DNA of 64,000 bases from a virus. Each line of letters begins with the position of its first letter. Position 1 is the first letter of the stretch. A program made the position numbers and the translations under genes. Under the pieces are notes generated by a model that searched no databases, was not told where the DNA came from, and saw nothing but the letters and a program-made list of their open reading frames with translations. Location: the IMG/VR virus record IMGVR_UViG_3300020538_000004, positions 1 through 64,000 of that record. One strand, 5' to 3'. Of this stretch, positions 1-64,000 are shown one piece after another.

Positions 1-1
1 A

Positions 2-106
2 TCAGCAGTATCCGCAATTGATCTGAGCTTCGACTCTGAAAACACAGTCGAAGAGTTCTCTGTGGAATTGCAGTTGCTGTATTGGGAATCAGCCCAATCG
101 GAGTAA
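2..106 (+). CDS. 19: Tail tube protein gp19, C-terminal fragment
   Basis: The open frame from the window edge to the TAA at 104-106 encodes about 34 residues that read as the last beta-strands of a T4 gp19-type tail tube subunit (VSAIDLSFDSENTVEEFSV, then a YWE-type strand). The gene order, directly upstream of the portal gene, is the T4 order 19-20. The same terminal pattern recurs in the complete protein at 6491-6958, which supports the reading. The N-terminal part lies outside the window. Confidence 0.75.
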   Translation, partial: SAVSAIDLSFDSENTVEEFSVELQLLYWESAQSE

Positions 107-137
107 TTTGTACCCTTTGGACGTTTGAATAAATATG

Positions 138-177
138 AGTATGGGGGAGGAATGGTTTCTTCCCCATACTTCATTTT
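138..177 (+). terminator. Hairpin terminator after gp19
   Basis: AGTATGGGG (138-146) pairs perfectly with CCCCATACT (162-170), followed by a T-rich stretch. It separates the tail tube gene from the portal gene. An AATAAATA sequence just upstream (128-135) is one mismatch from the late-promoter motif. Confidence 0.7.
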
Positions 178-190
178 ATAAATTATAATT

Positions 191-1750
191 ATGCCGACCC
201 TATTTGGATGGAAATTTGAAAAACTCAGTGACGCTGAACTGCGTGACAAACTTGACGCGCAGGCGGTTTCTTTCGTTCCTGCAACAACGGACGATGGCTC
301 AACCGCCATTAGTACGGCTGGATATTATGGACAATATTTAGACCTGGATGGAGACTCGGCAAAGACGGATCAGGATCTGATTCGGAAATATCGTGTTGCC
401 TCTGAGCAGTCAGAATGCGATCAGGCGATCGACGATATTGTTAACGAGGCAATTGTGAACGATCATGATGATCTTCCCGCCTCACTCAATTTAGAAAAAT
501 TAGAGCAGCCCGCATCGATCAAGAAACTCGTGAGAGCTGAGTTTGATCATATCTGTCAGTTATTGGATTTTAGCAATAACGCTCAGGACATTTTCCGTAA
601 ATGGTATATTGATGGGCGTATATTCTACCATATCATCGTGGACGAAACGGCTCCGCAGAATGGTATTCAGGAATTGCGTTACATTGATTCGATGAAGATT
701 CGCAAAGTCCGAGAGATCAAGGATGAAGTTGATCCTTTGACCGGTGCAAAGATCATTAAAAATGTTGATGAATACTATCTTTATCAGGATAGTGGACTTC
801 AGCGGTCAGACATTGGTCTCAAGATTAGTAAGGATGCAGTCTGCTATGTTCCTTCCGGAATACTTGATGCATCACGCAAACGTGTTCTCTCTGCTCTTCA
901 TAAGGCAATCAAGCCAGTGAATCAGTTGCGCATGATGGAAGACTCATTGGTCATCTATCGTCTTGCACGTGCCCCGGAACGCCGTATTTTCTATATCGAC
1001 GTGGGCAATCTTCCGAAGGGTAAGGCGGAAGAATATATGCGTACGATCATGAATCAGTACCGCAATAAGCTGGTATATGATGCTCAGACGGGTGAGATTC
1101 GCGATGACCGCAAGCATATGAGCATGCTCGAAGACTTTTGGCTCCCGCGCCGTGAGGGTGGTCGTGGCACAGAAATTACAACGCTTCCGAGCGGAGACAA
1201 TCTTGGCCAGATCGATGACATCGTCTATTTTCAGAAGAAGCTATATCGTAGCCTTAATGTTCCGATCGGTCGGTTACAAGACGCGGATGGCGGTATGTTT
1301 ACAAATAAAACAACTGAGGTTGCTCGGGATGAGATTAAATTTCAGAAGTTTGTGGATAGATTGCGTAAGAAATTCTCGATTATGTTCTTTGAGCTTCTGC
1401 GTACTCAGCTAATTCTAAAGGGTATCATTACACTTGAAGATTGGCCACAATTTCGTGAGGATATCACTGTTGATTTTAGACAGGACAATCACTTTACAGA
1501 GTTAAAGGAATCCGAAATCTTAACGGATCGACTCGCTTTGCTTCAACTGGTGCAGCCCTACATTGGGAAATACTATTCGGATGGATGGGTCAGAAAAAAC
1601 ATTCTTCGTCAAACTGATGAGGATATTGAGATAATGGATGAAGAAATGAATGAGGACGGTTCGGCTCAGGCTGCTGAAGATCAAAGACAGGCTGAACTTG
1701 AGGCAATTGCGAACCCACAGCCCACAATGGCGCCTGTTGCAGAAGCATAA
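191..1750 (+). CDS. 20: Portal vertex protein gp20
   Basis: The 519-residue product matches the length and character of the T4 portal protein (524 residues), the dodecameric ring at the unique head vertex through which DNA is packaged and to which the neck attaches. Portal-typical segments include the N-terminal LIRKYRVASEQSECDQAIDDI region, FRKWYIDGRIFYHIIVD, and a GRLQDADGGMF segment in the C-terminal half. It lies between gp19 and the gp67-like and gp21 genes as in T4. The ATG at 191 follows an AT-rich leader with no Shine-Dalgarno. The C-terminus is acidic and Ala/Gln/Pro-rich and probably disordered. Confidence 0.95.
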   Translation: MPTLFGWKFEKLSDAELRDKLDAQAVSFVPATTDDGSTAISTAGYYGQYLDLDGDSAKTDQDLIRKYRVASEQSECDQAIDDIVNEAIVNDHDDLPASLNLEKLEQPASIKKLVRAEFDHICQLLDFSNNAQDIFRKWYIDGRIFYHIIVDETAPQNGIQELRYIDSMKIRKVREIKDEVDPLTGAKIIKNVDEYYLYQDSGLQRSDIGLKISKDAVCYVPSGILDASRKRVLSALHKAIKPVNQLRMMEDSLVIYRLARAPERRIFYIDVGNLPKGKAEEYMRTIMNQYRNKLVYDAQTGEIRDDRKHMSMLEDFWLPRREGGRGTEITTLPSGDNLGQIDDIVYFQKKLYRSLNVPIGRLQDADGGMFTNKTTEVARDEIKFQKFVDRLRKKFSIMFFELLRTQLILKGIITLEDWPQFREDITVDFRQDNHFTELKESEILTDRLALLQLVQPYIGKYYSDGWVRKNILRQTDEDIEIMDEEMNEDGSAQAAEDQRQAELEAIANPQPTMAPVAEA

Positions 1751-1753
1751 TCT

Positions 1754-1761
1754 TATAAATA
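1754..1761 (+). promoter_or_regulatory. T4-type late promoter TATAAATA
   Basis: An exact TATAAATA lies between the portal gene and the next start codon at 1778. This is the -10 motif read by T4 gp55-RNA polymerase, and gp55 is encoded in this window. Confidence 0.75.
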
Positions 1762-1777
1762 GAAGTAATATTGTAAC

Positions 1778-1960
1778 ATGGATACAAATCTCACATCAAT
1801 GATCATGGCTCTTGCCACTGGCAAAGCTTCAGAGGCGAATCACTCATTTACTCGGGCAATGACTGAGAAGATGAATGCGGCATTGGATGAACGGAAAATT
1901 TCAATGGCAGGAGAGGTTTATAGTGCGGTTGAACGCCCAAGCGCTCCTGAAGTTAAATGA
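1778..1960 (+). CDS. 67: Prohead core protein, gp67-like
   Basis: A 60-residue protein sits exactly where T4 has gene 67, between 20 and the protease gene. The segment MNAALDERKISMAGEVY resembles the helix preceding the gp21 cleavage region in T4 gp67. T4 gp67 is an essential component of the scaffolding core and is degraded by gp21. The acidic tail of T4 gp67 is missing here, so the protein is shorter. It overlaps the next start by ATGA (1957-1960). The assignment rests mostly on position and length. Confidence 0.6.
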   Translation: MDTNLTSMIMALATGKASEANHSFTRAMTEKMNAALDERKISMAGEVYSAVERPSAPEVK

Positions 1961-2220
1961 ACTTTTTCGAAACAGTTCGTAAATTAAACGAAGGCGAGCA
2001 TGATCTTGAGGATGACGCCATGGCCTCGAAGCATACCAAAGATGCACACGCATTTTCAGGAATGGGCGATCATGGTAATGCAGCACTGCATCATGGCGCA
2101 GCAAGTGTTGCTCATTCAGATGCTGCAAAGATGACGTACGATAAAAGCGTTCAGCAATATCATGGTTTGATGGCGGCTCATCATAAAACTATGAAAAGTT
2201 ATCACGAAGCACTCGCATAA
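1957..2220 (+). CDS. Histidine-rich head-region protein, paralogue A
   Basis: This 87-residue protein is the first of three tandem, similar, His/Ala-rich proteins in the position of T4 gene 68 (prohead core). Residues from about 22 on look helical, with the pattern DH-x3-A-x2-H-x2-A-S-x2-H and a C-terminal Y-H-x3-A-x-H-H element shared with paralogues B and C. The N-terminus MNFFETVRKLNEGE resembles a T4 capsid-targeting leader ending in an L-x-E protease site. It may be a core or internal head protein that binds DNA or metal. No function is recognised; the role is inferred from location and leader. Confidence 0.7.
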   Translation: MNFFETVRKLNEGEHDLEDDAMASKHTKDAHAFSGMGDHGNAALHHGAASVAHSDAAKMTYDKSVQQYHGLMAAHHKTMKSYHEALA

Positions 2221-2230
2221 GAACTTTAAT

Positions 2231-2575
2231 ATGCAAAATTTAATTAATAGTGTTCTTTCGGTTATTGCAGAGGCGAAGGATGACTACGTGGATGGTTACA
2301 ATAGCCCCGAGGGTCACGCGGAGCGTGCAAAGCGTGATGCAATAGGTGCAAAGGCAGATCAGCATAGCAAAGACGCCCACGAGTTCTCTTCGATGGATGA
2401 TCATGCACAAGCGGAACTGTTTCATAAAGCCGCAAGTACTGCACATCATGCAGCTGCAAAGGCTTCATATACTCGTGCTAAGCTGCACTATCATGAGCAT
2501 ATGTCAAAACATCATGCCGCGATGGCGGCCCATCATCTCAGTCACGGGATTGCGGCAGCTCGACGCTCTCCGTAA
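2231..2575 (+). CDS. Histidine-rich head-region protein, paralogue B
   Basis: This 114-residue protein is the second of the tandem trio. It has a leader-like start (MQNLINSVLSVIAEAKD) containing an I-A-E/A site suited to gp21 cleavage. The body carries the shared pattern: S-K-D-A-H-E-F, D-D-H, H-K-A-A-S-T-A-H-H and Y-H-E-H-M-S-K-H-H. It is translated in line with paralogue A after a 10-nt gap. The most likely relation is tandem gene duplication. Function is unknown. Confidence 0.7.
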   Translation: MQNLINSVLSVIAEAKDDYVDGYNSPEGHAERAKRDAIGAKADQHSKDAHEFSSMDDHAQAELFHKAASTAHHAAAKASYTRAKLHYHEHMSKHHAAMAAHHLSHGIAAARRSP

Positions 2576-2592
2576 AAGAGTAATAATTTTAA

Positions 2593-2862
2593 ATGAACTT
2601 TTTCGACACTGCCCGTCAATTGCAAGAGGATCCAGATCATAGTGCTCGGGCCCATGCACATGGTCAGCTTGCATATGTTGATACCGAAAAAGGCGATCAC
2701 ACTCAGGCAGAAAAATCTCATCGCGTAGCAAGTATTATGCATGGCGTTGCGGCGAATCACCTCGGTTTAGGGGGAGACGAAGCAAAACGCAGCTATCATA
2801 CAATCATGGCAAAGCATCATGAGGAGCTGCAGCAGCATCACAGAACATCTCGTACAAAATGA
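2593..2862 (+). CDS. Histidine-rich head-region protein, paralogue C
   Basis: This 89-residue protein is the third of the trio. It begins MNFFDTARQLQEDPD, almost the same leader as paralogue A. The body keeps the GDH-x2-A-x3-H and Y-H-x2-M-A-K-H-H signatures but has a short insertion rich in Gly (around residues 55-62). Its stop codon overlaps the start of the gp21 gene (2859-2862), so the three genes and the protease are probably cotranslated. Function is unknown; a prohead core or packaged protein is inferred. Confidence 0.7.
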   Translation: MNFFDTARQLQEDPDHSARAHAHGQLAYVDTEKGDHTQAEKSHRVASIMHGVAANHLGLGGDEAKRSYHTIMAKHHEELQQHHRTSRTK

Positions 2863-3503
2863 AACTCATCACAGAACATCTCGATAGCGACATCGGTTAT
2901 ATTACCGAAGGCATCGGCGCAGAAAAGAAAACCTTCGTTGAAGGCGTTTTCATGCAGGCTGAAAAAGCCAACCGCAATGGTCGCATCTATCGCTACAATG
3001 TTCTTGCACCAGCAGTTTCTAAATACGTTACAGAACAAGTTGAAACTGGTCGTGCCGTTGGTGAACTAAATCATCCAGATGGTCCCACGGTCAATCTCGA
3101 TAAGGTCTCGCATCGCATTACCACTCTTAAGTGGGATGGTCATAATGTAATGGGTAAGGCTCTTGTTCTCAACACTCCGATGGGCAACATCGTAAAAGGT
3201 CTCGTTGAAGGCGGAGTTCGTCTCGGCGTTTCAAGCCGCGGTATGGGTTCACTGGAACGCAGCGGTAATGTAATGACAGTGAAGCCTGACTTTGTTCTTT
3301 CTACGATTGATATTGTTCAGGATCCTTCTGCTCCAGAAGCATTCGTGAATGGTATCATGGAAGGCGTTGAATACTTTGTTCGTGGTAATGAAATTATCGC
3401 TGAACGTATTCAGGCTGAAATTCATCGTACACCTTCCAAGCAGCTTATTGAAGCTCAGGTTCGTGTATTTAAAAACTTTCTGAACGAAATTGCCTCACGG
3501 TAA
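2859..3503 (+). CDS. 21: Prohead maturation protease gp21
   Basis: This 214-residue protein matches the T4 prohead protease (about 212), the serine protease inside the prohead that cleaves capsid and core proteins after L/I/A-x-E sites. Visible family features are the N-terminal K-x-F-V-E-G-x-F block, the histidine in GELNHPDGP (His72), the S-S-R-G-M-G motif (Ser125/126, one presumably the nucleophile) and the D-I-V-Q-D-P-S-A-P block. The N-terminal LITE could be a self-cleavage site. The ATGA overlap with paralogue C fixes the start. Its targets here probably include gp23, gp22 and the leader-bearing head proteins. Confidence 0.93.
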   Translation: MKLITEHLDSDIGYITEGIGAEKKTFVEGVFMQAEKANRNGRIYRYNVLAPAVSKYVTEQVETGRAVGELNHPDGPTVNLDKVSHRITTLKWDGHNVMGKALVLNTPMGNIVKGLVEGGVRLGVSSRGMGSLERSGNVMTVKPDFVLSTIDIVQDPSAPEAFVNGIMEGVEYFVRGNEIIAERIQAEIHRTPSKQLIEAQVRVFKNFLNEIASR

Positions 3504-3512
3504 TATTGTTCA

Positions 3513-3653
3513 ATGTATAAAACTTTCTTTATGGGTAAAACTGAAGATGCATATAATGGTAACGTGAAATCATCTAAGGTGAATTGTGAATTAACTGAGA
3601 CTGATATCAAGCATTCAATGCTGGGTGTCCTCTCTAAACTCCAACCACTATAA
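3513..3653 (+). CDS. Small protein of 46 residues between gp21 and gp22
   Basis: An ATG at 3513 opens 46 codons ending at TAA 3651-3653 (MYKTFFMGKTEDAYNG and so on). It fills the otherwise empty gap between the protease and scaffold genes on the coding strand. The family is not recognised. A noncoding leader for gp22 is the alternative. Confidence 0.45.
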   Translation: MYKTFFMGKTEDAYNGNVKSSKVNCELTETDIKHSMLGVLSKLQPL

Positions 3654-3678
3654 TATTATAGTAGGCTATCTAAAATAT

Positions 3679-5025
3679 ATGTCATTAAAATCAAAAGGTC
3701 AAGTTGATCTCATTGAAGACATCACTGTTGAAGAACTACTTGCTGATGGACTCGTTGAAGACGTTGAAGTTTCTGGCGAGGAACAAGGCAAGAAGAAGCT
3801 TGATGACAAAGAAGGTACCGCGGATGCTCCAGTAGCAAATGCAGTACCGGTGGATGCTCCTGAAGCGGATCCTGTAAAACCAGAATTCGATGCAGTTGCA
3901 GCCGCTGTAAGTGCAGCACCTGTGGCGATGGCGCCACACACTCAGGGAGTTCCTGAGGCGCCGGCACTTGCACCAGATGTTCAAAAGGCAGCTGATTCAG
4001 TGAACGCAGCAATTGCTGCGGCTCCTAAAGCAGAAGTGCCCCAGACCAAAGCTGGACTCATTAATGCGATGTATCAGCATCTCTCAACAATGAAGACCGA
4101 GGATCTAGCGAGCGCCTACAGCACAATGACAACTCCAAAAGAGATGTCAAAGGCTGAAGACCCCGCAAAACCCGAGGACGATTCAGCAGAAAAGATGGCA
4201 GCAGAACCAGCGGCGGATGCACCGAAAGATGCAGAAATGCCAATGGCCGACGATGAAAAGGGTGAAGACGAAAAGAAAGAGAAAGAAGACGACGATGAAG
4301 AGGAAGTCAAGGAAAACCTTGATGTTCTTCTCCAGGCTGAAAAGTCACTGTCCGAAGCTTTCCGTTCTAAGGCATCTTCACTTTTCGAGTCTGCAGTAAA
4401 GACGAAACTTGCGGAAGAAGTCTCTCGCATCGAGGAAAATTACCAAACTCAATTGGAAGAAGAAACCACAAAAATGGCTTCAGCTCTCTCCGAGAAGGTT
4501 GATAGCTATCTTAGCTATGTGGTAAAGACCTGGATGGAAGAGAACAAAGTCGCAATCGAATCTGGTCTGCGTACCGAGATCGCGGAGAATTTCATTGGTG
4601 CGTTGAAAAACGTATTCAAGGAAAGCTACATCGAAGTTCCAGAAGGTAAGGAAAATCTTGTTGATACTCTCACCAAGAACGTTGCTTCCCTCGAAGAACA
4701 GCTGATGAAGGCCACGGAATCCAATATGAAACTCAATGAGTCTGTAGGCGCGTTAAAGCGCGAACAGATCCTTGCTGAGGCTTCAGTAGGTCTTGCTTCA
4801 ACAGAAGCAGTCAAGTTCAATTCTCTTACATCAGAAATTGATTTTGAAGATGCAGAGTCTTTCACTAAGAAAGTTCAAGGCATCAAAGAATCGTTCTTTC
4901 GTAAGGTTGTTAAAGCAAAAGTACAAACAGAAGAAGCAGTCACTCTTAGTGAATCCAGTTTAGATGAAAATCTAAACCCATTAATGGCAGCATATTCTTC
5001 AGCAATTACCCGAACACTTAAATAA
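3679..5025 (+). CDS. 22: Prohead core scaffold protein gp22
   Basis: The major scaffold of the prohead core, degraded by gp21 during maturation. I place the start at ATG 3679 (MSLKSKGQVDLIED), giving 448 residues; the frame is open further upstream from a GTG at 3625, but that would overlap the 46-codon gene. Residues 1-220 are low-complexity Ala/Pro/Glu/Lys-rich. The C-terminal half is long helical and coiled-coil in character and contains the gp22-like block SYLSYVVKTWMEENKVAIE. T4 gp22 is 269 residues, so the extra length is the disordered N-terminal part. Confidence 0.88.
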   Translation: MSLKSKGQVDLIEDITVEELLADGLVEDVEVSGEEQGKKKLDDKEGTADAPVANAVPVDAPEADPVKPEFDAVAAAVSAAPVAMAPHTQGVPEAPALAPDVQKAADSVNAAIAAAPKAEVPQTKAGLINAMYQHLSTMKTEDLASAYSTMTTPKEMSKAEDPAKPEDDSAEKMAAEPAADAPKDAEMPMADDEKGEDEKKEKEDDDEEEVKENLDVLLQAEKSLSEAFRSKASSLFESAVKTKLAEEVSRIEENYQTQLEEETTKMASALSEKVDSYLSYVVKTWMEENKVAIESGLRTEIAENFIGALKNVFKESYIEVPEGKENLVDTLTKNVASLEEQLMKATESNMKLNESVGALKREQILAEASVGLASTEAVKFNSLTSEIDFEDAESFTKKVQGIKESFFRKVVKAKVQTEEAVTLSESSLDENLNPLMAAYSSAITRTLK

Positions 5026-5055
5026 TCTACAGTAGTAGATTTAAACTAAACTAAC

Positions 5056-6414
5056 ATGTATAATTCAGAATTACTTCAAGAGAAGTGGAATCCTATCATC
5101 AACCATAAGGATCTTCCTTCAATCAAAGACAACTATCGCCGCGCTGTTACAGCCGTGGTGCTGGAAAATCAAGAAAAAGCCCTCCGCGAAGAACGCTCGG
5201 CTAATTCTTTTCAATCATTGCACGAGGCAACTCCTGTCAATTCAGTGACCGCCGCCGGCGTCGCAAATTGGGATCCAATCCTGATCAGCCTCGTTCGCCG
5301 TTCAATGCCAAACCTGATCGCCTATGATATTGCTGGCGTTCAACCAATGTCTGGCCCAACTGGCCTGATCTTCGCAATGAAGAGCAAGTACGCAACACAG
5401 GATGGCACAGAAGCTCTCTTCAATGAAGCTGATGCTGGCTTCTCTGGTCTCAATTCAAGTGGTTCTGCCGTGGTCAACGGTGGTCCTTCATCTGGTTTGG
5501 GCGGTACAGCCTCCTCGATCGCTGCAACAGATGCTAACACTGATAAAGTCAGTGATGCATTCATTACTGGCGATGCAGGTGCTCATGGTATGACCACAGC
5601 GCAGTCAGAAGCACTCGGCGGTTCAGGTGCGGCTTTCGGCGAAATGGCCTTCTCAATCGAGAAAGCAACGGTCACTGCCCGTACACGCGCCCTCAAGGCC
5701 GAGTACACAATGGAACTCGCTCAGGACTTGAAGGCCGTTCACGGTCTCGATGCTGAGTCAGAGCTCGCTAACATCCTCTCGGCTGAAATCCTTGCGGAAA
5801 TCAATCGCGAAGTCATTCGCACGATCAACATCAAGGCGATCCTTGGTGCACAGTCTGCAAATTGCACCGTCCCAGGTGTAGTTAACTTGACGACCGATGT
5901 TGATGGTCGTTGGTCTGTTGAAAAGTTCAAGGGTATGATCCTTCAAATCGAACGCGAAGCCAATGCAATTGCAAAAGCTACACGTCGTGGTAAGGGTAAT
6001 TTCATCCTTTGCTCAAGCGACGTTGCTTCAGCTCTTGTTGCTGCTGGCGTTCTTGACTATACCCCAGCTCTTTCGACTAACCTCGAAGTTGACGACACTG
6101 GTAGCACCTTTGCTGGTGTTCTCAATGGTCGTACCAAGGTTTATATCGATCCATATGCAACGGATGATTATGTCACTGTTGGATACCGTGGTACAAATCC
6201 GTATGATGCGGGTATGTTCTATGCTCCATACGTCCCACTCACAATGGTACGCGCAGTAAATCCGGCTGATTTCCAACCACGTATCGGGTTCAAGACTCGT
6301 TACGGCATGGTTGCAAATCCATTCGCTGAGTCTGCCCCAGTGAACGGCGTTGGCACAAATCGCTCGAATAAATACTTCCGTATCTTCGGCGTAAAGGGTC
6401 TGCTCGACACGTAA
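5056..6414 (+). CDS. 23: Major capsid protein gp23
   Basis: The 452-residue product is the HK97-fold major capsid protein (T4 gp23 is 521). Diagnostic segments are VANWDPILISLVRRSMPNLI, the PMSGPTGLIFAMKSKY block, the NREVIRTINIKAILG helix and the C-terminal GFKTRYGMVANPFA. A likely gp21 site is S-L-H-E/A at residues 57-58, matching the position of the T4 propeptide cut. It follows gp22 directly, with no Shine-Dalgarno before the ATG, and is followed by a strong terminator. Confidence 0.97.
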   Translation: MYNSELLQEKWNPIINHKDLPSIKDNYRRAVTAVVLENQEKALREERSANSFQSLHEATPVNSVTAAGVANWDPILISLVRRSMPNLIAYDIAGVQPMSGPTGLIFAMKSKYATQDGTEALFNEADAGFSGLNSSGSAVVNGGPSSGLGGTASSIAATDANTDKVSDAFITGDAGAHGMTTAQSEALGGSGAAFGEMAFSIEKATVTARTRALKAEYTMELAQDLKAVHGLDAESELANILSAEILAEINREVIRTINIKAILGAQSANCTVPGVVNLTTDVDGRWSVEKFKGMILQIEREANAIAKATRRGKGNFILCSSDVASALVAAGVLDYTPALSTNLEVDDTGSTFAGVLNGRTKVYIDPYATDDYVTVGYRGTNPYDAGMFYAPYVPLTMVRAVNPADFQPRIGFKTRYGMVANPFAESAPVNGVGTNRSNKYFRIFGVKGLLDT

Positions 6415-6443
6415 TTACGTTTAAGTATTTTAAATACTTTGAG

Positions 6444-6472
6444 AAGGGGCTCCGAAAGGAGCCCCTTTTTTT
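6444..6472 (+). terminator. Strong rho-independent terminator after gp23
   Basis: AAGGGGCTCC (6444-6453) and GGAGCCCCTT (6458-6467) form a 10-bp stem with a GAAA tetraloop, followed by a run of T. It ends the head-gene transcription unit. Confidence 0.93.
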
Positions 6473-6475
6473 GCC

Positions 6476-6483
6476 TATAAATA
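6476..6483 (+). promoter_or_regulatory. Late promoter TATAAATA
   Basis: An exact TATAAATA lies immediately after the gp23 terminator and 8 bp before the ATG at 6491. This implies an almost leaderless late mRNA for the tube-like protein. Confidence 0.75.
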
Positions 6484-6490
6484 TAGATGT

Positions 6491-6958
6491 ATGAATAACC
6501 TTACCACAAATAAAAACTACCTGAGTCCCACCGGGTTTAAGGTGGTTATCAATTCTCAGGAATTTTCAAATCTCGAGTATTTCTGTACTCATGCCACAGT
6601 TCCTGGAATTTCGCTGACGCCCGTGAATATGCCATGGCGTGGCAATCAAAATAGAATCTCGGGTGACCGCATTGAATATCCTGCATTCACTATGAAGTTC
6701 ATGGTCTCGGAGAATATGGAGAATTACATTGAGATTTTTAACTGGATGAAACTGAATTCCGTTGAATCAACATTTAAGAAATGCGATGTGATCCTTCACA
6801 TTATGTCGAGTCATAATAACATTACAAAAAAGATTCGTTATGTTGATGCATTTCCAGTTTCTCTGGGTGAACTTGAACTGCATACTCAAAACACGGATGT
6901 GGAATATGTGACGTTGGATGCTCAGTTGGAATATACCTACTTCGAATTTCTGACCTAA
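6491..6958 (+). CDS. Tail-tube-like structural protein (gp19 family fold)
   Basis: This 155-residue protein is close in length to T4 gp19 (163). It starts with YLSPTGFKVVINSQEF and carries T-V-P-G-I-S-L, a G-D-R-I-E-Y element and a C-terminal strand set (SLGELELHTQNTDVEYVTL). That last segment lines up with the gp19 fragment at the window start. It may be a second tube subunit or a tube-like baseplate or neck protein. It has its own late promoter. The fold assignment is by pattern; the exact role is open. Confidence 0.7.
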   Translation: MNNLTTNKNYLSPTGFKVVINSQEFSNLEYFCTHATVPGISLTPVNMPWRGNQNRISGDRIEYPAFTMKFMVSENMENYIEIFNWMKLNSVESTFKKCDVILHIMSSHNNITKKIRYVDAFPVSLGELELHTQNTDVEYVTLDAQLEYTYFEFLT

Positions 6959-6966
6959 AAATTTAA

Positions 6967-6974
6967 GATAAATA
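6967..6974 (+). promoter_or_regulatory. Possible late promoter GATAAATA
   Basis: One mismatch from TATAAATA, 13 bp before the uvsY start at 6988. The T4 uvsY gene is likewise served by more than one promoter class. Low information on its own. Confidence 0.4.
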
Positions 6975-6987
6975 CTTCTATTATATT

Positions 6988-7434
6988 ATGATTACACTTG
7001 ATGGTTTGATTGAAATGTGGAAAAAGGATTCTGAGATTGATGAGATGAATCTCGATGAATCTTCTCAGAAAATTGCAAAGATCCATGGTAAATACCTGGA
7101 ACTTATCTCGATTACGAAACTTCAGCTAAAGAAGAAAGAGCTTGAACAAAAGATCCTTTTAAAGGACAAATGGCTCTACTTCAACGGTAAGATGGATCAG
7201 GCTGAGATTGCCACTCGTGGTTGGCCATTTGATCCATTCAACGGTCTTAAGATCATGAAGACGGACCTTGAGTATTATTTTAATGCTGATCCTGAGCTTC
7301 AGAAGTCAGAAGAAAAGATTATCTATCTCAAAACTCTGGTAGAAACGCTTGAGGAGATTATGGGTACTCTGCGCTGGCGCCATACTCATATTAAGAACAT
7401 GATTGACTGGCGCAAGTTTACATCCGGAGCATGA
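6988..7434 (+). CDS. uvsY: UvsY recombination mediator
   Basis: This 148-residue helical, charged protein is followed by uvsW as in T4. T4 UvsY (137 residues) loads the UvsX recombinase onto gp32-coated single-stranded DNA. Conserved features visible are the KLQLKKKELEQK helix, LYFNGK, the LEYYFNADPEL segment (D-x-E-L-x-K in the family) and the terminal RHTHIKNMIDWRKFTSG. The last codons overlap the uvsW start by ATGA. It would work with UvsX encoded at 29988. Confidence 0.9.
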   Translation: MITLDGLIEMWKKDSEIDEMNLDESSQKIAKIHGKYLELISITKLQLKKKELEQKILLKDKWLYFNGKMDQAEIATRGWPFDPFNGLKIMKTDLEYYFNADPELQKSEEKIIYLKTLVETLEEIMGTLRWRHTHIKNMIDWRKFTSGA

Positions 7435-8954
7435 GCGATCTTATTAAGATCCAGAAGAAGAATGAGGTATTTGTTCGGGTGGACTGTGATCCATCTGTTG
7501 CAAATGAACTGTCTGACTTTTTTACTTTCTTCGTTCCTGGCTATAAGTTTATGCCAGCATACCGTAATAAGGTATGGGATGGAAAGATTCGTCTCTTTGA
7601 TTCTCGACTCAAGACAATCTATGGCGGTTTAATTCCCTACATCAAAGAGTTTGCTGAGGTTAGAAAATGTGAAGTAGAATGGGTGGATGATCCATACTAC
7701 GGAAGACCAAACTCTCAAGAACTGATTGACTCAAATGAACTGGCTCAATTCATTGCGAGCCTGAATCTGTATGCTCACGGTAAATCGATTGATCCACGAG
7801 AGTATCAGGTTGAGGCAGTAATGCATGCACTCACAAATTGGAGAGCACTGCTGCTGAGTCCCACCGCCTCGGGTAAGTCACTCATCATCTACATTCTAAT
7901 TCGATGGTATCTTTCCAAATACGATAAAAAAGTACTGCTGATTGTGCCAACAACTTCCCTCGTGGAACAGATGTATAAGGACTTTGCAGATTATGCCACA
8001 CTCGATGAAACGTGGGGTGTTGAGGAAACATGCCATAGAATCTATTCGGGTAAAGAGAAAATCAACATTAGCCAGCGTGTAATTATTACCACATGGCAGT
8101 CCATCTATAAGATGCAGGCCACATGGTTCGAACCGTATGGCATGGTCATTGGAGATGAAGCTCACAACTTTAAAGCCAAATCATTGGCAGCAATTCTAGA
8201 GAAACTAAGAGATGCTAAATTTCGCATTGGTACTACTGGCACATTGGATGGAACTCAAACACATAAGCTTGTACTTGAAGGATTATTTGGTCCCGTCTAT
8301 CAGGTGACTACCACAAAAACTCTTATTGAACAGAACGCTCTTTCAGATCTTGACATTTCGGTATTATTGATGAAGTATAGTGACGAGTTATGTCAGGCAG
8401 CAAAGCAATTCGATTATCAGGCTGAGATTGATTTTATCGTGTCTCATGCACCGCGAAATAAATTTATTCGCAATCTAGCATTGGCGCAGGAAGGCAATAC
8501 GTTGATCCTTTATAATTACGTCGAAAAGCATGGCAAACCATTGTACGATCTAATCGATAAAAAGTTAAATGAATTGCCCCGACGGACTCGCAAACTCTTT
8601 TTTGTGTCGGGCGGAGTAGATACTGATGAACGTGAACGTATTCGTGAGATTACCGAGGGCGAAAAGGATGCAATCATTGTGGCTTCTATGGGTACGTTTT
8701 CTACGGGTATAAATATACGTAATCTGCATAACATCGTGTTTGCCTCTCCTTCAAAATCTCAGATTCGTATTCTTCAATCTATTGGACGTGGGCTTCGTAA
8801 ATCTGATAACGGCGTTGCCACAAAGGTATTTGACATTGCTGATGACCTGCACTGGAAGAAGTCACGCAACTATACGCTGGATCATGCATCGGAAAGAATC
8901 AAGTTGTATTCAAAAGAAAAGTTTAACTATGTAATCCATGAGGTGGCGCTATGA
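7431..8954 (+). CDS. uvsW: UvsW DNA/RNA helicase
   Basis: This 507-residue SF2 helicase is about the size of T4 UvsW, which reverses forks, unwinds R-loops and shuts down origin-dependent replication late in infection. A UvsW-type N-terminal domain (about 1-110) precedes Walker A SPTASGKS (143-150), DEAH (242-245) and the C-terminal QSIGRGLRKS motif VI. It overlaps uvsY upstream and the next gene downstream by ATGA, suggesting coupled translation. An internal TATAAATA at 8708 lies in coding sequence. Confidence 0.95.
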   Translation: MSDLIKIQKKNEVFVRVDCDPSVANELSDFFTFFVPGYKFMPAYRNKVWDGKIRLFDSRLKTIYGGLIPYIKEFAEVRKCEVEWVDDPYYGRPNSQELIDSNELAQFIASLNLYAHGKSIDPREYQVEAVMHALTNWRALLLSPTASGKSLIIYILIRWYLSKYDKKVLLIVPTTSLVEQMYKDFADYATLDETWGVEETCHRIYSGKEKINISQRVIITTWQSIYKMQATWFEPYGMVIGDEAHNFKAKSLAAILEKLRDAKFRIGTTGTLDGTQTHKLVLEGLFGPVYQVTTTKTLIEQNALSDLDISVLLMKYSDELCQAAKQFDYQAEIDFIVSHAPRNKFIRNLALAQEGNTLILYNYVEKHGKPLYDLIDKKLNELPRRTRKLFFVSGGVDTDERERIREITEGEKDAIIVASMGTFSTGINIRNLHNIVFASPSKSQIRILQSIGRGLRKSDNGVATKVFDIADDLHWKKSRNYTLDHASERIKLYSKEKFNYVIHEVAL

Positions 8955-9349
8955 GTCTCTACGATCTTGCAGTCATTTTTAAGCTCACCTCAGGAGATAC
9001 GATTGTGTGTCAGGTGCTATCTGATACGGATAAAAATATGTTGGTTCGTGATCCTGTTCAAGTAAACACGATCAGCGTTTCAACTGTTGATGGAATTCGT
9101 TCCTCCACATATTATTCTCCTTGGTTTCTTGGAGCCAGCTCTCGAGTCCATATGATTCGTAAAGACCACGTGCTGAGTGCTGCAATTCCAAACGATGAAA
9201 TCAAGGAGCAATACTCGGAGATTGTTTCTCATCACTTTGAAACTGAATCGAAAGATCCTTCTATAAAACAGAAAGCCAGCAAATCTTTTAAAAATCCATG
9301 GGACGACCTTAACTTTAAGATTGATCCTAAGGAAAGATTTAATAGTTAA
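8951..9349 (+). CDS. Small Sm-like-fold protein of unknown role
   Basis: This 132-residue protein overlaps the uvsW stop by ATGA. The first 80 residues look like a small beta-barrel: FKLTSGDTIVCQVLSD, a D-P-V-Q-V-N strand, YYSPWFLG, then I-R-K-D-H-V-L. This is the layout of Sm/LSm-like phage proteins, which could bind RNA. The C-terminal third is charged and probably disordered. The assignment is by pattern only and no function is claimed. Confidence 0.55.
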   Translation: MSLYDLAVIFKLTSGDTIVCQVLSDTDKNMLVRDPVQVNTISVSTVDGIRSSTYYSPWFLGASSRVHMIRKDHVLSAAIPNDEIKEQYSEIVSHHFETESKDPSIKQKASKSFKNPWDDLNFKIDPKERFNS

Positions 9350-9388
9350 TCCTAATACTGTTAAGTGAACAGAGATAGATTATAAGAA

Positions 9389-9458
9389 TGATGAGCCAAT
9401 GTGTACATCTTAATTGTACATGAACATCATTTAGTTTTACACAAAAACTTAAAACTAA
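9389..9458 (+). promoter_or_regulatory. Two hairpins upstream of the gp55 gene
   Basis: TGATG (9389-9393) pairs with CATCA (9425-9429), enclosing a TGTACA/TGTACA inner pair. TTAGTTTT (9431-9438) pairs perfectly with AAAACTAA (9451-9458). There is no T-run, so these may be a weak terminator for the uvsW operon or regulatory sites for the gp55 promoter. Confidence 0.5.
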
Positions 9459-9461
9459 GTG

Positions 9462-9490
9462 TTTACAATTCAAGCTTGATATGTTAGATT
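9462..9490 (+). promoter_or_regulatory. Early/middle promoter for gp55
   Basis: TTTACA (9462-9467), a 17-nt spacer and TAGATT (9485-9490), with the gp55 ATG at 9524. It fits the TTTACW/TAKGAT class found across the window. Confidence 0.6.
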
Positions 9491-9523
9491 GATTCTGATA
9501 AATGACTACACCATAATTTTATA

Positions 9524-10144
9524 ATGAGTACCACTGATAATTTAGACCCGAATGTGAAACCTAAAATGACGATCGCAGCAAAGCGTGCGGGCGTGCATTA
9601 CGTGAATAATAAAGAGTTCTCTCAGGCAGTCGTTGACTATGTAAATCTAGTCAAGAAAGCCAAGGCGACTAATACCGAGATTCCTCGTATTACCGAATAC
9701 ATTGGGCGGTGTTTTCTTCGCATTGCTGAAGGTCTATCTCATAAGCCAAACTTTGTGAGATATACCTATCGCGAAGAGATGGTGATGGATGGCGTTGAGA
9801 ACTGCATTAAAGCCATTATGAATTACAATGTGGAAGCAGCCACTCGTACTGGTTCTCCAAATGCATTTGCCTATTTTACTCAGATCAATTACTATGCCTT
9901 CATTCGCCGTATCATGAAGGAGAAGAAACAGCAGGACATTAAGTTCCGTTACATTGAACACGCTGGCATTGAAGATTTCATGTCTCAATCAATCGATGGA
10001 CAAGACATCATGAGTGGTTATGCTGATGGCTTTATCGATGTGCTAAAGAAGCGTATTGGCAAGGTCAAAGAAACTGATATTGCCATCAAACAGTTTAAAA
10101 AGAAAGCTAAGACTGACCTTGAGTTCTTCATGCCTTCTGAATGA
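9524..10144 (+). CDS. 55: Late-transcription sigma factor gp55
   Basis: This 206-residue protein is close to T4 gp55 (185), the minimal sigma subunit that recognises TATAAATA late promoters. Sigma-like features include RYTYREEMVMDGVENCIKAI and AFAYFTQINYYAFIRRI (region 2-type helices). The C-terminus DLEFFMPSE is a hydrophobic/acidic tail of the kind that contacts the sliding clamp gp45, and the polymerase ends in a similar LEEFFT. It overlaps gene 47 by ATGA. Exact TATAAATA sites in this window are its expected targets. Confidence 0.93.
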   Translation: MSTTDNLDPNVKPKMTIAAKRAGVHYVNNKEFSQAVVDYVNLVKKAKATNTEIPRITEYIGRCFLRIAEGLSHKPNFVRYTYREEMVMDGVENCIKAIMNYNVEAATRTGSPNAFAYFTQINYYAFIRRIMKEKKQQDIKFRYIEHAGIEDFMSQSIDGQDIMSGYADGFIDVLKKRIGKVKETDIAIKQFKKKAKTDLEFFMPSE

Positions 10145-11205
10145 AACTGGCAATTCTGAATGACACCCATACTGGAGCAAGAAATGCTTCAGACGTATTT
10201 CTTAATTACATCGGAAAGTTTTATTCTGATGTCTTCTTTCCATATTGCAAAGAGAATGGCATAAAGCAGATTATCCATCTGGGTGATTTCTACGATCATC
10301 GGAAATACATTAACTTTAAAGCCCTTCATCATTCGCGCAAGACGTTCCTGGAACCGCTGCGTGAAAATGGAATGTCGATGGACATCATTCCGGGCAATCA
10401 TGATGTGGTTTATAAGAACACGAATGAACTATGTTCCTTAAAGGAATTGCTGGGTTATTTCGTTGAGAACGTAAACATTATCATGGAGCCAAAGGTGATG
10501 GATTACGCTGGCTGCAAGATTGCAATGCTTCCATGGATTAATCCTGAGAACTATGCAGACTCCATGAAGTTTGTGGAAACGTGTGAGGCATCTATTCTTG
10601 GTGCACATCTAGAACTTGAAGGATTTGAAATGATGAAAGGTATGCCATGCTCTCATGGAATGCCAACAGATCCATTTAGTCGATTTGAAATGGTTCTCTC
10701 TGGACACTACCATACTAAGTCTACCAAGGGCAATATCAATTATCTTGGTACTCAGTTTGAAATGTTTTGGTCAGATGTGGATGATCCTAAATTTTTTCAC
10801 GTGTTTGATACTGAAACTCGAGAACTGACTCCAGTACTAAATCCGCTGACAATCTTTACTAAAATCATTTACAACGATAAAGAATTTGACTATGATGGTT
10901 ACGATGTTACTGATCTACGTCATAAATTTATTAAAATTCTTGTGGTTAATAAGTCTGATCTCTTTGCGTTTGATCGATTTCTGGATCGTATTCAAAAGCA
11001 AGACGTCTTTGAAATTAAAATTGCAGAGAACTTTGATGAATTTCTGGGATCAAATGTGGATAGCGAAGACCTGGAGAAAGTGTCAGATACTTCTGAGCTT
11101 ATTGGGGCATATGTCGATGCTACTCAGACGGACCTGGACAAGGATGTTATTAAAACACGCCTTCGCGAATTATTCATTGAAGCTCAGAATCTAGAAACCG
11201 CATGA
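10141..11205 (+). CDS. 47: Recombination nuclease subunit gp47 (Mre11-like)
   Basis: This 354-residue calcineurin-like nuclease matches T4 gp47 (339). All phosphoesterase motifs are visible in order: N-D-T-H-x-G near residue 8, IIHLGDFYDHR, DIIPGNHD, GAHLELEG and LSGHYHT. It pairs with gp46 to resect DNA ends for recombination-dependent replication and host DNA breakdown. The gene overlaps gp55 upstream and gp46 downstream by ATGA. Confidence 0.96.
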   Translation: MKLAILNDTHTGARNASDVFLNYIGKFYSDVFFPYCKENGIKQIIHLGDFYDHRKYINFKALHHSRKTFLEPLRENGMSMDIIPGNHDVVYKNTNELCSLKELLGYFVENVNIIMEPKVMDYAGCKIAMLPWINPENYADSMKFVETCEASILGAHLELEGFEMMKGMPCSHGMPTDPFSRFEMVLSGHYHTKSTKGNINYLGTQFEMFWSDVDDPKFFHVFDTETRELTPVLNPLTIFTKIIYNDKEFDYDGYDVTDLRHKFIKILVVNKSDLFAFDRFLDRIQKQDVFEIKIAENFDEFLGSNVDSEDLEKVSDTSELIGAYVDATQTDLDKDVIKTRLRELFIEAQNLETA

Positions 11206-12911
11206 TCGTCTTTAAGCGTTGCAAATACAGAAATTTCCTTTCGACTGGAGATAAGTTTACCACAATTGAGCTTGATGCATCTCCATCCACTCTGATTGTT
11301 GGTCAGAATGGTTCTGGCAAATCTACTTTGCTGGATGCCCTGTCTTTTGCTCTTTTCGGTAAGCCACATCGTGATATTAAGAAACCACAACTTCTTAATT
11401 CAATCAATAATCGTGATTGCGAGGTTGAGGTTGAATTTAGTGTTGGACAGACTGAATTTAAAGTCGCCCGTGGAATCAAGCCTAATAAGTTTGAGATTAT
11501 CCAGAATGGAGTCTTAATCAATCAGGAGTCCCACAGCCGAGACTATCAGAAAATCCTTGAGCAAAACATTCTCAAGCTGAACCATAAGTCATTTCACCAG
11601 ATCGTGGTGCTAGGTTCGTCGTCATTCATCCCTTTCATGCAGTTGCCCAATAACGCTCGGAGAGAGGTCATTGAGGATCTATTGGACATTAACATCTTCA
11701 CCAAGATGAACATTGTGCTCAAGGAACGTAGTGCAAAGCTAAGAGAACTCCTCACCAATACAAACTATGAGATTGATCTTATTCGTGAAAAGATTAAGAT
11801 GCAGGAGAAGTACATTGGCGACCTTAAGAATCTAGATGCCGAGAATGTCGCAAAGAATGTAATACAGATTCAAGAGCTTCAGAAGGAGATTGATGAGCTC
11901 ATATCGGAAAACGATGGCATCAATAAGACCATAGGTAATGAGCTTGAAGCCGTAAAGAAAGAATCGCTGAGGCTCACAAACATGAAGAGTAAGTTGGCAA
12001 CGTATCAGACTCAGATTGAAGCCAAGATTAAAGCATTGGTCCGTGACGCCAAGTTCTATGAGGAGAACAATAATTGCCCAACGTGTGCACAGGTGCTCGA
12101 TGCGGCATTTAAGGAAGAAAAGTTGGGTAAGGTAAAGCTAAAGAACGATGAACTGTCTCAGGCAAGAAATGATCTTATTGATGAGCTGAATACCGTTGCC
12201 GATGAAATTAATGCTGCTACCGAAAAGCTGAATGGTTATTCAAAGCTGCATAACATAATCTTTTCAAACAATATGACGGTGTCTTCAATCCAGAAGCAAA
12301 TCAAACTACTGGAAGCTGAATCCGCCAAGAGTAAGAATACCGACATTGCTTCTGCAGAAACTGCCCTATCGGATTTTAATTCCAATTCAGCAGACCTAAA
12401 TAACCGCCGTGCTGGTTATTACGAGGAAGGTACGTACAATCAGGCTATTGCAGAAATGTTGAAGGATACTGGAATCAAAACCAAGATTATTCGTCAGTAT
12501 CTTCCCATCATGAATAAGCTGATCAATAACTACCTACAGGTTCTTGACTTCTTCGTTTCTTTTAACCTTAACGAATCCTTTGAGGAAACCATTAAATCTC
12601 GGCATCGGGATTCATTCACTTATTCGTCATTCTCTGAAGGTGAAAAATCCAGAATTGACCTAGCTCTTCTATTCACGTGGAGACAGATTGCTAGAATGAA
12701 GAATTCTACCTCAACAAATCTCTTGGTGTTGGATGAAACGTTTGATTCTTCTCTTGATGCTGATGGTGTTGAGAATCTAATTAAAATTCTGGGTACGCTT
12801 GAAAGCGACACCAACGTCTTCATCATTAGCCATAAGCATGATGCATTGGATGGAAAATTTAAGGCAAAGCTCGAGTTTTACAAAGAAAAGAACTTCAGTT
12901 ACTGCAGGTAA
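11202..12911 (+). CDS. 46: Recombination nuclease ATPase gp46 (Rad50-like)
   Basis: This 569-residue SMC-type ATPase is the partner of gp47 (T4 gp46 is 560). Visible are Walker A VGQNGSGKST near residue 36, a long coiled coil broken by the zinc-hook CPTC around residues 294-297, the ABC signature FSEGEKSRIDLALLF, and Walker B NLLVLDETFDSSLD with a following SHK switch histidine. The gene is followed by a 100-bp promoter region, so it ends the gp55-47-46 unit. Confidence 0.96.
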   Translation: MIVFKRCKYRNFLSTGDKFTTIELDASPSTLIVGQNGSGKSTLLDALSFALFGKPHRDIKKPQLLNSINNRDCEVEVEFSVGQTEFKVARGIKPNKFEIIQNGVLINQESHSRDYQKILEQNILKLNHKSFHQIVVLGSSSFIPFMQLPNNARREVIEDLLDINIFTKMNIVLKERSAKLRELLTNTNYEIDLIREKIKMQEKYIGDLKNLDAENVAKNVIQIQELQKEIDELISENDGINKTIGNELEAVKKESLRLTNMKSKLATYQTQIEAKIKALVRDAKFYEENNNCPTCAQVLDAAFKEEKLGKVKLKNDELSQARNDLIDELNTVADEINAATEKLNGYSKLHNIIFSNNMTVSSIQKQIKLLEAESAKSKNTDIASAETALSDFNSNSADLNNRRAGYYEEGTYNQAIAEMLKDTGIKTKIIRQYLPIMNKLINNYLQVLDFFVSFNLNESFEETIKSRHRDSFTYSSFSEGEKSRIDLALLFTWRQIARMKNSTSTNLLVLDETFDSSLDADGVENLIKILGTLESDTNVFIISHKHDALDGKFKAKLEFYKEKNFSYCR

Positions 12912-12915
12912 GAAT

Positions 12916-13006
12916 TTCCTAAGTTGTTGATGGTCAAGGGTCGCGCAAAATCGCGCTAGATTCTGTGAGTTTAGCTATTTACTTTTGCCTACGGACAGTC
13001 TAGTAT
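12916..13006 (+). promoter_or_regulatory. Promoter with inverted early box
   Basis: CCTAAGTTGTTGAT at 12918-12931 is the reverse complement of the ATCAACAACTTAGG box found upstream of six other promoters. TTTACT (12978-12983), a 17-nt spacer and TAGTAT (13001-13006) follow. The start codon at 13016 is only about 10 nt after the -10, so the transcript would have little or no leader. A GCGCAAAATCGCGC hairpin lies between. Confidence 0.65.
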
Positions 13007-13015
13007 ATCTGCAGA

Positions 13016-15295
13016 ATGAAGAACGAATCGCAAAGCCAATCAATGCTGGCACGACTCCTGTCAAAGGAGAACATCTCGGTGCAGCATGGCAACTACTCAA
13101 CCGCCTTTTTTGACGTCAAGGAACGTATCCTTGGACTTCCAATCTGGAAAGATAAAGGCAAGGACGTGTACGATCTTCTTGTTGGTCACGAAGTTGGCCA
13201 TGCTCTTTATACCCCTTCAAATGGCCTAGATGGCAGGCTGCCATGCGCTAAGTCCTATCTCAACATTGTGGAAGACGTCCGCATTGAGCGTATGATTCAA
13301 TCCACATATCCTGGCCTCGTGGGTTCTTTCCGTCGTGGTTATGGCGTACTCAATGCTGAAGATTTCTTTGGCACCAAGGGTAAAGACACCTCGAAGCTTG
13401 GAATTGGCGACCGCGTCAATCTTCATGCTAAGTTGGGTCGGTTGGCCAATATCCAATTCGCTTCAGAAGAGCAAGAAATTCTTAGTCAAGTGATGAGCGT
13501 GGTTACGTGGGAAGATACTGTGGCTGCTGCAGTTGCCCTAGAGAAATTTGCTAAAGCTCAAGCGGAAAAGCAGGAAGATGGGCAAGTTCAAATTCCTGCA
13601 GAATCTCAAGAAGGCGAAGGTGAAAATTCTGTGATGGATCCTACTGGTGACACTGAGGTCACTAATGAGCCTACGGATCAAAAGTCCGAGGCTAAGTCTT
13701 CAAAGAAATCCGAAGATGATAGCGCGGATAAAAGCTCCGAGCAGGACGACTCGAAGTCGGACAGAAAGTCCGATGCTAATAAAAAGAATTCCGAGGACGG
13801 TGAATCGCGTAAGGAAAATGAGGCTAAGATGGACTCGAAAGAATCCGACCTCACGACTTCTGCAAAGTCCACCGATAAACCTACCTCAGCTGCACCTGAA
13901 ATTCAGACGGAGCGTAATTTTGAGCAAAATGCAAAAAGCCTTCTGGATACTTCTGTTGGCGTAAAGCGTACCTGCTACATGATTGAACCTTCCAAGGATC
14001 AGTATGCTAAAATGCGCATTGGTTACAAAGAAATTTTTAAGTCGCGCGATGTGTCTATTGCATACCGTACCATAAAGATCAACTATCCTTCATTGGATCA
14101 AGATTTTACTGAATTTATGGGATCCACAAAGAAATTTGTGTCTGTCCTTCAAAAAGAATTTGACATGCGTAAAGCCGCCTATCAGTATAGCCGATCCACC
14201 GTGTCTGATACCGGAATTTTAAATGTCAACAAGTTGCATAACTATCGCTACTCTGATGACATTTTCCTCAGTGTTAGCCAATTGGCCAATGCCAAGAATC
14301 ACGGAATGATGATGTTTGTGGATTATTCTTCCTCGATGAATACCGTTCTCCCCTACGTGTTGAAGCACATTATCAATCTTAGTCTTTTCTGCAAATCTAG
14401 TGGAATTCCTTTTGAAGTCTATGGCTTCACTGCAAATGCGGCTGCGCGTCCAGATGTTACCACTCCACACGGAGAGCGTGGTTATGGCCGTGACAATGAA
14501 CTTATTACCGATGAGGTCGTCATTCTTCAACTCGTGAGTTCCACGATGTCTAAGTCCGATTTTAATCGGGCTCTTAAGGACCTTTTCATTCAGTCTAATG
14601 TCTATGCCAAAGCTGGTTGCCACGGCGCAAAAGGCAGAGTTGAGGAACTAGGCAGTACGCCTTTAAATGAGACTCTTATTGCTGCACATCATCTCGTGAA
14701 ATCCTTCAAGGATCAGCACAAGGTACAGAAAATGACCACGATCGTCCTCACGGACGGTGAGGGACAAAGCATCCAGTGTCGCACAAACAAAGAGCGTCAT
14801 CTTGCCGATACTGCTGCAGGAAAATATGCGTCCTACAAAGAGATGATTAAGCTTAATTTGAATGGTCGTACGATCAATTCCAGCATGAATAGCCATGAAT
14901 TTACTGCTGAACTCGTCAAAAATCTAAAGATTACGACGCAGAGCAACGTCATTGGATTCTTCATTCCTTCCAGCAAATCCAGTGCGGGTCGTCATGCCGT
15001 TACCGCAATGACGAGTACCTCTAAAAGCGTTGCGTATAATGTCGCCCATGAAACGTGGCGCAAGAATTATTCTTCTATCTACTCTAAAGAGAAGTCCATC
15101 TGCATCAGCGGCGCTTGGAACTATGATGAGTACTTCATCGTGGCTTCTGGTTCTGACCTTGACACGGATGAGGATGAGCTCGTGATTGATTCTGACATGA
15201 CCCGTTCGAAAATGGCCCGCGCATTTTCTCAATTCTCCAAGTCAAAACAAGTAAATCGCGTGTTTGTTTCTAAGTTTGCCAAGAGTATTGCTTGA
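13016..15295 (+). CDS. CobT-like VWA protein with metallopeptidase-type N-terminus
   Basis: This 759-residue protein has three parts. Residues about 30-100 contain HEVGH (58-62) followed by NIVEDVRIER with Glu86, the pattern of a zinc metallopeptidase active site. Residues about 190-310 are a Ser/Lys/Asp-rich disordered linker. The C-terminal VWA domain has the MIDAS motif D-Y-S-S-S (Asp436-Ser440) and a later VLTDGEG. This is the layout of CobT-like VWA partners of MoxR/CobS AAA ATPases, and just such an ATPase is encoded next. The pair probably forms a chaperone or remodelling complex; cobalt chelation is unlikely since no CobN is seen. Its place inside the replication genes suggests an early role. 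Confidence 0.8.
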   Translation: MKNESQSQSMLARLLSKENISVQHGNYSTAFFDVKERILGLPIWKDKGKDVYDLLVGHEVGHALYTPSNGLDGRLPCAKSYLNIVEDVRIERMIQSTYPGLVGSFRRGYGVLNAEDFFGTKGKDTSKLGIGDRVNLHAKLGRLANIQFASEEQEILSQVMSVVTWEDTVAAAVALEKFAKAQAEKQEDGQVQIPAESQEGEGENSVMDPTGDTEVTNEPTDQKSEAKSSKKSEDDSADKSSEQDDSKSDRKSDANKKNSEDGESRKENEAKMDSKESDLTTSAKSTDKPTSAAPEIQTERNFEQNAKSLLDTSVGVKRTCYMIEPSKDQYAKMRIGYKEIFKSRDVSIAYRTIKINYPSLDQDFTEFMGSTKKFVSVLQKEFDMRKAAYQYSRSTVSDTGILNVNKLHNYRYSDDIFLSVSQLANAKNHGMMMFVDYSSSMNTVLPYVLKHIINLSLFCKSSGIPFEVYGFTANAAARPDVTTPHGERGYGRDNELITDEVVILQLVSSTMSKSDFNRALKDLFIQSNVYAKAGCHGAKGRVEELGSTPLNETLIAAHHLVKSFKDQHKVQKMTTIVLTDGEGQSIQCRTNKERHLADTAAGKYASYKEMIKLNLNGRTINSSMNSHEFTAELVKNLKITTQSNVIGFFIPSSKSSAGRHAVTAMTSTSKSVAYNVAHETWRKNYSSIYSKEKSICISGAWNYDEYFIVASGSDLDTDEDELVIDSDMTRSKMARAFSQFSKSKQVNRVFVSKFAKSIA

Positions 15296-15306
15296 CCCTA
15301 TTGATT

Positions 15307-15361
15307 ATCAAACACTTAGGTAATTCTTAGTGATTTACTTTCTAGGTGAATTTAGTATGAT
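15307..15361 (+). promoter_or_regulatory. Boxed early promoter for the MoxR-like gene
   Basis: Box ATCAAACACTTAGG at 15307-15320, TTTACT at 15334-15339 (27 nt from box start), a 16-nt spacer, and TATGAT at 15356-15361. The ATG at 15371 is 9 nt beyond the -10, so the mRNA should be leaderless or nearly so. Confidence 0.8.
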
Positions 15362-15370
15362 TGTACCATA

Positions 15371-16543
15371 ATGAAAACAGCATCAGTAACCATCATTGAA
15401 TCTCTCAAGGTTCAATTTCCAGACAAAGTTCAATTTCGCCGGAAGACGATTGACGAAATCGGTACTCAACTTGGGTTTGCCCCCAAGGAGTATTCGGACC
15501 TTCTCAAAGATAGCTTCAAGATTCGAAAGGGTCTTTACGACTACTCTCTCCCGATGGGCGTCACGCGCCCGGAAGATCCGGTTCACGTTGCAGATGAATC
15601 TGCTCTGACCTCGTTCAAACTTTCTGCTCCCGTAACGTCCATCCTGAACACGGACACGTACGTTCCACATGCAGATGATACCTACATTCGCTGGGGCGAA
15701 TATGCTGATATTGCAATGGTTATTAAGTCTCGTGCTTTCTATCCAATTTTTATTTCCGGATTGTCGGGTAATGGCAAGACGATGATGGTCGAACAAGCCT
15801 GCGCTCAGTCAGAGCGCGAGTACATCCGCGTCCAGATTTCACCAGAAACGGATGAAGATGATTTGATCGGCGGCTTCCGCCTTGTAAATGGCGAGACGGT
15901 GTTTGCCAAAGGTCCCGTGGTGAAAGCCATGGAGCGTGGTGCCATTCTTCTCGTGGACGAAATTGACCGTTCCACCAACAAAATCATGTGTCTTCAAGGT
16001 GTGCTGGAAGGCAAACCAATCATGATCAAAAAGACGGGTGAAGTCATCCGTCCTGCTACTGGTTTCAATGTGATTGCTACTGCGAATACCAAAGGCAAAG
16101 GTTCTGAGGATGGCAGGTTTGTTTCTGCAACGGTAATCGACGAGGCTTTCCTCGAGCGTTTCGTCTGCACGATCGAACAGTCATATCCTCCATTGGCTAC
16201 TGAACGCAAGATTGTGCTCAAGCACATGGAAAAGTTCAAGAAAGTTGATGAGCAATTTGCTGAGTATCTCGTCACGTGGGCTGAAGTCATCCGCAAAACG
16301 TTTGCTGATGGTGGCGTGGATGAGCTCATTTCCACTCGTCGTCTTTGCCATATCGCTCACACCTTTGCAATCTTCGGCGATCGTCTGAAGTCCATCGACA
16401 TGTGTATTGCTCGCTTTGATCAGGACACCAAGATTGCGTTCTCGGATCTTTACTCCAAGATTGATCCTACAATCATTCCAAAGGAAGTTCCAGCTGAACC
16501 TGCTGTGGCTGCACCTGCTGAACCTGCAGAAACCGCATTCTAA
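15371..16543 (+). CDS. cobS: MoxR/CobS-like AAA+ ATPase
   Basis: This 390-residue AAA+ ATPase of the CobS/MoxR group has Walker A GLSGNGKT (130-137), Walker B ILLVDEID (Asp196-Glu197), a sensor IATANTKGKG and an arginine-finger-like ERFVCTIE region. CobS-like genes are common in environmental T4-like phages. Here it lies next to a VWA/peptidase-type partner, so substrate remodelling by an ATPase-VWA pair is a better guess than cobalamin synthesis. The Ala/Pro/Glu-rich C-terminal tail is disordered. Confidence 0.85.
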   Translation: MKTASVTIIESLKVQFPDKVQFRRKTIDEIGTQLGFAPKEYSDLLKDSFKIRKGLYDYSLPMGVTRPEDPVHVADESALTSFKLSAPVTSILNTDTYVPHADDTYIRWGEYADIAMVIKSRAFYPIFISGLSGNGKTMMVEQACAQSEREYIRVQISPETDEDDLIGGFRLVNGETVFAKGPVVKAMERGAILLVDEIDRSTNKIMCLQGVLEGKPIMIKKTGEVIRPATGFNVIATANTKGKGSEDGRFVSATVIDEAFLERFVCTIEQSYPPLATERKIVLKHMEKFKKVDEQFAEYLVTWAEVIRKTFADGGVDELISTRRLCHIAHTFAIFGDRLKSIDMCIARFDQDTKIAFSDLYSKIDPTIIPKEVPAEPAVAAPAEPAETAF

Positions 16544-16572
16544 AAAATAAACTGCCAGCATGCATTTTGTTA

Positions 16573-16600
16573 TTTACAACATGCATGACTGGTGTATGAT
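16573..16600 (+). promoter_or_regulatory. Early promoter
   Basis: TTTACA (16573-16578), a 16-nt spacer and TATGAT (16595-16600). GCATGCATTTTG and ACATGCATG flank the -35, giving repeated ATGCAT words. A leader of about 65 nt separates it from the ATG at 16670. Confidence 0.65.
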
Positions 16601-16669
16601 TCTACTATGCTGAGATTAGTCCAATCAGCATAGTCAACTCAATGGACTATTGAATAAGTTAAGAATAAT

Positions 16670-16945
16670 ATGAATAGCACAAAATCCACAAGTCAGAAAG
16701 CTCGCCTCTTTAATTTCCTCGCCAAGGGCAAGGAAGTTACAACTGCTGAAGTCTCTAAGCGTCTCAGCATCGCGAACCCATCTGCCGTTATCGCCGAGCT
16801 CCGCAATGAAGGCGCTCGTATCTACACGAACAAACGCACCAATAGCCAAGGTCAAACGGTCTTCAAGTATCGCCTCGATACCGCTCGTCCAGTTGCTGAC
16901 GGCCCACATCAAGGCCGTTCGTTGACCCGCGCTGGTTGCCGCTAA
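16670..16945 (+). CDS. Small winged-helix DNA-binding protein
   Basis: This 91-residue basic protein has the helix-turn-helix pattern ARLFNFLAKGKEVTTAEVSK, RLSIANPSAVIAELRNEGARI, then a beta-wing with a YTNKRTNSQGQ turn and FKYRL. It is similar to helix-turn-helix proteins common in phages. It may be a transcription regulator; the boxed early promoters are candidate targets, which is inference. Its own promoter and terminator make it a single-gene unit. Confidence 0.7.
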   Translation: MNSTKSTSQKARLFNFLAKGKEVTTAEVSKRLSIANPSAVIAELRNEGARIYTNKRTNSQGQTVFKYRLDTARPVADGPHQGRSLTRAGCR

Positions 16946-16954
16946 GAACAACTA

Positions 16955-16978
16955 AGTTGGGTATTTCCCAACTGTTTT
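16955..16978 (+). terminator. Terminator after the winged-helix gene
   Basis: AGTTGGG (16955-16961) pairs with CCCAACT (16967-16973) around a TATTT loop, followed by GTTTT. Confidence 0.7.
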
Positions 16979-16982
16979 CATC

Positions 16983-17300
16983 ATGACACCAGAACCGTCG
17001 CCAACGGAAGGTAGAAAGTTTGATTCTGATAAACCGGAATATGGACTGATCCCTCCGCATACTCTTGAAGAGTTGGCGACGGTTCTGACTGTCGGTGCAA
17101 AGAAATATGCCCGTGAGAATTGGAGACATGTGCCAGAAGCCGAACGTCGGTATTTTGATGCACTCCAACGTCATCTTTGGGCCTGGAAACGCGGTGAGCG
17201 TTTCGATCTTGAAACTGGAAGACATCACCTTGGACATGCTGCGGCATGCCTCTTTTTCCTCTGCGAACATGATATGGGTAAAGCCAATCCCGACCTATGA
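16983..17300 (+). CDS. dATP/dGTP diphosphohydrolase-like protein (DUF5664 type)
   Basis: This 105-residue helical protein has the GRKFDSDKPEYGLIPPHTLEEL start, then VGAKKYARENWR and DALQRHLWAWKRGERFDLETG with RHHLGHAAACLFFL. This is the signature of phage proteins described as dATP/dGTP diphosphohydrolase N-terminal domain (MazG-like all-alpha fold). It overlaps the clamp gene by ATGA. A role in shaping the dNTP pool during replication is likely; the substrate is unknown. Confidence 0.7.
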   Translation: MTPEPSPTEGRKFDSDKPEYGLIPPHTLEELATVLTVGAKKYARENWRHVPEAERRYFDALQRHLWAWKRGERFDLETGRHHLGHAAACLFFLCEHDMGKANPDL

Positions 17301-17968
17301 AACTATCTGAAGACACTATCAATTTACTGAAGAACTTTTCCGCCATTAATCCGAACATGGTCTTCAAACCTGGCAATACCATTAGCACAATTTCTGAGGC
17401 CAAGAACATTCTTGCTTCCGCGCAGATTGCTGAGCAAATTGAAAAGGAGTTTGGCATCTATGAACTCAACGAGTTCCTTGCCGCTATCTCTTTGATCGAA
17501 GATCCTGAGGTGAATTTTACAGAAGATTCTGTGATCATTAAGAATAATGAAAGCTCCATTAAGTATTTCTATTCGAGTCCTTCGGTTCTGACTGCGCCAA
17601 CCAAGGCAGTCACTATGCCCAAGGCTGATGTTGTGCTTAATCTCACGGCAGACGTGATCAATAAGATCAAGAAGGCTTCTGCAGTATTTGGCCATTCAAC
17701 CCTGGCCATTGAAGGTAAAAAAGGTAAAGTTTCTATCACAATTTTGGATCAAAAGAATCCAACAGCGAATAAATACACCATCACGTTAAATGAGAGTAAC
17801 TCCTGTGAAGAGGTATTCTCATTCGTCATGGTCATCGGCAATCTTAAAATGTTGCCTGGTGATTATACCGTATCAATTAGCTCAAAACTAATCAGTCATT
17901 TTAAGAACACCAATCTTCCAGTGGAATATTGGATTGCTCTTGAGAAAACTTCAACCTTTTCAGGTTGA
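17297..17968 (+). CDS. 45: Sliding clamp gp45
   Basis: This 223-residue protein matches the T4 clamp (228), the trimeric ring that tethers gp43 to DNA and also activates late transcription through gp55. The N-terminal KLSEDTINLLKNFSAINPN and the two-domain repeated beta-alpha pattern, ending in a Y-T-V-S-I-S strand set and a VEYWIALE strand, are typical. The clamp loader genes follow after two small genes, as in T4. Confidence 0.93.
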   Translation: MKLSEDTINLLKNFSAINPNMVFKPGNTISTISEAKNILASAQIAEQIEKEFGIYELNEFLAAISLIEDPEVNFTEDSVIIKNNESSIKYFYSSPSVLTAPTKAVTMPKADVVLNLTADVINKIKKASAVFGHSTLAIEGKKGKVSITILDQKNPTANKYTITLNESNSCEEVFSFVMVIGNLKMLPGDYTVSISSKLISHFKNTNLPVEYWIALEKTSTFSG

Positions 17969-17983
17969 TATATATAACTAACT

Positions 17984-18238
17984 ATGGACAACGTAATACC
18001 TATGACAACAGAACAAACACCACAACCTGGAATGCCAGCTGCAGGTTCATCGCAACTCGCGCTAAACGATCTCGCCGCAGTCGTTCAGATTATTGATATC
18101 GTCTCCCGCCGTGGAGCTTTTGAAGGTACTGAATTAACTGCGATTGGCGCATTGCGCACTCGCTTTGCTGACTTCTTGAAGGCAAGCACGCCTAAGCAAG
18201 AAGAGCCAGCAGCTCAGATGATTGAGCCAAAAGCTTAA
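17984..18238 (+). CDS. Conserved small protein between gp45 and DsbA
   Basis: This 84-residue protein could also start at ATG 18002 (MTTEQTPQPG). The core LNDLAAVVQIIDIVSRRGAF, EGTELTAIGALRTRFADFL is helical. Proteins of this type occur near gp45 in environmental T4-like phages, from memory of the family. The ends are Pro/Gln-rich and disordered. Function is unknown. Confidence 0.65.
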   Translation: MDNVIPMTTEQTPQPGMPAAGSSQLALNDLAAVVQIIDIVSRRGAFEGTELTAIGALRTRFADFLKASTPKQEEPAAQMIEPKA

Positions 18239-18264
18239 TCTTTTAGATTCCAGTTCTAGACTTT

Positions 18265-18299
18265 TGGTGGGGCAGTCGTAAAAGAACCCACCATTTTTT
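18265..18299 (+). terminator. Terminator before dsbA
   Basis: TGGTGGG (18265-18271) pairs with CCCACCA (18287-18293), followed by a six-T run. It ends the gp45 unit just before the ATG at 18303. Confidence 0.75.
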
Positions 18300-18302
18300 A
18301 TT

Positions 18303-18560
18303 ATGAGCCTCATTCCTTCAACTCCAGAAGATCGTAAAGCTATCCGCATTGCCCTTGATCAAATTTCAGAGGCAATGTCAGAGATTCAAACCCAGCGTGT
18401 TCAGATTAATGAAACGCTCAAGGCTCTTGAAGATAAGTTCAAGGTTGCTCCAAAGACTTTCCGTAAGGTTGCTGCATTATACCATAAGCAGACTGTCGTA
18501 CAGTTCGAAAACGAAACCTCTGAGATTAAAGAGTTGTACGAAAGCATAACTTCAGTTTAA
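18303..18560 (+). CDS. dsbA: DsbA-like double-stranded DNA-binding protein
   Basis: This 85-residue protein is nearly the size of T4 DsbA (89), a small protein that binds late promoter DNA. The C-terminal half, FKVAPKTFRKVAALYHKQTV followed by F-E-x-E-T-x-E-I-x-E-L-Y-E-S, matches the T4 protein by memory (MFNRLLALYHKDN and a VVELYD ending). It sits directly before gene 44. Confidence 0.75.
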   Translation: MSLIPSTPEDRKAIRIALDQISEAMSEIQTQRVQINETLKALEDKFKVAPKTFRKVAALYHKQTVVQFENETSEIKELYESITSV

Positions 18561-18569
18561 AATGAAGAC

Positions 18570-19520
18570 ATGCAAAACCAAGAAGAATTCCTCTGGACGG
18601 AAAAATACCGTCCAGCCAAGCTCAGCGAATGTATCCTCCCGGAACACCTCCTCAAAACTTTCCAGGGTATCGTCTCGTCGGGTGAAATGCAAAACCTCCT
18701 ACTGTGTGGCACGGCCGGTCTCGGTAAGACTACAGTTGCAAAAGCTCTTTGCAATGAACTCGGGCTCGATGCTATTGTCATTAACGGATCGGAAGATTCC
18801 GGCATTGATGTCCTTCGTGGTCGAATTAGACAATTTGCAAGTTCCATCTCGCTCGAAGGTTCGGACAAGCCGAAAGTAGTCATCCTTGATGAGGCTGACT
18901 ACCTCAACCCACAATCCACGCAACCTGCGCTGCGTGGATTCATTGAAGAGTTTTCTTCTAATTGCCGGTTTATCTTGACGTGCAATTTCAAGAATCGTAT
19001 TATTGAACCTCTTCATTCGAGATGTTCTGTAATCGAATTCAATACGTCTAAAAAGCAATTGGCGGGTCTTGCTGGTGCTTTTATGAAGCGTATGGAAGGT
19101 ATCCTTCTCAAGGAAGGTATCAAGCATGAGCCAAAGGTTCTAGCTGAACTTATTATTAAGTTTGCGCCTGACTGGCGCAGGGTCATTGGCGAATGCCAGC
19201 GTTACTCCGTATCTGGTCAAATCGATACTGGAATTCTTGCGAATCTTGGCGATGCAAATATTGCCAGTTTAGTTGCCGCCTTAAAAGCAAAAGACTTTAA
19301 GACCATGCGTGGATGGGTGGTCAATAACCTCGATCTAGAACCTGCAGCAATCTTTCGCAAGATCTATGACAACATGATTGAGTACGCTCAACCTCAGAGT
19401 GTTCCTCAGATTGTGCTAATTCTTGCTGACTACCAATACAAGGATGCATTTGTGGCTGACCACGAACTGAATCTCGTTGCATGCATGACCGAGCTAATGG
19501 CATCGGTTGAATGGAAATGA
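18570..19520 (+). CDS. 44: Clamp loader large subunit gp44
   Basis: This 316-residue AAA+ ATPase is the size of T4 gp44 (319), four copies of which join one gp62 to load the gp45 clamp. Features are Walker A GTAGLGKT (47-54), the DEAD Walker B at 107-110, sensor 1 FILTCNFKNRI and the arginine finger in HSRC. Its stop codon overlaps the gp62 start. Confidence 0.96.
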   Translation: MQNQEEFLWTEKYRPAKLSECILPEHLLKTFQGIVSSGEMQNLLLCGTAGLGKTTVAKALCNELGLDAIVINGSEDSGIDVLRGRIRQFASSISLEGSDKPKVVILDEADYLNPQSTQPALRGFIEEFSSNCRFILTCNFKNRIIEPLHSRCSVIEFNTSKKQLAGLAGAFMKRMEGILLKEGIKHEPKVLAELIIKFAPDWRRVIGECQRYSVSGQIDTGILANLGDANIASLVAALKAKDFKTMRGWVVNNLDLEPAAIFRKIYDNMIEYAQPQSVPQIVLILADYQYKDAFVADHELNLVACMTELMASVEWK

Positions 19521-19915
19521 ACTTCTTCGACTACCTAAATTCCATCAATGATACCAAGAAGGACATCATGGTGGATGATGTTTCTGAAAAGCAGTATGTC
19601 CCATTTATGGTGAATCGTGGACTGTCTTATTTCTCTGATACCGTTTTGTTCGCTAACGAAATGAACCGTTATCACCATCTGGATAAGCGACTCCAGTTCG
19701 ACTTTTTGATAAATAGCATACGTAAGAAGAAGCGCTTTAGTAAATGGGCTAAACCCCAGGAACAAGAAGCGATAATGATTGTCAAAGCATATTATGACTT
19801 TAGTAATGAAAAGGCTAGATCTGCTGCGTCGCTCATGTCTTCTGAACAACTAGAAGTACTACGAACTAAAATTTATCAAGGTGGACGCTCCAGAATTAAA
19901 CAATCAAAGCACTGA
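19517..19915 (+). CDS. 62: Clamp loader small subunit gp62
   Basis: I choose the ATG at 19517 (ATGA overlap with the gp44 stop), giving 132 residues starting MNFFDYLNSIN; ATG 19511 is possible. T4 gp62 is 187, so this version is shorter. Family features include PFMVNRGLSYFSDTVLFANEMN and DKRLQFDFLINSIRKKKRF. Position between 44 and regA supports the call. Confidence 0.9.
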   Translation: MNFFDYLNSINDTKKDIMVDDVSEKQYVPFMVNRGLSYFSDTVLFANEMNRYHHLDKRLQFDFLINSIRKKKRFSKWAKPQEQEAIMIVKAYYDFSNEKARSAASLMSSEQLEVLRTKIYQGGRSRIKQSKH

Positions 19916-19967
19916 TGCCATACAGAATGACGCAATCGATGTCACTCCTGTAGAATGGACACCTGCG

Positions 19968-20348
19968 ATGATGCTTGAGGTCTTGCTGAACGAACCGGAT
20001 GATTTTTTAAAAGTACGCGAGACGCTGACCCGAATTGGAGTCGCCTCGCGAAAGACCACAAACAAGCTTTATCAGTCTTGCCATATTCTTCATAAGCAGG
20101 GACGTTATTTTATTGTTCATTTTAAGGAATTATTCCTTCTTGACGGCAAGCCCTCAAATTTAAATACGAACGATTTGCAGAGACGTAACACCATCACTAC
20201 TCTTCTCTCGGACTGGGGTTTAGTTTCAATTGTGAACAACGATCAGGCCAAAGATAAAGCTCCGTTACGTCAGATCAAGATTATCCCACACCGAGACAAG
20301 ATAAATTGGGAATTGTTAGCAAAATATTCAATCGGTAATACGAAGTGA
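19968..20348 (+). CDS. regA: RegA translational repressor
   Basis: T4 RegA (122 residues) binds the start regions of early mRNAs. From ATG 19968 the product is 126 residues, and MLEVLLNEPDDFLKVRETLTR aligns straight with the T4 N-terminus; SCHILHKQGRYFIVHFKELF is the family core. The frame is open 29 codons further upstream to a GTG at 19881 inside the gp62 gene, so an N-terminal extension cannot be ruled out. Confidence 0.92.
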   Translation: MMLEVLLNEPDDFLKVRETLTRIGVASRKTTNKLYQSCHILHKQGRYFIVHFKELFLLDGKPSNLNTNDLQRRNTITTLLSDWGLVSIVNNDQAKDKAPLRQIKIIPHRDKINWELLAKYSIGNTK

Positions 20349-20356
20349 TATAAATA
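20349..20356 (+). promoter_or_regulatory. Late promoter TATAAATA before hsp20
   Basis: An exact TATAAATA starts right after the regA stop codon. It places the small heat shock gene under late control, with an 85-nt leader. Confidence 0.75.
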
Positions 20357-20444
20357 ACCTTGATGGCAATCACGCCATCAACCGGTAATGCCCTTCGGGG
20401 GTTGCTGGAGATTACATAACCTTGCATAACTGGAGGTAAATCAG
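20357..20444 (+). promoter_or_regulatory. Structured 5' leader of hsp20
   Basis: TTGATGGC/GCCATCAA form an 8-bp stem with a 6-nt loop. Next comes a longer hairpin closed by a C(TTCG)G tetraloop, from CCGGTAATGCCC to GGGGTTGCTGG. ACCT then can pair with the AGGT of a strong Shine-Dalgarno (GGAGG), the only clear one in this part of the window. The layout suggests regulated translation, possibly thermosensing. Confidence 0.5.
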
Positions 20445-20861
20445 ATGACAAATACATACACGTTCCCACGGTCAGCCTTTGTAGGCTTTGACCATCTTTT
20501 CAACGAGCTCAACAGAGTCTCCTTAAAAGAAGATACATACCCACCGCATAATATCGTTTTCATTGATGACGATAATTTCTTGGTGGAAATCGCCGTTGCA
20601 GGATTCTCTAAGGAGAACCTCGATATTCAGCTAAAGGATTCTGTCCTTACTGTTAGCGGTGAGATGGAAGACGATCGAGTCTACAACCATAAGGGCATTT
20701 CGACCCGTAAGTTCACGAGAACTTTCACGTTGTCGGAATACGTTCAAGTAAAAGGTGCAGACCTTAAGAATGGAATCCTTTCGATTCCACTCGCCAAGGT
20801 CGTTCCAGAATCAGAACGTCCAAAGAAGATTGAGATTGGCTCAACTTTCATCCAGGACTAA
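20445..20861 (+). CDS. hsp20: Hsp20/IbpA small heat shock protein
   Basis: This 138-residue alpha-crystallin-domain chaperone has the N-terminal FVGFDHLFNEL, the core VEIAVAGFSKENLDIQLKD and L-T-V-S-G strand, the ARTF-like RTFTLSEYVQVKGADLKNGI and a C-terminal K-K-I-E-I tail. Such genes are common in T4-like cyanophages and relatives, probably to aid virion protein folding. It has its own late promoter, a structured leader with a strong Shine-Dalgarno and a terminator, so it behaves as an independent cassette. Confidence 0.93.
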   Translation: MTNTYTFPRSAFVGFDHLFNELNRVSLKEDTYPPHNIVFIDDDNFLVEIAVAGFSKENLDIQLKDSVLTVSGEMEDDRVYNHKGISTRKFTRTFTLSEYVQVKGADLKNGILSIPLAKVVPESERPKKIEIGSTFIQD

Positions 20862-20882
20862 TTAACTCTTAGTTAGTCTTAC

Positions 20883-20916
20883 AAGAGTGGTGACTTTCAC
20901 GTTACCACTCTTTTTT
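20883..20916 (+). terminator. Terminator after hsp20
   Basis: AAGAGTGGTGAC (20883-20894) pairs with GTTACCACTCTT (20901-20912) in a 12-bp stem with two G-T pairs at most, then a T-run. Confidence 0.92.
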
Positions 20917-20917
20917 A

Positions 20918-20945
20918 TTTACAAACCCCGATTATGTGATAGGAT
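20918..20945 (+). promoter_or_regulatory. Early promoter for DNA polymerase
   Basis: TTTACA (20918-20923), a 16-nt spacer and TAGGAT (20940-20945). The GTG start at 20952 is 6 nt beyond the -10, so translation would begin at the 5' end of the mRNA. Confidence 0.75.
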
Positions 20946-20951
20946 GGTAAT

Positions 20952-23477
20952 GTGAAATTCTATACCAATGTGAGCAGATGGGGTTCGCACATCCTTTATC
21001 GGGGCTATGATAATGGTAAGCGCGTAACCGAACGTGTGAAGTTTAAGCCCACCATGTATCTCCCTTCGAAGCATGAGAAAACCATCTGGACTGCGCTGGA
21101 TGGCACTCCGGTTGAGCCCATGATGTTTGATTCTATGAAGGATGCTAAAGAATTCATGGCTCCTTACGAGAACATTGAATCCTTTAAGATCTATGGAAAC
21201 ACTCGTTACGTTGCGCAATTTATTCAAGAACGTTTTCCTGATGAAATCCACTTTGATCGTAGTGTCATTAATGTTTCCACCCTCGACATCGAGGTAATGT
21301 CGAATGATGGCTTTCCAAAGCCCGAAGATGCGCTGCACGAAATTATCACCATCACGGTTAAAAATAGCATCGATGATGTCTATTACGTATGGGGCACGAA
21401 ACCATATGACGCTGACAAAAAGCTAATTCATTCTCAGGTTGAATATCGTCAATTTGTTGATGAGCGTTCAATGATGCTGGATTTTGTAACATGGTTCGCC
21501 ATGCCAAAAAACAATCCTGACATTATCACGGGCTGGAATAGTCGTGGCTTCGATATTCCGTATATCGTAAATCGAATCATTTCAATATGTGGTCAGGAGA
21601 CTGTGAATCTTCTTTCTCCCTTTGGCAAAGTAGAACCCAAAGAAACCATGATCAAAGGTCGTCCGATGAAGATCTACGAGATTACTGGTATCTCTCAGTT
21701 AGACTACATGGATCTATTCAAGAAGTTTACGACTCACACGTATGGTAATCAAGAATCCTATAAGTTAGGTCATATTGCACACGTTGTTCTTGGAGATGGA
21801 AAGTTGTCGTATGAGGAATATGGTTCCCTGCATAACCTTTACGAGGAGAACTATCAAACCTTCGTGGACTACAACATCAAAGACGTTGAGATTGTGGATC
21901 GTCTCGAAGACAAACTAGGTCTCATTACTTTAGTTCTCACGCTTGCTTACATTGGCGGCGTGAATTACAATGATACGCTTGGAACCACAGCAATCTGGGA
22001 TTCAATCATATATCGAGATCTTGCCCGTAAGGCAATTGCAATCCCACCATCCGTTGAAAACTTTAAGGGCGATTATCCTGGCGGTTATGTGAAAGAACCA
22101 AAAGTGGGTCTACATAATTGGGTATGTTCATTCGACTTAAATTCTCTGTATCCGAATCTCATCATTCAATACAACATGTCACCCGAGACGATCACGTCTC
22201 AGACGACTCCGGGTATTTCCCCTGACGTGATCCTGAATGATGTACCATTTGAACCTCATATGCCCGGAACCATTATGGCTGCAAATGGTGTTCATTTCCG
22301 TACAGATAAAATCGGCGTAATCCCTCGAATCATCGCTGAGATCTACGACAAGCGTGTTATCCTAAAGAAAGCCATGCTTCAAGAAAAGAAGCGTCTCGAG
22401 ACGATCGATAAAGGTAACAAGGTTGAGTATTTTAAATGTGAACGAGAAATCTCTCGTCTCGAGAATCAGCAGATTGCAGTTAAAATTCTTCTCAACTCAC
22501 TCTACGGCGCCCTGGGCAATCAGTACTTTCGGTATTTCGACATGCGAATTGCCGAGGCAACAACTCTATCAGGCCAATTGGCAATCCGTTGGGCTGAAAA
22601 GGAAGTGAATCAATTCTTAAATAAAACCCTCAAATCGAAAGACAAAGATTATGTTATCGCTATCGATACTGACTCATTATATGTCTCAATGGATCCAATC
22701 GTTCAAAACTTTGGTCCTAAGAATCCTGTTAAGTTCTTGGATGAATTTTGTGCAAAGGCTGTCGAGCCTATGCTAACTGCATCCTACGATCTGTTGTCGA
22801 AGACAATGTTCTGTCCAACAAATCGTATGGGAATGAAGCGTGAGGCAATTGCGGATCGTGGTATTTGGACAGCAAAGAAGCGTTATATCCTTAACGTTCA
22901 CAATAACGAAGGTGTTCAATACGCTAAACCCAAGATCAAGATCATGGGAATCGAAGCGGTAAAATCTTCAACTCCAGCAGTATGCCGTGATGCCCTAAAG
23001 AAGATGTTCGAGGTTATTATGACCAAATCCGAAGTCGAAGCTCAACGTGAAATTGTAAAAATCCGTGAGAACTTCATTTCATTGCCACCTGAGGAGATTG
23101 CGTTCCCGCGTGGAGCCTCGGATGTTTCAGGTTATTCGAACAAGAAAGAAGGTGGAATTTACAAGAAAGGAACTCCGATCCATGTTCGCGGCTGCTTGCT
23201 TTTCAATGATCAAGTTGTGAAGTGTAATCTGCAAAAGAAACATCAACTAATTCGTAGCGGTGATAAGATCAAATTCATCTATCTTAAAACTCCAAACCCG
23301 ATGCAAGAAAATGTAATTTCTTTTGTGGATGGTCTTCCAAAAGAATTGGGTCTGCATAGATATATTGATCACGAGCTTCAGTTTGAGAAAACCTTCCTGG
23401 ATCCTTTATCCATCATCTTTGATTCAATTGGATGGACCATGGAGAAAACCTCGAATCTTGAAGAATTCTTCACTTAA
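20952..23477 (+). CDS. 43: Family B DNA polymerase gp43
   Basis: The 841-residue polymerase is a little shorter than T4 gp43 (898). The start is GTG, since the overlapping ATG at 20950 meets a stop at once. Exonuclease motifs are T-L-D-I-E-V, ITGWNSRGFDIPYI and the later Y-N-I-K-D-V. Polymerase motifs are FDLNSLYPNLII (A), KILLNSLYGALGN (B) and AIDTDSLYVSM (C). The C-terminus LEEFFT is a likely gp45 clamp-binding tail. An early promoter abuts the gene. Confidence 0.97.
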   Translation: MKFYTNVSRWGSHILYRGYDNGKRVTERVKFKPTMYLPSKHEKTIWTALDGTPVEPMMFDSMKDAKEFMAPYENIESFKIYGNTRYVAQFIQERFPDEIHFDRSVINVSTLDIEVMSNDGFPKPEDALHEIITITVKNSIDDVYYVWGTKPYDADKKLIHSQVEYRQFVDERSMMLDFVTWFAMPKNNPDIITGWNSRGFDIPYIVNRIISICGQETVNLLSPFGKVEPKETMIKGRPMKIYEITGISQLDYMDLFKKFTTHTYGNQESYKLGHIAHVVLGDGKLSYEEYGSLHNLYEENYQTFVDYNIKDVEIVDRLEDKLGLITLVLTLAYIGGVNYNDTLGTTAIWDSIIYRDLARKAIAIPPSVENFKGDYPGGYVKEPKVGLHNWVCSFDLNSLYPNLIIQYNMSPETITSQTTPGISPDVILNDVPFEPHMPGTIMAANGVHFRTDKIGVIPRIIAEIYDKRVILKKAMLQEKKRLETIDKGNKVEYFKCEREISRLENQQIAVKILLNSLYGALGNQYFRYFDMRIAEATTLSGQLAIRWAEKEVNQFLNKTLKSKDKDYVIAIDTDSLYVSMDPIVQNFGPKNPVKFLDEFCAKAVEPMLTASYDLLSKTMFCPTNRMGMKREAIADRGIWTAKKRYILNVHNNEGVQYAKPKIKIMGIEAVKSSTPAVCRDALKKMFEVIMTKSEVEAQREIVKIRENFISLPPEEIAFPRGASDVSGYSNKKEGGIYKKGTPIHVRGCLLFNDQVVKCNLQKKHQLIRSGDKIKFIYLKTPNPMQENVISFVDGLPKELGLHRYIDHELQFEKTFLDPLSIIFDSIGWTMEKTSNLEEFFT

Positions 23478-23480
23478 GTG

Positions 23481-23509
23481 TTTACAATAAACGTCAGCTG
23501 AATTATTAT
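23481..23509 (+). promoter_or_regulatory. Probable promoter before the MazG-like gene
   Basis: TTTACA (23481-23486) and TATTAT (23504-23509) at a 17-nt spacing, just after the polymerase stop and before the ATG at 23516. Confidence 0.5.
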
Positions 23510-23515
23510 TAACTT

Positions 23516-23920
23516 ATGAAAACTAATTGGGTACATGACATTGAATATATGCATCGCAAATTTGGAGTAAATCCAATCGTACGTGAATTCGACAAGGAAA
23601 AGCTTAAGGCTTTCCTGGAGTTTCGCATTAAGTTCTTGCAAGAAGAACTCGATGAAATGAAGAAAGCAGACAATGCTGATGATGTGGTTGATGCACTCAT
23701 CGATCTTTGCGTTGTTGCCATCGGCACACTCAACGCTTTTGATGTTGATTCTGAAAAAGCCTGGGCTGCGGTATATGAAGCGAACATCGCTAAACAAGTA
23801 GGAGTAAAAGAGTCTCGGCCAAATCCATTGGGTCTTCCAGATCTAATTAAGCCTCAAGGTTGGACTGCACCATCTCACGCAGATAACGTAGGATTGCTTG
23901 GACCTATTTTCACCGATTGA
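23516..23920 (+). CDS. MazG-like nucleotide pyrophosphohydrolase
   Basis: This 134-residue all-alpha NTP pyrophosphatase has FLQEELDEMKKADNADDVVD followed by A-L-I-D-L, giving the E-E-x-x-E and D-D-x-x-D metal-binding pattern. Such enzymes trim dNTP pools. Given the dCMP-hydroxymethylase-like gene nearby, it is a candidate for the dCTP-removing job of T4 gp56, which is inference. Its C-terminus VGLLGPIFTD is an unusual tail. The stop overlaps the next start. Confidence 0.75.
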   Translation: MKTNWVHDIEYMHRKFGVNPIVREFDKEKLKAFLEFRIKFLQEELDEMKKADNADDVVDALIDLCVVAIGTLNAFDVDSEKAWAAVYEANIAKQVGVKESRPNPLGLPDLIKPQGWTAPSHADNVGLLGPIFTD

Positions 23921-24867
23921 ACTATTCACTCACAGTATTTGATTCCATCTTTGACAATAAGACGGATAAGCTAGTAGTCTGTCAATCTTGGGCGGACTTT
24001 GAAAAGTTGCTTTTCATGCTTTCAAGATTGCCAGGCTATAAGGCTAAAAGGGGTGAGACGAAGAAATCATCTTCTCTCATTTCTCCAGCAGTCTATGCCA
24101 AAGGTGGAACTCGATCCAACGCCAATGTAACGTCCTGGGGTGGTTGGGCTGCATTGGATGTGGACGAATATGAGTGCTCATTTGCAGATGCAGTAAAGGT
24201 GTATTCTCAGTACAAGCATATTTGTTATTCGACTGCGTCATCTCGTCCAGACAAAAAGAAGTTTCGAATCGTATTTCAATTGAACAAGGAAGTACCTCCT
24301 GATAAAATTCGTCATTTTTGGTATGCCCTGAATAAGCATTTTAATTCTATGGCGGATGAGCAGACGAAAGATCTGAGCCGGATGTATTACGTTCCTGCGC
24401 AATATCCAGATGCTGATAATTTTATCGTGGTTCGGTCCGGTGAGATCATGGATCCAGACCAGATTATGGCAATGCATCCATTCAGCGAAAAGCCATCTCA
24501 GAGTTTCATTGATAAGCTTCCATCCAACATTCAGAAAGAAATTCTGAATCATCGGAAAGAACAACTGAACAATAACTCTGTAAGCTGGTCATCCTATACC
24601 GATTGTCCTTTTGTGAATAAAAAGCTGATCAATGAGTACAAGACAATCTCATCGATTGATGGCTCTGGAAGATACCGCATGATCTACAAAATCATGTCGA
24701 GTATTGCGTGCAATGCAGTGAAGCGCAAATATCCTATTACCGCATCGCAGATTGCAGAAATGATCCGCGGTCTCGATAGCGATACCTCTAGGCTTTATCA
24801 AAAACGACCATTGAATGTGGAAGCTGAACGTGCCATTGAGTTTGCCTACAAGAGTGTCATGCTCTAG
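23917..24867 (+). CDS. Putative primase-like (AEP-type) protein
   Basis: This 316-residue protein starts with TTG overlapping the upstream stop. The N-terminal half resembles archaeo-eukaryotic primase/polymerase domains: W-A-A-L-D-V-D-E-Y (motif I, D-x-D), CYSTASSRPDKKKFRIVFQL (the block that is THSH...R-x-R in many phage primases) and DLSRMYYVPAQYPD. The C-terminal part (about 220-316) is helical and resembles a primase-C-terminal type region. The usual motif II histidine is replaced, so activity is uncertain. No gp61-type primase is seen in this window, although the gp41 helicase is. Confidence 0.55.
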   Translation: MNYSLTVFDSIFDNKTDKLVVCQSWADFEKLLFMLSRLPGYKAKRGETKKSSSLISPAVYAKGGTRSNANVTSWGGWAALDVDEYECSFADAVKVYSQYKHICYSTASSRPDKKKFRIVFQLNKEVPPDKIRHFWYALNKHFNSMADEQTKDLSRMYYVPAQYPDADNFIVVRSGEIMDPDQIMAMHPFSEKPSQSFIDKLPSNIQKEILNHRKEQLNNNSVSWSSYTDCPFVNKKLINEYKTISSIDGSGRYRMIYKIMSSIACNAVKRKYPITASQIAEMIRGLDSDTSRLYQKRPLNVEAERAIEFAYKSVML

Positions 24868-24868
24868 C

Positions 24869-24923
24869 ATCAACACTTTAGGTAATTTTTAGTGCTTTAC
24901 TTTTTAAGGCCTAAGTGTATGAT
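24869..24923 (+). promoter_or_regulatory. Boxed early promoter for the modification island
   Basis: Box ATCAACACTTTAGG (24869-24882), TTTACT (24896-24901) exactly 27 nt from box start, a 16-nt spacer and TATGAT (24918-24923). ATG 24932 follows 8 nt later. Confidence 0.8.
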
Positions 24924-24931
24924 TGTATTGA

Positions 24932-25402
24932 ATGCAGAACGCTATCACATTTAAGAAATCCGATATCGACCAACAGTCGTTATATTCCCGCGCCTCAAAA
25001 GAGGCAAAACGGATCCATGAGGATCCGAGTCCTGCAGTGCATCAGGATCGTACGTTTGATGAAATTCTAAAGCAGTGCCTACGTGGCCACTACGCTGAGC
25101 TATGGCTTATGGCGCAAGGTTACGTGGACGATGATCGAAAATACAAAGATCTGTATGAGCCTGATGGCATCACATCGATTGACGTGAAGGTTACAACCTG
25201 CGCTGCAAATTGCAGGAACGTATTGCAGGGAATGGCAGATAAAATTGCCCGAGGTATTCCGGTGGCACGACGAATTTACATTTTCTTGAATCCCATGGAT
25301 TCTGATGAGTATGAATTCTATGGAATATGGAACTGGAATGGTTCATCTTTTATTGGCTCTCGTCCACAATTTACTGTACAAACTGCTATAACTAGTGTAT
25401 GA
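24932..25402 (+). CDS. Putative PD-(D/E)XK nuclease-like protein
   Basis: This 156-residue protein has GHYAELWLMAQGY, then L-Y-E-P-D-G-I-x4-D-V-K-V-T. The Glu on a helix, the Asp and the D-V-K strand fit a degenerate restriction-endonuclease-like core. A C-terminal YEFYGIWNWNGSSF strand pair follows. It is the first gene of the modification island and might act on unmodified DNA. The family is not recognised with certainty. Confidence 0.45.
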   Translation: MQNAITFKKSDIDQQSLYSRASKEAKRIHEDPSPAVHQDRTFDEILKQCLRGHYAELWLMAQGYVDDDRKYKDLYEPDGITSIDVKVTTCAANCRNVLQGMADKIARGIPVARRIYIFLNPMDSDEYEFYGIWNWNGSSFIGSRPQFTVQTAITSV

Positions 25403-25403
25403 T
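25375..25403 (+). promoter_or_regulatory. Possible internal promoter
   Basis: TGTACA (25375-25380), a 17-nt spacer and TATGAT (25398-25403), overlapping the end of the preceding gene and 12 bp before ATG 25416. Confidence 0.45.
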
Positions 25404-25415
25404 TATCTCTTTATT

Positions 25416-25766
25416 ATGAAAGAATCCATCAAAGTCCTCCAAGAGTGTGCAGATCTGCAACTCAAAAAGTCCAACGATTATCAGAATCCAAATAGTACGA
25501 TTCGTCAAGCTGATTATTATCCACGCGGTGCTGCGTCAATCCTTGACATCATGAACACAAAGGTGCTGCGTCTTCGTTCTGTCCTTGAGGCAATGGAGAA
25601 TGATGCAAACTATGCACCTAATTTCGATTCCCTTGAAGACTCTGCAAAGGATCTCATTAACTATTCATCCTTCTTTGTGTCATTCTGCCGTAAAGGTATT
25701 GACGGCCAGCGCACTGATCGTGACTTTCTTAACCGCCATCTCAATGCTAAATCTACCCAGAGTTAA
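25416..25766 (+). CDS. NMAD1/DUF1599-like protein (nucleotide modification associated)
   Basis: I place the start at ATG 25416, after the promoter-like sequence, giving 116 residues. The pattern CADLQLKKSNDYQNPNSTIR, ILDIMNTKVLRLRSVLEAM and DSAKDLINYSSFFVSF is that of DUF1599, an all-alpha fold named for association with base-modification genes. It overlaps the hydroxymethylase gene by 23 bp. Context and pattern agree; the substrate is unknown. Confidence 0.65.
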   Translation: MKESIKVLQECADLQLKKSNDYQNPNSTIRQADYYPRGAASILDIMNTKVLRLRSVLEAMENDANYAPNFDSLEDSAKDLINYSSFFVSFCRKGIDGQRTDRDFLNRHLNAKSTQS

Positions 25767-26421
25767 TGATATTCGTCAGCATTTTAAAGATGCTCTAACG
25801 AATGGTGCCTATGTGACAGACAAGAGTGGTGTTAAAACACTCGAGTTATGTGGCGCATCATTCTTTGCAGATGAAGAAGCCATCTTTGGCAAACCAAATT
25901 ATGAGTACATCAATGCTGAACTTCAATGGTATGATTCCCAGTCGTTGAATGTCAATGATATTCCTGGCGGTGCTCCTAAGATCTGGAAACAAGTTGCAAC
26001 GAAAGATGGCTGGATTAATTCAAACTATGGCTGGTGCATCTACTCAGAAACCAATTATAAGCAATATAATTCTGCGCGAAATGAGCTTATTGCAAATCCA
26101 AATAGTCGCAGAGCCATAATGATCTATACTCGGCCAGAGATGCACCAGCATTATTGCGAAGATGGCTGTTCCGATTTCATGTGCACGAATGCTGTGCAAT
26201 ATCTTATTCGAGACAATAAACTTCATGCCATCGTCCAAATGCGAAGCAATGATGTTGTCTTCGGTTATAAGAATGATCGTGCCTGGCAATACATAGTACA
26301 AACCCGCCTTCTGCAAGATCTAAACACGCTCGGAGAAAATAATTATGAAATGGGAGACCTCATCTGGCACGTCGGCTCGCTCCACGTCTATGAACGGCAC
26401 TTCACACTTATTAATGGATAA
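25744..26421 (+). CDS. 42: Deoxypyrimidine hydroxymethylase, dCMP type (gp42-like)
   Basis: This 225-residue enzyme belongs to the thymidylate synthase superfamily. The catalytic cysteine is Cys147 (FMCTNAVQYLIRDNKL), followed by MRSNDVVFGYKND. Asp178 stands where thymidylate synthase has the uracil-binding Asn; T4 dCMP hydroxymethylase uses Cys148 and Asp179, so both residues and their 31-residue spacing agree. This favours making 5-hydroxymethyl-dCMP rather than dTMP. A separate ThyX is encoded at 35910. ATG 25744 is chosen because upstream sequence reads as a shadow of the preceding gene. Confidence 0.8.
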   Translation: MLNLPRVNDIRQHFKDALTNGAYVTDKSGVKTLELCGASFFADEEAIFGKPNYEYINAELQWYDSQSLNVNDIPGGAPKIWKQVATKDGWINSNYGWCIYSETNYKQYNSARNELIANPNSRRAIMIYTRPEMHQHYCEDGCSDFMCTNAVQYLIRDNKLHAIVQMRSNDVVFGYKNDRAWQYIVQTRLLQDLNTLGENNYEMGDLIWHVGSLHVYERHFTLING

Positions 26422-26860
26422 TAAGTGGAAAGGTCGCTACCTTAAGTTAGCACGAGAGATTGCTGGATGGTCGAAAGATCCATCCACAAAAATCGGATGT
26501 GTCATCATTGGGTCGAAGGGTCAGGTACTAGCTCAGGGCTATAATGGTTTCCCACGTGGAATCCAAGATACTCCGGATCGGTATGCTGATCGTCCGACGA
26601 AGTACAAATATGTGGTTCATGCAGAAATGAATGCCATCTACAACGCAAGTTATAGTGGCGTCTCGCTTGATGGATCCATTTTGTTTGTGCATGGATTGCC
26701 AGTTTGCTCTGAATGTGCAAAAGGCATCATCCAAGTTGGAATTAAAAACATCGTTATGCCATGGCAGGAAATACCTGCAACGTGGCAAGAGTCGTGGAAT
26801 CTGACTCAGCAGATGTTCACTGAAGCAGGTATTACCTGGGAATTTGTCAAATTCGAATAA
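26414..26860 (+). CDS. cd: dCMP deaminase
   Basis: This 148-residue zinc deaminase supplies dUMP from dCMP. The active site is VVHAEMNAIYNA (His69-Ala-Glu71) with VCSECAKG (Cys98 and Cys101). GYNGFPRGIQDTPDRY is the substrate-side block common to dCMP deaminases. The start at ATG 26414 overlaps the end of the hydroxymethylase gene by 8 bp. With ThyX and the ribonucleotide reductase it completes a dTMP route. Confidence 0.92.
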   Translation: MDNKWKGRYLKLAREIAGWSKDPSTKIGCVIIGSKGQVLAQGYNGFPRGIQDTPDRYADRPTKYKYVVHAEMNAIYNASYSGVSLDGSILFVHGLPVCSECAKGIIQVGIKNIVMPWQEIPATWQESWNLTQQMFTEAGITWEFVKFE

Positions 26861-26863
26861 TTT

Positions 26864-28027
26864 ATGAGTCTTTCAACTACACACTATTACGATGAATTCC
26901 TTCGCTACTATCAATTAGCAAAGGATCAACAGGAGAAATGCAACGTTTCATCTAGACCTCCTTATGGGATGCTTACTCATGCCGAGTCTAAAATGGGTGA
27001 TGCTTTGCTTGAAAATGTTGAGCTCTACGATGTGGTTGAACGTAAATTTGCTGGATTCTCGCAGATCGTGAATGATTGCTTTTATGGTTGGAATGCAGAT
27101 CACCCCTATTGGATGAAGATGTCATCAGGAAACCATACTGCGCAACGTAAGACTGTGGCCACGAGTTGGAATGGAAAGAAGTTCACTCTTGCAGAATGGA
27201 TGTACGTATTCATTCTTCACCGCGTAACAGGTTCTGCCATCAATTATGCAACCAAACCATCCGGTTACCATAATACGTTATTGTTCAAGCTTCATACTGC
27301 TTCTTCAATTCCAGAGATGACGGAAATCGTGAAAGCCGAGAAGTCTCCGTTTTACACTTCAGTTGGATACCAGTTTCCTGCATTTCCAAAACCACCCGCA
27401 GGTTATAAACGTGGTGGCGATTACTACCTCTGCGAATTTGCTCCACGTTTGGCCACTGAGCTTGCAGATTTTTTAGTTGCTGGAAACAAAAAGACACTTC
27501 GCGAAATTGGCGAATTCATGTTGAGCTGGAATCAAGCAAATGGAATGCGTAGGTTTGCTTTCCAATATGCAGCAGTTGTTGCTGACGTTGCTGATTGGTT
27601 TCCTCAGTATGTCCATCGGGATACCCCATTTTACTATGGTTCAAATGCTGTTGAATGTATTTCATATCTTGCAGTTCCAAACAAAAAGATGAAGACCGAG
27701 GCTTTCCTCGATCTTGTCATGGAGAAAATTCAATCTGATACCGGAGCATTCCCTTATAACGCAGAAGACGTGTGCTGTGATTTCATCCGTTGGGTTGAAA
27801 ACTACGTTCGTCCAGGCTCTGCATATAATCATCTGGACAGAGATAATCTTTGGTCATCACATCGTATTCACGACCATCCCTATGGCCGGCAGAAGCCGAT
27901 GCTCGAGCTCGGTCTCATTAAGTCGTTTAACGATCTCGATGTACACCCATCAGACGACTATGTCATTAGCCGCGCTGGAGTCACGGCAGAAAAATATAAG
28001 GAACTATGCAAAACATGTACACAGTAA
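26864..28027 (+). CDS. Possible amino-acid:DNA transferase-like protein of a base-modification pathway
   Basis: This 387-residue mostly helical protein contains WMYVFILHRVTGSAINYATK followed by P-S-G-Y-H-N-T, a block I associate with the helical (HhH-glycosylase-related) enzymes that attach amino acids to activated hydroxymethyl bases. Aromatic-rich segments and FGxx-type turns (FPAFPKPPAGYKRGGDYYLC) follow, and the end has HRIHDHPYGR. It lies directly between a dCMP deaminase and a PLP enzyme, which fits such a pathway. The family call is from memory and tentative. Confidence 0.45.
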   Translation: MSLSTTHYYDEFLRYYQLAKDQQEKCNVSSRPPYGMLTHAESKMGDALLENVELYDVVERKFAGFSQIVNDCFYGWNADHPYWMKMSSGNHTAQRKTVATSWNGKKFTLAEWMYVFILHRVTGSAINYATKPSGYHNTLLFKLHTASSIPEMTEIVKAEKSPFYTSVGYQFPAFPKPPAGYKRGGDYYLCEFAPRLATELADFLVAGNKKTLREIGEFMLSWNQANGMRRFAFQYAAVVADVADWFPQYVHRDTPFYYGSNAVECISYLAVPNKKMKTEAFLDLVMEKIQSDTGAFPYNAEDVCCDFIRWVENYVRPGSAYNHLDRDNLWSSHRIHDHPYGRQKPMLELGLIKSFNDLDVHPSDDYVISRAGVTAEKYKELCKTCTQ

Positions 28028-28953
28028 CTCAAGACACATCTAACAAGGATATTCCGAAAGGGATGTCGCGTAGCCAGGCAAAAGAGTATTATCAAAACTT
28101 GTGGGGGACGTTCAATACTCGAATCGATCCTCCAGTTGTTGAACAGTTCGGAGACAAATACATCCTTAGAGCAGATTTTGCTCCGGGTGGATTAAAGGCA
28201 TTCGGCGGAGAACGAGTTATTGCTGAAACTCCTAAGGATACTTTAGTCTACTGTGCACCGCGGCAGGGTCACGCTCCGGATGCCATCGCCATGTTGGCTC
28301 AGATGTATAATAAGAAATGTGTTTTCTTTTGTCCAGCTTCATCTGAAGTATCGAATCATCAAGGTGCTCTTTTTGCCTATGCACATACAGACATGCGATT
28401 CTTTAAGATTGCTGCAATGCCAGTATTGAATTCCTATGCGAAAAAATGGGCAGAAAAGAATAATGCTCAGTATCTTCCATTTGGTCTTACTGGAAATGCA
28501 ACAGTGACTGCTGGACTTGCAAACATGGCTAATATGGTTACTAATTTAATTGGGCATGAACCTTCTGAAATTTGGTGTGCTGTATCAACAGGCACAATGG
28601 TTCGGGCACTTCAAATTGGCTGGCCAAATGCAAAAGCCTACGGGGTTGCAGTTGCTCGAAATATCCATGATGGTGAAATTGGCGATGCTGAAGTTGTAAC
28701 GGCAACTATGCCTTTCCTTAAAGCTCATCCGATTGCAAATGAAATGCCGTTCCCAACAACTGCGGCATATGACGCAAAAGCATGGGAAGGGTTTGTAAAA
28801 AAAGGAAAACCAGGAGCAATCTTTATAAATGTGGGTGCGGATGCACACATTAACCGCAATCTATCTAAAGTGGATATTTCAAAAATTAATAGCCAGCGTA
28901 AATGGAAAGATCTCGGGGATATGGAAGAGAATCGCGCTTATTTTAAATCATGA
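28006..28953 (+). CDS. PLP-dependent fold-type-II enzyme-like protein
   Basis: This 315-residue protein resembles the tryptophan-synthase-beta/ACC-deaminase class: FAPGGLKAFGGERV with Lys64 as the likely PLP lysine, SNHQGALFAYA (the QSNH-type helix), PFGLTGNATVTAGLANMANM and the phosphate-binding-like VSTGTM. In known phage base hypermodification pathways a PLP enzyme edits an amino acid joined to the base. Its overlap with both neighbours (22 bp and 4 bp) supports one operon. The substrate is unknown. Confidence 0.6.
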   Translation: MQNMYTVTQDTSNKDIPKGMSRSQAKEYYQNLWGTFNTRIDPPVVEQFGDKYILRADFAPGGLKAFGGERVIAETPKDTLVYCAPRQGHAPDAIAMLAQMYNKKCVFFCPASSEVSNHQGALFAYAHTDMRFFKIAAMPVLNSYAKKWAEKNNAQYLPFGLTGNATVTAGLANMANMVTNLIGHEPSEIWCAVSTGTMVRALQIGWPNAKAYGVAVARNIHDGEIGDAEVVTATMPFLKAHPIANEMPFPTTAAYDAKAWEGFVKKGKPGAIFINVGADAHINRNLSKVDISKINSQRKWKDLGDMEENRAYFKS

Positions 28954-29948
28954 AAGTCTTAATCACTACACCGATGGCTCCAATCTCGGAGCGGATTTCA
29001 TCGCATCGTGCCGCGCAGGCTGCAATCTATGCTGATCAACTTAAATGCATGGGATACGATGTTACCGTCAACCATGGTGGCAAGATTAAGGATTACAATG
29101 CATTTGATACGATTGCAGTCTATCATGGGAATGATTGGGGCGGTACTGTCAATATGTTTGGAGGCGTCAAGCAATTTGGTGCAATTGACCAGATTGTCCG
29201 TTTGTCCAAGTTCACTGGTAAAGTCCTTTCCCTCACAATTGATTTCCCAAAATACTCTGAGATGATTAAACCCCGGGTTGATAAAGAACCAGCATCGCAT
29301 CCAGATTGGAAACTAGTCGACTGGATTAATCTGGCCCGGATTGAAACATCTGCGACGGTAATCAACACGGATCTTGAATTAGAAAGCGCAAAACTGGCAA
29401 TCGGAGATTCTCATGCTCTTTCCATGTATCGCCCAGGATGGAAACTGAATTGCGTCCCATATAAAACTCTTTATGGTGCTATCACTTCGGGTCTCAAATC
29501 TTTTGTATTACCAAATAAACTGAAGTACGATGAGATTGAAGTGTACTTCGGAAACATTGACATTCGCCATCATCTGCTTCGTCAGAGTAATCCTGAGGCA
29601 GCTACTCGAGATCTTGTTGCTGGATATGTTCAGCAATGTGAGGATCTTGCAAAGACGTGTAACTGCAAAGTGACAATCTGGGAACCTCTACCAATTGAAA
29701 ACGAGTCTCGCAAATTGCCAAAGACTGGCTATTACAAGGGAACTCCATTCTATGGTACCTGGAATGAACGCAATGATATTCGAAATCTCTTCGTTGAACA
29801 GCTTCATAAGAATGCCAAAGGCAATGTCAAGGTGTTTGAATGGATTTCAAAGCTAATGAATCTCAAAGGCGAATTAGATTTTGCCTGCATGGAAAAACCA
29901 CAATCTGTTCATTTATCCAGAGAATTTTATCCTCACTGGAATCAATAA
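28950..29948 (+). CDS. GDSH-motif protein of the modification island
   Basis: This 332-residue protein begins KVLITTPMAPISERISSHRA with the look of a nucleotide or sugar-binding Rossmann start (VYHGNDWGGTVNMFGG). Later it has an SGNH-hydrolase-like block: IGDSHALSMYRPGW (Ser154), GNIDIRHHLLR (Asn then Arg/His), and a C-terminal SVHLSREFYPHW with a possible catalytic His. A transferase or esterase acting on a modified base or its precursor is one idea. The family is not recognised. It ends the island; uvsX follows with its own control region. Confidence 0.55.
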   Translation: MKVLITTPMAPISERISSHRAAQAAIYADQLKCMGYDVTVNHGGKIKDYNAFDTIAVYHGNDWGGTVNMFGGVKQFGAIDQIVRLSKFTGKVLSLTIDFPKYSEMIKPRVDKEPASHPDWKLVDWINLARIETSATVINTDLELESAKLAIGDSHALSMYRPGWKLNCVPYKTLYGAITSGLKSFVLPNKLKYDEIEVYFGNIDIRHHLLRQSNPEAATRDLVAGYVQQCEDLAKTCNCKVTIWEPLPIENESRKLPKTGYYKGTPFYGTWNERNDIRNLFVEQLHKNAKGNVKVFEWISKLMNLKGELDFACMEKPQSVHLSREFYPHWNQ

Positions 29949-29967
29949 AAGATGTACAGGATCAATC

Positions 29968-29982
29968 AACTATAGTATAGTT
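29968..29982 (+). promoter_or_regulatory. Perfect dyad upstream of uvsX
   Basis: AACTATA (29968-29974) G TATAGTT (29976-29982) is a perfect 7-bp inverted repeat overlapping the likely -10 (TATAGT) just before ATG 29988. It may be an operator. Confidence 0.5.
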
Positions 29983-29987
29983 CTATT

Positions 29988-31034
29988 ATGTCATCACTAC
30001 TCGCAAAATTAAAAAAGAATTCACGAATTGATACCGCTGCAACCTTGGATGATTCTAAGGTTTTCAATCAAAGCGAAAGCATCGCAACAGACGTTCCTAT
30101 GATTAACGTTGCCCTTTCCGGAGACCTTGACAAAGGTCTCACATCGGGTCTTACGGTCCTTGCTGGTCCATCGAAGCACTTCAAGACTTCATTCGCACTC
30201 ATCATGGTTGCTGCGTATATGCGCAAATATCCTGAATCCGTTGTGCTGTTCTATGATTCTGAATTTGGTTCTCCTCAGTCCTATTTCAAGACCTTTGGCA
30301 TTGATACGAGCCGAGTTCTTCATTGTCCAATCTTGAATGTTGAAGATCTCAAATTCGACATCATGAAGCAGCTTGACGGTATTGAGAAGACTGACAAGGT
30401 CATCATCATGATTGACTCTGTGGGTAATCTTGCTTCGAAGAAAGAAGTTGAGGATGCAATGAATGAGAAGTCTGTGGGTGATATGACTCGTGCAAAAGCT
30501 TTTAAGAGTCTTTTCCGCATGGTCACACCACACCTTGCAATGAAAGATATTCCTCTTGTTGCAATTGGTCATACGTACAAGACGCAGGACATGTATCCGA
30601 AGGATGTTCTCTCGGGCGGCACGGGTCTTTATTACTCTGCCAATACCGTATGGATTCTTGGTCGTCAGCAAGACAAGGGTGATGAAGGCATTGAGGGTTA
30701 TCACTTCGTGATCAACGTTGACAAGTCTCGTTTCGTAAAAGAAAAGTCCAAGGTTCCTATCTCAGTCTCGTTTGCAAATGGCGTTGAGAAGTATTCGGGC
30801 CTTCTCGACGTTGCCCTTGAGGGCGGATTTGTTACAAAGCCTTCTATGGGCTGGTATGCAAAGAAAGGTGATGAGACAAAGTATCGTGAAAAGGATACCT
30901 ATAACAAAGAATTCTGGAATGGAATCTTAGACTCGAAAGAGTTCAAGGCATACATTCGTCAACGCTATACCCTCGGAGTCGATGGTCAAAGCAACACCAG
31001 CAACATTTCAATTATTGATGAAGATGAATCCTAA
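29988..31034 (+). CDS. uvsX: UvsX recombinase (RecA-like)
   Basis: This 348-residue strand-exchange protein is somewhat shorter than T4 UvsX (391). Features are Walker A GPSKHFKT (60-67), LFYDSEFGSPQSYF, Walker B VIIMIDSVGNLASKKE, and the SVGDMTRAKAFKSLFRMVTP block. It works with UvsY (6988), UvsW, gp46 and gp47. The 3' end overlaps the next gene by 11 bp. Confidence 0.96.
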   Translation: MSSLLAKLKKNSRIDTAATLDDSKVFNQSESIATDVPMINVALSGDLDKGLTSGLTVLAGPSKHFKTSFALIMVAAYMRKYPESVVLFYDSEFGSPQSYFKTFGIDTSRVLHCPILNVEDLKFDIMKQLDGIEKTDKVIIMIDSVGNLASKKEVEDAMNEKSVGDMTRAKAFKSLFRMVTPHLAMKDIPLVAIGHTYKTQDMYPKDVLSGGTGLYYSANTVWILGRQQDKGDEGIEGYHFVINVDKSRFVKEKSKVPISVSFANGVEKYSGLLDVALEGGFVTKPSMGWYAKKGDETKYREKDTYNKEFWNGILDSKEFKAYIRQRYTLGVDGQSNTSNISIIDEDES

Positions 31035-31374
31035 AATTACTGACAGCGATTATTCTTTTGTTGAAAAGCCAACTTCCGAATTGTATTCGGTGAAGCTGAA
31101 AACTGGCCAATGGTCTGGCGTCATTGTTACCTATGGAAAGGTTTCCTTAAAGGTCAACGAAGACAAAGAATCAGCCACCCTTTCTTTTCAATTCAAGGTC
31201 GATGAATCTCCGGCTCCACAGACCGTAGAAATACTTGAAGAATCAAACGACTTCAATAACCATCTCGGCGACATTCTTAGCCACATTATTCAAAACGCTT
31301 TCGATACTGGTAATTATAAATTAGGGTCTAATGACAAACAACCTACAAACGACAATCCTTCAGAAACTAGTTAA
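31024..31374 (+). CDS. Small conserved protein between uvsX and gp41
   Basis: This 116-residue protein starts at ATG 31024 inside the last codons of uvsX and its 3' end overlaps the helicase gene start by 44 bp. The visible pattern is a small beta-sheet (ELYSVKLKTGQWSGVIVTYG, LKVNEDKESATLSFQFKVDE) and a helix with FNNHLGDILSHII. The family is not recognised. Tight overlaps imply cotranslation with replication proteins. Confidence 0.65.
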   Translation: MNPKITDSDYSFVEKPTSELYSVKLKTGQWSGVIVTYGKVSLKVNEDKESATLSFQFKVDESPAPQTVEILEESNDFNNHLGDILSHIIQNAFDTGNYKLGSNDKQPTNDNPSETS

Positions 31375-32695
31375 TGATGAGCAATACTGCAGAAAAGTAT
31401 TGCCATTCATTAAGTCTGAGTATTTTGAGGGTTCTCATAAGTCAGTCTACAAACTCGTCCTGGATTTTATTGCCAAGTACAATAAACTTCCTACGCAGAC
31501 GAGCCTTGGCATTGATCTTGACAAGACTGACATTCGAGAGGATCAATACGATTCTACAGTCAAACTTATTGAATCTCTCAGTGAGAATCCCAAAGTTGAA
31601 GACCTATGGCTAATCGAGAATACGGAAAAATGGTGTAAGGACCGTGCCGTATTCTTGGCCATTATGGAATCGATTCAGATCATCGATGGCAAGAAGAAAG
31701 ATATTGGCCAAGGTGCAATTCCAGACATCCTTCAAAAGGCTCTTGGAATCAACTTTGACAATTCTGTGGGTCACGATTACATCGGTGACTTTGAGGATCG
31801 GTTCGACTTCTATCACAAGGTGGAAGATCGTACTCCATTCGATCTCGAGATGTTCAATGCCATTACCAAGAATGGAGTTCCACGTAAGACGTTGAATATC
31901 TGTCTTGCCGGCACGGGCGTGGGAAAGTCCCTCTTCATGTGTCATGTGGCTTCTTCGTATCTGACACAGGGTAAGAATGTGCTGTACATCACGCTAGAAA
32001 TGTCAGAAGAACGCATCGCTGAACGTATCGATGCGAATCTAATGAATATCCCAATTGATCAACTTGCAAGTCTTCCAAAGGACTTGTACGAGAGCAAGAT
32101 CAAGAAGATTGCTGCAAAGACTGTAGGATCTTTAATCATCAAGGAATATCCAACTGCATCTGCACATGCTGGTCATTTCCGTGCTCTTTTGAATGAACTT
32201 AAGCTGAAGAAGGATTTTACTCCTGACGTCATCTTTATTGACTATCTTAACATCTGTGCTTCTTCTCGTATGAAAGGCGTGGGAGGTTCAATCAATACCT
32301 ACTCATTCATCAAGGCTATTGCGGAAGAAATTCGTGGTCTTGCTGTGGAATTCAATGTTCCAATCTTCTCTGCGACTCAGACAACTCGTAGTGGATTCGG
32401 CAATAGCGATGTTGAACTGACTGACACCTCAGAATCCTTTGGTCTTCCTGCAACGGCAGATCTCATGTTTGCCCTCATCTCAACTGAAGAACTTGAAAAG
32501 ATGGGACAACTTATTGTCAAACAGTTAAAAAACCGGTATAACGATCCAACCAAGAATAAGCGTTTTATCATTGGAGTTGATCGTGCCAAGATGAAACTGT
32601 TTGATGTTGAAAACAAAGCTCAGACTTTAAGCAAAGAACCAACTGTCCGTAGTGGTACTCAGGAGAGGAACTTTAACGGATTTAAAATCGAATAA
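31331..32695 (+). CDS. 41: Replicative DNA helicase gp41 (DnaB-like)
   Basis: This 454-residue hexameric helicase is close to T4 gp41 (475). The N-terminal helical domain is followed by the RecA-like motor: Walker A GTGVGKS (194-200), LYITLEMSEERIAERIDANLM, Walker B VIFIDYLNIC, and the sensor FSATQTTRSG and an R-Y-N-D-P-T-K-N loop. It would unwind ahead of gp43. No T4-type gp61 primase gene accompanies it in this window. Confidence 0.95.
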   Translation: MTNNLQTTILQKLVNDEQYCRKVLPFIKSEYFEGSHKSVYKLVLDFIAKYNKLPTQTSLGIDLDKTDIREDQYDSTVKLIESLSENPKVEDLWLIENTEKWCKDRAVFLAIMESIQIIDGKKKDIGQGAIPDILQKALGINFDNSVGHDYIGDFEDRFDFYHKVEDRTPFDLEMFNAITKNGVPRKTLNICLAGTGVGKSLFMCHVASSYLTQGKNVLYITLEMSEERIAERIDANLMNIPIDQLASLPKDLYESKIKKIAAKTVGSLIIKEYPTASAHAGHFRALLNELKLKKDFTPDVIFIDYLNICASSRMKGVGGSINTYSFIKAIAEEIRGLAVEFNVPIFSATQTTRSGFGNSDVELTDTSESFGLPATADLMFALISTEELEKMGQLIVKQLKNRYNDPTKNKRFIIGVDRAKMKLFDVENKAQTLSKEPTVRSGTQERNFNGFKIE

Positions 32696-32699
32696 TACT

Positions 32700-32936
32700 A
32701 TGGAAACACAAACAGAATTCAAAGACATTGAACCCAGTTTCAATTTAATTAGCTTTAGCCCTCTTTCAGTGGGCACTCAGATTACCGATTCCGTTCTTGA
32801 CTTTAACGTGGGAGGCAAAGAAATACTTAGAATTGAGCGAAATGGCAATGTAATTGCTCCCGATCTTGAATCGGCTTCCGAAGCTGGTAGGGTCTTCGTG
32901 CAGGCAATTAGAGAGCAACTTAATTTTAAATTGTAG
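32700..32936 (+). CDS. Small protein, unknown
   Basis: This 78-residue acidic protein starts at ATG 32700 just after gp41. It contains DSVLDFNVGGKEILRIERNG then VIAPDLESASEAGRVFVQAI, a short beta-hairpin plus helix typical of small phage proteins that display a feature value followed by an index helix. The family is not identified. Confidence 0.6.
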   Translation: METQTEFKDIEPSFNLISFSPLSVGTQITDSVLDFNVGGKEILRIERNGNVIAPDLESASEAGRVFVQAIREQLNFKL

Positions 32937-32947
32937 GCATTTTGTTG

Positions 32948-32975
32948 TTTACATGAGGCAATAACGGTATAAGAT
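32948..32975 (+). promoter_or_regulatory. Early promoter
   Basis: TTTACA (32948-32953), a 16-nt spacer and TAAGAT (32970-32975), with ATG 32988 12 nt later. AGGA at 32975-32978 is a weak Shine-Dalgarno candidate. Confidence 0.7.
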
Positions 32976-32987
32976 AGGAACTACAAT

Positions 32988-33566
32988 ATGGGAATGTTCG
33001 ATACAATTCAATGGGGCGACAATCTACCTTTCTCGGAAGAGATGAAGGAGTTTGGTCTCGATAAAAACAACTGGTCCTTTCAGACCAAAGACCTTGACTG
33101 CTGCCTGGCCAACTATGTTGTTCAAGACGGTAATTTCTTTCTAGAAAAATACAAGAGCGAGAAATGGGTCGAGGGTGACCCAAAAGGCAAGAGTTTTATG
33201 GACCGTATGGGTTCCCTTGAACGCACGGATCGATATCTTGAACTTCAAAAAATCACTGAAACTATTTACATGTATGACTACCGTCATGACGTGCTTGGTC
33301 TTTGGGATTGCACCATTGAATTCAAAGTTGTACTCATTGACGGTAAGGTCGATTCTACGGAACTTTTTGAGTTTAAAAAAGTGCCAAGTGCCGACAGAAA
33401 AGAGCAAGAACGCAAATGGCATGCAGACCGAGAATATGAGAATTCTCGTTGGTACAACCGCTTCATTTTCCACACATCGCCCTACCGCTGGGTTCGCCGT
33501 AAATTATCCACTATCCTTTACAAAACAGGTTCCTTTCTTCATACAATTTCCTATAAACTCCCATGA
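32988..33566 (+). CDS. Unknown protein, MGMFDTI-type
   Basis: This 192-residue protein starts MGMFDTIQWGDNLPF, a start shared by various phage proteins of unknown function. The first 125 residues look like a beta-rich domain (SFQTKDLDCCLANYVVQDGN, GLWDCTIEFKVVLIDGKV). The rest is basic and helical with many aromatic residues. It overlaps the next gene by ATGA. Confidence 0.65.
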   Translation: MGMFDTIQWGDNLPFSEEMKEFGLDKNNWSFQTKDLDCCLANYVVQDGNFFLEKYKSEKWVEGDPKGKSFMDRMGSLERTDRYLELQKITETIYMYDYRHDVLGLWDCTIEFKVVLIDGKVDSTELFEFKKVPSADRKEQERKWHADREYENSRWYNRFIFHTSPYRWVRRKLSTILYKTGSFLHTISYKLP

Positions 33567-33850
33567 ACGACTACGATAAAAAAACTAGCTCCCCTGCGTT
33601 TCGCCGTAAGCTGAAAAAGTTTACCGAAGCAATTAAGTCTTTGCGGAATCTAAATAAGATTCCTGGAAAGCCAAAGCAACTTAAATCCACTGCTACGCAG
33701 AAGGAAAAAGAAGCTCACGCTAAACTTCTTTCCATGATTCCGGATCGTGGAACCATCCGTTGGTTCTGTATTCCGTATGGTGCCGATTCAGATCGTCGCC
33801 AGTCTGCACCAAAGGTTGAAGAAGCTGCAACGACTGAGGCCACCGCCTAA
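33563..33850 (+). CDS. Small basic protein, unknown
   Basis: This 95-residue Lys-rich protein overlaps the gene upstream by ATGA. PAFRRKLKKFTEAIKSLRNL and the HAKLLSMIPDRGTIRWFCIP segment are the recognisable features; the C-terminus is Ala/Thr-rich and disordered. Function is unknown. Confidence 0.6.
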   Translation: MNDYDKKTSSPAFRRKLKKFTEAIKSLRNLNKIPGKPKQLKSTATQKEKEAHAKLLSMIPDRGTIRWFCIPYGADSDRRQSAPKVEEAATTEATA

Positions 33851-33851
33851 T

Positions 33852-34040
33852 ATGAAAGAATTCGTCATAGCTCTTGCAATTGTTTTTGTAATTGGCCTTT
33901 TTATATTCTATCCAATTGCTGTCATTTGGTCGATGAATACGCTGTTTAAGTTTGCCATTCCATTCACACTAGAAACCTGGACAGCAACAGTAGTTTTGTC
34001 TAGTTTATTTGCCGCAAAAATTACCGTCAACAAAAAGTAA
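33852..34040 (+). CDS. Small membrane protein
   Basis: This 62-residue protein starts at ATG 33852. It has two hydrophobic segments, about residues 3-24 (FVIALAIVFVIGLFIFYPIA) and 35-56. It presumably inserts in the host inner membrane. Function is unknown. Confidence 0.6.
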   Translation: MKEFVIALAIVFVIGLFIFYPIAVIWSMNTLFKFAIPFTLETWTATVVLSSLFAAKITVNKK

Positions 34041-34048
34041 TTTTACTG

Positions 34049-34076
34049 TTTACATTCACTCACAATTTGATAGGAT
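34049..34076 (+). promoter_or_regulatory. Early promoter
   Basis: TTTACA (34049-34054), a 16-nt spacer and TAGGAT (34071-34076). The ATG at 34083 begins 6 nt later, consistent with a leaderless mRNA. Confidence 0.78.
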
Positions 34077-34082
34077 AGTAGA

Positions 34083-34799
34083 ATGAAGTTTATTTGCATA
34101 TCGGACACCCATGGACTTCATCGGTCCATGGCCCATACTTTACCCGAGGCTGACGGCATTATCCATGCTGGCGATTTTTGTAATCGTGGATCCATGGAAG
34201 AATGTATGAGAGCGTTGGGTTGGTTTAATGCGCTTCCGTATAAGCATCGGATTATCATTGCTGGAAATCATGATCTCTTCATGGATCCTGATCATACAGA
34301 TCAGCCAAGCTCCGAGTCGGCCATTAAAGCAATTCTTCCAGTGTCTGATGGATTCCATTATCTATGGAATTCTGGTTGTGAAATTGAAGGCATTAAGTTC
34401 TGGGGTTCTCCACAGCAACCAGAGTTCTTCAATTGGGCGTTTAACCTCCCACGCGGAACTCCGCTGCGACAACACTGGGAATTAATTCCTGAAGGAACTG
34501 ATGTTCTTATTACTCATGGTCCAGCATATGGACTATTGGATAAATGCCCAAATTTTACAGATCCGAATGGACCCTGGGTATCGGTTGGAGATAATGATCT
34601 TGCAAAGAAGATTCGTCGGATTGAACCAAAGGTTCACGTATGTGGGCATGTCCATTCCGGTTATGGCCACGCAATCCTTGGTGAGACCACGTATATTAAT
34701 GCATCAATCTGCAATGAAGGATATTTTGCAATTAACAAACCAATTGCCTTTAACATCGATGCTGCTACAAAGAATACAACTTTAATTCATTATGTTTAA
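34083..34799 (+). CDS. Calcineurin-like metallophosphoesterase
   Basis: This 238-residue enzyme shows the full metal-binding set: ISDTHGLH, GIIHAGDFCNRG, IIAGNHDLFMD, LITHGPAYGLLDKC and VHVCGHVHSGYG. The layout resembles the MPPED-type cyclic-nucleotide phosphodiesterases. In the cell it could cleave a phosphodiester such as a cyclic nucleotide signal; the substrate is not readable. It has its own leaderless-type promoter and overlaps the next gene by 8 bp. Confidence 0.88.
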   Translation: MKFICISDTHGLHRSMAHTLPEADGIIHAGDFCNRGSMEECMRALGWFNALPYKHRIIIAGNHDLFMDPDHTDQPSSESAIKAILPVSDGFHYLWNSGCEIEGIKFWGSPQQPEFFNWAFNLPRGTPLRQHWELIPEGTDVLITHGPAYGLLDKCPNFTDPNGPWVSVGDNDLAKKIRRIEPKVHVCGHVHSGYGHAILGETTYINASICNEGYFAINKPIAFNIDAATKNTTLIHYV

Positions 34800-35475
34800 C
34801 GACAATCCCTACAAACACTGCGTCGTGGTGAGCACTCTCGACGAATACAAAGCAATGCCTCTTAAATCCAGAGAGCTGGTTGTATGGTATTGGCCATTCC
34901 CTCTTTACATCAAACCCTACGCACTCCGCGCTGGAGCTGATCTTATAGGCGAGTGGACAAAATTTGACGAGTACGTTAAAAAGGAGTATCCGGTACAATA
35001 CTTCTTCCGTGATACTGTTATTGGTTTCTTTCAGGACATCGAAGCGAGTGTCAGAAGAATCAAATGGAAGATAAAGCCTTACATTAAACGTTCTCGTAAA
35101 GAAATGCGTGATAAGGTCTTCATCCGTCAGTACCGCGACCTCGATTCCATCATTGTGGAATTCTGCATGCAATGTGTCATCGAGTATGTCGACCGCGAGA
35201 AGTGCTTCGACAAAATTACATTCGAGTATTCGGAGACAGTTAAAATCTTCGCGGCTCAATTAAAAGAGTGTCATGTTTATGCCACCAAGGGTCGCCAAGA
35301 AATTCTGGATGAAATTGAAAAAGCGTGGGAAGATGTTCCTCTTATGATGAGCGATATTGCTCAGAATAAGATGGAAAAGTATAATAAAGTCACCGAGTTG
35401 GAAACCAAACTAGAAGAAGCCGACACTCAGGTATGCGAATGGGTAGTTAAAAACCGCAGACAGCTCTGGACCTAA
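34792..35475 (+). CDS. Unknown protein of 227 residues
   Basis: The N-terminal 75 residues look like a small alpha/beta unit (HCVVVSTLDEYKAMPLKSRE, LVVWYWPFPLYIKPYALRAG). The rest is a long charged helical region ending in a coiled coil (NKVTELETKLEEADTQVCEW). It overlaps the phosphoesterase gene. The family is not recognised. Confidence 0.65.
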   Translation: MFNDNPYKHCVVVSTLDEYKAMPLKSRELVVWYWPFPLYIKPYALRAGADLIGEWTKFDEYVKKEYPVQYFFRDTVIGFFQDIEASVRRIKWKIKPYIKRSRKEMRDKVFIRQYRDLDSIIVEFCMQCVIEYVDREKCFDKITFEYSETVKIFAAQLKECHVYATKGRQEILDEIEKAWEDVPLMMSDIAQNKMEKYNKVTELETKLEEADTQVCEWVVKNRRQLWT

Positions 35476-35479
35476 TAAT

Positions 35480-35920
35480 ATGCTTGCCGACGACGACGAC
35501 GATAACGAAAAAGAAAAACCAGAAATAGACTATTCTCAATATAAAACTGACGTTCATGTCAATGCGTGTGTTCTGGAGTTTGCTCACGACATTATTCATT
35601 CTGCGCAACTTCAAAATAAAGACATTAAGGTATCCATTGATTTTGATACGGCGATCAATTCTGATCAAACATTTATTGCTGCAAAAGCCAGAATCAATTC
35701 CGATCTGGGTACCATAATGGTATTCCCTAATTTTGGGAAAAAGAGCTCTAGCGCATATATCCTCAATAGGGGTATGATTAACCGTATGCGCAAGGAAGGT
35801 TTCTCGGAAGAGTTCATCCAACGTAATGGTGGCATTTACAGCGATCAGTTTAACTTTACTCAGAAAAACGTAAAAATGCTTGGGTACTATCTCACTCATA
35901 AAATCAATCATGATAAGTAA
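35480..35920 (+). CDS. Unknown protein of 146 residues
   Basis: It starts with an Asp-rich stretch (MLADDDDDNEKEKPEIDYSQ). The middle contains helix and strand elements (VNACVLEFAHDIIHSAQLQN, KDIKVSIDFDTAINSDQTFI). The 3' end overlaps the ThyX gene by 11 bp. The family is not recognised. Confidence 0.65.
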   Translation: MLADDDDDNEKEKPEIDYSQYKTDVHVNACVLEFAHDIIHSAQLQNKDIKVSIDFDTAINSDQTFIAAKARINSDLGTIMVFPNFGKKSSSAYILNRGMINRMRKEGFSEEFIQRNGGIYSDQFNFTQKNVKMLGYYLTHKINHDK

Positions 35921-36608
35921 AAAAGTAAAACTCATTAGTCACTCTAAGATGGCGGATGGCCTAAAACCACTTGGAATCGAAGATTTCAGTATGGACCTTC
36001 AGGATCTCATTGCATTTTGCGCACGAGTTTCGAATCCGAAGAACCAGTTCAATACCGAGACTTCGGACAAACTGATTCGTTACCTTATTCGCAACAAGCA
36101 TTGGTCTCCACTTGAGATGGTGTCTGCCTGCGTAGAAGTTAATACGACGCGGGATATTGCTCGTCAGCTTCTTCGGCACCGCTCGTTCTCTTTCCAAGAA
36201 TTCAGCCAGCGTTATGCGGATCCCGTGAAAGAGTTGGACTTTGTAACGCGTGAAGCTCGCCTTCAGGATGATAAGAATCGTCAGAATTCCTTGAATACTG
36301 CTGATGACGCCACAAAATTGTGGTGGGAAAACAAACAGCAAGAGGTAATTGATTTAGTAACAACAACTTATAAAGCTGCATTGGAACGCGGTATTGCCAA
36401 GGAACAAGCCCGCGCAATTCTACCTGAGGGTAATACTGTCTCGCGCCTTTACGTCTCTGGAACGTTGCGTAGCTTTATCCATTACATCGAGGTTCGTTCG
36501 GGCAATGGGACGCAGAAGGAACATATGGAATTGGCGCAGAATATGGCTCTTGCCCTTGCTCCAATCTTTCCAATGATCTCAGAATTTGCGGAAATCAAAA
36601 CTTCCTAA
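35910..36608 (+). CDS. thyX: Flavin-dependent thymidylate synthase ThyX
   Basis: I choose ATG 35910 (MISKKVKLISH), giving 232 residues. The ThyX signature RHRX7S is present as RHRSFSFQEFS followed by QRY (Arg89-Ser99). LEMVSACVEVNTTRDIARQL and the C-terminal RSFIHYIEVRSGNGTQKEH are FAD/dUMP-binding blocks. It makes dTMP from dUMP with methylene-tetrahydrofolate and NADPH. Having ThyX frees the TS-family gene at 25744 for hydroxymethylation. Confidence 0.95.
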   Translation: MISKKVKLISHSKMADGLKPLGIEDFSMDLQDLIAFCARVSNPKNQFNTETSDKLIRYLIRNKHWSPLEMVSACVEVNTTRDIARQLLRHRSFSFQEFSQRYADPVKELDFVTREARLQDDKNRQNSLNTADDATKLWWENKQQEVIDLVTTTYKAALERGIAKEQARAILPEGNTVSRLYVSGTLRSFIHYIEVRSGNGTQKEHMELAQNMALALAPIFPMISEFAEIKTS

Positions 36609-36690
36609 GTTGTTGATGATCAACGGTTTAGTTTTTTAGATCACATATAGGTCATTTTGTTATTTACACCAAGCAGGAACTAAGTATTGT
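36604..36690 (+). promoter_or_regulatory. Promoter with inverted early box
   Basis: CCTAAGTTGTTGAT at 36604-36617 is again the inverse of the early box and continues as GATCAAC, giving a GTTGAT/ATCAAC dyad. TTTACA (36663-36668), a 16-nt spacer and TATTGT (36685-36690) follow, 74 bp before ATG 36764. Confidence 0.6.
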
Positions 36691-36763
36691 TATCAGTATC
36701 GATTGAGACGACTGACCAATACGGTTAGCCTTTCTCTTCAAATCAACAACAATAAAATACATC

Positions 36764-37048
36764 ATGAAAGTTAATAACACCGCCTCGTCTAATACCACCG
36801 TCACCGCCAGCGCAACTGCCTCCACGACTCCTCGTCGTGGTGTCAAGAAGTCTGAAGCGGTTTCGCTCGTCAGCAAGTTCCAATTCCCAGCCAATCCTTT
36901 CACTCTGAAAGAGATTGTCACCGCGATTGGTGCTGACCACTGGTACATCTACGAGTACGTCAAGACCAACGGTAAGATCGTTGGCGATGCTCCTAAGGCG
37001 AAGGGTTCCCGCGGTCCTGCGGCAAAGCTCTATCAGCTGAGCAAGTAA
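36764..37048 (+). CDS. Small putative DNA-binding protein
   Basis: This 94-residue basic protein has a Thr/Ser/Ala-rich disordered start (residues 1-28) and a compact helix-turn-helix-like domain: SLVSKFQFPANPFTLKEIV, GADHWYIYEYVKTNGKIV, then a basic wing (KAKGSRGPAAKLYQL). It is transcribed alone from a boxed promoter. A regulator is likely; targets are unknown. Confidence 0.55.
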   Translation: MKVNNTASSNTTVTASATASTTPRRGVKKSEAVSLVSKFQFPANPFTLKEIVTAIGADHWYIYEYVKTNGKIVGDAPKAKGSRGPAAKLYQLSK

Positions 37049-37075
37049 ACTACGACATAGGTCGTTCATTCATAG

Positions 37076-37110
37076 GTGGCTGGTTTCCTAAGTTATTGGG
37101 GACCAGCCAC
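37076..37110 (+). terminator. Hairpin after the small DNA-binding protein
   Basis: GTGGCTGGT (37076-37084) pairs perfectly with ACCAGCCAC (37102-37110). The 17-nt loop holds CCTAAGTTATT, a partial copy of the inverted early box. The T-tract is weak, so it is a terminator or a combined regulatory site. Confidence 0.6.
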
Positions 37111-37147
37111 TTATTGTTTCTGAAAGTATTTTCGTCTCGTGTTGGTA

Positions 37148-37202
37148 ATCAACGACTTAGGTAAATCGTAGTTATTTACTTTTCTAGGAATTAATGTAGG
37201 AT
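37148..37202 (+). promoter_or_regulatory. Boxed early promoter
   Basis: Box ATCAACGACTTAGG (37148-37161), TTTACT (37175-37180), a 16-nt spacer and TAGGAT (37197-37202). ATG 37212 is 9 nt further. Confidence 0.82.
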
Positions 37203-37211
37203 TGTACCATA

Positions 37212-37565
37212 ATGAATAACACACAAATTAATAAACTTACTTTGAAATGCACCGTGACCGGCGAGCTGGTTACCTATCGTGGTTGGGACTACATTTCGAA
37301 ACGGATCGAAAAGGCTGGCTCGCTAGAGCTGCTTGAAAAGACCTTCAGGTCTAAAAAAGGCAAACGCGTAGGTTCTGCCAGTGCATCGACTGAGTTCGTA
37401 AAGGTGAAACAGACGAAGGAGCAATCGGTTGCTTCTTTCAACAAGCCAAAGGGTGAATCTAGCTCGGAGGTATCAACGACCAGCTACGAAGCCCGCCTCG
37501 TGGATGGAAAGTACATCCTATCCAAAAACGGTGAAGAATACGCTCAGATTGTCACTAAACCTTGA
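37212..37565 (+). CDS. Unknown small early protein
   Basis: This 117-residue protein begins with a short domain (LTLKCTVTGELVTYRGWDYI, SKRIEKAGSLELLEKTF) with one Cys, similar to small phage proteins that follow a KCxVTG start. The rest is Lys/Ser/Thr-rich and disordered, ending in a YILSKNGEEYAQIV strand. It has its own boxed promoter. Function is unknown. Confidence 0.6.
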   Translation: MNNTQINKLTLKCTVTGELVTYRGWDYISKRIEKAGSLELLEKTFRSKKGKRVGSASASTEFVKVKQTKEQSVASFNKPKGESSSEVSTTSYEARLVDGKYILSKNGEEYAQIVTKP

Positions 37566-37588
37566 AGTATTTTTAGCCCCTATTGGTA

Positions 37589-37643
37589 ATCAATCACTTA
37601 GGCAAATCGTAGTTATTTACTTTTACCCAGAATTTAGTACTAT
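37589..37643 (+). promoter_or_regulatory. Boxed early promoter
   Basis: Box ATCAATCACTTAGG (37589-37602), TTTACT (37616-37621), a 16-nt spacer and TACTAT (37638-37643), with ATG 37650 6 nt later. Thirty bases around the box match the promoter at 37148 almost exactly. Confidence 0.8.
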
Positions 37644-37649
37644 TATCTT

Positions 37650-37853
37650 ATGAAATTAACAAAGAAGCTCCCAAACGGAAAATTCCAAGTCAACAAAGCT
37701 GCAGTCATTGCGAAGCTTCGCAAAACCCTCAAGGCTAAGCACGAGGCTCTCGCCCTTGGAGTTATCCAGGTCGGCGATCGTGAGACCGCTTCGGTCGTCT
37801 CTGAGATGACGAAGTACAACGTTGACAACTTCATCAACACCAACGAGGAATAA
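37650..37853 (+). CDS. Small basic early protein
   Basis: This 67-residue Lys-rich protein (KLTKKLPNGKFQVNKAAVIA, KLRKTLKAKHEALALGVI) is probably helical. It may bind nucleic acid, but no motif proves this. It is driven by a boxed, leaderless-type promoter. Confidence 0.55.
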   Translation: MKLTKKLPNGKFQVNKAAVIAKLRKTLKAKHEALALGVIQVGDRETASVVSEMTKYNVDNFINTNEE

Positions 37854-37856
37854 AAC

Positions 37857-38180
37857 ATGAAGATCAAACAAACTCATGGCTTTTATTCATCGCATCGGAC
37901 TGGCATCCTATCCAATATCTCGGCCGATGAAGTCACTAAGATCCTTGGATTTCCTCCAGCTACATTTGCTGTAGGTGACGGAGACGGCAAGGTGATGTTT
38001 CAATGGCAATTTGAAGCCACTGTTCCTTCTGCCATTCCAATGGCAGGCGCCCGTGAGGTGCCATGTTCCATCTGGGACTATAAAAAAAGTCTTAAATTCA
38101 ACCAACTAAGTGTCTGGATGCCACCCGAAGTCGGCACTCGCCTCTTCGGAACAAATTACACAAGCGAAACACAATACTAA
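37857..38180 (+). CDS. Unknown small early protein
   Basis: This 107-residue protein contains GILSNISADEVTKILGFPPA and KVMFQWQFEATV with a later C-S-I-W-D-Y-K, an alpha/beta pattern. The family is not recognised. It follows the 37650 gene after 3 bp and is probably in the same transcript. Confidence 0.55.
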   Translation: MKIKQTHGFYSSHRTGILSNISADEVTKILGFPPATFAVGDGDGKVMFQWQFEATVPSAIPMAGAREVPCSIWDYKKSLKFNQLSVWMPPEVGTRLFGTNYTSETQY

Positions 38181-38181
38181 A

Positions 38182-38445
38182 ATGATTACCGCAACTGAAA
38201 ATTATAGCTACATGGGTTGGACGTATCAACCCTACGAGGATTACGATACGGACTGCAGCAAAATCTGGCATGATTTTGTTCACGAAAACGGTACCATCGT
38301 CTCGTGTGACTTTTCGCCATATGAGATGATGGCCCCTGAGGATATTCGCCTCTGGATCAATCTGCGCATGCCCAACCGCATTGGTGCTGGTCCACTTGAT
38401 TCGCACGATCTGTTTGGTCTTTGGCGTAAAGAACACGGAATCTAA
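38182..38445 (+). CDS. Unknown small early protein
   Basis: This 87-residue acidic, aromatic protein starts at ATG 38182 (MITATENYSYMGWTYQPYED). It contains W-H-D-F-V-H-E-N-G and a C-terminal DSHDLFGLWRKEHGI. Function is unknown. Confidence 0.5.
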   Translation: MITATENYSYMGWTYQPYEDYDTDCSKIWHDFVHENGTIVSCDFSPYEMMAPEDIRLWINLRMPNRIGAGPLDSHDLFGLWRKEHGI

Positions 38446-38449
38446 TGTT

Positions 38450-38620
38450 ATGATCCACTTCCTATCAATTGTAACACTGAGCTTAATTGCATTTGCCTGT
38501 ACGCTTGCAATTGCGACTCTTCTCTACTCCATATCGGTAATTGCGTTTAAGTTTGTTCTCATGTGCTGGTTTCTGTGGTTACTCATCTCAGTCATCAATT
38601 ATATGTCTGCAAAAAAATGA
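38450..38620 (+). CDS. Small membrane protein
   Basis: This 56-residue protein starts at ATG 38450. It is almost entirely hydrophobic (FLSIVTLSLIAFACTLAIAT and a second span) with a short charged tail. It overlaps the next gene by ATGA. It presumably acts in the host membrane; the role is unknown. Confidence 0.5.
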   Translation: MIHFLSIVTLSLIAFACTLAIATLLYSISVIAFKFVLMCWFLWLLISVINYMSAKK

Positions 38621-38805
38621 ACAAAATCTATTCAATTCTATTTGATATATTTGCCGCTGGTCTATTCCTACTCTCAATGTGGCTTATGGGCAGGTCTGAT
38701 GAAAAATGGGTGGGACTGACTCTGTTTGGTTCCGCCATGGTCCTCCTCTACAAAGGTGACTCTCTATGGACCGCAAAGCCAGAACAAAAAAAGAAAACTA
38801 AATGA
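38617..38805 (+). CDS. Small membrane protein
   Basis: This 62-residue protein starts at ATG 38617, which overlaps the upstream stop. It has two hydrophobic segments (about 5-24 and 32-46) and a Lys-rich C-terminus that should face the cytoplasm. Its stop overlaps the next start by ATGA. Confidence 0.5.
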   Translation: MNKIYSILFDIFAAGLFLLSMWLMGRSDEKWVGLTLFGSAMVLLYKGDSLWTAKPEQKKKTK

Positions 38806-39317
38806 GACTCCTTCTCTGCATTCTATTCATCATTGGCTCATTACGGGCAAATGACTGCGTACCGCTTACCTACCAGACTCTTTCGGGTCTTATGGGTGTG
38901 CAGATATCGTATGCGGAATGGATGAAGAGATTGGTACCGGATAAGAATACGCCTCCAACCCTCTACGACTCTACGCAGGCATGGAACAAACGGATGCCGA
39001 GCGATAAGCTTCAATGCATCTATGTGGTTGTAAAGGGACCCGAAGTATTTGACTGCAACATTCAGTATGGCATGCCTTATTTCTGGGTGGGTCTTGTTCC
39101 GGATGAATTAAAGGCAAAGGTACCCGGAGTAAATAAGGATACTGCGCATGCAGCGATTCTGATCATGGCCTCGGATGACGATTACATGATCCTGCATACA
39201 GTTTCTGTCGGTCAATTCTATCGAGAGAAAATAAACGCTAGGGAATTCTTTGATAGAACCTATGCGGTATTTCGCGTCAATTCAACTCAACCCATTAAAT
39301 GGCAGCCTCTACCATAA
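38802..39317 (+). CDS. Exported cysteine-peptidase-like protein
   Basis: This 171-residue protein has a signal peptide (MRLLLCILFIIGSLRAN). The mature part starts N-D-C-V-P-L-T-Y-Q-T-L, where a Cys at the head of a helix is the papain/C39-type nucleophile position. D-T-A-H-A-A-I-L-I supplies a His on a strand and LHTVSVGQF follows. The order Cys, His suggests a papain-like fold acting in the periplasm. Two membrane genes overlap it upstream. It may modify the envelope or block superinfection; this is inference. Confidence 0.55.
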   Translation: MRLLLCILFIIGSLRANDCVPLTYQTLSGLMGVQISYAEWMKRLVPDKNTPPTLYDSTQAWNKRMPSDKLQCIYVVVKGPEVFDCNIQYGMPYFWVGLVPDELKAKVPGVNKDTAHAAILIMASDDDYMILHTVSVGQFYREKINAREFFDRTYAVFRVNSTQPIKWQPLP

Positions 39318-39319
39318 AC

Positions 39320-39805
39320 ATGAACGAGATTATCGTATCAGGAGGATCGAAGCTGCAGAAGAAATTAGTGAATGAGGCGGCTCATTATTATTTAAAAGAC
39401 CTCATCCCTGGACATAGCGTAATGGTTTTAATCAAACTGCGGAAGGATCTATTTAAAAAGGAAAGCCTTAAAGCAGATTGTATCTGGGAAGATGACCGGA
39501 ATAAGCCAAGAGAATTTAACATCACAGCCGATTCTAGCATGAATATGCACGGCTTGCTCAGAGCTCTGGCCCATGAGTGTGTCCACGTCAAACAGTTTGT
39601 GAAACGCGAGATGTGTGATACGGGCAACTGTTACATCACAAAATGGAAAGGTCAATCCTATCATACGGATAAAGGTAATTATTGGGAGTTACCCTGGGAA
39701 ATTGAAGCTTATGGCAGAGAAACCGGCCTATACGAAATGTTTGTGCACAATAAGCGGTATAGCAAGAAACGGTGGTACATCAGAGACACTGATTATATTA
39801 TCTAA
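39320..39805 (+). CDS. SprT-like zinc metallopeptidase domain protein
   Basis: From ATG 39320 the protein is 161 residues (ATG 39299 would add 7). The zinc site is LLRALAHECVHVKQFV (H-E-x-x-H), with a third ligand likely in the PWEIEAYGRE segment. The N-terminal strand-helix pattern (KLVNEAAHYYLKDLIPGHSV) fits a SprT-like fold. The substrate is unknown. It is the last gene of the early block before a late-promoter-like site. Confidence 0.65.
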   Translation: MNEIIVSGGSKLQKKLVNEAAHYYLKDLIPGHSVMVLIKLRKDLFKKESLKADCIWEDDRNKPREFNITADSSMNMHGLLRALAHECVHVKQFVKREMCDTGNCYITKWKGQSYHTDKGNYWELPWEIEAYGRETGLYEMFVHNKRYSKKRWYIRDTDYII

Positions 39806-39820
39806 TACTTTTTTGAGGCT

Positions 39821-39828
39821 GATAAATA
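39821..39828 (+). promoter_or_regulatory. Late promoter-like GATAAATA
   Basis: One mismatch from TATAAATA, 7 bp before ATG 39835. It probably opens the late head cassette. Confidence 0.55.
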
Positions 39829-39834
39829 GATCAT

Positions 39835-41103
39835 ATGGCAACAACCGGGAAATCAGCGTGGGAAAAATACTACAAATTCGCAGGAGATGTCTCGACTGTT
39901 ATCAAGAAAGATGCTGAGGCATTCGATGACAAAACTGGAAAAGAGATTGGTATCATTAAACAAGGTCAGGAAGTAACTGTTCCATCGGTTAAAACTTACG
40001 ATCCAAAACCGCGCGTAATCTATAAATTTGGTGGAAAAATTTGCAAAGTCCGCGTTAAATTTGATATGTTGCAGAAGCCTGGAGTTAAAAGTAAAACCAG
40101 TTCGGATAATGCTAAAACGATCGCAAACAAATCACTTACTCCGGATGGATTCGGCCTGGGTGGAAAAACTATTTTAAAGTCTAACTATCTAAAGGAAATT
40201 AGACTGGCAATTGATAGAAATAACTTAGTACCTCCACATATTAAAGAGTTCTTAAAGGAACTAGCCGAAAATAGCGATAAGTCTAAATTTTCTACACCAA
40301 AAGCCGCAAAAGAAATTTCCGATAAAGATCTTGCCATTATTGCAAAAGACTTTGGAGAAATCAGTGGAGCTTGGTGGTTTTTAAATAACTATACGAATAC
40401 CGATGTGATTGCCATTGAATTTCCGTCAAAGAGCAATGAACGGCTCGTGGATTATTACGGAGTACTTAAGAACAAACTAAAGGTTTCAGTATCTGCTAAA
40501 GCTGGAGGCGGTGCAGCCCCATCAATTTCTTCAGTGTGGTCAATGATTCAGGGGAAAAACTTCAATGATCGTGATGAAAAACTGATGTATCAGTTCATTG
40601 GAGCCATTACGGAAAATTCCGGTACTGATGGAATTATCATGGCGGCCAAAGCAATCAATTCAGATTTATATCGTAGAGTTGGTACCATTATTGGAAAACC
40701 ACAATATAATGCAGCAGATCTTGAGGAATGGTTAAAAGTTTTTAAAGACGGAAATGCAGCCTTTGCCGCTCTGGATCAACACCTCTATTCTAAAATTAAG
40801 CGTGCCGCAAATGTCAATACATTAATCGAAATGTGGAAGTCGCCAAGCCAAAAGAAATCTGGCGCAATACTTTCTCCAATGGCATACGCACTTGTGGATG
40901 AAGTAAATCAAAATCCAAAATATACTAAATTCCTGACAGACGTCGTCAGTTCAAATAATATCCAGCAGCTTTATATCTACCTATCCCCGGGTAGTACCGA
41001 ATACGAACTTCGCGGATTTGCCGAGAGTAAATTCATATTTGAATATCACTCGAATGCCGCAAATCCTGGCGGCAATAAGATTGGGTTTAAACTAAAAAAG
41101 TAA
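39835..41103 (+). CDS. Unknown late protein of 422 residues
   Basis: An N-terminal beta-rich part (about 1-90; GIIKQGQEVTVPSVKTYDPK) is followed by a larger alpha/beta region. That region contains an acidic E-F-P-S-K-S-N-E-R-L-V-D-Y-Y and L-K-V-S-V-S-A-K-A-G-G-G-A-A, a look that recalls nuclease or enzyme cores (an acidic strand followed by x-S-x-K). The C-terminus KFIFEYHSN is also beta. It faces the minus-strand operon tail to tail. The family is not recognised; a virion or late DNA-handling protein is possible. Confidence 0.6.
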   Translation: MATTGKSAWEKYYKFAGDVSTVIKKDAEAFDDKTGKEIGIIKQGQEVTVPSVKTYDPKPRVIYKFGGKICKVRVKFDMLQKPGVKSKTSSDNAKTIANKSLTPDGFGLGGKTILKSNYLKEIRLAIDRNNLVPPHIKEFLKELAENSDKSKFSTPKAAKEISDKDLAIIAKDFGEISGAWWFLNNYTNTDVIAIEFPSKSNERLVDYYGVLKNKLKVSVSAKAGGGAAPSISSVWSMIQGKNFNDRDEKLMYQFIGAITENSGTDGIIMAAKAINSDLYRRVGTIIGKPQYNAADLEEWLKVFKDGNAAFAALDQHLYSKIKRAANVNTLIEMWKSPSQKKSGAILSPMAYALVDEVNQNPKYTKFLTDVVSSNNIQQLYIYLSPGSTEYELRGFAESKFIFEYHSNAANPGGNKIGFKLKK

Positions 41104-41109
41104 CGGATG

Positions 41110-41730
41110 TTACTTTATTCCCATTCCCTTACGAACGTCATGATACATGGCGTCTTTATGTGCAGCAGTCATTTTTGAAGGTGCACCCGCATGGAAAGCT
41201 TTTTTATTTCCAGATGCTGCATGTGCACGCATCTTGCTAGCCGAAATGCCCGCAGTTCCTTCCGCATCAGGATCACGTTCTCCTGCAGAATGTACGGTAA
41301 TTGATTTAAATTTGTAACCCTTATGGCCACTCGAAGAAGACACTCCGTTATACTTATGAAGTAAAGCGCGGGTGTCTTTTGCACGATCTGATCCCATTAT
41401 AACGTGTAAATGCTGAACGCCTTTGTCAGAAAGATCTGCGGCATGGTGAAGGATCGTTGGCTTTTCTTTGCTGGATGAAATTATATTCGTTCCTGGAAAG
41501 GCGTGCTTGGCGTGCTTTACTTTCTGCGCGCCCGTGAGAGGATTTTTCTTTGTGTCCTGCGAGTGGGACACAATAACAGTATGTCCTGCATTATGCTTCT
41601 TTGCAATTTCGTGGACCTTGTTCACTACGTTTTCATGTCCGTTAGTAATAGGATTCATACGTCCGAATGCCAACACGTGATGCGATTCGGAGGCTGCTGC
41701 TTCTTTTAGAAATTGTTTAAACGATTTCAT
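41110..41730 (-). CDS. Cytidylyltransferase/NMNAT-like nucleotidyltransferase with capsid-targeting-like leader
   Basis: This 206-residue protein is the last gene of the minus-strand late operon. Its N-terminus MKSFKQFLKEAAASE resembles the T4 internal-protein leader (MKTYQEFIAEA). The body has the HxGH-family site FGRMNPITNGHENV and GISASKMRAH (the ISxxK/R motif), as in NMN adenylyltransferases and other cytidylyltransferase-fold enzymes. VSHSQDTKKNPLTGAQKVKH is the middle. It is strongly rich in His, Lys and Ser. It probably joins a nucleotide to a small phosphate substrate; NAD metabolism is one option. Confidence 0.7.
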   Translation of the reverse strand: MKSFKQFLKEAAASESHHVLAFGRMNPITNGHENVVNKVHEIAKKHNAGHTVIVSHSQDTKKNPLTGAQKVKHAKHAFPGTNIISSSKEKPTILHHAADLSDKGVQHLHVIMGSDRAKDTRALLHKYNGVSSSSGHKGYKFKSITVHSAGERDPDAEGTAGISASKMRAHAASGNKKAFHAGAPSKMTAAHKDAMYHDVRKGMGIK

Positions 41731-41732
41731 GA

Positions 41733-42356
41733 TTATTTTGCTCCGTGATATGCCTTAACGCTTCCATCGTGATGAACGTGCCATGCGTGAATCTTTGTAT
41801 TCGGATGCTTTGCACCTAGAGCCAAAGAGTGATCTAAATTCTCAGTGCTATCGTCATACACGTGGACGTTTTTAAATTTGTGAGTAGTAATCTGATGGTC
41901 GATCACACGGGCTTTCTTTTGGGCAACACTACCAGGAGTCTTGTCATTACCCGCACGGTGAACGTGAATGTCGTGCATGGGAAGACCATGCTTTTTAAAT
42001 TTAGCAAGATATGTTTCTTTATCATTCATATCGCTTCTTGCCGTATTAATGATAATTTTGTGATGTGGCGAATTCTTAATGTTACTATGAATTGCTTTTA
42101 CTTTTGCCAACATCTTGTGGATTGGATGGGATTCATCATGAAATTTCTTAGAATCTTCAAACTCGCTAAAATTGTAGTGGTGACCAGGAGATAATTTATG
42201 AGTGTTGTATTCCGAATTACTCAAAGATGCAACGTGTTTCTGTCCGTGCATCACGTGAACTTTTGCATTGGTTTTAAACAGCGTTTCATCCACGTCAAAT
42301 GAATGCAGAGTGCCATGCTCAGCCGCCTCAGCTAAAAACTCCAGGAACGACTTCAC
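41733..42356 (-). CDS. HAD-type phosphatase with capsid-targeting-like leader
   Basis: This 207-residue protein starts MKSFLEFLAEAAEHG, close to the T4 internal-protein leader. HAD motifs are visible: HSFDVDETL with Asp21 and Asp23 (motif I), IINTARSDMND (motif II) and VHVYDDSTENLD (motif IV). The cap is His-rich. It lies between ligase-like and nucleotidyltransferase-like genes in one operon, overlapping the former by ATGA. It may remove 3' or 5' phosphates from nucleic acid or nucleotides. Confidence 0.75.
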   Translation of the reverse strand: MKSFLEFLAEAAEHGTLHSFDVDETLFKTNAKVHVMHGQKHVASLSNSEYNTHKLSPGHHYNFSEFEDSKKFHDESHPIHKMLAKVKAIHSNIKNSPHHKIIINTARSDMNDKETYLAKFKKHGLPMHDIHVHRAGNDKTPGSVAQKKARVIDHQITTHKFKNVHVYDDSTENLDHSLALGAKHPNTKIHAWHVHHDGSVKAYHGAK

Positions 42357-43594
42357 GGTTTTTTAGCAGCCCAAGGTTTAACCTTTAATAGATTCGCCTT
42401 TGCAAATTCTGAACGATTCACTAATTTAGTTGGTTCCGTATGTCCAGCGTGCGTATGGTTAATGACGAATCCTTCTGGTTTTGACTTTATGCCGTTGATA
42501 TGATGGTCCAGACCACCTTCATGCTTTTCTAGGTTTCTAACCAAAGTGTGTTTTGCCGCTGCAAGATGTCCATGCATTGCCAACAGATTGTTGTAATGTC
42601 CAGCATGCTTTTGAACATGAGCTGCATGTTCTGCGCCAGTTGCTTTTGCCTTTTGAATTCCACCTGAACTTTTTAATTTGCTAGCAATCTTCTCATGATG
42701 TGCCGCTAGATGAGACTTAAATCCAGACGCATTTGGAGTTTGATCGTGGCGAACCGTATGGTTAATGTATGTGGCAAGATGGCCGCTTTCGCCCTGATGG
42801 CGTTGGGTTGCTGCATACATCTTTGGTCCATGTTTGTCATGGATCGCCTTTGCAGCTGCCATGTGTTTATGGAAAGCATCCTGATCATGCTTAGGATAAT
42901 CGATCTTGCTCGTATCGTGTTCTGCCGTCTTCATATGAACGTCAGGATGCTGAGTAAAATTGTGAGTGTCTGGATGTGCACTGACAGACATATGTTCGAA
43001 TCCTGGTTTTGTAGGATTCGGATGATACTGCTGATGCACCACAACTCCAACATGAGAACGTTTTACTTTCTTCTCTTCGTCTCCATGAGCCGTATAGGTA
43101 ATGGTATTTGGAGTAAAAGAAACTGCCTCATGCAACTTATGATCCTCACGTGAGTGCATAACGTCTCCCTGATATACTCCGTGCTTCGGAGTGATTTTTG
43201 GAAGATGCTTTAAAGCTGTTTTTAACTTGCTAGCAAGACCCGGAGCGTGACCATAGTGTTTGTCCACATCTGCCGGAGTGTGTGCTAACTTTGGATCTTT
43301 ATTGAAAGCGGACTTCGTTGCAACGAAAAACTTCTTAGTTACCGGATGATGACCGAAAACAATCGATGGAGCTCCATCGTATTTCATCGTTAGATCCGAG
43401 CTAGACTTCTTCGCCTTCATATGCTCGTGTGCATGCATGAGTGCAGAATGAGCATGTTCAAAACCTTGGGATCCGTGCAAAAGCGGACGGTCTTCAGCAT
43501 GATGGATATGCTTGAGCTTTTGCGGCTCTGCACTTTCCAAAATCATTTCTAAATACGTATTGGCAATTGAGCGAAGAGATTCCAGATAAAACAT
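42353..43594 (-). CDS. Ligase-like (KxDG) nucleotidyltransferase, histidine-rich
   Basis: This 413-residue protein carries T-M-K-Y-D-G-A-P-S-I-V-F-G, with Lys71 as a likely adenylated residue (ligase motif I, KxDG). Near the end P-E-G-F-V-I-N (residues 373-379) matches motif IV and T-K-L-V-N-R-S-E-F is motif-V-like. It resembles the DUF6267 proteins of environmental T4-likes, from memory. By hand count about 54 residues are His (13%). The N-terminus ends in M-I-L-E/S, a possible gp21 site. RNA or DNA joining is the likely activity. Confidence 0.65.
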   Translation of the reverse strand: MFYLESLRSIANTYLEMILESAEPQKLKHIHHAEDRPLLHGSQGFEHAHSALMHAHEHMKAKKSSSDLTMKYDGAPSIVFGHHPVTKKFFVATKSAFNKDPKLAHTPADVDKHYGHAPGLASKLKTALKHLPKITPKHGVYQGDVMHSREDHKLHEAVSFTPNTITYTAHGDEEKKVKRSHVGVVVHQQYHPNPTKPGFEHMSVSAHPDTHNFTQHPDVHMKTAEHDTSKIDYPKHDQDAFHKHMAAAKAIHDKHGPKMYAATQRHQGESGHLATYINHTVRHDQTPNASGFKSHLAAHHEKIASKLKSSGGIQKAKATGAEHAAHVQKHAGHYNNLLAMHGHLAAAKHTLVRNLEKHEGGLDHHINGIKSKPEGFVINHTHAGHTEPTKLVNRSEFAKANLLKVKPWAAKKP

Positions 43595-43604
43595 AGTGAT
43601 ATCC

Positions 43605-43612
43605 TATTTATA
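43605..43612 (-). promoter_or_regulatory. Minus-strand late promoter TATAAATA
   Basis: TATTTATA on the plus strand reads TATAAATA on the minus strand, 10 bp before the start of the ligase-like gene. It should drive the three-gene minus operon down to 41110. Confidence 0.75.
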
Positions 43613-43636
43613 TAATCCGAACTTATTGCGTTCATG

Positions 43637-43663
43637 AAAAACCCCGAGATTTCTCTCAGGGTT
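43637..43663 (-). terminator. Minus-strand terminator after the lipoprotein gene
   Basis: On the minus strand AACCCTGAGA, GAAA loop and TCTCGGGGTT are followed by TTT. One A-C mismatch interrupts the stem. It lies 24 bp beyond the lipoprotein stop. Confidence 0.85.
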
Positions 43664-43687
43664 AATCGAGCTAAATTGTAATCAGTC

Positions 43688-43996
43688 TTAGTAGGACTTA
43701 GGAGCCGGAGCTGATGGAGCTACGATATCGGAAGTGCCTTTAACGACACCACCTACGAGATCGAGACCTCCACCGAGAACCTTGCCTGCGCCACTGACAA
43801 CTTTGCCAGCAGCATCCGAAGCAACTCCAAGAGTCTTGGAAGCATCGGAGGCTCCGTTACCTACGATATTGCCAACGCCACCAATAGCAGCAGAACCAAT
43901 TCCCTTTGTGGATTGATAAGCTGAATCGACTGTGCCGCAACCGGTGAGAAGGGCAGAAATAACAACTGCCGATAGAATATGTTTTGAGTATTGCAT
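43688..43996 (-). CDS. Lipoprotein with glycine-zipper repeats
   Basis: This 102-residue protein has a signal peptide ending in the lipobox L-L-T-G-C (Cys20). The mature part is Gly/Ala/Ser/Val-rich with repeated small-x-x-x-small spacing (GSAAIGGVGNIVGNG, VVSGAGKVLGGGLDLVGGVV), typical of glycine-zipper segments that insert in membranes. It has its own minus-strand late promoter and terminator. Host-envelope roles such as superinfection exclusion or lysis are possible; none is proven. Confidence 0.75.
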   Translation of the reverse strand: MQYSKHILSAVVISALLTGCGTVDSAYQSTKGIGSAAIGGVGNIVGNGASDASKTLGVASDAAGKVVSGAGKVLGGGLDLVGGVVKGTSDIVAPSAPAPKSY

Positions 43997-44003
43997 AGGA
44001 ACA

Positions 44004-44011
44004 TATTTATA
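44004..44011 (-). promoter_or_regulatory. Minus-strand late promoter for the lipoprotein
   Basis: TATTTATA on the plus strand equals TATAAATA on the minus strand, 7 bp before the lipoprotein start codon at 43996. Confidence 0.75.
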
Positions 44012-44038
44012 GTTTACACTAATTCAAAGTGTTGATAG

Positions 44039-44046
44039 TATAAATA
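44039..44046 (+). promoter_or_regulatory. Plus-strand late promoter for the head cassette
   Basis: An exact TATAAATA lies 59 bp before ATG 44106 and diverges from the minus-strand promoter at 44004. A CGGAAA/TTTCCG hairpin lies in the leader. Confidence 0.75.
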
Positions 44047-44105
44047 GTATTCTACATTAACGACTCGGAAAACTACTTTCCGGGTAATGGGAACCTCGAA
44101 CAATT

Positions 44106-44681
44106 ATGTACAGTTTTAAAGATTTCAGTACAGTCCAGTATGCTGGTGGCGAAACCGAAATGCAAGATTTCTATGCGTATAAACGCAAGAGGTCGCTTGC
44201 AGAAGAAGGCACCGAGAAGATTCGGGCAAACTTTAAGCAATCACGGCACCCACAGTTAAAGGTTGCGGATAACGTAAAAGAGGCTGAGGCGGCAAAGCCA
44301 GTGGATGAAGCAAACGATGCCCTTGATACTCGTAGACAGGCCGACATTAAAAAGGATCACGAGAGCCTAATGGGTAAATCCACGGATGAAGTCCACAAGA
44401 TTCATCGGGACATTCAGGGAAAGGTGCAATCAAAATATACTCCCGCGGATGTTGGCGGTAAAAAAGGAATGATTGCCGATATCCTCCGTCATCGTCACGG
44501 AGACACGCACGTGGCAAAACACTTTGGTCTTGCAGAGGAAACAGATGCCCGCACAAAGAAGCGGAACCGTCTCAAGAAAAAACCCATGGTCAAGGTTTCT
44601 GTAACGAAGCCAATGGGCTATCGTATTGCTGATATTGGAGCCGGTGGCGTTGAACACAATGTGAAGACGGGAACAATCTAA
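44106..44681 (+). CDS. Head-cassette protein, unknown
   Basis: This 191-residue, very charged protein starts MYSFKDFSTVQYAGGETEMQ. It is Lys/Asp/His-rich with segments DALDTRRQADIKKDHESLMG and KYTPADVGGKKGMIADIL. The C-terminus KPMGYRIADIGAGGVEHNVK is more ordered. It opens the plus-strand head cassette. The family is not recognised. Confidence 0.6.
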   Translation: MYSFKDFSTVQYAGGETEMQDFYAYKRKRSLAEEGTEKIRANFKQSRHPQLKVADNVKEAEAAKPVDEANDALDTRRQADIKKDHESLMGKSTDEVHKIHRDIQGKVQSKYTPADVGGKKGMIADILRHRHGDTHVAKHFGLAEETDARTKKRNRLKKKPMVKVSVTKPMGYRIADIGAGGVEHNVKTGTI

Positions 44682-44684
44682 TTA

Positions 44685-45611
44685 ATGAAGTCCTTTACAC
44701 AATTTGTAAGTGATCTAACGCCCAAGGATGTTGTATTCGTATTTGAGCGATTCAATCCTCCAACAATAGCCCACGAAAAACTGCTTGAACAAGTCGCAGA
44801 AATTGCAGCGGGATCAGCCTATCGAATTTACAGTTCTCACTTTGAAGACGCCAAAAAGAATCCACTAAAGTTGGAAGAGAAGGTAAAATGGATGCGCAAA
44901 GTGTTTCCGAAATATGCGCGAAATGTAATGAGCGATGATGTGAACACGGTGTTCTCAATATGTTCGAAATTATACGAACAGGGATTTACTCGCGTAACAA
45001 TGATGGCGGAAAATTCACGCGTCCTTGAATTTGAGGCTTTGCTTAATGGACATAACGGTGTTCAAACAAATGACGGCTTTTATAATTTTAAAGAAGGTGT
45101 CAAGGTTGTTGGATCTGAGAATTCCTCACTGCAGCTATCCGAGTCGGCAATGCATACTGCCGCAAAGTCGAATGATCTTGAGGCGTTTGCAAAAAATCTC
45201 CCTTCTTCTTTCCAGGATCACGAAGAACTCTTTAATGCTGTTCGAAATGGCATGGGTCTCAAAGAGTCTCGCAACTTCCGTAAACACATTCAACTTGAAT
45301 CTGTGGGTGACCGCAGAGAGGCCTACGTCTCCGGAAACTTATTTGAAGTTGGCAATGAAGTAGTCATTAAAGAATCCGAGGAACTCGGCAAGATCACTCA
45401 CTGTGGATCCAACTACCTCATCGTTGAACTCAATGATGGAAAGAAAGTTCGTAAATGGTTATCCGCGGTTGAACTCCTTGAAAAGAAAGAGATCACTCTT
45501 GAAAGCCAATTACTTCCAGTCATTTTAACATCATCTCCCGAGATTGCGGTGCGCACCCCTTCTCTCCAGGGAACACCAATTAGCTTAATCCGTAAAAATA
45601 GAATCGCATGA
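44685..45611 (+). CDS. Nucleotidyltransferase-like head-cassette protein
   Basis: This 308-residue protein begins MKSFTQFVSDLTPKD and then reads VVFVFERFNPPTIAHEKLLE, a degenerate HxGH-family nucleotidyltransferase site (T-I-A-H). SSHFEDAKKNPLKLEEKVKW and VTMMAENSRV are homologous to the corresponding parts of the protein at 41110. The C-terminal 100 residues form a beta-rich domain (GKITHCGSNYLIVELNDGKK). The degenerate motif leaves catalysis doubtful. It overlaps the next gene by ATGA. Confidence 0.65.
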   Translation: MKSFTQFVSDLTPKDVVFVFERFNPPTIAHEKLLEQVAEIAAGSAYRIYSSHFEDAKKNPLKLEEKVKWMRKVFPKYARNVMSDDVNTVFSICSKLYEQGFTRVTMMAENSRVLEFEALLNGHNGVQTNDGFYNFKEGVKVVGSENSSLQLSESAMHTAAKSNDLEAFAKNLPSSFQDHEELFNAVRNGMGLKESRNFRKHIQLESVGDRREAYVSGNLFEVGNEVVIKESEELGKITHCGSNYLIVELNDGKKVRKWLSAVELLEKKEITLESQLLPVILTSSPEIAVRTPSLQGTPISLIRKNRIA

Positions 45612-47314
45612 AAAACCTCAAACAAATTCGTTCCGCCGCGCTTGCTGAAGAACACATTGATGAAGCATCAAAGAAAAAGAGCTCGGATATGGCCCGCGTT
45701 AACGCTGGAGCCATGTCTAAATCAGAATTTGATTCTAAATGGAAGAAGCCAGCCAAGAAAAGTCTTGCTGGTCCGGGTGGGCTCTATAAGAATCTAGTGA
45801 AAGAAGAAGAACACGGCGCAGGAGAATTCGGTACCGCAGAGTTAACGAACAAGTACAAGAATGCAACTCCTGGCCAGAGTTCTAATGTGACTGAGGAAAA
45901 TAATTTTAAAGTTACATTTGCTCATGAACATCCTGAGGGCGAAAAGAAACATGAGTATGTTGTCAAAGCAAAGAATCAAAATGATGCTGATCATCAGGCG
46001 ATGTCTCTTCATCAGAAGGCTCATCCGAATGGAAAGTTTACAGTATGGGATAGTCAACCAATGCATGAAGAAGTTGATGAAGCTTGCTGGAGCGATTATA
46101 AACAAGTCGGCATGAAAATGAAAGACGGCCGCAAAGTTCCAAATTGCGTACCAAAAGAAGGTGCATCAGAAGATATGGCAATGCATCATGATGCTGCTCA
46201 GGCTGCAAAGAAAGCAGGAGACAATGACGCGTTTCATAAACACATGGACGCCAAGTTCGAAGTTGCCAAGAAGCGCGATGCGGAGAACGCAAAGAAGCCA
46301 GTAGTAAAAATTGGTGAAAATGTCAATAGCGCAAGTGGCACTGATTTAAATGAGGCGAGCGGATATAAGCAGCATAGCGGTACCGCCGCAATGCATTCTC
46401 AGGCGGCCAAGGACAATCCTTCGATTTCCACTCATATCAAGGCTGCAAATTCTCATGAGAAGGCTTCTAATTCTCATTCTCGGAAGCTGGATAAACTCAT
46501 TCGTAACAAAGCCTCCGCGGCAGATTTAACTCCTCATGAGACAATGGTGAAGCAGCACGATAAACAGGTAGTTATGCATAAGTTCATGGCTCACCGTCTC
46601 ATCAAGAAACATATGAACGAGGCTGTTGAAATTGCCGAGGCCATCGATTTAAAGAAGAATGCAAAGATCACACAACATTCTCAGGAAGCAATCGCTGCTG
46701 AAAAACGTGGAGACAAGCAGGCTCAGCAATTTCATCTTGCAATTGTCTCAAAGTTGAAGAATGAATCGGTCGAAGTAACAGAAGCTACAAAAGAAACAGA
46801 TGGTTCGGAAGAAGTTTCAATGGCAAAGAGTCAGCTCCTTAAGGTAGTGGACATGGCAAAAGACCTTGCAGCAGCCATGGATGACGAGGATGAACTCGAG
46901 GCATGGATTCAAAACAAGATCACGACTGCATATAACGAATTAGATGACGTACATTCCTATGTCGAATATGATGAGGATCTTCAGGATGAGAAGTACGATG
47001 CAGCTGACAAAGATACTCCGATGGATGAATCGGTCATTGCAGAGGAAACCGAGGATGGTGAAGAAACTGCAGGAATGTCGGATGATGACAAGAAATCCTT
47101 GGCTCGTCTCCAGGCTCTAATTCGCCTCGGTCTCCTTGATCGGCAAAGTCTTCCTACTATTTCTCGTGCAATCAAGAAGCTTGATACCGAAATGCCAATT
47201 AATAACATTGCTGAGAAAATGGCACTCTTCGAGCTATTACAGAGTCTCATATCAATTATAACTGGAGACACTAGCGTATTCGCAAAGGTTCGCTCCTCAG
47301 TCATTCGTAAATAA
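45608..47314 (+). CDS. Large charged head protein with repeated cleavage-type sites
   Basis: This 568-residue protein has a leader-like start (MKNLKQIRSAALAEEHIDEA) and repeated sites that gp21 could cut: V-T-E-E-N, L-N-E-A-S, M-N-E-A-V-E-I-A-E-A, V-T-E-A-T. It includes CWSDYKQVGMKMKDGRKVPN followed by C-V-P, a block frequent in structural proteins of environmental T4-likes. His-rich helical segments recall the 1957-2862 trio. The C-terminal LARLQALIRLGLLDRQSLPT and S-V-F-A-K-V-R are ordered. It may be processed into packaged peptides. Confidence 0.65.
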   Translation: MKNLKQIRSAALAEEHIDEASKKKSSDMARVNAGAMSKSEFDSKWKKPAKKSLAGPGGLYKNLVKEEEHGAGEFGTAELTNKYKNATPGQSSNVTEENNFKVTFAHEHPEGEKKHEYVVKAKNQNDADHQAMSLHQKAHPNGKFTVWDSQPMHEEVDEACWSDYKQVGMKMKDGRKVPNCVPKEGASEDMAMHHDAAQAAKKAGDNDAFHKHMDAKFEVAKKRDAENAKKPVVKIGENVNSASGTDLNEASGYKQHSGTAAMHSQAAKDNPSISTHIKAANSHEKASNSHSRKLDKLIRNKASAADLTPHETMVKQHDKQVVMHKFMAHRLIKKHMNEAVEIAEAIDLKKNAKITQHSQEAIAAEKRGDKQAQQFHLAIVSKLKNESVEVTEATKETDGSEEVSMAKSQLLKVVDMAKDLAAAMDDEDELEAWIQNKITTAYNELDDVHSYVEYDEDLQDEKYDAADKDTPMDESVIAEETEDGEETAGMSDDDKKSLARLQALIRLGLLDRQSLPTISRAIKKLDTEMPINNIAEKMALFELLQSLISIITGDTSVFAKVRSSVIRK

Positions 47315-47325
47315 CCGCAACAATT

Positions 47326-47625
47326 ATGGCCTCTCCAAAATCAATTGAAAATGACCACCGCCTCGATCGCATTGAAGCCAAAATCGATAAACTTGCGGAA
47401 GCGATCATCTCCCTGGCGCGAGCTGAAGAAAAGCTGCTGCAACTTGAAGGAGATAAGAAATTTCTCATGGGCAAAATGATCAAGTTAGAAGAACGGATGG
47501 AAAAGACGGAACGAACATTGAGCGAGAATTCAACGACAATCTCCGCAATCAATCGAATCTTCTGGATCGCTCTTTCCGGCACCATTGCAACTCTCATCGG
47601 CGCGTATTTAATGCGCCAACCCTAA
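47326..47625 (+). CDS. XhlA-like coiled-coil membrane protein
   Basis: This 99-residue protein has heptad repeats from about 10-70 (RLDRIEAKIDKLAEAIISL, LEERMEKTERTLSENSTTIS) and one C-terminal transmembrane helix (RIFWIALSGTIATLIGAYLM). This is the layout of XhlA/hemolysin-type proteins that accompany phage lysis genes. A role in lysis or membrane attachment is inferred; no holin or endolysin lies nearby. Confidence 0.65.
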   Translation: MASPKSIENDHRLDRIEAKIDKLAEAIISLARAEEKLLQLEGDKKFLMGKMIKLEERMEKTERTLSENSTTISAINRIFWIALSGTIATLIGAYLMRQP

Positions 47626-47630
47626 TTCAT

Positions 47631-47978
47631 ATGGAACCACAACTTATTCGCGCTCTTGTTTCCGAATATAATCAGATGGCTGAAGCATATAACCTAAGCC
47701 CAGACCATCGGGTTGAACACGATGCAGGGTCAGCAGAGTTTGCAAAACATTATGTTTCTGGGCATAAACACGAGCACTCCACTAGCCCCACAGAAAAACA
47801 TCAGAAAGATGCAGAAAAATTTCATTCCGACTATAGCGTGGATCATACTCGATCAGGCTTTGGCGGATCCGGTACATCCATCTATACTCATAAAGCCACG
47901 GGCCATCAATTTCAAGTAAATCGTACAGCTTCTGGAAAGGGCTTTTACGGTACAAACCATAACATTAAAGCCTTATAA
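47631..47978 (+). CDS. Histidine-rich head-cassette protein
   Basis: This 115-residue protein starts with a leader-like helix containing V-S-E/Y and M-A-E/A sites (MEPQLIRALVSEYNQMAEAY). The rest is rich in His, Ser, Gly and Lys with HDAGSAEFAKHYVSGHKHEH and a FGGSGTSIYTHKATGHQF beta-like part. The stop codon lies within a late promoter. Function is unknown. Confidence 0.55.
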   Translation: MEPQLIRALVSEYNQMAEAYNLSPDHRVEHDAGSAEFAKHYVSGHKHEHSTSPTEKHQKDAEKFHSDYSVDHTRSGFGGSGTSIYTHKATGHQFQVNRTASGKGFYGTNHNIKAL

Positions 47979-47981
47979 ATA
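47974..47981 (+). promoter_or_regulatory. Late promoter TATAAATA
   Basis: An exact TATAAATA overlaps the stop codon of the previous gene and lies 26 bp before ATG 48008. Confidence 0.75.
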
Positions 47982-48007
47982 GGGTAGCTTTCACTTCTTA
48001 AACAATC

Positions 48008-49213
48008 ATGAACTTAAAATCACTTCAGTCAGTCGCAGAATCATACCTCGCAATGCTCAAGCCCAAAGCCGCAGCATCAGGTGCTCGTCCAAAATGGGTA
48101 CCCACATCAATTACTGAAGAGAATGTAACTGCATTCGTTCAGGCTGTGACTGAAGCTGCTAATTCTAAGAAAGCTTCTTTTGAATTTAATGGTAAGAAAT
48201 ACGGTATCAAGAGCATCAAGGAAGAGGCCTCGGAAGAAGATCAAGGCCAGGCCAAGAAGATTCAGGACGCAGGAGTAGAAAATGCACCAAAGCAACCTTC
48301 TGATGAAGTTCCTGCGGAAGTTAAGGAAGAGGATGCAGAAGAGATTAAGATGGACAATCACGACGAGAAAGAAGTAAAGGCTGACGAAATGCCAAAACTC
48401 GATGATGACAAAGTAGAAGAAGAGCTTGTCGGCAATCAGCATAAGCTTGATGTCAATAAAAACGGCAAGGTTGATGGAGATGATCTAAAGAAACTCCGCA
48501 GTGAAGAAAAGGAAGAAGATTCTGATGAGAAAGATGCAGAACCCGATGCTGATGGCATGGACGAGCCAAACGATCAGGATGCAGACAAAGAAGATGAGAA
48601 GGATGAAGATGAGAAGCCAAAAATGACCGGCGAACAAACTATTGCTTCCGTTGCTGCTACCTATGCTTCAATGGTCAATGAGAATGTTGCAGGAGATCCT
48701 CATGCACATAACCTCACTAACAAAGCAAACGGGTTAACCGCCCTGGCTCACTCGTCCGGGTCGGACACGCATCATGAGGATGCTCAGCATGCTCACAATC
48801 TAGCAGCAGAACACTATCGCGTGTACGCTCACCACGCAGGCGATCCACAGATTCGAAGTGCAGCTAATATCCATCATGAATTCCATCGGAGTATGTACAA
48901 CCATCATATGCTTCATCTTGTTTCGGCAGATCAAGACAGAGAGGCAAGCGATGCAGCAGCAAAACACTACGGAAAGAAATCAGTTGAGGAAGGTACCGCG
49001 GCTGATGCAGAAGCGGGTCCAGAAGTCATGGATCCTGCAACACAGAAAATGAAAGATGATGCTGATGATGAAACAGAAGTTGTAGACATGCTTCCAACTG
49101 CTGCGCAAGACGGCGCGGATAAACTTGATTCTGCTGAAAAACCAGCTCCTGCCAATTCATCAGCTGCTCTTCCAAAGGTTGCCATTGTTGATTCTCCTGT
49201 TAAATTAAAATAG
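48008..49213 (+). CDS. Acidic/histidine-rich head protein with an EF-hand-like loop
   Basis: This 401-residue protein starts MNLKSLQSVAESYLAML, a leader with V-A-E/S. Residues about 70-215 are acidic and disordered, except for D-V-N-K-N-G-K-V-D-G-D-D (148-159), a 12-residue EF-hand/dockerin-type calcium loop. A His-rich helical region follows (about 225-330; DTHHEDAQHAHNLAAEHYRV) resembling the 1957-2862 trio. T-I-A-S-V-A-A-T-Y-A-S-M-V-N-E/N is a possible cleavage site. It is probably a packaged head protein. Confidence 0.65.
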   Translation: MNLKSLQSVAESYLAMLKPKAAASGARPKWVPTSITEENVTAFVQAVTEAANSKKASFEFNGKKYGIKSIKEEASEEDQGQAKKIQDAGVENAPKQPSDEVPAEVKEEDAEEIKMDNHDEKEVKADEMPKLDDDKVEEELVGNQHKLDVNKNGKVDGDDLKKLRSEEKEEDSDEKDAEPDADGMDEPNDQDADKEDEKDEDEKPKMTGEQTIASVAATYASMVNENVAGDPHAHNLTNKANGLTALAHSSGSDTHHEDAQHAHNLAAEHYRVYAHHAGDPQIRSAANIHHEFHRSMYNHHMLHLVSADQDREASDAAAKHYGKKSVEEGTAADAEAGPEVMDPATQKMKDDADDETEVVDMLPTAAQDGADKLDSAEKPAPANSSAALPKVAIVDSPVKLK

Positions 49214-49232
49214 TACTTAAACCAACACCTAT

Positions 49233-49616
49233 ATGAAATCATTGATTGAATCCATTAAACTACATTGGGCAGACTTTATCGGTCTCTTTAACCAGAAGCC
49301 TGACTATTATTATAGACTAGACGCTAACAAGGATGTTCAAAAGATGCCTTGTCACGAAGAAGAATGCACGTGCAATACCGAAGTAGCAGTTCCTCAGTCT
49401 TCCTATGAAGAAGATCTGCTCGAGCCTGCTGCAGTAGAACCAGTTGCGGTTGAAGAAAGCCAAGAAGAATCAGCTGAACCTGTTCGCACGAAGGCACAAC
49501 TCAAGGGTCTTTCTAAATTAGAACTTCAAGTGATTGCTGAGAATGAAGGTGTCAAGCTTAGTGGCAAAGAAAACAAACAGCAGATTGTCAATAAAATTGT
49601 TAAATCGGCGCTATAA
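49233..49616 (+). CDS. Head-cassette protein with SAP/HeH-like C-terminus
   Basis: This 127-residue protein starts MKSLIESIKLHWADFIGLF. The middle is acidic and holds CHEEECTC. The last 40 residues (LKGLSKLELQVIAENEGVKL followed by S-G-K-E-N-K-Q-Q-I-V) have the helix-extended loop-helix pattern of SAP/HeH DNA-binding domains. It may tether DNA within the head. The role is inferred. Confidence 0.55.
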   Translation: MKSLIESIKLHWADFIGLFNQKPDYYYRLDANKDVQKMPCHEEECTCNTEVAVPQSSYEEDLLEPAAVEPVAVEESQEESAEPVRTKAQLKGLSKLELQVIAENEGVKLSGKENKQQIVNKIVKSAL

Positions 49617-49620
49617 GTGA

Positions 49621-50046
49621 ATGAATCCATTTTCGGTATATCGTCAATTTCTTGAAGAGACGGCTCTCCTTGAATCGCAGTTTGATATCATCGAAGAAAT
49701 GGTCGAGAATATTGCCGAAAAGAACGGCGTAGACTCTGATGTGATCTGGGAAGATTTTGAATCCGTAGACGATCATGAACTTCTCGAGGCTGCAATTGAT
49801 GCTAAAGGGCACAAAAGCTCCACGGGCGGTTTAACTCAGAAAGGTCGGGATCATTATAATCGCAAGACGGGCGGTAATCTTAAAGCTCCGGTAACAACAT
49901 CTCCTTCTAAATTAAAGAAGGGCAGCAAGGCCGCAAATCGCCGCAAGTCATTCTGCGCCCGCATGTCCGGGGTGAAAGGGCCAATGAAGAAGCCCAATGG
50001 AGAACCAAGCCGAAAGGCTCTGGCTCTTAGGAAATGGAACTGCTAA
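49621..50046 (+). CDS. Basic head-cassette protein, DUF6321-like
   Basis: This 141-residue protein has a helical N-terminal half starting MNPFSVYRQFLEETALLES with L-E-E/T and an acidic stretch. The basic C-terminal half has STGGLTQKGRDHYNRKTGGN, SKAANRRKSFCARMSG and a closing ALALRKWNC. This basic half is that of DUF6321 phage proteins, by memory. The strong charge suggests binding to packaged DNA after removal of the acidic leader. Confidence 0.65.
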   Translation: MNPFSVYRQFLEETALLESQFDIIEEMVENIAEKNGVDSDVIWEDFESVDDHELLEAAIDAKGHKSSTGGLTQKGRDHYNRKTGGNLKAPVTTSPSKLKKGSKAANRRKSFCARMSGVKGPMKKPNGEPSRKALALRKWNC

Positions 50047-50061
50047 TGACATATATACATA

Positions 50062-50430
50062 ATGAGAATATTTGACGATCTAACCGAAGAAAATTTCCTA
50101 CTATTCGCCTCTAAAAATTATAATAACCCTCAGTGTTTGGACATTGAAGAATTTTATGATGATCTAGCCCGATTCAAATACATCAAAAGGCTTCTGAGAA
50201 AGTATCAGCAGTCGGGACTTATTCAAGAAAGACTCGTTCTTAACCACCTCATTGTTCTCTATAACGTATTCGGAATCGAAGCTTCAAATCGCATGGTCTT
50301 CTACAAGATCGAAAAAGAGTTATGGCCTTCATTAAAACCCTTTTTGGTCTTTCTTAATTACCTACCCGAAAAAGAAAAAGTAGAAATTCCCCTGGACGAA
50401 TACATTGTAAAAACTCTCAGATCACTATGA
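50062..50430 (+). CDS. Conserved protein of environmental T4-likes, unknown
   Basis: This 122-residue helical protein has NPQCLDIEEFYDDLARFKYI, KRLLRKYQQSGLIQERLVLN and HLIVLYNVFG. This pattern is familiar from T4-like phages of marine bacteria, where it has no assigned role. It overlaps the next gene by ATGA. Confidence 0.7.
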   Translation: MRIFDDLTEENFLLFASKNYNNPQCLDIEEFYDDLARFKYIKRLLRKYQQSGLIQERLVLNHLIVLYNVFGIEASNRMVFYKIEKELWPSLKPFLVFLNYLPEKEKVEIPLDEYIVKTLRSL

Positions 50431-51017
50431 GCATCATTTCAAGGACCGCGGACCTCTATTATACCTTTCGATTCTTAAAAATCCTTGTCACTCCGTGGGA
50501 AAAAATGGAGGCCTTTAAGTATGGCATCGTTGACAAAGAAGGTAATATTCTAAAGAAAGCTTCGGAACTCAAAACATCGGAGGAAAAGTCATCCTACACG
50601 ATGTTTCACCGACTGGTATTCAATATTAAGAAACTATTGAATAAGCTTCCATTCGGGCGCACTCGTATTGCCTCTTATGCTGCGGCACTCTATCTCATCA
50701 AGGAGGAAACTGGAATGTCCGAGAAGGGACTTCAGAAAATCTTCGAGCGTCTCGAGGATGTTGAGGTTGACATGGTTTTAAATGAAAACACCTGGTTTCT
50801 CACGAAGAATGGAGAACTCCAGCCGGGTCGTTATACTCTCCGTTGCGATACCGCGTTGATTCATACTGCTGAATTTCTTGCTCATAAAGGTAGCAAGATT
50901 AAAGTGGCAGAAGCAATCGTCCCATCAGGTAAATTTCTGGGCACTCCAATTTTTAAAGTTCTACACGAATCCACGAATCAGCATATTTACATTTCCACCG
51001 AGGATATCACACGATGA
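50427..51017 (+). CDS. Conserved protein of environmental T4-likes, unknown
   Basis: This 196-residue protein has TADLYYTFRFLKILVTPWEK, then WEKMEAFKYGIVDKEGNILK, a helical middle (YTMFHRLVFNIKKLLNKLPF) and a beta C-terminus (GRYTLRCDT, FKVLHESTNQHIYIS). It is familiar from marine T4-like phages as a late protein without known function. Both ends overlap neighbours by ATGA. Confidence 0.7.
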   Translation: MSIISRTADLYYTFRFLKILVTPWEKMEAFKYGIVDKEGNILKKASELKTSEEKSSYTMFHRLVFNIKKLLNKLPFGRTRIASYAAALYLIKEETGMSEKGLQKIFERLEDVEVDMVLNENTWFLTKNGELQPGRYTLRCDTALIHTAEFLAHKGSKIKVAEAIVPSGKFLGTPIFKVLHESTNQHIYISTEDITR

Positions 51018-51331
51018 AATCATTCCTAGAAAGTGTTGCAGAAGATGCGGTAGCAACTCCCGTAAATGTAACGGGTGATAGCGAAAATATTGCCATGCCA
51101 CCAACATCTGGTGGTCTTATGCGCCGTAAATATAAGTCATTCGACGTTGACTCACAATTATTTCGTAAATTTGAATCTGGTAAAGTTAAGTTTGAACATT
51201 GGTCCAAGTACCTTGATATGCAAAATGAAGGTCACACCAGCATTTATGAATACGCCAAGAAGAATCCTAACCATGTGATTGTTCTTCGCAATTCGGATAA
51301 CGGAGCTTTAAGAGCGATCCGTAGGGGCTAA
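51014..51331 (+). CDS. Small head-cassette protein
   Basis: This 105-residue protein starts MKSFLESVAEDAVATPVNVT, a leader-like start with V-A-E/D. The rest includes MRRKYKSFDVDSQLFRKFES and a C-terminal beta-type HVIVLRNSDNGALRAIRRG. It is the last gene of the late cassette. Function is unknown. Confidence 0.6.
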   Translation: MKSFLESVAEDAVATPVNVTGDSENIAMPPTSGGLMRRKYKSFDVDSQLFRKFESGKVKFEHWSKYLDMQNEGHTSIYEYAKKNPNHVIVLRNSDNGALRAIRRG

Positions 51332-51434
51332 AAATAAATAAAATAGTTAGGGGCTGGAAGTGTCCCTTGGTATAGATAGGCTACCACACATAACTTCGTT
51401 ATCATTTATTTTGGTGTGTACAGTTCGAGATAGT

Positions 51435-51476
51435 TAGGTTAGTATAATACTCGACCTTAGATCTGGACTTAACCTA
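51435..51476 (+). promoter_or_regulatory. nrd promoter with inverted-repeat operator candidate
   Basis: TATAAT at 51443-51448 is the best -10 in the window. TAGGTTA (51435-51441) and TAACCTA (51470-51476) are perfect inverted repeats flanking it, a plausible operator. Upstream an ATAAC-TTC-GTTAT hairpin lies within a CACAC/GTGTG stem (about 51383-51419). The leader to ATG 51497 is about 40 nt. Confidence 0.6.
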
Positions 51477-51496
51477 CAATCAATCTTTAACCAATT

Positions 51497-52468
51497 ATGA
51501 TTTTCGAAGAACAAATTTCACGTAAACCTGATTATTATCCATGGACACAGGCTTACATTGAGGCAATGCAGAATGGGTTTTGGACCCATCGGGAATTTAA
51601 TTTCCAAAGTGATATTCAGGATTATAAAGTATCCCTCACTCCTCAGGAACGTGAAATCATCGTGCGGGCTCTTTCCACAATCGGCCAACTAGAAATCTCC
51701 GTGAAGAAGTTCTGGGCCAGGGTTGGAGAAAATCTTCCACATCCTACTATCACGGATCTGGGTTATGTCATGGCAAATTCTGAGGTGGTCCATGGAGATG
51801 CATATGAACGCCTTCTTGACGTTCTGGGCATTGATGACTCATTTGATCGTATTCTCCAAGAAGATATTATCCGGGGTCGCGTGACATATCTTCGCAAGTA
51901 CCTCCAGCCATTTACTCCGGACAAAAAGAAGCAGTTCGTTTATTCTCTGATTCTCTTCACGTTGTTTGTTGAGAACATCGCACTCTTTAGTCAGTTCTAC
52001 ACCATTAGTTACTTTGGTCGTTTCCGCAATCTTCTGAAGGATACGAACAAGCAGGTGGAGTACACTTCTCGTGAGGAGAATCTTCATGCCATGATTGGCA
52101 TCAAGCTCATCAATACCATTCGCGATGAACATCCTGAATTATTTGATGCTGAGCTCAATGAGAAGATTATCTCCGAGTCCCTTCTCGCCATTGAATATGA
52201 GTGCAAGATCATTGATTGGATCGTGAATGGTTACAGTGTTGAAAGCCTCAACACGCCTTTACTTCGTGAGTTCATCAAGAACCGTATGAATGAATCATTG
52301 GTTCAGATTGGCTTTGAGAAGCTATTTGAAGTTGATAAAGAAATGGTCAAGAAAACCGTTTGGTTCGATGAACAGATTCTAGGCAACAATATGACGGACT
52401 TCTTCCATTCACGTCCCATTGAGTATTCCAAGAAAGGGCAGAGCTTCAGTCAATCTGATCTATTTTAA
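51497..52468 (+). CDS. nrdB: Ribonucleotide reductase small subunit NrdB
   Basis: This 323-residue class I beta subunit is shorter than T4 NrdB (388). Ferritin-like metal ligands are seen in Q-L-E-I-S-V, SEVVHGDAYERLLD, FTLFVENIALFSQF and SREENLHAMIG with a later EYECKIIDWI. The C-terminal SKKGQSFSQSDLF tail binds NrdA. It directly precedes nrdA with a 2-bp gap, so subunits are made together. Confidence 0.95.
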   Translation: MIFEEQISRKPDYYPWTQAYIEAMQNGFWTHREFNFQSDIQDYKVSLTPQEREIIVRALSTIGQLEISVKKFWARVGENLPHPTITDLGYVMANSEVVHGDAYERLLDVLGIDDSFDRILQEDIIRGRVTYLRKYLQPFTPDKKKQFVYSLILFTLFVENIALFSQFYTISYFGRFRNLLKDTNKQVEYTSREENLHAMIGIKLINTIRDEHPELFDAELNEKIISESLLAIEYECKIIDWIVNGYSVESLNTPLLREFIKNRMNESLVQIGFEKLFEVDKEMVKKTVWFDEQILGNNMTDFFHSRPIEYSKKGQSFSQSDLF

Positions 52469-52470
52469 TT

Positions 52471-54129
52471 ATGAGTTCCGAACAAGAAAAATACTATTGG
52501 CTAAACACGCACTCGCGTCAATTCCTTGAAAGAGGATACCTGAAGGAAGGAATGACTCCTGAGAAGCGTATCGGCCAGATTGCGGAGCATGCTGAAAAGC
52601 TTTTAGGCATGAAGGGATTTGCGGATAAGTTTGAGAATTATATGGCGCGTGGATTCTATTCACTTTCTACTCCTGTATGGACTAACTACGGTAATGACCG
52701 CGGTCTTCCAGTGTCGTGCTTTAATTCTCATATTTCCGACAAGATGGAAGATATTTTGAATAAGGCGGCTGAGGTTGGCATCATGTCAAAACATGGTGGC
52801 GGTACTTCGGGCTATTTCGGTGACCTCCGTGCACGTGGCACGCCCATCTCCGTGGGAGGCGAATCTTCGGGTCCAGTGCATTTCATGGAACTGTTTGACA
52901 CCATTGCAGAAGTCATCTCACAGGGTTCTGCTCGTCGTGGTTCTTTTGCTGCGTATCTTCCAGTTGAACATCCAGATGTTGAAGAATTTCTTCAGATCCG
53001 TTCAGACGGCCATGCCATTCAGAACATGTCGATTGGTGTTACAATTACGGACAAATGGATGAAGTCAATGATTGAAGGTGATAAAGAGAAGCGCGAGACG
53101 TGGACAAAGGTGATTAAGAAACGCTTTGAGACTGGTTATCCTTACATCTTCTTTACAGACACCGTGAATAAGAGTGCTCCTGCAATCTACAAAGAAAAGA
53201 AACGTAAGATCAATTCATCCAATCTTTGCTCTGAAATCTGTCTTTCATCAAATGACGAAGAATCATTTGTATGTGTCCTTTCATCTCTGAATCTTCTTCA
53301 TTGGGAAGAAATAAAGGAAACGGATGCCGTCGAGACGATGATCTACTTCCTTGATTCCGTAAATCAGGAGTTTGTGGACAAGACTGTTGGCATGAAGTTC
53401 ATGGAGGCTCCACATCGTTTTGCAAAGAATCAACGTGCATTGGGTCTCGGCGTTCTTGGTTGGCATTCATTACTTCAATCCAAGATGATTGGCTTTGAAT
53501 CAATGGAGGCTAAGTTGCTGAATACTGGCATTTGGCGCGTCATTCGTGAACGCGCAGATAAAGCAACAATGGAACTGGCAGAGAAGTTTGGTGAGCCGGA
53601 ACTTCTAAAGGGCACGGGTCGTCGTAATGTCACAACTCTTGCTGTGGCACCAACAACGTCGTCGAGCTTTATTCTGGGTCAGGTATCACCTTCGATTGAA
53701 CCGTTGAATTCAAATTACTTCATGAAGAAGCTGGCAAAGGGTTCATTTGCCTATAAAAATCCCTATCTCAAAGACGTACTTAAGAAGCATGATAAGAACG
53801 ACGAGGATACGTGGAAGTCAATTCTTACTCATGGCGGTTCCGTTCTTCATCTGAAGTTTATGACTCCTGAAGAGAAAGAAGTCTTTAAGACCTTCGGAGA
53901 AATTTCTCAGAAAGAAATCATCATTCAGGCTTCTGCTCGTCAGAAGTACATTGACCAAGGTCAATCACTGAATCTTATGGTTCATCCAAAGACCTCTCCG
54001 AAAGAAGTAAATCAACTCATGATTTTTGCCTGGGAAAATAACATCAAAACCCTCTATTACCAACGTGGAACGCATCCGGCCCAAGAGCTGGGACGTAACC
54101 TACTTAACTGCGCGTCATGCGAAGCCTAA
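52471..54129 (+). CDS. nrdA: Ribonucleotide reductase large subunit NrdA (short form)
   Basis: This 552-residue class I alpha subunit lacks the N-terminal ATP cone (T4 NrdA is 754). The active-site N-L-C-S-E-I-C (Asn, Cys, Glu), the SCFNSHISD cysteine, the PTTSSSFILGQVSPSIEP block and the C-terminal CASCEA redox pair are visible. Absence of the cone implies no overall allosteric off-switch, as in many phage and marine enzymes. The stop shares a base with the next start. Confidence 0.95.
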   Translation: MSSEQEKYYWLNTHSRQFLERGYLKEGMTPEKRIGQIAEHAEKLLGMKGFADKFENYMARGFYSLSTPVWTNYGNDRGLPVSCFNSHISDKMEDILNKAAEVGIMSKHGGGTSGYFGDLRARGTPISVGGESSGPVHFMELFDTIAEVISQGSARRGSFAAYLPVEHPDVEEFLQIRSDGHAIQNMSIGVTITDKWMKSMIEGDKEKRETWTKVIKKRFETGYPYIFFTDTVNKSAPAIYKEKKRKINSSNLCSEICLSSNDEESFVCVLSSLNLLHWEEIKETDAVETMIYFLDSVNQEFVDKTVGMKFMEAPHRFAKNQRALGLGVLGWHSLLQSKMIGFESMEAKLLNTGIWRVIRERADKATMELAEKFGEPELLKGTGRRNVTTLAVAPTTSSSFILGQVSPSIEPLNSNYFMKKLAKGSFAYKNPYLKDVLKKHDKNDEDTWKSILTHGGSVLHLKFMTPEEKEVFKTFGEISQKEIIIQASARQKYIDQGQSLNLMVHPKTSPKEVNQLMIFAWENNIKTLYYQRGTHPAQELGRNLLNCASCEA

Positions 54130-54311
54130 TGCCTAAAGTACAAATTAATTGCTATTGTTGCGGTTGCATTTCTACCATTTCATTCACGGAGGATATTGTT
54201 GATCCTGATGTGGATGAGAACGAGGATAATACCTCGGTGGAAAGTTATCCCGAGTATTGCCCAATATGCGGCAACCATTGCAGCGAAGAAGGCGACATCG
54301 ACGAGGAGTGA
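54129..54311 (+). CDS. Small zinc-ribbon protein after nrdA
   Basis: This 60-residue protein begins at ATG 54129, the last base of the nrdA stop. It has CYCCGCI and YCPICGNHC, two Cys clusters around an acidic linker, consistent with a zinc ribbon. Coupled to nrdA it might serve as a redox or assembly partner; this is speculative. Confidence 0.6.
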   Translation: MPKVQINCYCCGCISTISFTEDIVDPDVDENEDNTSVESYPEYCPICGNHCSEEGDIDEE

Positions 54312-54317
54312 TAAATA
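54310..54317 (+). promoter_or_regulatory. Late promoter-like GATAAATA
   Basis: One mismatch from TATAAATA, 7 bp before ATG 54325. Confidence 0.4.
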
Positions 54318-54324
54318 AGCCATT

Positions 54325-54744
54325 ATGTGGCTTCATCATGACTCTCCGTTTGAACCAATTGAATTAGACCCAAAGAAAATTTACGGGTTCGTCTATTTAA
54401 TAGAGAACCTAGTAAATGGTCGTAAGTACGTCGGAAAGAAACTCTTTTTCTTCAAGGGCTTTAAAACGGTCAAGAAGAAAAAGAAGCGCATCCTTGTTGA
54501 GTCGGACTGGAAGACCTATTATGGTTCCAGCAATGCACTTCAAAAGGATATCGCTGAAATCGGTAAAATAAATTTTCGTAGGGTTATTCTGCACCTATGC
54601 ACCAGTAAGAGCGAATGTTCTTACCTAGAGATGAAGGAACAGGTAGAAAGAAAAGCTATTCTTTCCGATGAGTATTATAACGACCAGATTCGGGTAAGAG
54701 TCACGAGAAACCAGTTGACAAAATACCGCAAAACGTTACTTTAG
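54325..54744 (+). CDS. GIY-YIG-like nuclease
   Basis: This 139-residue protein has Y-G-F-V-Y-L-I-x8-K-Y-V-G-K-K, the GIY-YIG motif in divergent form, followed by W-x-x-Y-Y-G-S-S-N. A Glu late in the protein (KEQVERKAILSD) may be the metal ligand. T4 endonuclease II (DenA), which cuts cytosine-containing DNA, is a GIY-YIG protein of similar size; a free-standing homing nuclease is the alternative. No flanking intron is seen. Confidence 0.65.
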   Translation: MWLHHDSPFEPIELDPKKIYGFVYLIENLVNGRKYVGKKLFFFKGFKTVKKKKKRILVESDWKTYYGSSNALQKDIAEIGKINFRRVILHLCTSKSECSYLEMKEQVERKAILSDEYYNDQIRVRVTRNQLTKYRKTLL

Positions 54745-54746
54745 TG

Positions 54747-54774
54747 TTTACATCTGACGTTAGCGTAGTATGAT
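54747..54774 (+). promoter_or_regulatory. Early promoter for RNase H
   Basis: TTTACA (54747-54752), a 16-nt spacer and TATGAT (54769-54774), with ATG 54781 6 nt later: leaderless arrangement. Confidence 0.78.
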
Positions 54775-54780
54775 TGGTAC

Positions 54781-55629
54781 ATGATCTTAGTCGACTATTC
54801 GGGTATTGCAATTTCCAACATCTTCACACAGAAGATGGATGTTTCAGAGCATTTGATACGCCACATGATTCTAAACTCCTTGAGGATGTATAACCTCAAG
54901 CATCGTAAGGAATACGGTCAGATGGTTATTGCCTGTGACGGAGGTTCGTGGCGCAAGCAGATCTATCCTCAGTACAAGGCTCACCGAAAGGCAAACCGAG
55001 ACGATAGCGGTCTTGATTGGACTGAATTCTTTCGCATTCTAACTCTGGTGCGCAATGAAATTGCAGAGAATTTTCCATACAAGGTTGTTCACATTAACAA
55101 CATTGAGGCTGATGACATCATTGGAACTCTTACAGAAAAGACACAGAACTTTGGTCAACACGAGCCAGTGATGATCATTTCTTCGGATAAAGATTTCATC
55201 CAGCTTCAACAGTATTCCAATGTAAAACAGTTCTCACCTATGATTAAGTCTTTCATCAAGGAGAAGGATCCAGTCAAATATCTGTTTGACCATACGGTTC
55301 GTGGAGATAGTGGAGACGGTATTCCAAACATTCTTTCTCCAGACAATACGTTCGTGGATAAGATTCGCCAAAAGCCAGTTTCTGCTAAAAAAGTTGATGC
55401 ATGGTATGCCTCACGTTCTTCCCTGGATACGGTAATGAATCAAGAAACATACCGCAATTTCCAGCGCAATACCGCTCTTATTGATCTGAGCAAAGTTCCC
55501 CAGGACAAGAAGGACTCTATTATAAATACATTTGATTCGGCCAAACCGAATTCAAATATCCTTAATTATCTGATCTCTAAACGCTGCACACAATTGATTG
55601 AATGCGCTGAAGAATTTAATTCACAATGA
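54781..55629 (+). CDS. rnh: RNase H / 5'-nuclease (FEN-1 family)
   Basis: This 282-residue enzyme resembles T4 RNase H (305), which removes RNA primers and 5' flaps. Acidic metal ligands appear in MILVDYSGIA, VIACDGGSWRK, NIEADDIIGTL and MIISSDKDFIQL, then V-R-G-D-S-G-D-G-I-P-N, the helix-hairpin-helix entry. It overlaps the next gene by ATGA. Confidence 0.93.
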   Translation: MILVDYSGIAISNIFTQKMDVSEHLIRHMILNSLRMYNLKHRKEYGQMVIACDGGSWRKQIYPQYKAHRKANRDDSGLDWTEFFRILTLVRNEIAENFPYKVVHINNIEADDIIGTLTEKTQNFGQHEPVMIISSDKDFIQLQQYSNVKQFSPMIKSFIKEKDPVKYLFDHTVRGDSGDGIPNILSPDNTFVDKIRQKPVSAKKVDAWYASRSSLDTVMNQETYRNFQRNTALIDLSKVPQDKKDSIINTFDSAKPNSNILNYLISKRCTQLIECAEEFNSQ

Positions 55630-56060
55630 TCTCATTACTCGTACACGAAATACTGCAGAAGGTTTCAGCAATGGAAAGTGCAGAGTCGAAAACTGCTTTC
55701 CTGAAACAGCACGATTCACTTGAATTGCGCGATGTCCTTCGAGGATCTTTTGACGATTGCATTCAATGGAATCTACCATTAGGAAAACCCACATATGACG
55801 GAAGACTTTCCAAATCCGGGCATTCTTCTTCCTCTCTTAGATTAAAGATTAAAATATTCCACTATTTTGTAAAAGGTGGCCAGGGCGATGCAATGAAACC
55901 GGCAAAGAGAGAAAACATGTTTCTACAGATCCTAGAGACTATTCATCCTAAAGATGCTGACATGATCCTTGCAATGAAGGATAAGAAACTAGAAACTCTT
56001 TATCCGGGAATTACTCGAGATTTAGTAAAGCAGACCTGGCCCGGCCTTATTCTTAAATAA
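55626..56060 (+). CDS. DUF6433-like conserved protein
   Basis: This 144-residue protein has a helical start (EILQKVSAMESAESKTAFLK), FDDCIQWNLPLGKPTYDG, RENMFLQILETIHPKDADMI and a closing GITRDLVKQTWPGLI. This is the pattern of DUF6433 proteins next to replication genes in T4-like phages, from memory. Function is unknown. Confidence 0.65.
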   Translation: MISLLVHEILQKVSAMESAESKTAFLKQHDSLELRDVLRGSFDDCIQWNLPLGKPTYDGRLSKSGHSSSSLRLKIKIFHYFVKGGQGDAMKPAKRENMFLQILETIHPKDADMILAMKDKKLETLYPGITRDLVKQTWPGLILK

Positions 56061-56112
56061 CAATTTCCTGAAAGAACCAACACGGTATCTTCTATATTAA
56101 TTATAGAAAAAA

Positions 56113-56292
56113 ATGATCATCTCACAGCTGGACCGACTTAAACAAGATTATCAAGAGCTGGATTATTACATCCAGCGTCTCCAGAAAGAAGGCAATATTA
56201 CATCAATTACGGGAATGCAGAGAAAACAGAAATTTCTGCAAGGAGTGATTGAATCTCTTCAGGTTGAAGAACCCGAACTTCAGGTGGCATAA
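56113..56292 (+). CDS. Small helical protein of 59 residues
   Basis: ATG 56113 opens 59 codons ending at TAA 56290-56292. The sequence is helical and coiled-coil-like (SQLDRLKQDYQELDYYIQRL) with a charged tail. It fills the gap between two genes on the coding strand. The family is not recognised. Confidence 0.55.
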   Translation: MIISQLDRLKQDYQELDYYIQRLQKEGNITSITGMQRKQKFLQGVIESLQVEEPELQVA

Positions 56293-56300
56293 TAAAAAGA

Positions 56301-56329
56301 TTTACATTTCGTTGAAGTAGGTGTAGGAT
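56301..56329 (+). promoter_or_regulatory. Early promoter
   Basis: TTTACA (56301-56306), a 17-nt spacer and TAGGAT (56324-56329), 15 bp before ATG 56345. Confidence 0.65.
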
Positions 56330-56344
56330 ATACACCATTAGATT

Positions 56345-56920
56345 ATGAACATATTTGTCCTGGATAAAAACCCCGTGATTGCTGCGCAATTGCAATGCGA
56401 TAAGCACGTGGTCAAAATGATCGTCGAATCAGCTCAGATGCTTTCGACTGCGCATCGCCTACTCGATGGTACGATGCGCGAAACAAAGAAATATGTTGCG
56501 GGTTCTCTTCCTGCACGTTGGCGCAAAGGTAAGGAATGGCTACTTCCGAATCCCGAAAAAGACGACAAATTCTACAAAGCGGTTCATATGAATCATCCAT
56601 GTACTGTATGGACCATGGAAAGCGTTGAGAACTATGAATGGCATCATCAGCACTTTGAGGCGCTCTGCAACGAATACACCTACCGTTATGGTAAGATCCA
56701 TAGTAGTGAAACATTATTGCTAGAAGATCTCATAGATCCGCCAGAAAACATTCCGGATGTACCAATGACTCAGTTCAAACTTGCAATGAAATCAACTCCG
56801 GAATGCATGTATCCAGATGATCCTGTGCGGTCGTATCAAGAATTCTATCAAACAAAACAAGGCAGATTCAAAATGGTCTGGACCAAACGAAACACGCCTT
56901 CTTGGTTCGTTACAAAATAA
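56345..56920 (+). CDS. Conserved protein of environmental T4-likes, unknown
   Basis: This 191-residue protein starts MNIFVLDKNPVIAAQLQCDK and continues HVVKMIVESAQMLSTAHRLL, M-N-H-P-C-T-V-W-T and a C-terminal Y-x-x-F-Y motif. I recall this pattern from marine T4-like phages, where a DNA glycosylase-type activity has been suggested without proof. The conserved Cys, His and Lys at C-D-K-H-V-V-K are notable. Function is unassigned. Confidence 0.65.
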   Translation: MNIFVLDKNPVIAAQLQCDKHVVKMIVESAQMLSTAHRLLDGTMRETKKYVAGSLPARWRKGKEWLLPNPEKDDKFYKAVHMNHPCTVWTMESVENYEWHHQHFEALCNEYTYRYGKIHSSETLLLEDLIDPPENIPDVPMTQFKLAMKSTPECMYPDDPVRSYQEFYQTKQGRFKMVWTKRNTPSWFVTK

Positions 56921-56921
56921 A

Positions 56922-57182
56922 ATGCCAAACTACGACTATCATTGTAAAGAATGCCACCACGAGTTCACTCAATTGGTGCCCATGGCTGATCGAGATAAAC
57001 CTACGATCGATGAATGCCCATCCTGCCATAAGGTTGGAGCAGTCCTACGTGGAGTCACTGCAGTGCAACTGAGCTATTCTGGCTTTAAATCCATGTACTC
57101 GCGTGGGGGTGACGGTTGGAAAGAAGTCCAGCAGAAAATAAAGGGAGGCTCAGGAAGAGGCAACACAATTCGGACAAAATAA
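56922..57182 (+). CDS. FmdB-type zinc-ribbon protein
   Basis: This 86-residue protein starts at ATG 56922: MPNYDYHCKECHHEFTQLVP, then I-D-E-C-P-S-C-H. The CxxC pair plus CxxC pair is the FmdB regulatory-protein zinc ribbon. The C-terminus is Gly/Lys-rich and disordered. It may regulate transcription or bind nucleic acid. phoH follows. Confidence 0.75.
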   Translation: MPNYDYHCKECHHEFTQLVPMADRDKPTIDECPSCHKVGAVLRGVTAVQLSYSGFKSMYSRGGDGWKEVQQKIKGGSGRGNTIRTK

Positions 57183-57186
57183 TCTC

Positions 57187-57903
57187 ATGGCTAAACAAAA
57201 ATCTAAACAAAAACAAATTATTGCGTCAATTCCTTCGGTTCGCTACGAGAATCTAAAGCAAATTGAACCTCTCACGCTAACTCAAAAGAAAGTGTTTGCT
57301 GCCTATAAGAAAAAAAATCATCTCTGCCTTTCTGGTGCAGCTGGTACTGGTAAAACGTTTATGGCGCTATACCTTGCCCTTGAAGAAGTCATGAAGGGGG
57401 AATCTCCATATGAAAAAATCATTATTGTACGTTCCATCGTTCCTACACGTGATATTGGATTCCTCCCGGGCGACCGTGCGGAAAAGGAAGCAACATATCT
57501 GTCTCCGTACATTTCGATTCTATCAGAACTCTTTGGAGATAAGATGGCATGGAATAAACTTGTGGCCAAAGGCACAGTTGAATTCCTTGCTACTTCATTT
57601 ATCCGTGGTATTACTCTTCGTAAATCCATCGTAATTGTGGATGAAATGCAGAATCTTACTTTTCACGAATTAGATTCAATCATTACCCGTCTCGGTGAGG
57701 ATTGCCGGTTCATCATGTGTGGTGATTACTACCAATCAGACCTGGAGAAATCCAAGGATAAAAGCGGTATCATTGACTTCATGAAGATCATCTCTCAGAT
57801 GAAATATTTCTATTCTGTTGAATTTACCTGGCAGGATATTGTTCGATCGGGTATTGTGCGAGATTATATTATGACAAAAGAATTCTTAAAAAAGAACGAA
57901 TAA
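57187..57903 (+). CDS. phoH: PhoH-like ATPase
   Basis: This 238-residue P-loop ATPase has Walker A GAAGTGKT (50-57), KIIIVRSIVPTRDIGFLPGD, Walker B IVIVDEMQNLT and ITRLGEDCRFIMCGD. PhoH-like genes are very common in marine phages; the family couples ATP hydrolysis to RNA unwinding or processing. The stop codon shares a base with the next start. Confidence 0.93.
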   Translation: MAKQKSKQKQIIASIPSVRYENLKQIEPLTLTQKKVFAAYKKKNHLCLSGAAGTGKTFMALYLALEEVMKGESPYEKIIIVRSIVPTRDIGFLPGDRAEKEATYLSPYISILSELFGDKMAWNKLVAKGTVEFLATSFIRGITLRKSIVIVDEMQNLTFHELDSIITRLGEDCRFIMCGDYYQSDLEKSKDKSGIIDFMKIISQMKYFYSVEFTWQDIVRSGIVRDYIMTKEFLKKNE

Positions 57904-58079
57904 TGAATAGGAACCGAGAAGAAAAACAAAATCGATTTGATCGTGAAGCTCAAAAGCATCAGCGAAAGAAAAATGTTCATCCATCAAAAAATAACAATGA
58001 GGATGAACAATACTATCGGGTCAATGGACCAATTGATGCTGGAGATATTCTTGAAGACTTTGAAGACCTAGACGAATGA
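57903..58079 (+). CDS. Small charged protein of 58 residues
   Basis: ATG 57903 overlaps the phoH stop and opens 58 codons whose TGA overlaps the next start by ATGA. The N-terminal half is basic (NRNREEKQNRFDREAQKHQR); the C-terminal is acidic (DAGDILEDFEDLDE). Perfect coupling to both neighbours argues it is real. Function is unknown. Confidence 0.65.
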   Translation: MNRNREEKQNRFDREAQKHQRKKNVHPSKNNNEDEQYYRVNGPIDAGDILEDFEDLDE

Positions 58080-58753
58080 CATTTATTCATAATCCCATAG
58101 ATCTAGGATACAATGATCTCGTGTGCGAAACCCTTGAAAGTGGACGCACGTATGCTACTCCGAGGGGACCTAAGTATCCATCGATTACCACGGTTCTTGG
58201 GATTCTAAGCGAGAATAGTATTCGTGAATGGCGTCAGAAGGTGGGTGAAGAAGAGGCGAATCGTATCTCCCGGCGGGCGTGTGCCCGTGGGGAAGAGATT
58301 CATAAGGTTGCTGAGAGATTTCTAAATAACGAAGTCCTTGAATCTAAAAACTTCCTCCCTCATATCTGGCAGATGTTTAGTACGATTCGTCCGATTCTGG
58401 AATCCAGAGTCAATAACATTATTCTGCAGGAAAAACCTTTGTATTCAGATCATCTGGGCCTTGCAGGTCGTGTGGATCTTGTTGCTGACTTTGACGGTGT
58501 CCGGTCAATTATTGACATCAAAACATCTCGACGAGTCAAAGAGAAGGAAGATATTCATACATACTTCATGCAGGAAACTGCCTATGCGATTATGTTTGAG
58601 GAACGCACAAAACTTCCAATTACAAACATCGTGACAATTATGGGAATCGATGACAATGAACCCAAAGTGTTTAAAGAACACCGTGATAATTGGGTCAAAC
58701 CACTCCTAGAAACCATCCAGGAATATAAGCGCAGAAAAATCTTCGGAAACTGA
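58076..58753 (+). CDS. RecB-like PD-(D/E)XK exonuclease
   Basis: This 225-residue nuclease has the Cas4/RecB-type core: RACARGEEIHKVAERFL (His), GLAGRVDLVADFDG (Asp), SIIDIKTSRRV (D-x-K) and YFMQETAYAIMFEE (QxxxY). It resembles the MGME1-like exonuclease found in T4-like phages. It may trim recombination intermediates or degrade host DNA. Confidence 0.85.
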   Translation: MTFIHNPIDLGYNDLVCETLESGRTYATPRGPKYPSITTVLGILSENSIREWRQKVGEEEANRISRRACARGEEIHKVAERFLNNEVLESKNFLPHIWQMFSTIRPILESRVNNIILQEKPLYSDHLGLAGRVDLVADFDGVRSIIDIKTSRRVKEKEDIHTYFMQETAYAIMFEERTKLPITNIVTIMGIDDNEPKVFKEHRDNWVKPLLETIQEYKRRKIFGN

Positions 58754-58765
58754 TACATACTACCA

Positions 58766-59386
58766 ATGAAGACTGATGTTAAAAAATTAGATCATCCCCT
58801 ATTCGATATGCTAAATCAGGAAAAAAAACCCACATGTGCCTTTACAGATAAACCCCTCGGGCATATCCATGAGTATTATCTCGTGGGACAAATTGAAGAA
58901 GCTTCGAAATACACCGAGTGGTTTAATCAGATTCGTCATTGTCCTCCAAATGATCTCGTGAAAATCTACATCAATTCTTCGGGTGGCGATCTATGGTCAG
59001 CAATTCAGTTCATGCGGGTGATCCGTGAATGCAAAGCTCCAGTCATGGCCTCCGTTGAGGGCGCCTGTATGTCTGCAGCAACTATCGTCTTTTTAATGTC
59101 AGATAGCTTTGAAATCTCTGCTCATTCAATGTTTATGTTCCACAATTATTCGGGTGGCACAATGGGTAAAGGCGGAGAGATGATCGACCAGATCAAGCAT
59201 GAACGCAAATGGTCTGAAGGATTACTCCAGGAAATTTATTCGGACTTTTTGAAGCCCGATGAGATTCAATCAATTCTTGATAACAAAGATATTTGGATGA
59301 CTGGTAATGAGGTTGTGAATCGACTCAACGCTCGGAGAAAGATTCTTCAAAAGAAGAAGAAAAAAGCCACAAAAGGCATCGAGTAA
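58766..59386 (+). CDS. clpP: ClpP-like serine protease
   Basis: This 206-residue protease has I-N-S-S-G-G-D-L-W-S-A (oxyanion turn), GACMSAATIVFL with nucleophile Ser103 and MFMFHNYSGG with His126. A phage ClpP may join a host unfoldase such as ClpX or act alone. The Lys-rich C-terminal tail (KKKKKATKGIE) is unlike bacterial ClpP. A late or early role cannot be decided from the sequence. Confidence 0.88.
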   Translation: MKTDVKKLDHPLFDMLNQEKKPTCAFTDKPLGHIHEYYLVGQIEEASKYTEWFNQIRHCPPNDLVKIYINSSGGDLWSAIQFMRVIRECKAPVMASVEGACMSAATIVFLMSDSFEISAHSMFMFHNYSGGTMGKGGEMIDQIKHERKWSEGLLQEIYSDFLKPDEIQSILDNKDIWMTGNEVVNRLNARRKILQKKKKKATKGIE

Positions 59387-59433
59387 GTTATTGGTATTCA
59401 ATAACCTGGGGTTATTTTAAGCGGCTGTTTGTA

Positions 59434-59488
59434 ATCAACAGCTTAGGTAAATCGTATTTGTTTACTTTTTGGCGGTTTGTTGTAGGAT
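59434..59488 (+). promoter_or_regulatory. Boxed early promoter
   Basis: Box ATCAACAGCTTAGG (59434-59447), TTTACT (59461-59466), a 16-nt spacer and TAGGAT (59483-59488). ATG 59495 is 6 nt later. A GCTGTT/AACAGC hairpin overlaps the box. Confidence 0.82.
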
Positions 59489-59494
59489 AGTAGC

Positions 59495-59740
59495 ATGTTA
59501 AACAACCCAACCTTTAAAAAGTATGAATCAACTGTTACCGACATGGAACAGTTTGGCGTCGCCGATATTAACCGTTGGTACGAATTTGTTAATGAATACC
59601 GCGTTGCAGGTCAGGACATTGTGATGTCCCTTCTCTCTGATGTTCAACATCTTATGGGTGACCCTCAAAATGATCTTCGCGTCCGCTTTCTGATCAACCG
59701 CGCCAAGTGGGTGACCATGAACAAGCTGGACAACAAGTGA
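59495..59740 (+). CDS. Small early protein, unknown
   Basis: This 81-residue protein is helical (TDMEQFGVADINRWYEFVNE, DIVMSLLSDVQHLMGDPQND). It has its own boxed, leaderless-type promoter and no cotranscribed partner before the next promoter. The family is not recognised. Confidence 0.6.
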   Translation: MLNNPTFKKYESTVTDMEQFGVADINRWYEFVNEYRVAGQDIVMSLLSDVQHLMGDPQNDLRVRFLINRAKWVTMNKLDNK

Positions 59741-59742
59741 TA

Positions 59743-59797
59743 ATCAACAACTTAGGACAATCTAATTAATTTACTTTTAGCCAATTTAGTTTAGGAT
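59743..59797 (+). promoter_or_regulatory. Boxed early promoter
   Basis: Box ATCAACAACTTAGG (59743-59756), TTTACT (59770-59775), a 16-nt spacer and TAGGAT (59792-59797), with ATG 59807 9 nt later. Confidence 0.82.
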
Positions 59798-59806
59798 TAT
59801 ATCATA

Positions 59807-60046
59807 ATGAATACCGCAAAACAAATGAAACGATACTATTACGCTCAGGATCTAAAGTTCGTTGTCAAACTTGGCGAAGAGGCTTACCAAAACGGAATCA
59901 TGGCTGCTTCGCAATGCGACATTCACTTCCACGCATTCGTGAAAGAGTATCGCAAAGAGCCTAAGAAATTAATGAAACTTATGGATGCATGGCGCAAGGG
60001 TTACTTTGATGCCCTTCATTTAGAAACTTCTTTTCAAGGTTCTTAA
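59807..60046 (+). CDS. Small early protein, unknown
   Basis: This 79-residue basic helical protein (MNTAKQMKRYYYAQDLKFVV, GIMAASQCDIHFHAFVKEYR) is first of a four-gene early run from a boxed promoter. Function is unknown. Confidence 0.6.
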   Translation: MNTAKQMKRYYYAQDLKFVVKLGEEAYQNGIMAASQCDIHFHAFVKEYRKEPKKLMKLMDAWRKGYFDALHLETSFQGS

Positions 60047-60052
60047 AATTTT

Positions 60053-60247
60053 ATGAGAATCTCCGAATTAATTAACGAACTCAATGCTGTCAAGGACAAA
60101 CATGGAGACGTCGAAGCAGTAGCCTACAATCCTGAGTATGCTAACTATGATACAGTTGTGCGTATCCATCCTGTTTATCCAGGTTACCCAGGTTTTAAAA
60201 AAGATGAAAACGCACCAGCTTGGGGTGTTTGTATGTCTACTTTCTAA
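60053..60247 (+). CDS. Small protein, ISELINEL-type
   Basis: This 64-residue protein starts MRISELINELNAVKDKHGDV, a start common to small phage proteins of unknown role that read L-x-x-I/V-K-x-K-H-G-D. It ends with GVCMSTF. Function is unknown. Confidence 0.6.
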   Translation: MRISELINELNAVKDKHGDVEAVAYNPEYANYDTVVRIHPVYPGYPGFKKDENAPAWGVCMSTF

Positions 60248-60249
60248 AA

Positions 60250-60474
60250 ATGTCCAACGATAAAATCATTCAAAGTCTTATTCGGTCTGGTATTCTACCC
60301 GACCCCAACTTTGTCCCACGTGAGACCAAGGTCAACCGCTTTGGTATCATGATCTGGGACCACAAAACCGCTGGTCACTGCCAAGTGCTCAACGGTGAAT
60401 CTTACTCTAATGCTCGCAAATACAACGTACCACGAAAAGGCTTCACTTCAGTTGTTAAATCAATTACAGGTTAA
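60250..60474 (+). CDS. Small early protein, unknown
   Basis: This 74-residue protein starts at ATG 60250 (MSNDKIIQSLIRSGILPDPN). Short beta elements follow (FGIMIWDHKTAGHCQVLNGE). The family is not recognised. Confidence 0.55.
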   Translation: MSNDKIIQSLIRSGILPDPNFVPRETKVNRFGIMIWDHKTAGHCQVLNGESYSNARKYNVPRKGFTSVVKSITG

Positions 60475-60478
60475 TGTA

Positions 60479-61108
60479 TTGACTCCTGTTGATGCTTCTG
60501 CGCGTACCACACTGGTGCTCGACGGTTCCTACCAAGCCTATGCCTTCTTCACGGCCCGTGCGTGCATGCGTCACATGATGAATGGTAGGGCTCACGGTAT
60601 CGACGCGAGTGGTAACACAATTCCATGGGACGGTCGTGAGGACAATGACGGTTATTCGTGGTCGAAGAACACCATAGAACTCTTTGACAACCAGCCATGT
60701 CTGCGTTCCGCTCCGGACCGTATCAGTGGCGAAGAAAAGCAATGGGCAATTCCGACCATCGTTGTCTGCACTACTCACTTCGGACATACTGTTCGTCGTG
60801 GTCAGCAAACCTCACTTCGGAGTCTTTACAGCATCTATAAGGGCACCTGTCAGTACTGCCTCAAAAAGATACCTTTCTGCGTTGCCACCAAGGATCACGT
60901 GCATCCCAAGTCAAAGGGTGGTACCAATGACGGGTTCAACCTTGTTCTTGCCTGCCGCGACTGTAATGCTGCCAAGGACAACATTTTCCCGTATTTTGAC
61001 ATTAATGGTAAGGAAGTGGTTCCAAAGAACCGTGTCCAGATCGGCGTTCAAATCCCCGAGGATATGGGTATCCGCGAGGAATGGAAACCATATCTTTTTA
61101 TGCACTAA
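60479..61108 (+). CDS. HNH endonuclease
   Basis: This 209-residue protein has the HNH core C-Q-Y-C-L-K-K, ATKDHVHPKSKGGTNDGFNL and C-R-D-C-N-A-A-K, with two CxxC pairs for structural zinc. The N-terminal part (about 1-115) has no recognised domain. The start is unclear: I chose TTG 60479 just past the previous gene; ATG 60395 in frame would overlap that gene by 80 bp. A homing or DNA-processing nuclease is likely. Confidence 0.75.
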   Translation: MTPVDASARTTLVLDGSYQAYAFFTARACMRHMMNGRAHGIDASGNTIPWDGREDNDGYSWSKNTIELFDNQPCLRSAPDRISGEEKQWAIPTIVVCTTHFGHTVRRGQQTSLRSLYSIYKGTCQYCLKKIPFCVATKDHVHPKSKGGTNDGFNLVLACRDCNAAKDNIFPYFDINGKEVVPKNRVQIGVQIPEDMGIREEWKPYLFMH

Positions 61109-61121
61109 TTGCGCTTTGTTG

Positions 61122-61162
61122 TTTACTTTGTACCAAAACTAAGTATGATAGTCCTATAAATA
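61122..61162 (+). promoter_or_regulatory. Paired early and late promoters before the tRNA region
   Basis: TTTACT (61122-61127), a 16-nt spacer and TATGAT (61144-61149) form an early promoter. An exact TATAAATA (61155-61162) follows, so the downstream RNAs can be made both early and late. Confidence 0.72.
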
Positions 61163-61180
61163 AATCAACAAACACTTCAA

Positions 61181-61273
61181 ATGCTTACGGTACAGATTAA
61201 ATCAGATACAGAACAAAATCCACATAGCTGTGGCTTGTTCTGGTCCGTACGCGGAACAGGTTACAGGGGTTAA
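61181..61273 (+). CDS. Possible 30-codon micro-ORF or leader RNA
   Basis: ATG 61181 opens 30 codons (MLTVQIKSDTEQNPHSCGLF and 10 more) ending at TAA 61271-61273. It lies 19 bp after the late promoter and before a terminator at 61307. The same stretch folds (CCACA/TGTGG; TCCG-TACG-CGGA), so it may be a small RNA instead. Confidence 0.25.
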   Translation: MLTVQIKSDTEQNPHSCGLFWSVRGTGYRG

Positions 61274-61306
61274 AAATAAGGTCGATCTAAAATCGAAATT
61301 ATCTTT

Positions 61307-61340
61307 AACCTCTGGGCCATAAAGCTCAGAGGTTTTTTTA
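61307..61340 (+). terminator. Terminator before the tRNA cluster
   Basis: AACCTCTG (61307-61314) pairs with CAGAGGTT (61327-61334), extended inward by GC/GC, followed by a T-run. Confidence 0.88.
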
Positions 61341-61460
61341 TCACTTTCAGTTTCACTGCCAGACTCCGGCTTTAAGGAGTCCAAACGTCCGATAACGGGT
61401 ATCCAAACCAGCACAAGCTGAGAGGGGTAAAATTAGTTCTTTTTTCAAATAAAAATAGAC

Positions 61461-61500
61461 GAGCCCCGGACGTCTTTAAATAAATTGCCGGGCTCTTTTA
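61461..61500 (+). terminator. Second terminator-like hairpin
   Basis: GAGCCC-CGG (61461-61469, one bulged C) pairs with CCGGGCTC (61488-61495), followed by TTTTA. The 61341-61460 stretch between the two terminators has no recognised gene. Confidence 0.7.
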
Positions 61501-61507
61501 AGGTCTA

Positions 61508-61559
61508 AGTGTTAGATAAAAACGAAATGCCGTCTGCACCGATATGCAGCCAGAACACT
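61508..61559 (+). ncRNA. Folded spacer element
   Basis: AGTGTT (61508-61513) pairs with AACACT (61554-61559), and inside it CTGCA (61534-61538) pairs with TGCAG (61545-61549). It precedes the first tRNA. It is a possible RNA gene or processing element. Confidence 0.35.
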
Positions 61560-61584
61560 GAGCTATCGTTACCTTTCCAATTTT

Positions 61585-61647
61585 CCTACCTGCACTGAAT
61601 GTCGGGTTCATCCGTGAAAGCAGCAATGCTTCTAGGTGCATGGTGGG
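61585..61647 (+). ncRNA. Long hairpin upstream of tRNA-Thr
   Basis: CCTACC-TGCAC (61585-61595) pairs with GTGCA-T-GGTGGG (61636-61647) in an 11-bp stem with one bulge and one G-T pair. It ends 10 bp before the first tRNA. Confidence 0.45.
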
Positions 61648-61657
61648 ATTCAATTTC

Positions 61658-61733
61658 GCCCTTGTAGCTCAGTTGGTAGAGCACCAGTTTTGTAAACTGG
61701 TTGTCGTCGGTTCGATCCCGTCCGAGGGCTCCA
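61658..61733 (+). tRNA. tRNA-Thr(TGT)
   Basis: A full cloverleaf of 76 nt with encoded CCA: acceptor GCCCTTG/CGAGGGC, D-arm TAGCTCAGTTGGTAGAGCA, anticodon arm CCAGT-TTTGTAA-ACTGG, T-loop TTCGATC. Confidence 0.97.
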
Positions 61734-61739
61734 TTTTAA

Positions 61740-61829
61740 GGAAGGGTGGCTGAGTGGTTTAAGGCGCTAGTCTTGAAAACTTGAGTCGCCTAAAAACGAC
61801 CGTGGGTTCGAATCCCACCCCTTCCTCCA
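61740..61829 (+). tRNA. tRNA-Ser(TGA)
   Basis: A 90-nt class II tRNA with long variable arm and encoded CCA. Acceptor GGAAGGG/CCCTTCC; anticodon loop CTTGAAA with stem CTAGT/ACTTG carrying one T-T mismatch; T-loop TTCGAAT. Confidence 0.93.
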
Positions 61830-61834
61830 ATTTA

Positions 61835-61924
61835 GGAAATATGGCCGAGTGGTTTAAGGCAAGACTTTGCTAAAGTCTCGGGTCCTCAAAAGCCCCGAAG
61901 GTTCGAATCCTTCTATTTCCGCCA
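61835..61924 (+). tRNA. tRNA-Ser(GCT)
   Basis: A 90-nt class II tRNA with CCA. Acceptor GGAAATA/TATTTCC; anticodon arm AGACT-TTGCTAA-AGTCT; long variable arm; T-loop TTCGAAT. Confidence 0.96.
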
Positions 61925-61929
61925 TTTTC

Positions 61930-61966
61930 GGTCTAGTAGCTCAGTTGGTTAGAGCATCGTCTACCT
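61930..61966 (+). pseudogene. 5' half of a tRNA gene, interrupted
   Basis: GGTCTAG, a normal D-arm (TAGCTCAGTTGGTTAGAGC) and the 5' side of an anticodon stem (about ATCGTC) are present. The sequence then runs into a homing-endonuclease-like gene. No matching 3' half (CTAGACC) is found before tRNA-Ile. The isotype cannot be told. Confidence 0.75.
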
Positions 61967-61967
61967 C

Positions 61968-61975
61968 TATAAATA
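61968..61975 (+). promoter_or_regulatory. TATAAATA at the insertion junction
   Basis: An exact late-promoter motif just after the broken tRNA and 5 bp before ATG 61981. It could make the inserted gene late-expressed. Confidence 0.5.
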
Positions 61976-61980
61976 GATTA

Positions 61981-62586
61981 ATGCCCAAAGGTAAAACAAC
62001 AACATCTATTTGTCCTAAATGTGGAAATGCCGTATCGCTTTTCGCATTCAATCGTCATTTAAAGTGGCACGATAAACCTAAAGTCATTAAACCTAAAGTA
62101 GAGAGGGTTGCATGGAATAAAGGTAAAACTGTATTGTCCGATGTTAGATGTTTTAGACCAAAAACTGGTCCCGGTACAGGAACTGCGCATACTCAAGAAA
62201 CTAAATCACTATTATCAAAAATAGCAAAAGATCGAGGTTTAGGTGGTTACCAACCTTTGGCTGGAAGAAGTAAAAAATTTAAAGTAAATGATTCATATGG
62301 TAATGAAGTTACACTACAGAGTACATATGAATTAAGATGTAGTTCATTATTAAATGAATTGAATATAAAATGGATTCGACCGAAATCATTAAAATACAAC
62401 AATAAAAGATATTTTGCTGATTTCTATCTAACAGAATATGATTTATATTTAGATCCTAAAAACGATTATAAAGCCATTTTGGATGCAGAAAAAATACAAT
62501 TAGCAGCAAAACAGAATTCTGTAAAAATAATCATTCTTTTAAATAAAGATATAAATGTGGAATATATTAAAAGCCTTTGTAGTTAA
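61981..62586 (+). CDS. Homing-endonuclease-like protein inserted in the tRNA cluster
   Basis: This 201-residue protein has a zinc-finger start (CPKCGNAVSLFAFNRHLKWH), a NUMOD3-like element (VAWNKGKT, then A-H-T-Q-E-T-K-S-L-L-S-K) and a nuclease-like core: T-Y-E-L-R-C, RYFADFYLTEYDLYLDPKND. The pattern fits phage homing nucleases with a PD-(D/E)XK-type or EDxHD-type site. The gene is visibly more AT-rich than its neighbours. Its last 14 bases overlap tRNA-Ile. It most likely invaded a tRNA gene and removed its 3' half. Confidence 0.75.
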   Translation: MPKGKTTTSICPKCGNAVSLFAFNRHLKWHDKPKVIKPKVERVAWNKGKTVLSDVRCFRPKTGPGTGTAHTQETKSLLSKIAKDRGLGGYQPLAGRSKKFKVNDSYGNEVTLQSTYELRCSSLLNELNIKWIRPKSLKYNNKRYFADFYLTEYDLYLDPKNDYKAILDAEKIQLAAKQNSVKIIILLNKDINVEYIKSLCS

Positions 62587-62646
62587 ACGGTATAACCAGC
62601 GCTTGATAAGCGCTAGTCACAAGTTCGATTCTTGTCGAAGGCACCA
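62573..62646 (+). tRNA. tRNA-Ile(GAT)
   Basis: A 74-nt cloverleaf with CCA. Acceptor GCCTTTG/CGAAGGC, anticodon arm AGCGC-TTGATAA-GCGCT, T-loop TTCGATT. Its 5' end is also the 3' end of the endonuclease gene. Confidence 0.95.
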
Positions 62647-62651
62647 GTTTT

Positions 62652-62726
62652 GCGGTATAGGTGTTAATGGATACACGCGAGTTTTCCAAACTTGAGTTCT
62701 GGGATCGTTACCCGGATACCGCTCCA
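62652..62726 (+). tRNA. tRNA-Gly(TCC)
   Basis: A 75-nt cloverleaf with CCA. Acceptor GCGGTAT/ATACCGC; anticodon arm CGAGT-TTTCCAA-ACTTG; T-arm CTGGG-ATCGTTA-CCCGG, with A in place of the usual T54. Confidence 0.85.
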
Positions 62727-62741
62727 TTTTGCAAACGCCAC

Positions 62742-62780
62742 GTCATTGGCGAAATTGAGGTTGACTCAAATGACAATTTT
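62742..62780 (+). other. Spacer hairpin
   Basis: GTCAT and ATGAC enclose TTGAG-GTTGA-CTCAA, a hairpin with an internal loop, followed by TTTTT. It sits between tRNA-Gly and tRNA-Tyr and may act as a terminator or processing site. Confidence 0.4.
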
Positions 62781-62782
62781 TC

Positions 62783-62868
62783 GGGCGCGTCGCATAGCGG
62801 CTATTGCAGGACACTGTAAATGTCCCCTCTTCGGATAACCCTTGGTTCGAGTCCAAGCGTGCCCACCA
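62783..62868 (+). tRNA. tRNA-Tyr(GTA)
   Basis: An 86-nt class II tRNA with CCA. Acceptor GGGCGCG/CGTGCCC; anticodon arm GGACA-CTGTAAA-TGTCC; variable arm with a CTC-TTCG-type turn; T-loop TTCGAGT. Confidence 0.95.
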
Positions 62869-62871
62869 TTT

Positions 62872-62968
62872 TGAGTAGAAATCCAGTTGTTCGTAAAACA
62901 GGAGTCGGTGTTATCATTCAGTATGTTGAACAACAGGTAACCGTGCTCGGAACAATCGGTACTACTCA
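62872..62968 (+). ncRNA. Candidate structured RNA 1 in the tRNA cluster
   Basis: TGAGTAG (62872-62878) pairs perfectly with CTACTCA (62962-62968), a tRNA-like 7-bp closing stem. Inside, GTTGTTC (62886-62892) pairs with GAACAAC (62928-62934) and GTAACCG (62937-62943) with CGGTA (62957-62961, one bulge). No anticodon arm or T-arm is recognised. It is about 97 nt and directly follows tRNA-Tyr. Confidence 0.5.
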
Positions 62969-62975
62969 TTTTTAT

Positions 62976-63051
62976 AGACCCGTAGTGAAACGGATTATCA
63001 CGCAACGCTACGAACGTTGTATTGAAGGTTCGAATCCTTCCGGGTCTACCA
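62976..63051 (+). tRNA. tRNA-Arg(ACG)
   Basis: A 76-nt cloverleaf with CCA. Acceptor AGACCCG/CGGGTCT; anticodon arm CAACG-CTACGAA-CGTTG; T-loop TTCGAAT. A34 should be deaminated to inosine by host TadA. Confidence 0.96.
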
Positions 63052-63056
63052 CTTTA

Positions 63057-63132
63057 GGGAGTTTGGTGAAGCAGGTGCTCACGTGCCGCTGAAGACGGCA
63101 AGAATCTGGATCGATACCAGAAGCTCCCACCA
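63057..63132 (+). tRNA. tRNA-Phe(GAA)
   Basis: A 76-nt cloverleaf with CCA. Acceptor GGGAGTT/AGCTCCC; anticodon arm TGCCG-CTGAAGA-CGGCA; T-arm TCTGG-ATCGATA-CCAGA, again with A for T54. Confidence 0.93.
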
Positions 63133-63135
63133 TTT

Positions 63136-63245
63136 TATTCGGTTAACGGTAGAAGTCCGTGTTGTCGTACCACTTAACGACGTGAAGGACGGCTTAGTGA
63201 GCCGCGCGGGTCGATAAGACCTTCGATTGAAGTTCCGACCGAATA
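63136..63245 (+). ncRNA. Candidate structured RNA 2 in the tRNA cluster
   Basis: TATTCGGT (63136-63143) pairs perfectly with ACCGAATA (63238-63245). Inside, GTCC/GGAC (63155-63158, 63187-63190) encloses GTCGT/ACGAC (63164-63168, 63177-63181); then GGCT/AGCC, GGTC/GACC and CTTC/GAAG hairpins follow. The multibranch 110-nt fold has no anticodon or T-arm and no CCA. Confidence 0.5.
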
Positions 63246-63255
63246 ATTAATTTAC

Positions 63256-63331
63256 AGTAGCGAGGTCGATTGGTCAAGGCAAGAGTTTCATAAGCTCTTT
63301 TATGTGGGTTCAATTCCCACCGCTACTACCA
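63256..63331 (+). tRNA. tRNA-Met(CAT) or Ile2
   Basis: A 76-nt cloverleaf with CCA. Acceptor AGTAGCG/CGCTACT, which is paired at 1-72 and so not an initiator; anticodon arm AGAGT-TTCATAA-GCTCT; T-loop TTCAATT. A CAT anticodon could be elongator Met or lysidine-modified Ile. Confidence 0.94.
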
Positions 63332-63337
63332 TTTTAA

Positions 63338-63414
63338 GCGCCAGTGTTGTTGAAAGGCTAAACTTCTGTTTGCAAAACAGTCACATGCAGGTTCGATCCC
63401 TGTCTGGCGCTCCA
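63338..63414 (+). tRNA. tRNA-Cys(GCA)
   Basis: A 77-nt cloverleaf with CCA. Acceptor GCGCCAG/CTGGCGC; anticodon loop TTGCAAA with stem TCTGT/ACAGT (one terminal mismatch); T-arm GCAGG-TTCGATC-CCTGT. Confidence 0.93.
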
Positions 63415-63419
63415 TTTAC

Positions 63420-63497
63420 GGCGATCATAGCTCAATTGGCCAGAGCACGAGATTGTGATTTTCGGGGTTACGGGTTCAAGCCCCGTTGATCGCCCCA
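63420..63497 (+). tRNA. tRNA-His(GTG)
   Basis: A 78-nt cloverleaf with CCA and the His-specific extra G(-1) opposite C73. Acceptor GCGATCA/TGATCGC; anticodon arm CGAGA-TTGTGAT-TTTCG; T-arm ACGGG-TTCAAGC-CCCGT. Confidence 0.95.
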
Positions 63498-63579
63498 TTT
63501 ATTTTAAAGTATGGGTCATGTTTGAACCCTGGAATCGGTTCGTCCATCCGCGGATTAGGTTACCGCTGCTTTAATTTTT
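63498..63579 (+). other. Spacer between tRNA-His and tRNA-Trp
   Basis: No gene is seen. GGGT/ACCC (around 63511-63530) and GCGG/CCGC-type pairings (around 63553-63568) suggest folding. It may be an RNA-processing spacer. Confidence 0.3.
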
Positions 63580-63654
63580 ACGGATGTGGTACATTAGTAG
63601 TGCAGCAGTCTCCAAAACTGCCTTATGAGGGTGCGATTCCCTCCATCCGTGCCA
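63580..63654 (+). tRNA. tRNA-Trp(CCA)
   Basis: A 75-nt cloverleaf with CCA. Acceptor ACGGATG/CATCCGT; anticodon arm GCAGT-CTCCAAA-ACTGC; T-arm GAGGG-TGCGATT-CCCTC with G in place of the usual T55. Confidence 0.93.
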
Positions 63655-64000
63655 ATTTCTTCTGTGTTTATGCAGACCGTTACATTCGCCGGCGCTAAGG
63701 TAAAGCTCCATGTTGCTAAGAAACTGGGCAATCACATATTTAAAAGGTTGCGTTCCTTTAGGGGGTTTAAGAGTGTAACGCATACAAGTGCATTCATCTT
63801 CTGGAAATGTTCTGGAAGACTTGTATGGCAGAAGGATCCAATTTTGAATAGCAGCTCGGAATGTAGAAGATTGTTTCCATCTTCGGTACGAGCACGGGGT
63901 CTAACCGTCAGCGGAAAAACATGGAAGTAACGAAAAGCCTCTGAGTTCATAACAGTACGTTTATTGGGAAACATTAAACGTGTTGGAGCTTATGCGTAAA
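63655..64000 (+). ncRNA. Hairpin-rich region without a recognised gene
   Basis: At least four strong stems occur: TGCGTT/AACGCA (63749-63754, 63777-63782), CATACAAGT/ACTTGTATG (63781-63789, 63819-63827), GAAGAT/ATCTTC (63866-63871, 63879-63884) and ACGTTTA/TAAACGT (63957-63963, 63975-63981). An open frame from ATG 63670 (86 codons) overlaps all but the last and is probably chance. A structured RNA is the better reading. Confidence 0.4.

Follow-up and report, generated by a model that had tools for sequence, protein, structure and literature searches.

What do seven closely packed genes between the DNA polymerase and the UvsX recombinase of an uncultivated T4-like phage do to the cytosines of its DNA? 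The window analysed here is a stretch of 64,000 nucleotides (IMG/VR record IMGVR_UViG_3300020538_000004, positions 1-64,000), and a preliminary description of it had read the genes as one cytosine hypermodification pathway. All seven ORFs are indeed present on the plus strand at 24932-29948, overlapping or close-packed. The single-pathway reading is partly supported: the gene families speak for it, and two of its elements, the membership of a helical protein in a known transferase family and the role of a nuclease-like protein, do not hold up. Most likely the gene set makes the hydroxymethylated cytosines of the phage bulkier, possibly with an esterase-like enzyme in the place that a kinase has in known pathways. 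The best reading that we can offer is modular: an SGNH protein would act on the hydroxymethyl group of 5-hydroxymethylcytosine (hmC), and swappable partners would decorate it, in the window with an amino-acid-derived group; the chemistry is what we infer.

The locus and its putative nucleotide pool genes

Upstream, the operon is bounded by a DNA polymerase B-like ORF recognised by eye (20952..23477, +) and downstream by the UvsX recombinase gene (29988..31034, +; PHROG 97, E = 8e-83). T4 gene 42 and b-gt also lie between polymerase and UvsX, and the pertinent part of a study of RB69 places most of its arabinosylation genes in that slot too (PMC8056088). An Rfam search of positions 20000-32000 gave no match.

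The hydroxymethylase (25744..26421, +) fell in the thymidylate synthase family PHROG 160 (E = 3e-54), and its match to Pfam PF00303 (E = 7e-17) was over cut-off. It is 58.7% identical to T4 gp42 versus 25.5% to RB69p048, and its motifs, SDFMC with the catalytic Cys and SNDVVFGYKND, include a KND whose Asp we take to replace the dUMP-binding Asn of the thymidylate synthase family (58 sequences were compared, 12 of which fell outside the motif pattern). Identity and motif together bear out the proposal that the enzyme is a dCMP hydroxymethylase of the T4 gp42 type. The candidate role of an RB69-type 5-hydroxy-dCMP synthase, taken to be RB69p048, was ruled out at 25.5% identity. The hydroxymethylase of the window most likely starts at ATG 25744, not 25585, from which the ORF was listed. 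The dCMP deaminase (26345..26860, +) probably starts near ATG 26414, not 26345, judging from its relatives. It matched PF00383 (E = 1.6e-18), PHROG 174 (E = 1e-41) and, over protein stretch 62-114, the PADLOC dCTP-deaminase model (E = 1e-19); every NCBIfam match of the hydroxymethylase and the deaminase was below cut-off.

An NMAD1/MazG-like all-alpha protein (25417..25766, +) is listed as an ORF from GTG 25395, and we place its start at ATG 25417 because its relatives begin with MKES or MRES. It matched PHROG 18404, "hydrolase" (E = 1e-11), and, below cut-off, DUF1599/NMAD1 (E = 0.014), and is perhaps a nucleotide pyrophosphohydrolase. Homology to T4 gp56 was rejected, as profile comparison gave no clear similarity. 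The gene was found in 45 of 132 non-redundant loci, a set that leaves out any locus in which at most one core gene was present and any whose PLP/SGNH pair repeats that of another. The first ORF encodes an accessory PD-(D/E)XK-nuclease-like protein of 156 amino acids (24932..25402, +). Searches of Pfam, PHROG and NCBIfam found no match for it, and PADLOC gave a weak one to a type II restriction enzyme (REase_II; E = 0.0025). With homologs in 10 of the 132 loci, it is an irregular companion of the unit, and its place in the pathway is not supported; possibly it degrades unmodified DNA. The operon was rejected as a defence system, the deaminase and this protein being its only PADLOC matches.

The helical, PLP and SGNH genes

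The last three ORFs encode an AADT-like all-helical protein (26864; 26864..28027, +), a PLP fold-II enzyme (28006; 28006..28953, +) and a two-domain protein (28950; 28950..29948, +). Loci were fetched with 26864 and with the 28950 alignment, and those too short on the flanks were set aside. Of 51 loci from the 26864 search, 24 had at least 4 kb downstream, and all 24 carried the complete trio; of the best 80 from the 28950 search, 23 had at least 3.5 kb on each side, and the trio was again complete in all 23. Some loci are near-identical. The hydroxymethylase was linked in 19 of the 23. Among nine new divergent loci, seven had the order GDSH–26864-like–PLP–hydroxymethylase, and the other two end inside or after the PLP gene. 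The helical, PLP and SGNH genes are thus a fixed unit, beyond what chance would give. At least 582 IMG/VR stretches encode a 28950-type SGNH protein. Four contigs, every one in metagenome bins, came out of a scan that covered 84,980 genomes of bacteria and archaea.

The profile check refined the fold-II assignment of 28006 to one family: it matched PHROG 7093 (E = 3e-73), to which gp52 of Pseudomonas phage M6, a member of that phage's thymidine hypermodification cassette, belongs. PALP was matched below cut-off (E = 5e-4). Alignment with the M6 PLP family by hhalign gave about 98% (E = 1e-13 to 1e-14), the GTK/SFSK lysine aligning with that family, and the PLP lysine, K64, was invariant in 22 aligned sequences. 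In R6L and Mae-JY30, a related PLP domain is fused with a DNA methylase or lies next to one. Identity between the PLP gene of the window and those of the close relatives L006-L010 is only 37-38%, and the window's enzyme may thus catalyse another reaction.

Protein 28950 falls in PHROGs 13881/17781, whose function is not annotated. Its AlphaFold2 model, built from an alignment of 53 sequences (A5), had a pLDDT of 90.2. The C-terminal domain (residues 139-331) has an SGNH fold (Z = 13.4; 166 residues aligned, rmsd 2.8), so the "GDSH-motif protein" of the preliminary description has a real SGNH domain; relatives include the peptidoglycan O-acetyltransferase PatB and sialate O-acetylesterase. The motifs are GDSH (152-155), GNID (201-204) and SVH (319-321). 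Across 185 SGNH proteins, with identical, short and weakly matching ones left out, S154 was conserved in 185, G201 in 184, N202 in 166 and H321 in 183, with two gaps. The Asp of the DxxH triad is missing, as 178 of the 185 have K, Q, S or G at position 318, and a Ser-His dyad is possible.

The N-terminal, Rossmann-type domain resembles T4 beta-glucosyltransferase (BGT) by Foldseek (1qkj, E = 1.1e-3) and hhalign (64.6%, E = 6e-5). The Pfam family PF09198 (T4 beta-glucosyltransferase) scored 13.3 bits against 28950 (E = 0.071; cut-off 27) and 13.9 bits against its relative in locus L014. Calling 28950 a glycosyltransferase on the strength of Pfam alone was rejected, the match being below cut-off and the C-terminal domain SGNH. 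D98, the equivalent of the BGT catalytic Asp100, is acidic in 145 of the 185 proteins and has no equivalent in those of phages 25 and PTm1. Within the operon no glycosyltransferase was recognised. The BGT-like domain was absent from the earlier account, as were a second helical partner and the inositol-type sister module described below.

No Pfam, PHROG or NCBIfam family matched 26864. Its AlphaFold2 model (30 sequences, alignment A1; pLDDT 70.6) is nearly all helical, with a helix-hairpin-helix (HhH) 8-oxoG glycosylase and DUF2419 as top PDB matches (Z about 8); the solved ADDT structures 8z2m and 25qc were absent among the 50 matches listed for the model. Solved-structure searches with alignments A1 and A4 found no relative, and tblastn in GenBank phages no match. 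A BFVD relative (61%) is named "amino acid:DNA transferase domain-containing". The Pfam ADDT profile (PF18724) matched none of 30 family members at a limit of E = 10 and passed its cut-off in none of nine 26864-type contigs, its one weak match (13.6 bits, in the contig of locus L129) lying away from the unit. A comparison of 26864 with ADDT by hhalign was negative, and 26864 and its paralog gave no match to the ADDT and HMUDK_hel profiles when these comparisons were deepened with divergent members. The proposed membership in the amino-acid:DNA transferase family thus failed every sequence test with Pfam ADDT; by its fold and gene context, 26864 may still work like ADDT. Between 26864-like and AADT2 families the similarity was weak, 79.1% (E = 1.6e-5) or 41.4% (E = 2.7e-4) depending on direction. 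The second helical partner was present in 10 of the 24 loci fetched by 26864 and 12 of the 23 fetched by the SGNH protein. Seven of 32 AADT2-fetched loci had no PLP and SGNH genes nearby; two of these contigs carry both elsewhere, and five lack both in the available sequence.

Relative to L009, 26864 (dN 0.051, dS 0.92) and 28950 (dN 0.133, dS 1.49) are under purifying selection; dS was saturated for the PLP gene (versus L056) and the deaminase, giving no ratio.

Base activation and related systems

In line with the claim that the window has no base kinase, none was found in its 140-kb near-identical record, which is possibly incomplete; there we recognised no small P-loop kinase ORF and likewise no dNMP kinase. 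The HMUDK kinase profile PF18748 was over cut-off in none of nine 26864-type contigs (one weak match fell below) and had no match in eight inositol-type contigs. In an M6-type control it passed the cut-off in three of six and gave any match in five of six; since it missed the cut-off in the other three, its absence is weak evidence. A kinase profile made from M6-type loci matched 38 of 40 such loci, and it found nothing in the ORFs of the 140-kb relative or in 60 inositol-type loci.

As listed in the relevant part of PMC9476957, an M6-like cassette holds a hydroxymethylase, Nmad5, a kinase, a radical SAM enzyme, a PLP enzyme and two aGPT-PPlase proteins. The operon resembles the M6 (5-NedU) system in its thymidylate-synthase-type hydroxymethylase, its PHROG 7093 PLP enzyme and, in many relatives of the window, two all-helical proteins. 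It differs in the base, which is cytosine rather than thymidine, and in the hydroxymethylase, which is dUMP-type in M6 and T4 gp42-like with KND here. Moreover, its family matches include neither HMUDK kinase nor radical SAM enzyme, with the SGNH/BGT-like protein instead, and its helical proteins have no sequence-detectable homology to those of M6. T4 hmC glucosylation shares the dCMP hydroxymethylase, the polymerase-UvsX slot and the BGT-like N-domain; unlike in T4, the C-terminal half of 28950 is SGNH and not a second GT domain, and the PLP and helical enzymes are extra. An amino acid on cytosine of phage DNA is also the product of the CmoA/CmoX/CmoY system, 5-carboxymethylcytosine-glycine (5cxmC-glycine), published in 2025 (PMC12783734). 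That system works with a methyltransferase homolog that depends on Cx-SAM and a ligase that forms AMP; the operon's family matches show neither type. Because of this product, made by other enzymes, calling an amino-acid-modified cytosine a new chemistry was too strong.

Aeromonas phages 44RR, 31 and 25 also encode the SGNH protein. In the ORF233c module of 44RR it is 34.9% identical, and its partner has an HMUDK-helical-type domain, below the Pfam cut-off in 44RR itself and above it in relatives. SGNH and HMUDK-helical-family proteins occurred together in 59 of 60 sister loci, and inositol-1-phosphate synthase in 59 of 60, the exception being 44RR, with a sodium:solute symporter next door; such neighbours set these modules apart from the window. 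In phage 25 the SGNH protein adjoins UDP-galactopyranose mutase and a protein without assigned family. As far as the pertinent part of Petrov et al. goes, 44RR encodes gene 42, all three phages have gene 42 without a glucosyltransferase gene, and another modification of hydroxymethylated cytosine in such phages is left open (PMC2993671). Among literature titles and abstract beginnings we found nothing on inositol with hmC or SGNH with hypermodification; key thymidine hypermodification papers and a 2013 computational survey lay outside that scope.

A possible route past hmC and its rivals

Sequence comparison supports a T4-type hydroxymethylase, the PLP family, the SGNH fold and the fixed unit, with no known base kinase found. 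Every reaction past hmC, the reaction order and the SGNH donor are steps that we infer. The deaminase, the NMAD1/MazG-like protein and the hydroxymethylase would shape the nucleotide pool, and hm-dCMP would be raised to the triphosphate by some kinase and built into DNA. After replication, 28950 would grip hmC through its BGT-like domain, and the Ser-His site would act on the 5-hydroxymethyl oxygen, most simply by acyl transfer, either turning the hydroxyl into a leaving group in place of a base kinase or decorating it. Protein 26864, with the second helical partner in many relatives, might install an amino-acid-type nucleophile on hmC, and 28006 might trim the DNA-bound amino acid, probably by decarboxylation. 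No amino-acid supply gene was recognised among the operon ORFs. That the operon makes and then hypermodifies hmC by this full series of steps seems to us evenly balanced between right and wrong. A more specific version, in which the SGNH enzyme replaces the base kinase by esterifying a 5-hydroxymethyl group presented by the BGT-like domain, and helical enzymes swap in nucleophiles (a PLP-trimmed amino acid in the window, myo-inositol in 44RR-type modules), is doubtful. Several observations tell against the main explanation: 26864 and its paralog match neither ADDT nor HMUDK_hel, the 26864 model is middling in pLDDT, the BGT Asp equivalent is not universal, the absence of PF18748 is weak evidence, seven AADT2-fetched loci have no PLP and SGNH genes nearby, and the PLP gene of the window is distant from those of close relatives.

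SGNH enzymes are usually hydrolases, so the fold is just as compatible with hydrolysis or with a decoration late in the pathway. The SGNH protein could thus be a finishing enzyme that acylates or deacylates a side chain transferred to hmC through some other activation, which overlaps with the decorating branch above. PatB and sialate O-acetylesterase among its relatives favour this, as does the UDP-galactopyranose mutase of phage 25, beside which a sugar and not an amino acid would be decorated. However, the BGT N-domain, which 28950 resembles, handles the hmC acceptor, and the SGNH protein is the sole constant across three partner sets, which a shared early step fits better; we hold the finishing role possible, if somewhat unlikely. 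That the unit instead puts sugars on hmC, while the helical and PLP proteins do something other than handle DNA-bound amino acids (they might, for instance, make an amino-sugar donor), is unlikely in our view, despite the BGT-like domain, the inositol-phosphate synthase or UDP-galactopyranose mutase of sister modules and a GT-A-like gene in 54 of 207 26864-type loci. At E = 1e-5 that gene found no counterpart in the window, the operon has no recognised glycosyltransferase, the C-terminal half of 28950 is SGNH, and the PLP enzyme belongs with M6 gp52.

We give still less weight to virion DNA with only hmC or plain cytosine, the trio serving other metabolism or counter-defence. Amino-acid metabolism often employs PLP fold-II enzymes and 26864 lacks a family match, yet the linkage to the hydroxymethylase (19 of 23), the polymerase-UvsX slot, the place of the PLP family in a DNA modification cassette and the methylase-associated PLP domains of R6L and Mae-JY30 all argue against it.

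If the proposed route is right, it would represent kinase-free activation of a DNA base, possibly giving amino-acid-derived and inositol-derived cytosines, with relevance to phage resistance to restriction and CRISPR and to DNA-labelling chemistry. If the more specific version with the esterifying SGNH enzyme holds, one platform for cytosine hypermodification would extend across many T4-like phages. The SGNH protein occurs with group-specific partners in 44RR, 31 and 25 as well as in the IMG/VR stretches, and isolates that carry it are already in collections.

Genome setting and likely starting base

The window comprises 64 kb of a 66,998-base IMG/VR virus record. A longer, 140,053-base record (G001) contains a segment 99.98% identical to the window across all 64,000 bases; our analysis of G001 covered 140,000 of its 140,053 bases, and the record may itself be incomplete. 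The core of the window looks T4-like and includes UvsX, found in a PHROG search. By eye, a family-B polymerase-like ORF lies upstream of the candidate modification island and a helicase-like ORF downstream of it. A primase-like protein (23917 to 24867; PHROG 9765, E = 2e-61) sits between a MazG-like gene and the island, and 11 tRNA genes are clustered at 61658 to 63654. All seven island ORFs listed in the preliminary description are present on the + strand, but three starts needed correction, to ∼25417 for the NMAD1-like gene, ∼25744 for the hydroxymethylase and ∼26414 for the deaminase.

The hydroxymethylase was previously described as apparently dCMP-specific, and this is supported by 58.7% identity to T4 gp42, a preserved catalytic-Cys motif and an Asp (YKND) at the position where the dUMP enzyme of Pseudomonas phage M6 differs. 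Among hydroxymethylase homologs from related loci, the pattern [YF][KR]ND fits 46 of 58 and does not fit 12. Because a homolog in RB69-type phages yields 5-hydroxy-dCMP (according to PMC13390438), the distinction from that enzyme matters; the window protein shares only 25.5% identity with RB69p048, which is taken to be the RB69-type enzyme. Given the T4 gp42-type features of its family, the hydroxymethylase makes 5-hydroxymethylcytosine (hmC) the likely starting base.

A gene unit kept together among relatives

We queried IMG/VR with the helical protein encoded from 26864 (51 loci), its paralog AADT2, found in relatives (best 80 of 419 used), and the SGNH protein encoded from 28950 (best 80 of at least 582 used), and scored gene co-occurrence in the fetched loci by profile HMM. 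Loci fetched with 26864 and extending at least 4 kb downstream carried PLP enzyme and SGNH genes without exception (24/24), and AADT2 in 10/24. The 28950 alignment fetched 23 loci with flanks of 3.5 kb or more on each side; in these, 26864-like and PLP genes were always present, accompanied by the hydroxymethylase in 19, a small UDG-like gene in 15, and the deaminase and AADT2 in 12 each. AADT2-fetched loci with the same flanks (n = 32) had the 26864-like gene in 27 cases and PLP plus SGNH genes in 25. A nonredundant set of 132 loci, each holding two or more core genes and many of them cut by contig ends, contained PLP (128), SGNH (125), 26864-like (115), AADT2 (84, a count inflated by the AADT2 query), hydroxymethylase (62), deaminase (55), NMAD1-like (45), UDG-like (44) and PD-(D/E)XK-like (10) genes. 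Gene order is variable, yet the gene set is kept together; the minimal order SGNH–26864-like–PLP–hydroxymethylase occurs in 7/9 new divergent loci, and the remaining two stop inside or after the PLP gene.

AADT2 and the UDG-like gene are absent from both the window and G001. In many relatives the latter, a small UDG-superfamily-like gene (L017:7570-8001 and its relatives; PF03167, E = 0.0015, below the cut-off), lies directly 5′ of the 26864-like gene. A GT-A (Anp1-like) gene is found near the unit in 54/207 window-like (26864-type) loci (e.g., L148:2922-3806; E = 0.006, below the cut-off); a search of the window for this gene gave no match.

The PLP, helical and SGNH proteins

The PLP fold-II assignment of the enzyme at 28006 to 28953 held: it matches PHROG 7093 (E = 3e-73), the family of the M6 PLP enzyme gp52. 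Profile comparison with the M6 PLP family (∼98%, E = 1e-13 to 1e-14) brings the PLP lysine into register, GTK opposite SFSK, together with the C-terminal signature PFP..YD.KAW...FWN.G. The PLP enzymes of M6-like cassettes work as decarboxylases. These cassettes also encode a hydroxymethylase, Nmad5, two aGPT-PPlase proteins, a nucleotide kinase and an rSAM protein (PMC9476957). The window PLP enzyme is 74% identical to that of locus L056 and only 37 to 38% identical to those of L006 to L010, whereas the 26864-like and SGNH genes of L006 to L010 are 78 to 97% identical to the window's, which shows that PLP subfamilies have been swapped within the unit. In Erythrobacter phage R6L gp1 (L057:8810-11239), a PLP domain of this family is fused to an N6/N4 DNA methylase, and in Microcystis phage Mae-JY30 a relative adjoins a separate N6/N4 DNA methylase gene.

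The 26864 model is nearly all helical (pLDDT, 70.6). Among viral structures it matches best a 61% relative labeled "amino acid:DNA transferase domain-containing," and its top solved folds are an HhH 8-oxoguanine glycosylase and the queuosine-salvage protein DUF2419, both with a middling score (Z of ∼8, rmsd near 6). The possible likeness to amino acid:DNA transferases suggested earlier gained no support from sequence: the Pfam ADDT and HMUDK_hel profiles gave no match to 26864, and profile-profile comparison with the corresponding M6 families was negative, so we do not assign 26864 to the ADDT family. From its fold class, its neighbors and the M6 parallel, we propose that it may work like one.

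The 28950 model (pLDDT, 90.2) agrees with the GDSH/SGNH assignment, with an SGNH domain at residues 139 to 331 (Z of 13.4 to 2hsj) and, at lower rank, matches to sialate O-acetylesterase and the O-acetyltransferase PatB. Across the 185 aligned sequences, Ser154 is invariant, His321 is kept in 183 (two gaps), and the usual triad Asp is absent. The N-terminal domain matches the T4 beta-glucosyltransferase (BGT) structure 1qkj (E = 1.1e-3), and hhalign (64.6%, E = 6e-5) places D98 opposite Asp100, the catalytic base of BGT. As the D98 position is acidic in only 145/185 SGNH proteins, a catalytic role for it is tentative.

Sister modules, base kinase and interpretation

In Aeromonas phage 44RR, an isolate of a type related to the inositol-type module of loci L259 to L318, ORF233c is the SGNH protein (residues 1 to 336, E = 1e-122) fused to a C-terminal domain. 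This domain scores 17.2 bits against Pfam HMUDK_hel, below the 25-bit cut-off, which its relatives pass (L261, 29.6 bits). HMUDK_hel was over the cut-off in 5/5 inositol-type contigs tested, one only together with a neighboring match, and in 0/9 26864-type contigs. Loci with this domain (n = 60) carry the SGNH gene in 59 cases, inositol-1-phosphate synthase in 59 (44RR being the sole exception) and a small HAD-like protein in 56, as at L261:3939-8606. In 44RR a sodium:solute symporter gene lies next door, and our guess is that it transports inositol. With one query (E = 1e-5, locus DNA examined), the synthase was found in 0/207 26864-type and 0/40 M6-type loci. The module suggests an inositol-decorated cytosine. 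In Aeromonas phage 25 (L258:1776-5047) and two further contigs, UDP-galactopyranose mutase and a protein without an assigned family (358 aa in phage 25) precede the SGNH gene, directly in phage 25, which suggests a galactofuranose-type decoration. Across these modules, then, the SGNH protein stays constant and its partner genes vary. According to Petrov et al. (PMC2993671), phages 44RR, 31 and 25 possess genes 42 and 56 and lack a glucosyltransferase.

A base kinase, not seen in the window according to the preliminary description, was not found in G001 either. HMUDK (PF18748), the 5-hydroxymethyl-base DNA kinase, was over the cut-off in 0/9 26864-type contigs (one weak subthreshold match) and gave no match in eight inositol-type contigs, with an imperfect control (M6-type contigs, 3/6 over the cut-off and 5/6 with any match). 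A profile of M6-type kinases recovers 38/40 M6-type loci, as expected from its having been built on them, and detects none in the ORFs of G001 or in 60 inositol-type loci. By eye, no small kinase was recognized among the nine ORFs with a Walker-A-like motif in G001, a possibly incomplete record.

A modular hmC hypermodification platform is our best account, and we give the statement as a whole even chances. Its bold part, that the SGNH protein might act as an activator replacing the base kinase, we consider doubtful. Three rival readings overlap with the platform: the SGNH protein may be a finishing acylase, the base may receive a sugar-type decoration, or the proteins of the unit may have unrelated functions. 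An amino-acid-linked cytosine made by another route is already known (PMC12783734). Literature searches returned nothing on topic for inositol combined with hmC, or for SGNH combined with hypermodification (a 2013 computational survey and hypermodification papers of 2018/2021 lay outside their scope). Further sources were PMC8056088, PMC6449724 and PMC11946847.

Just 3′ of the SGNH gene, at L261:9205-10419 (with a small ORF between), L035:11124-12332 and L316:8851-10065, lies a homolog of C5-cytosine methylases that carries a CPCAGLS motif; it occurs in 17/60 inositol-type and 9/207 26864-type loci.
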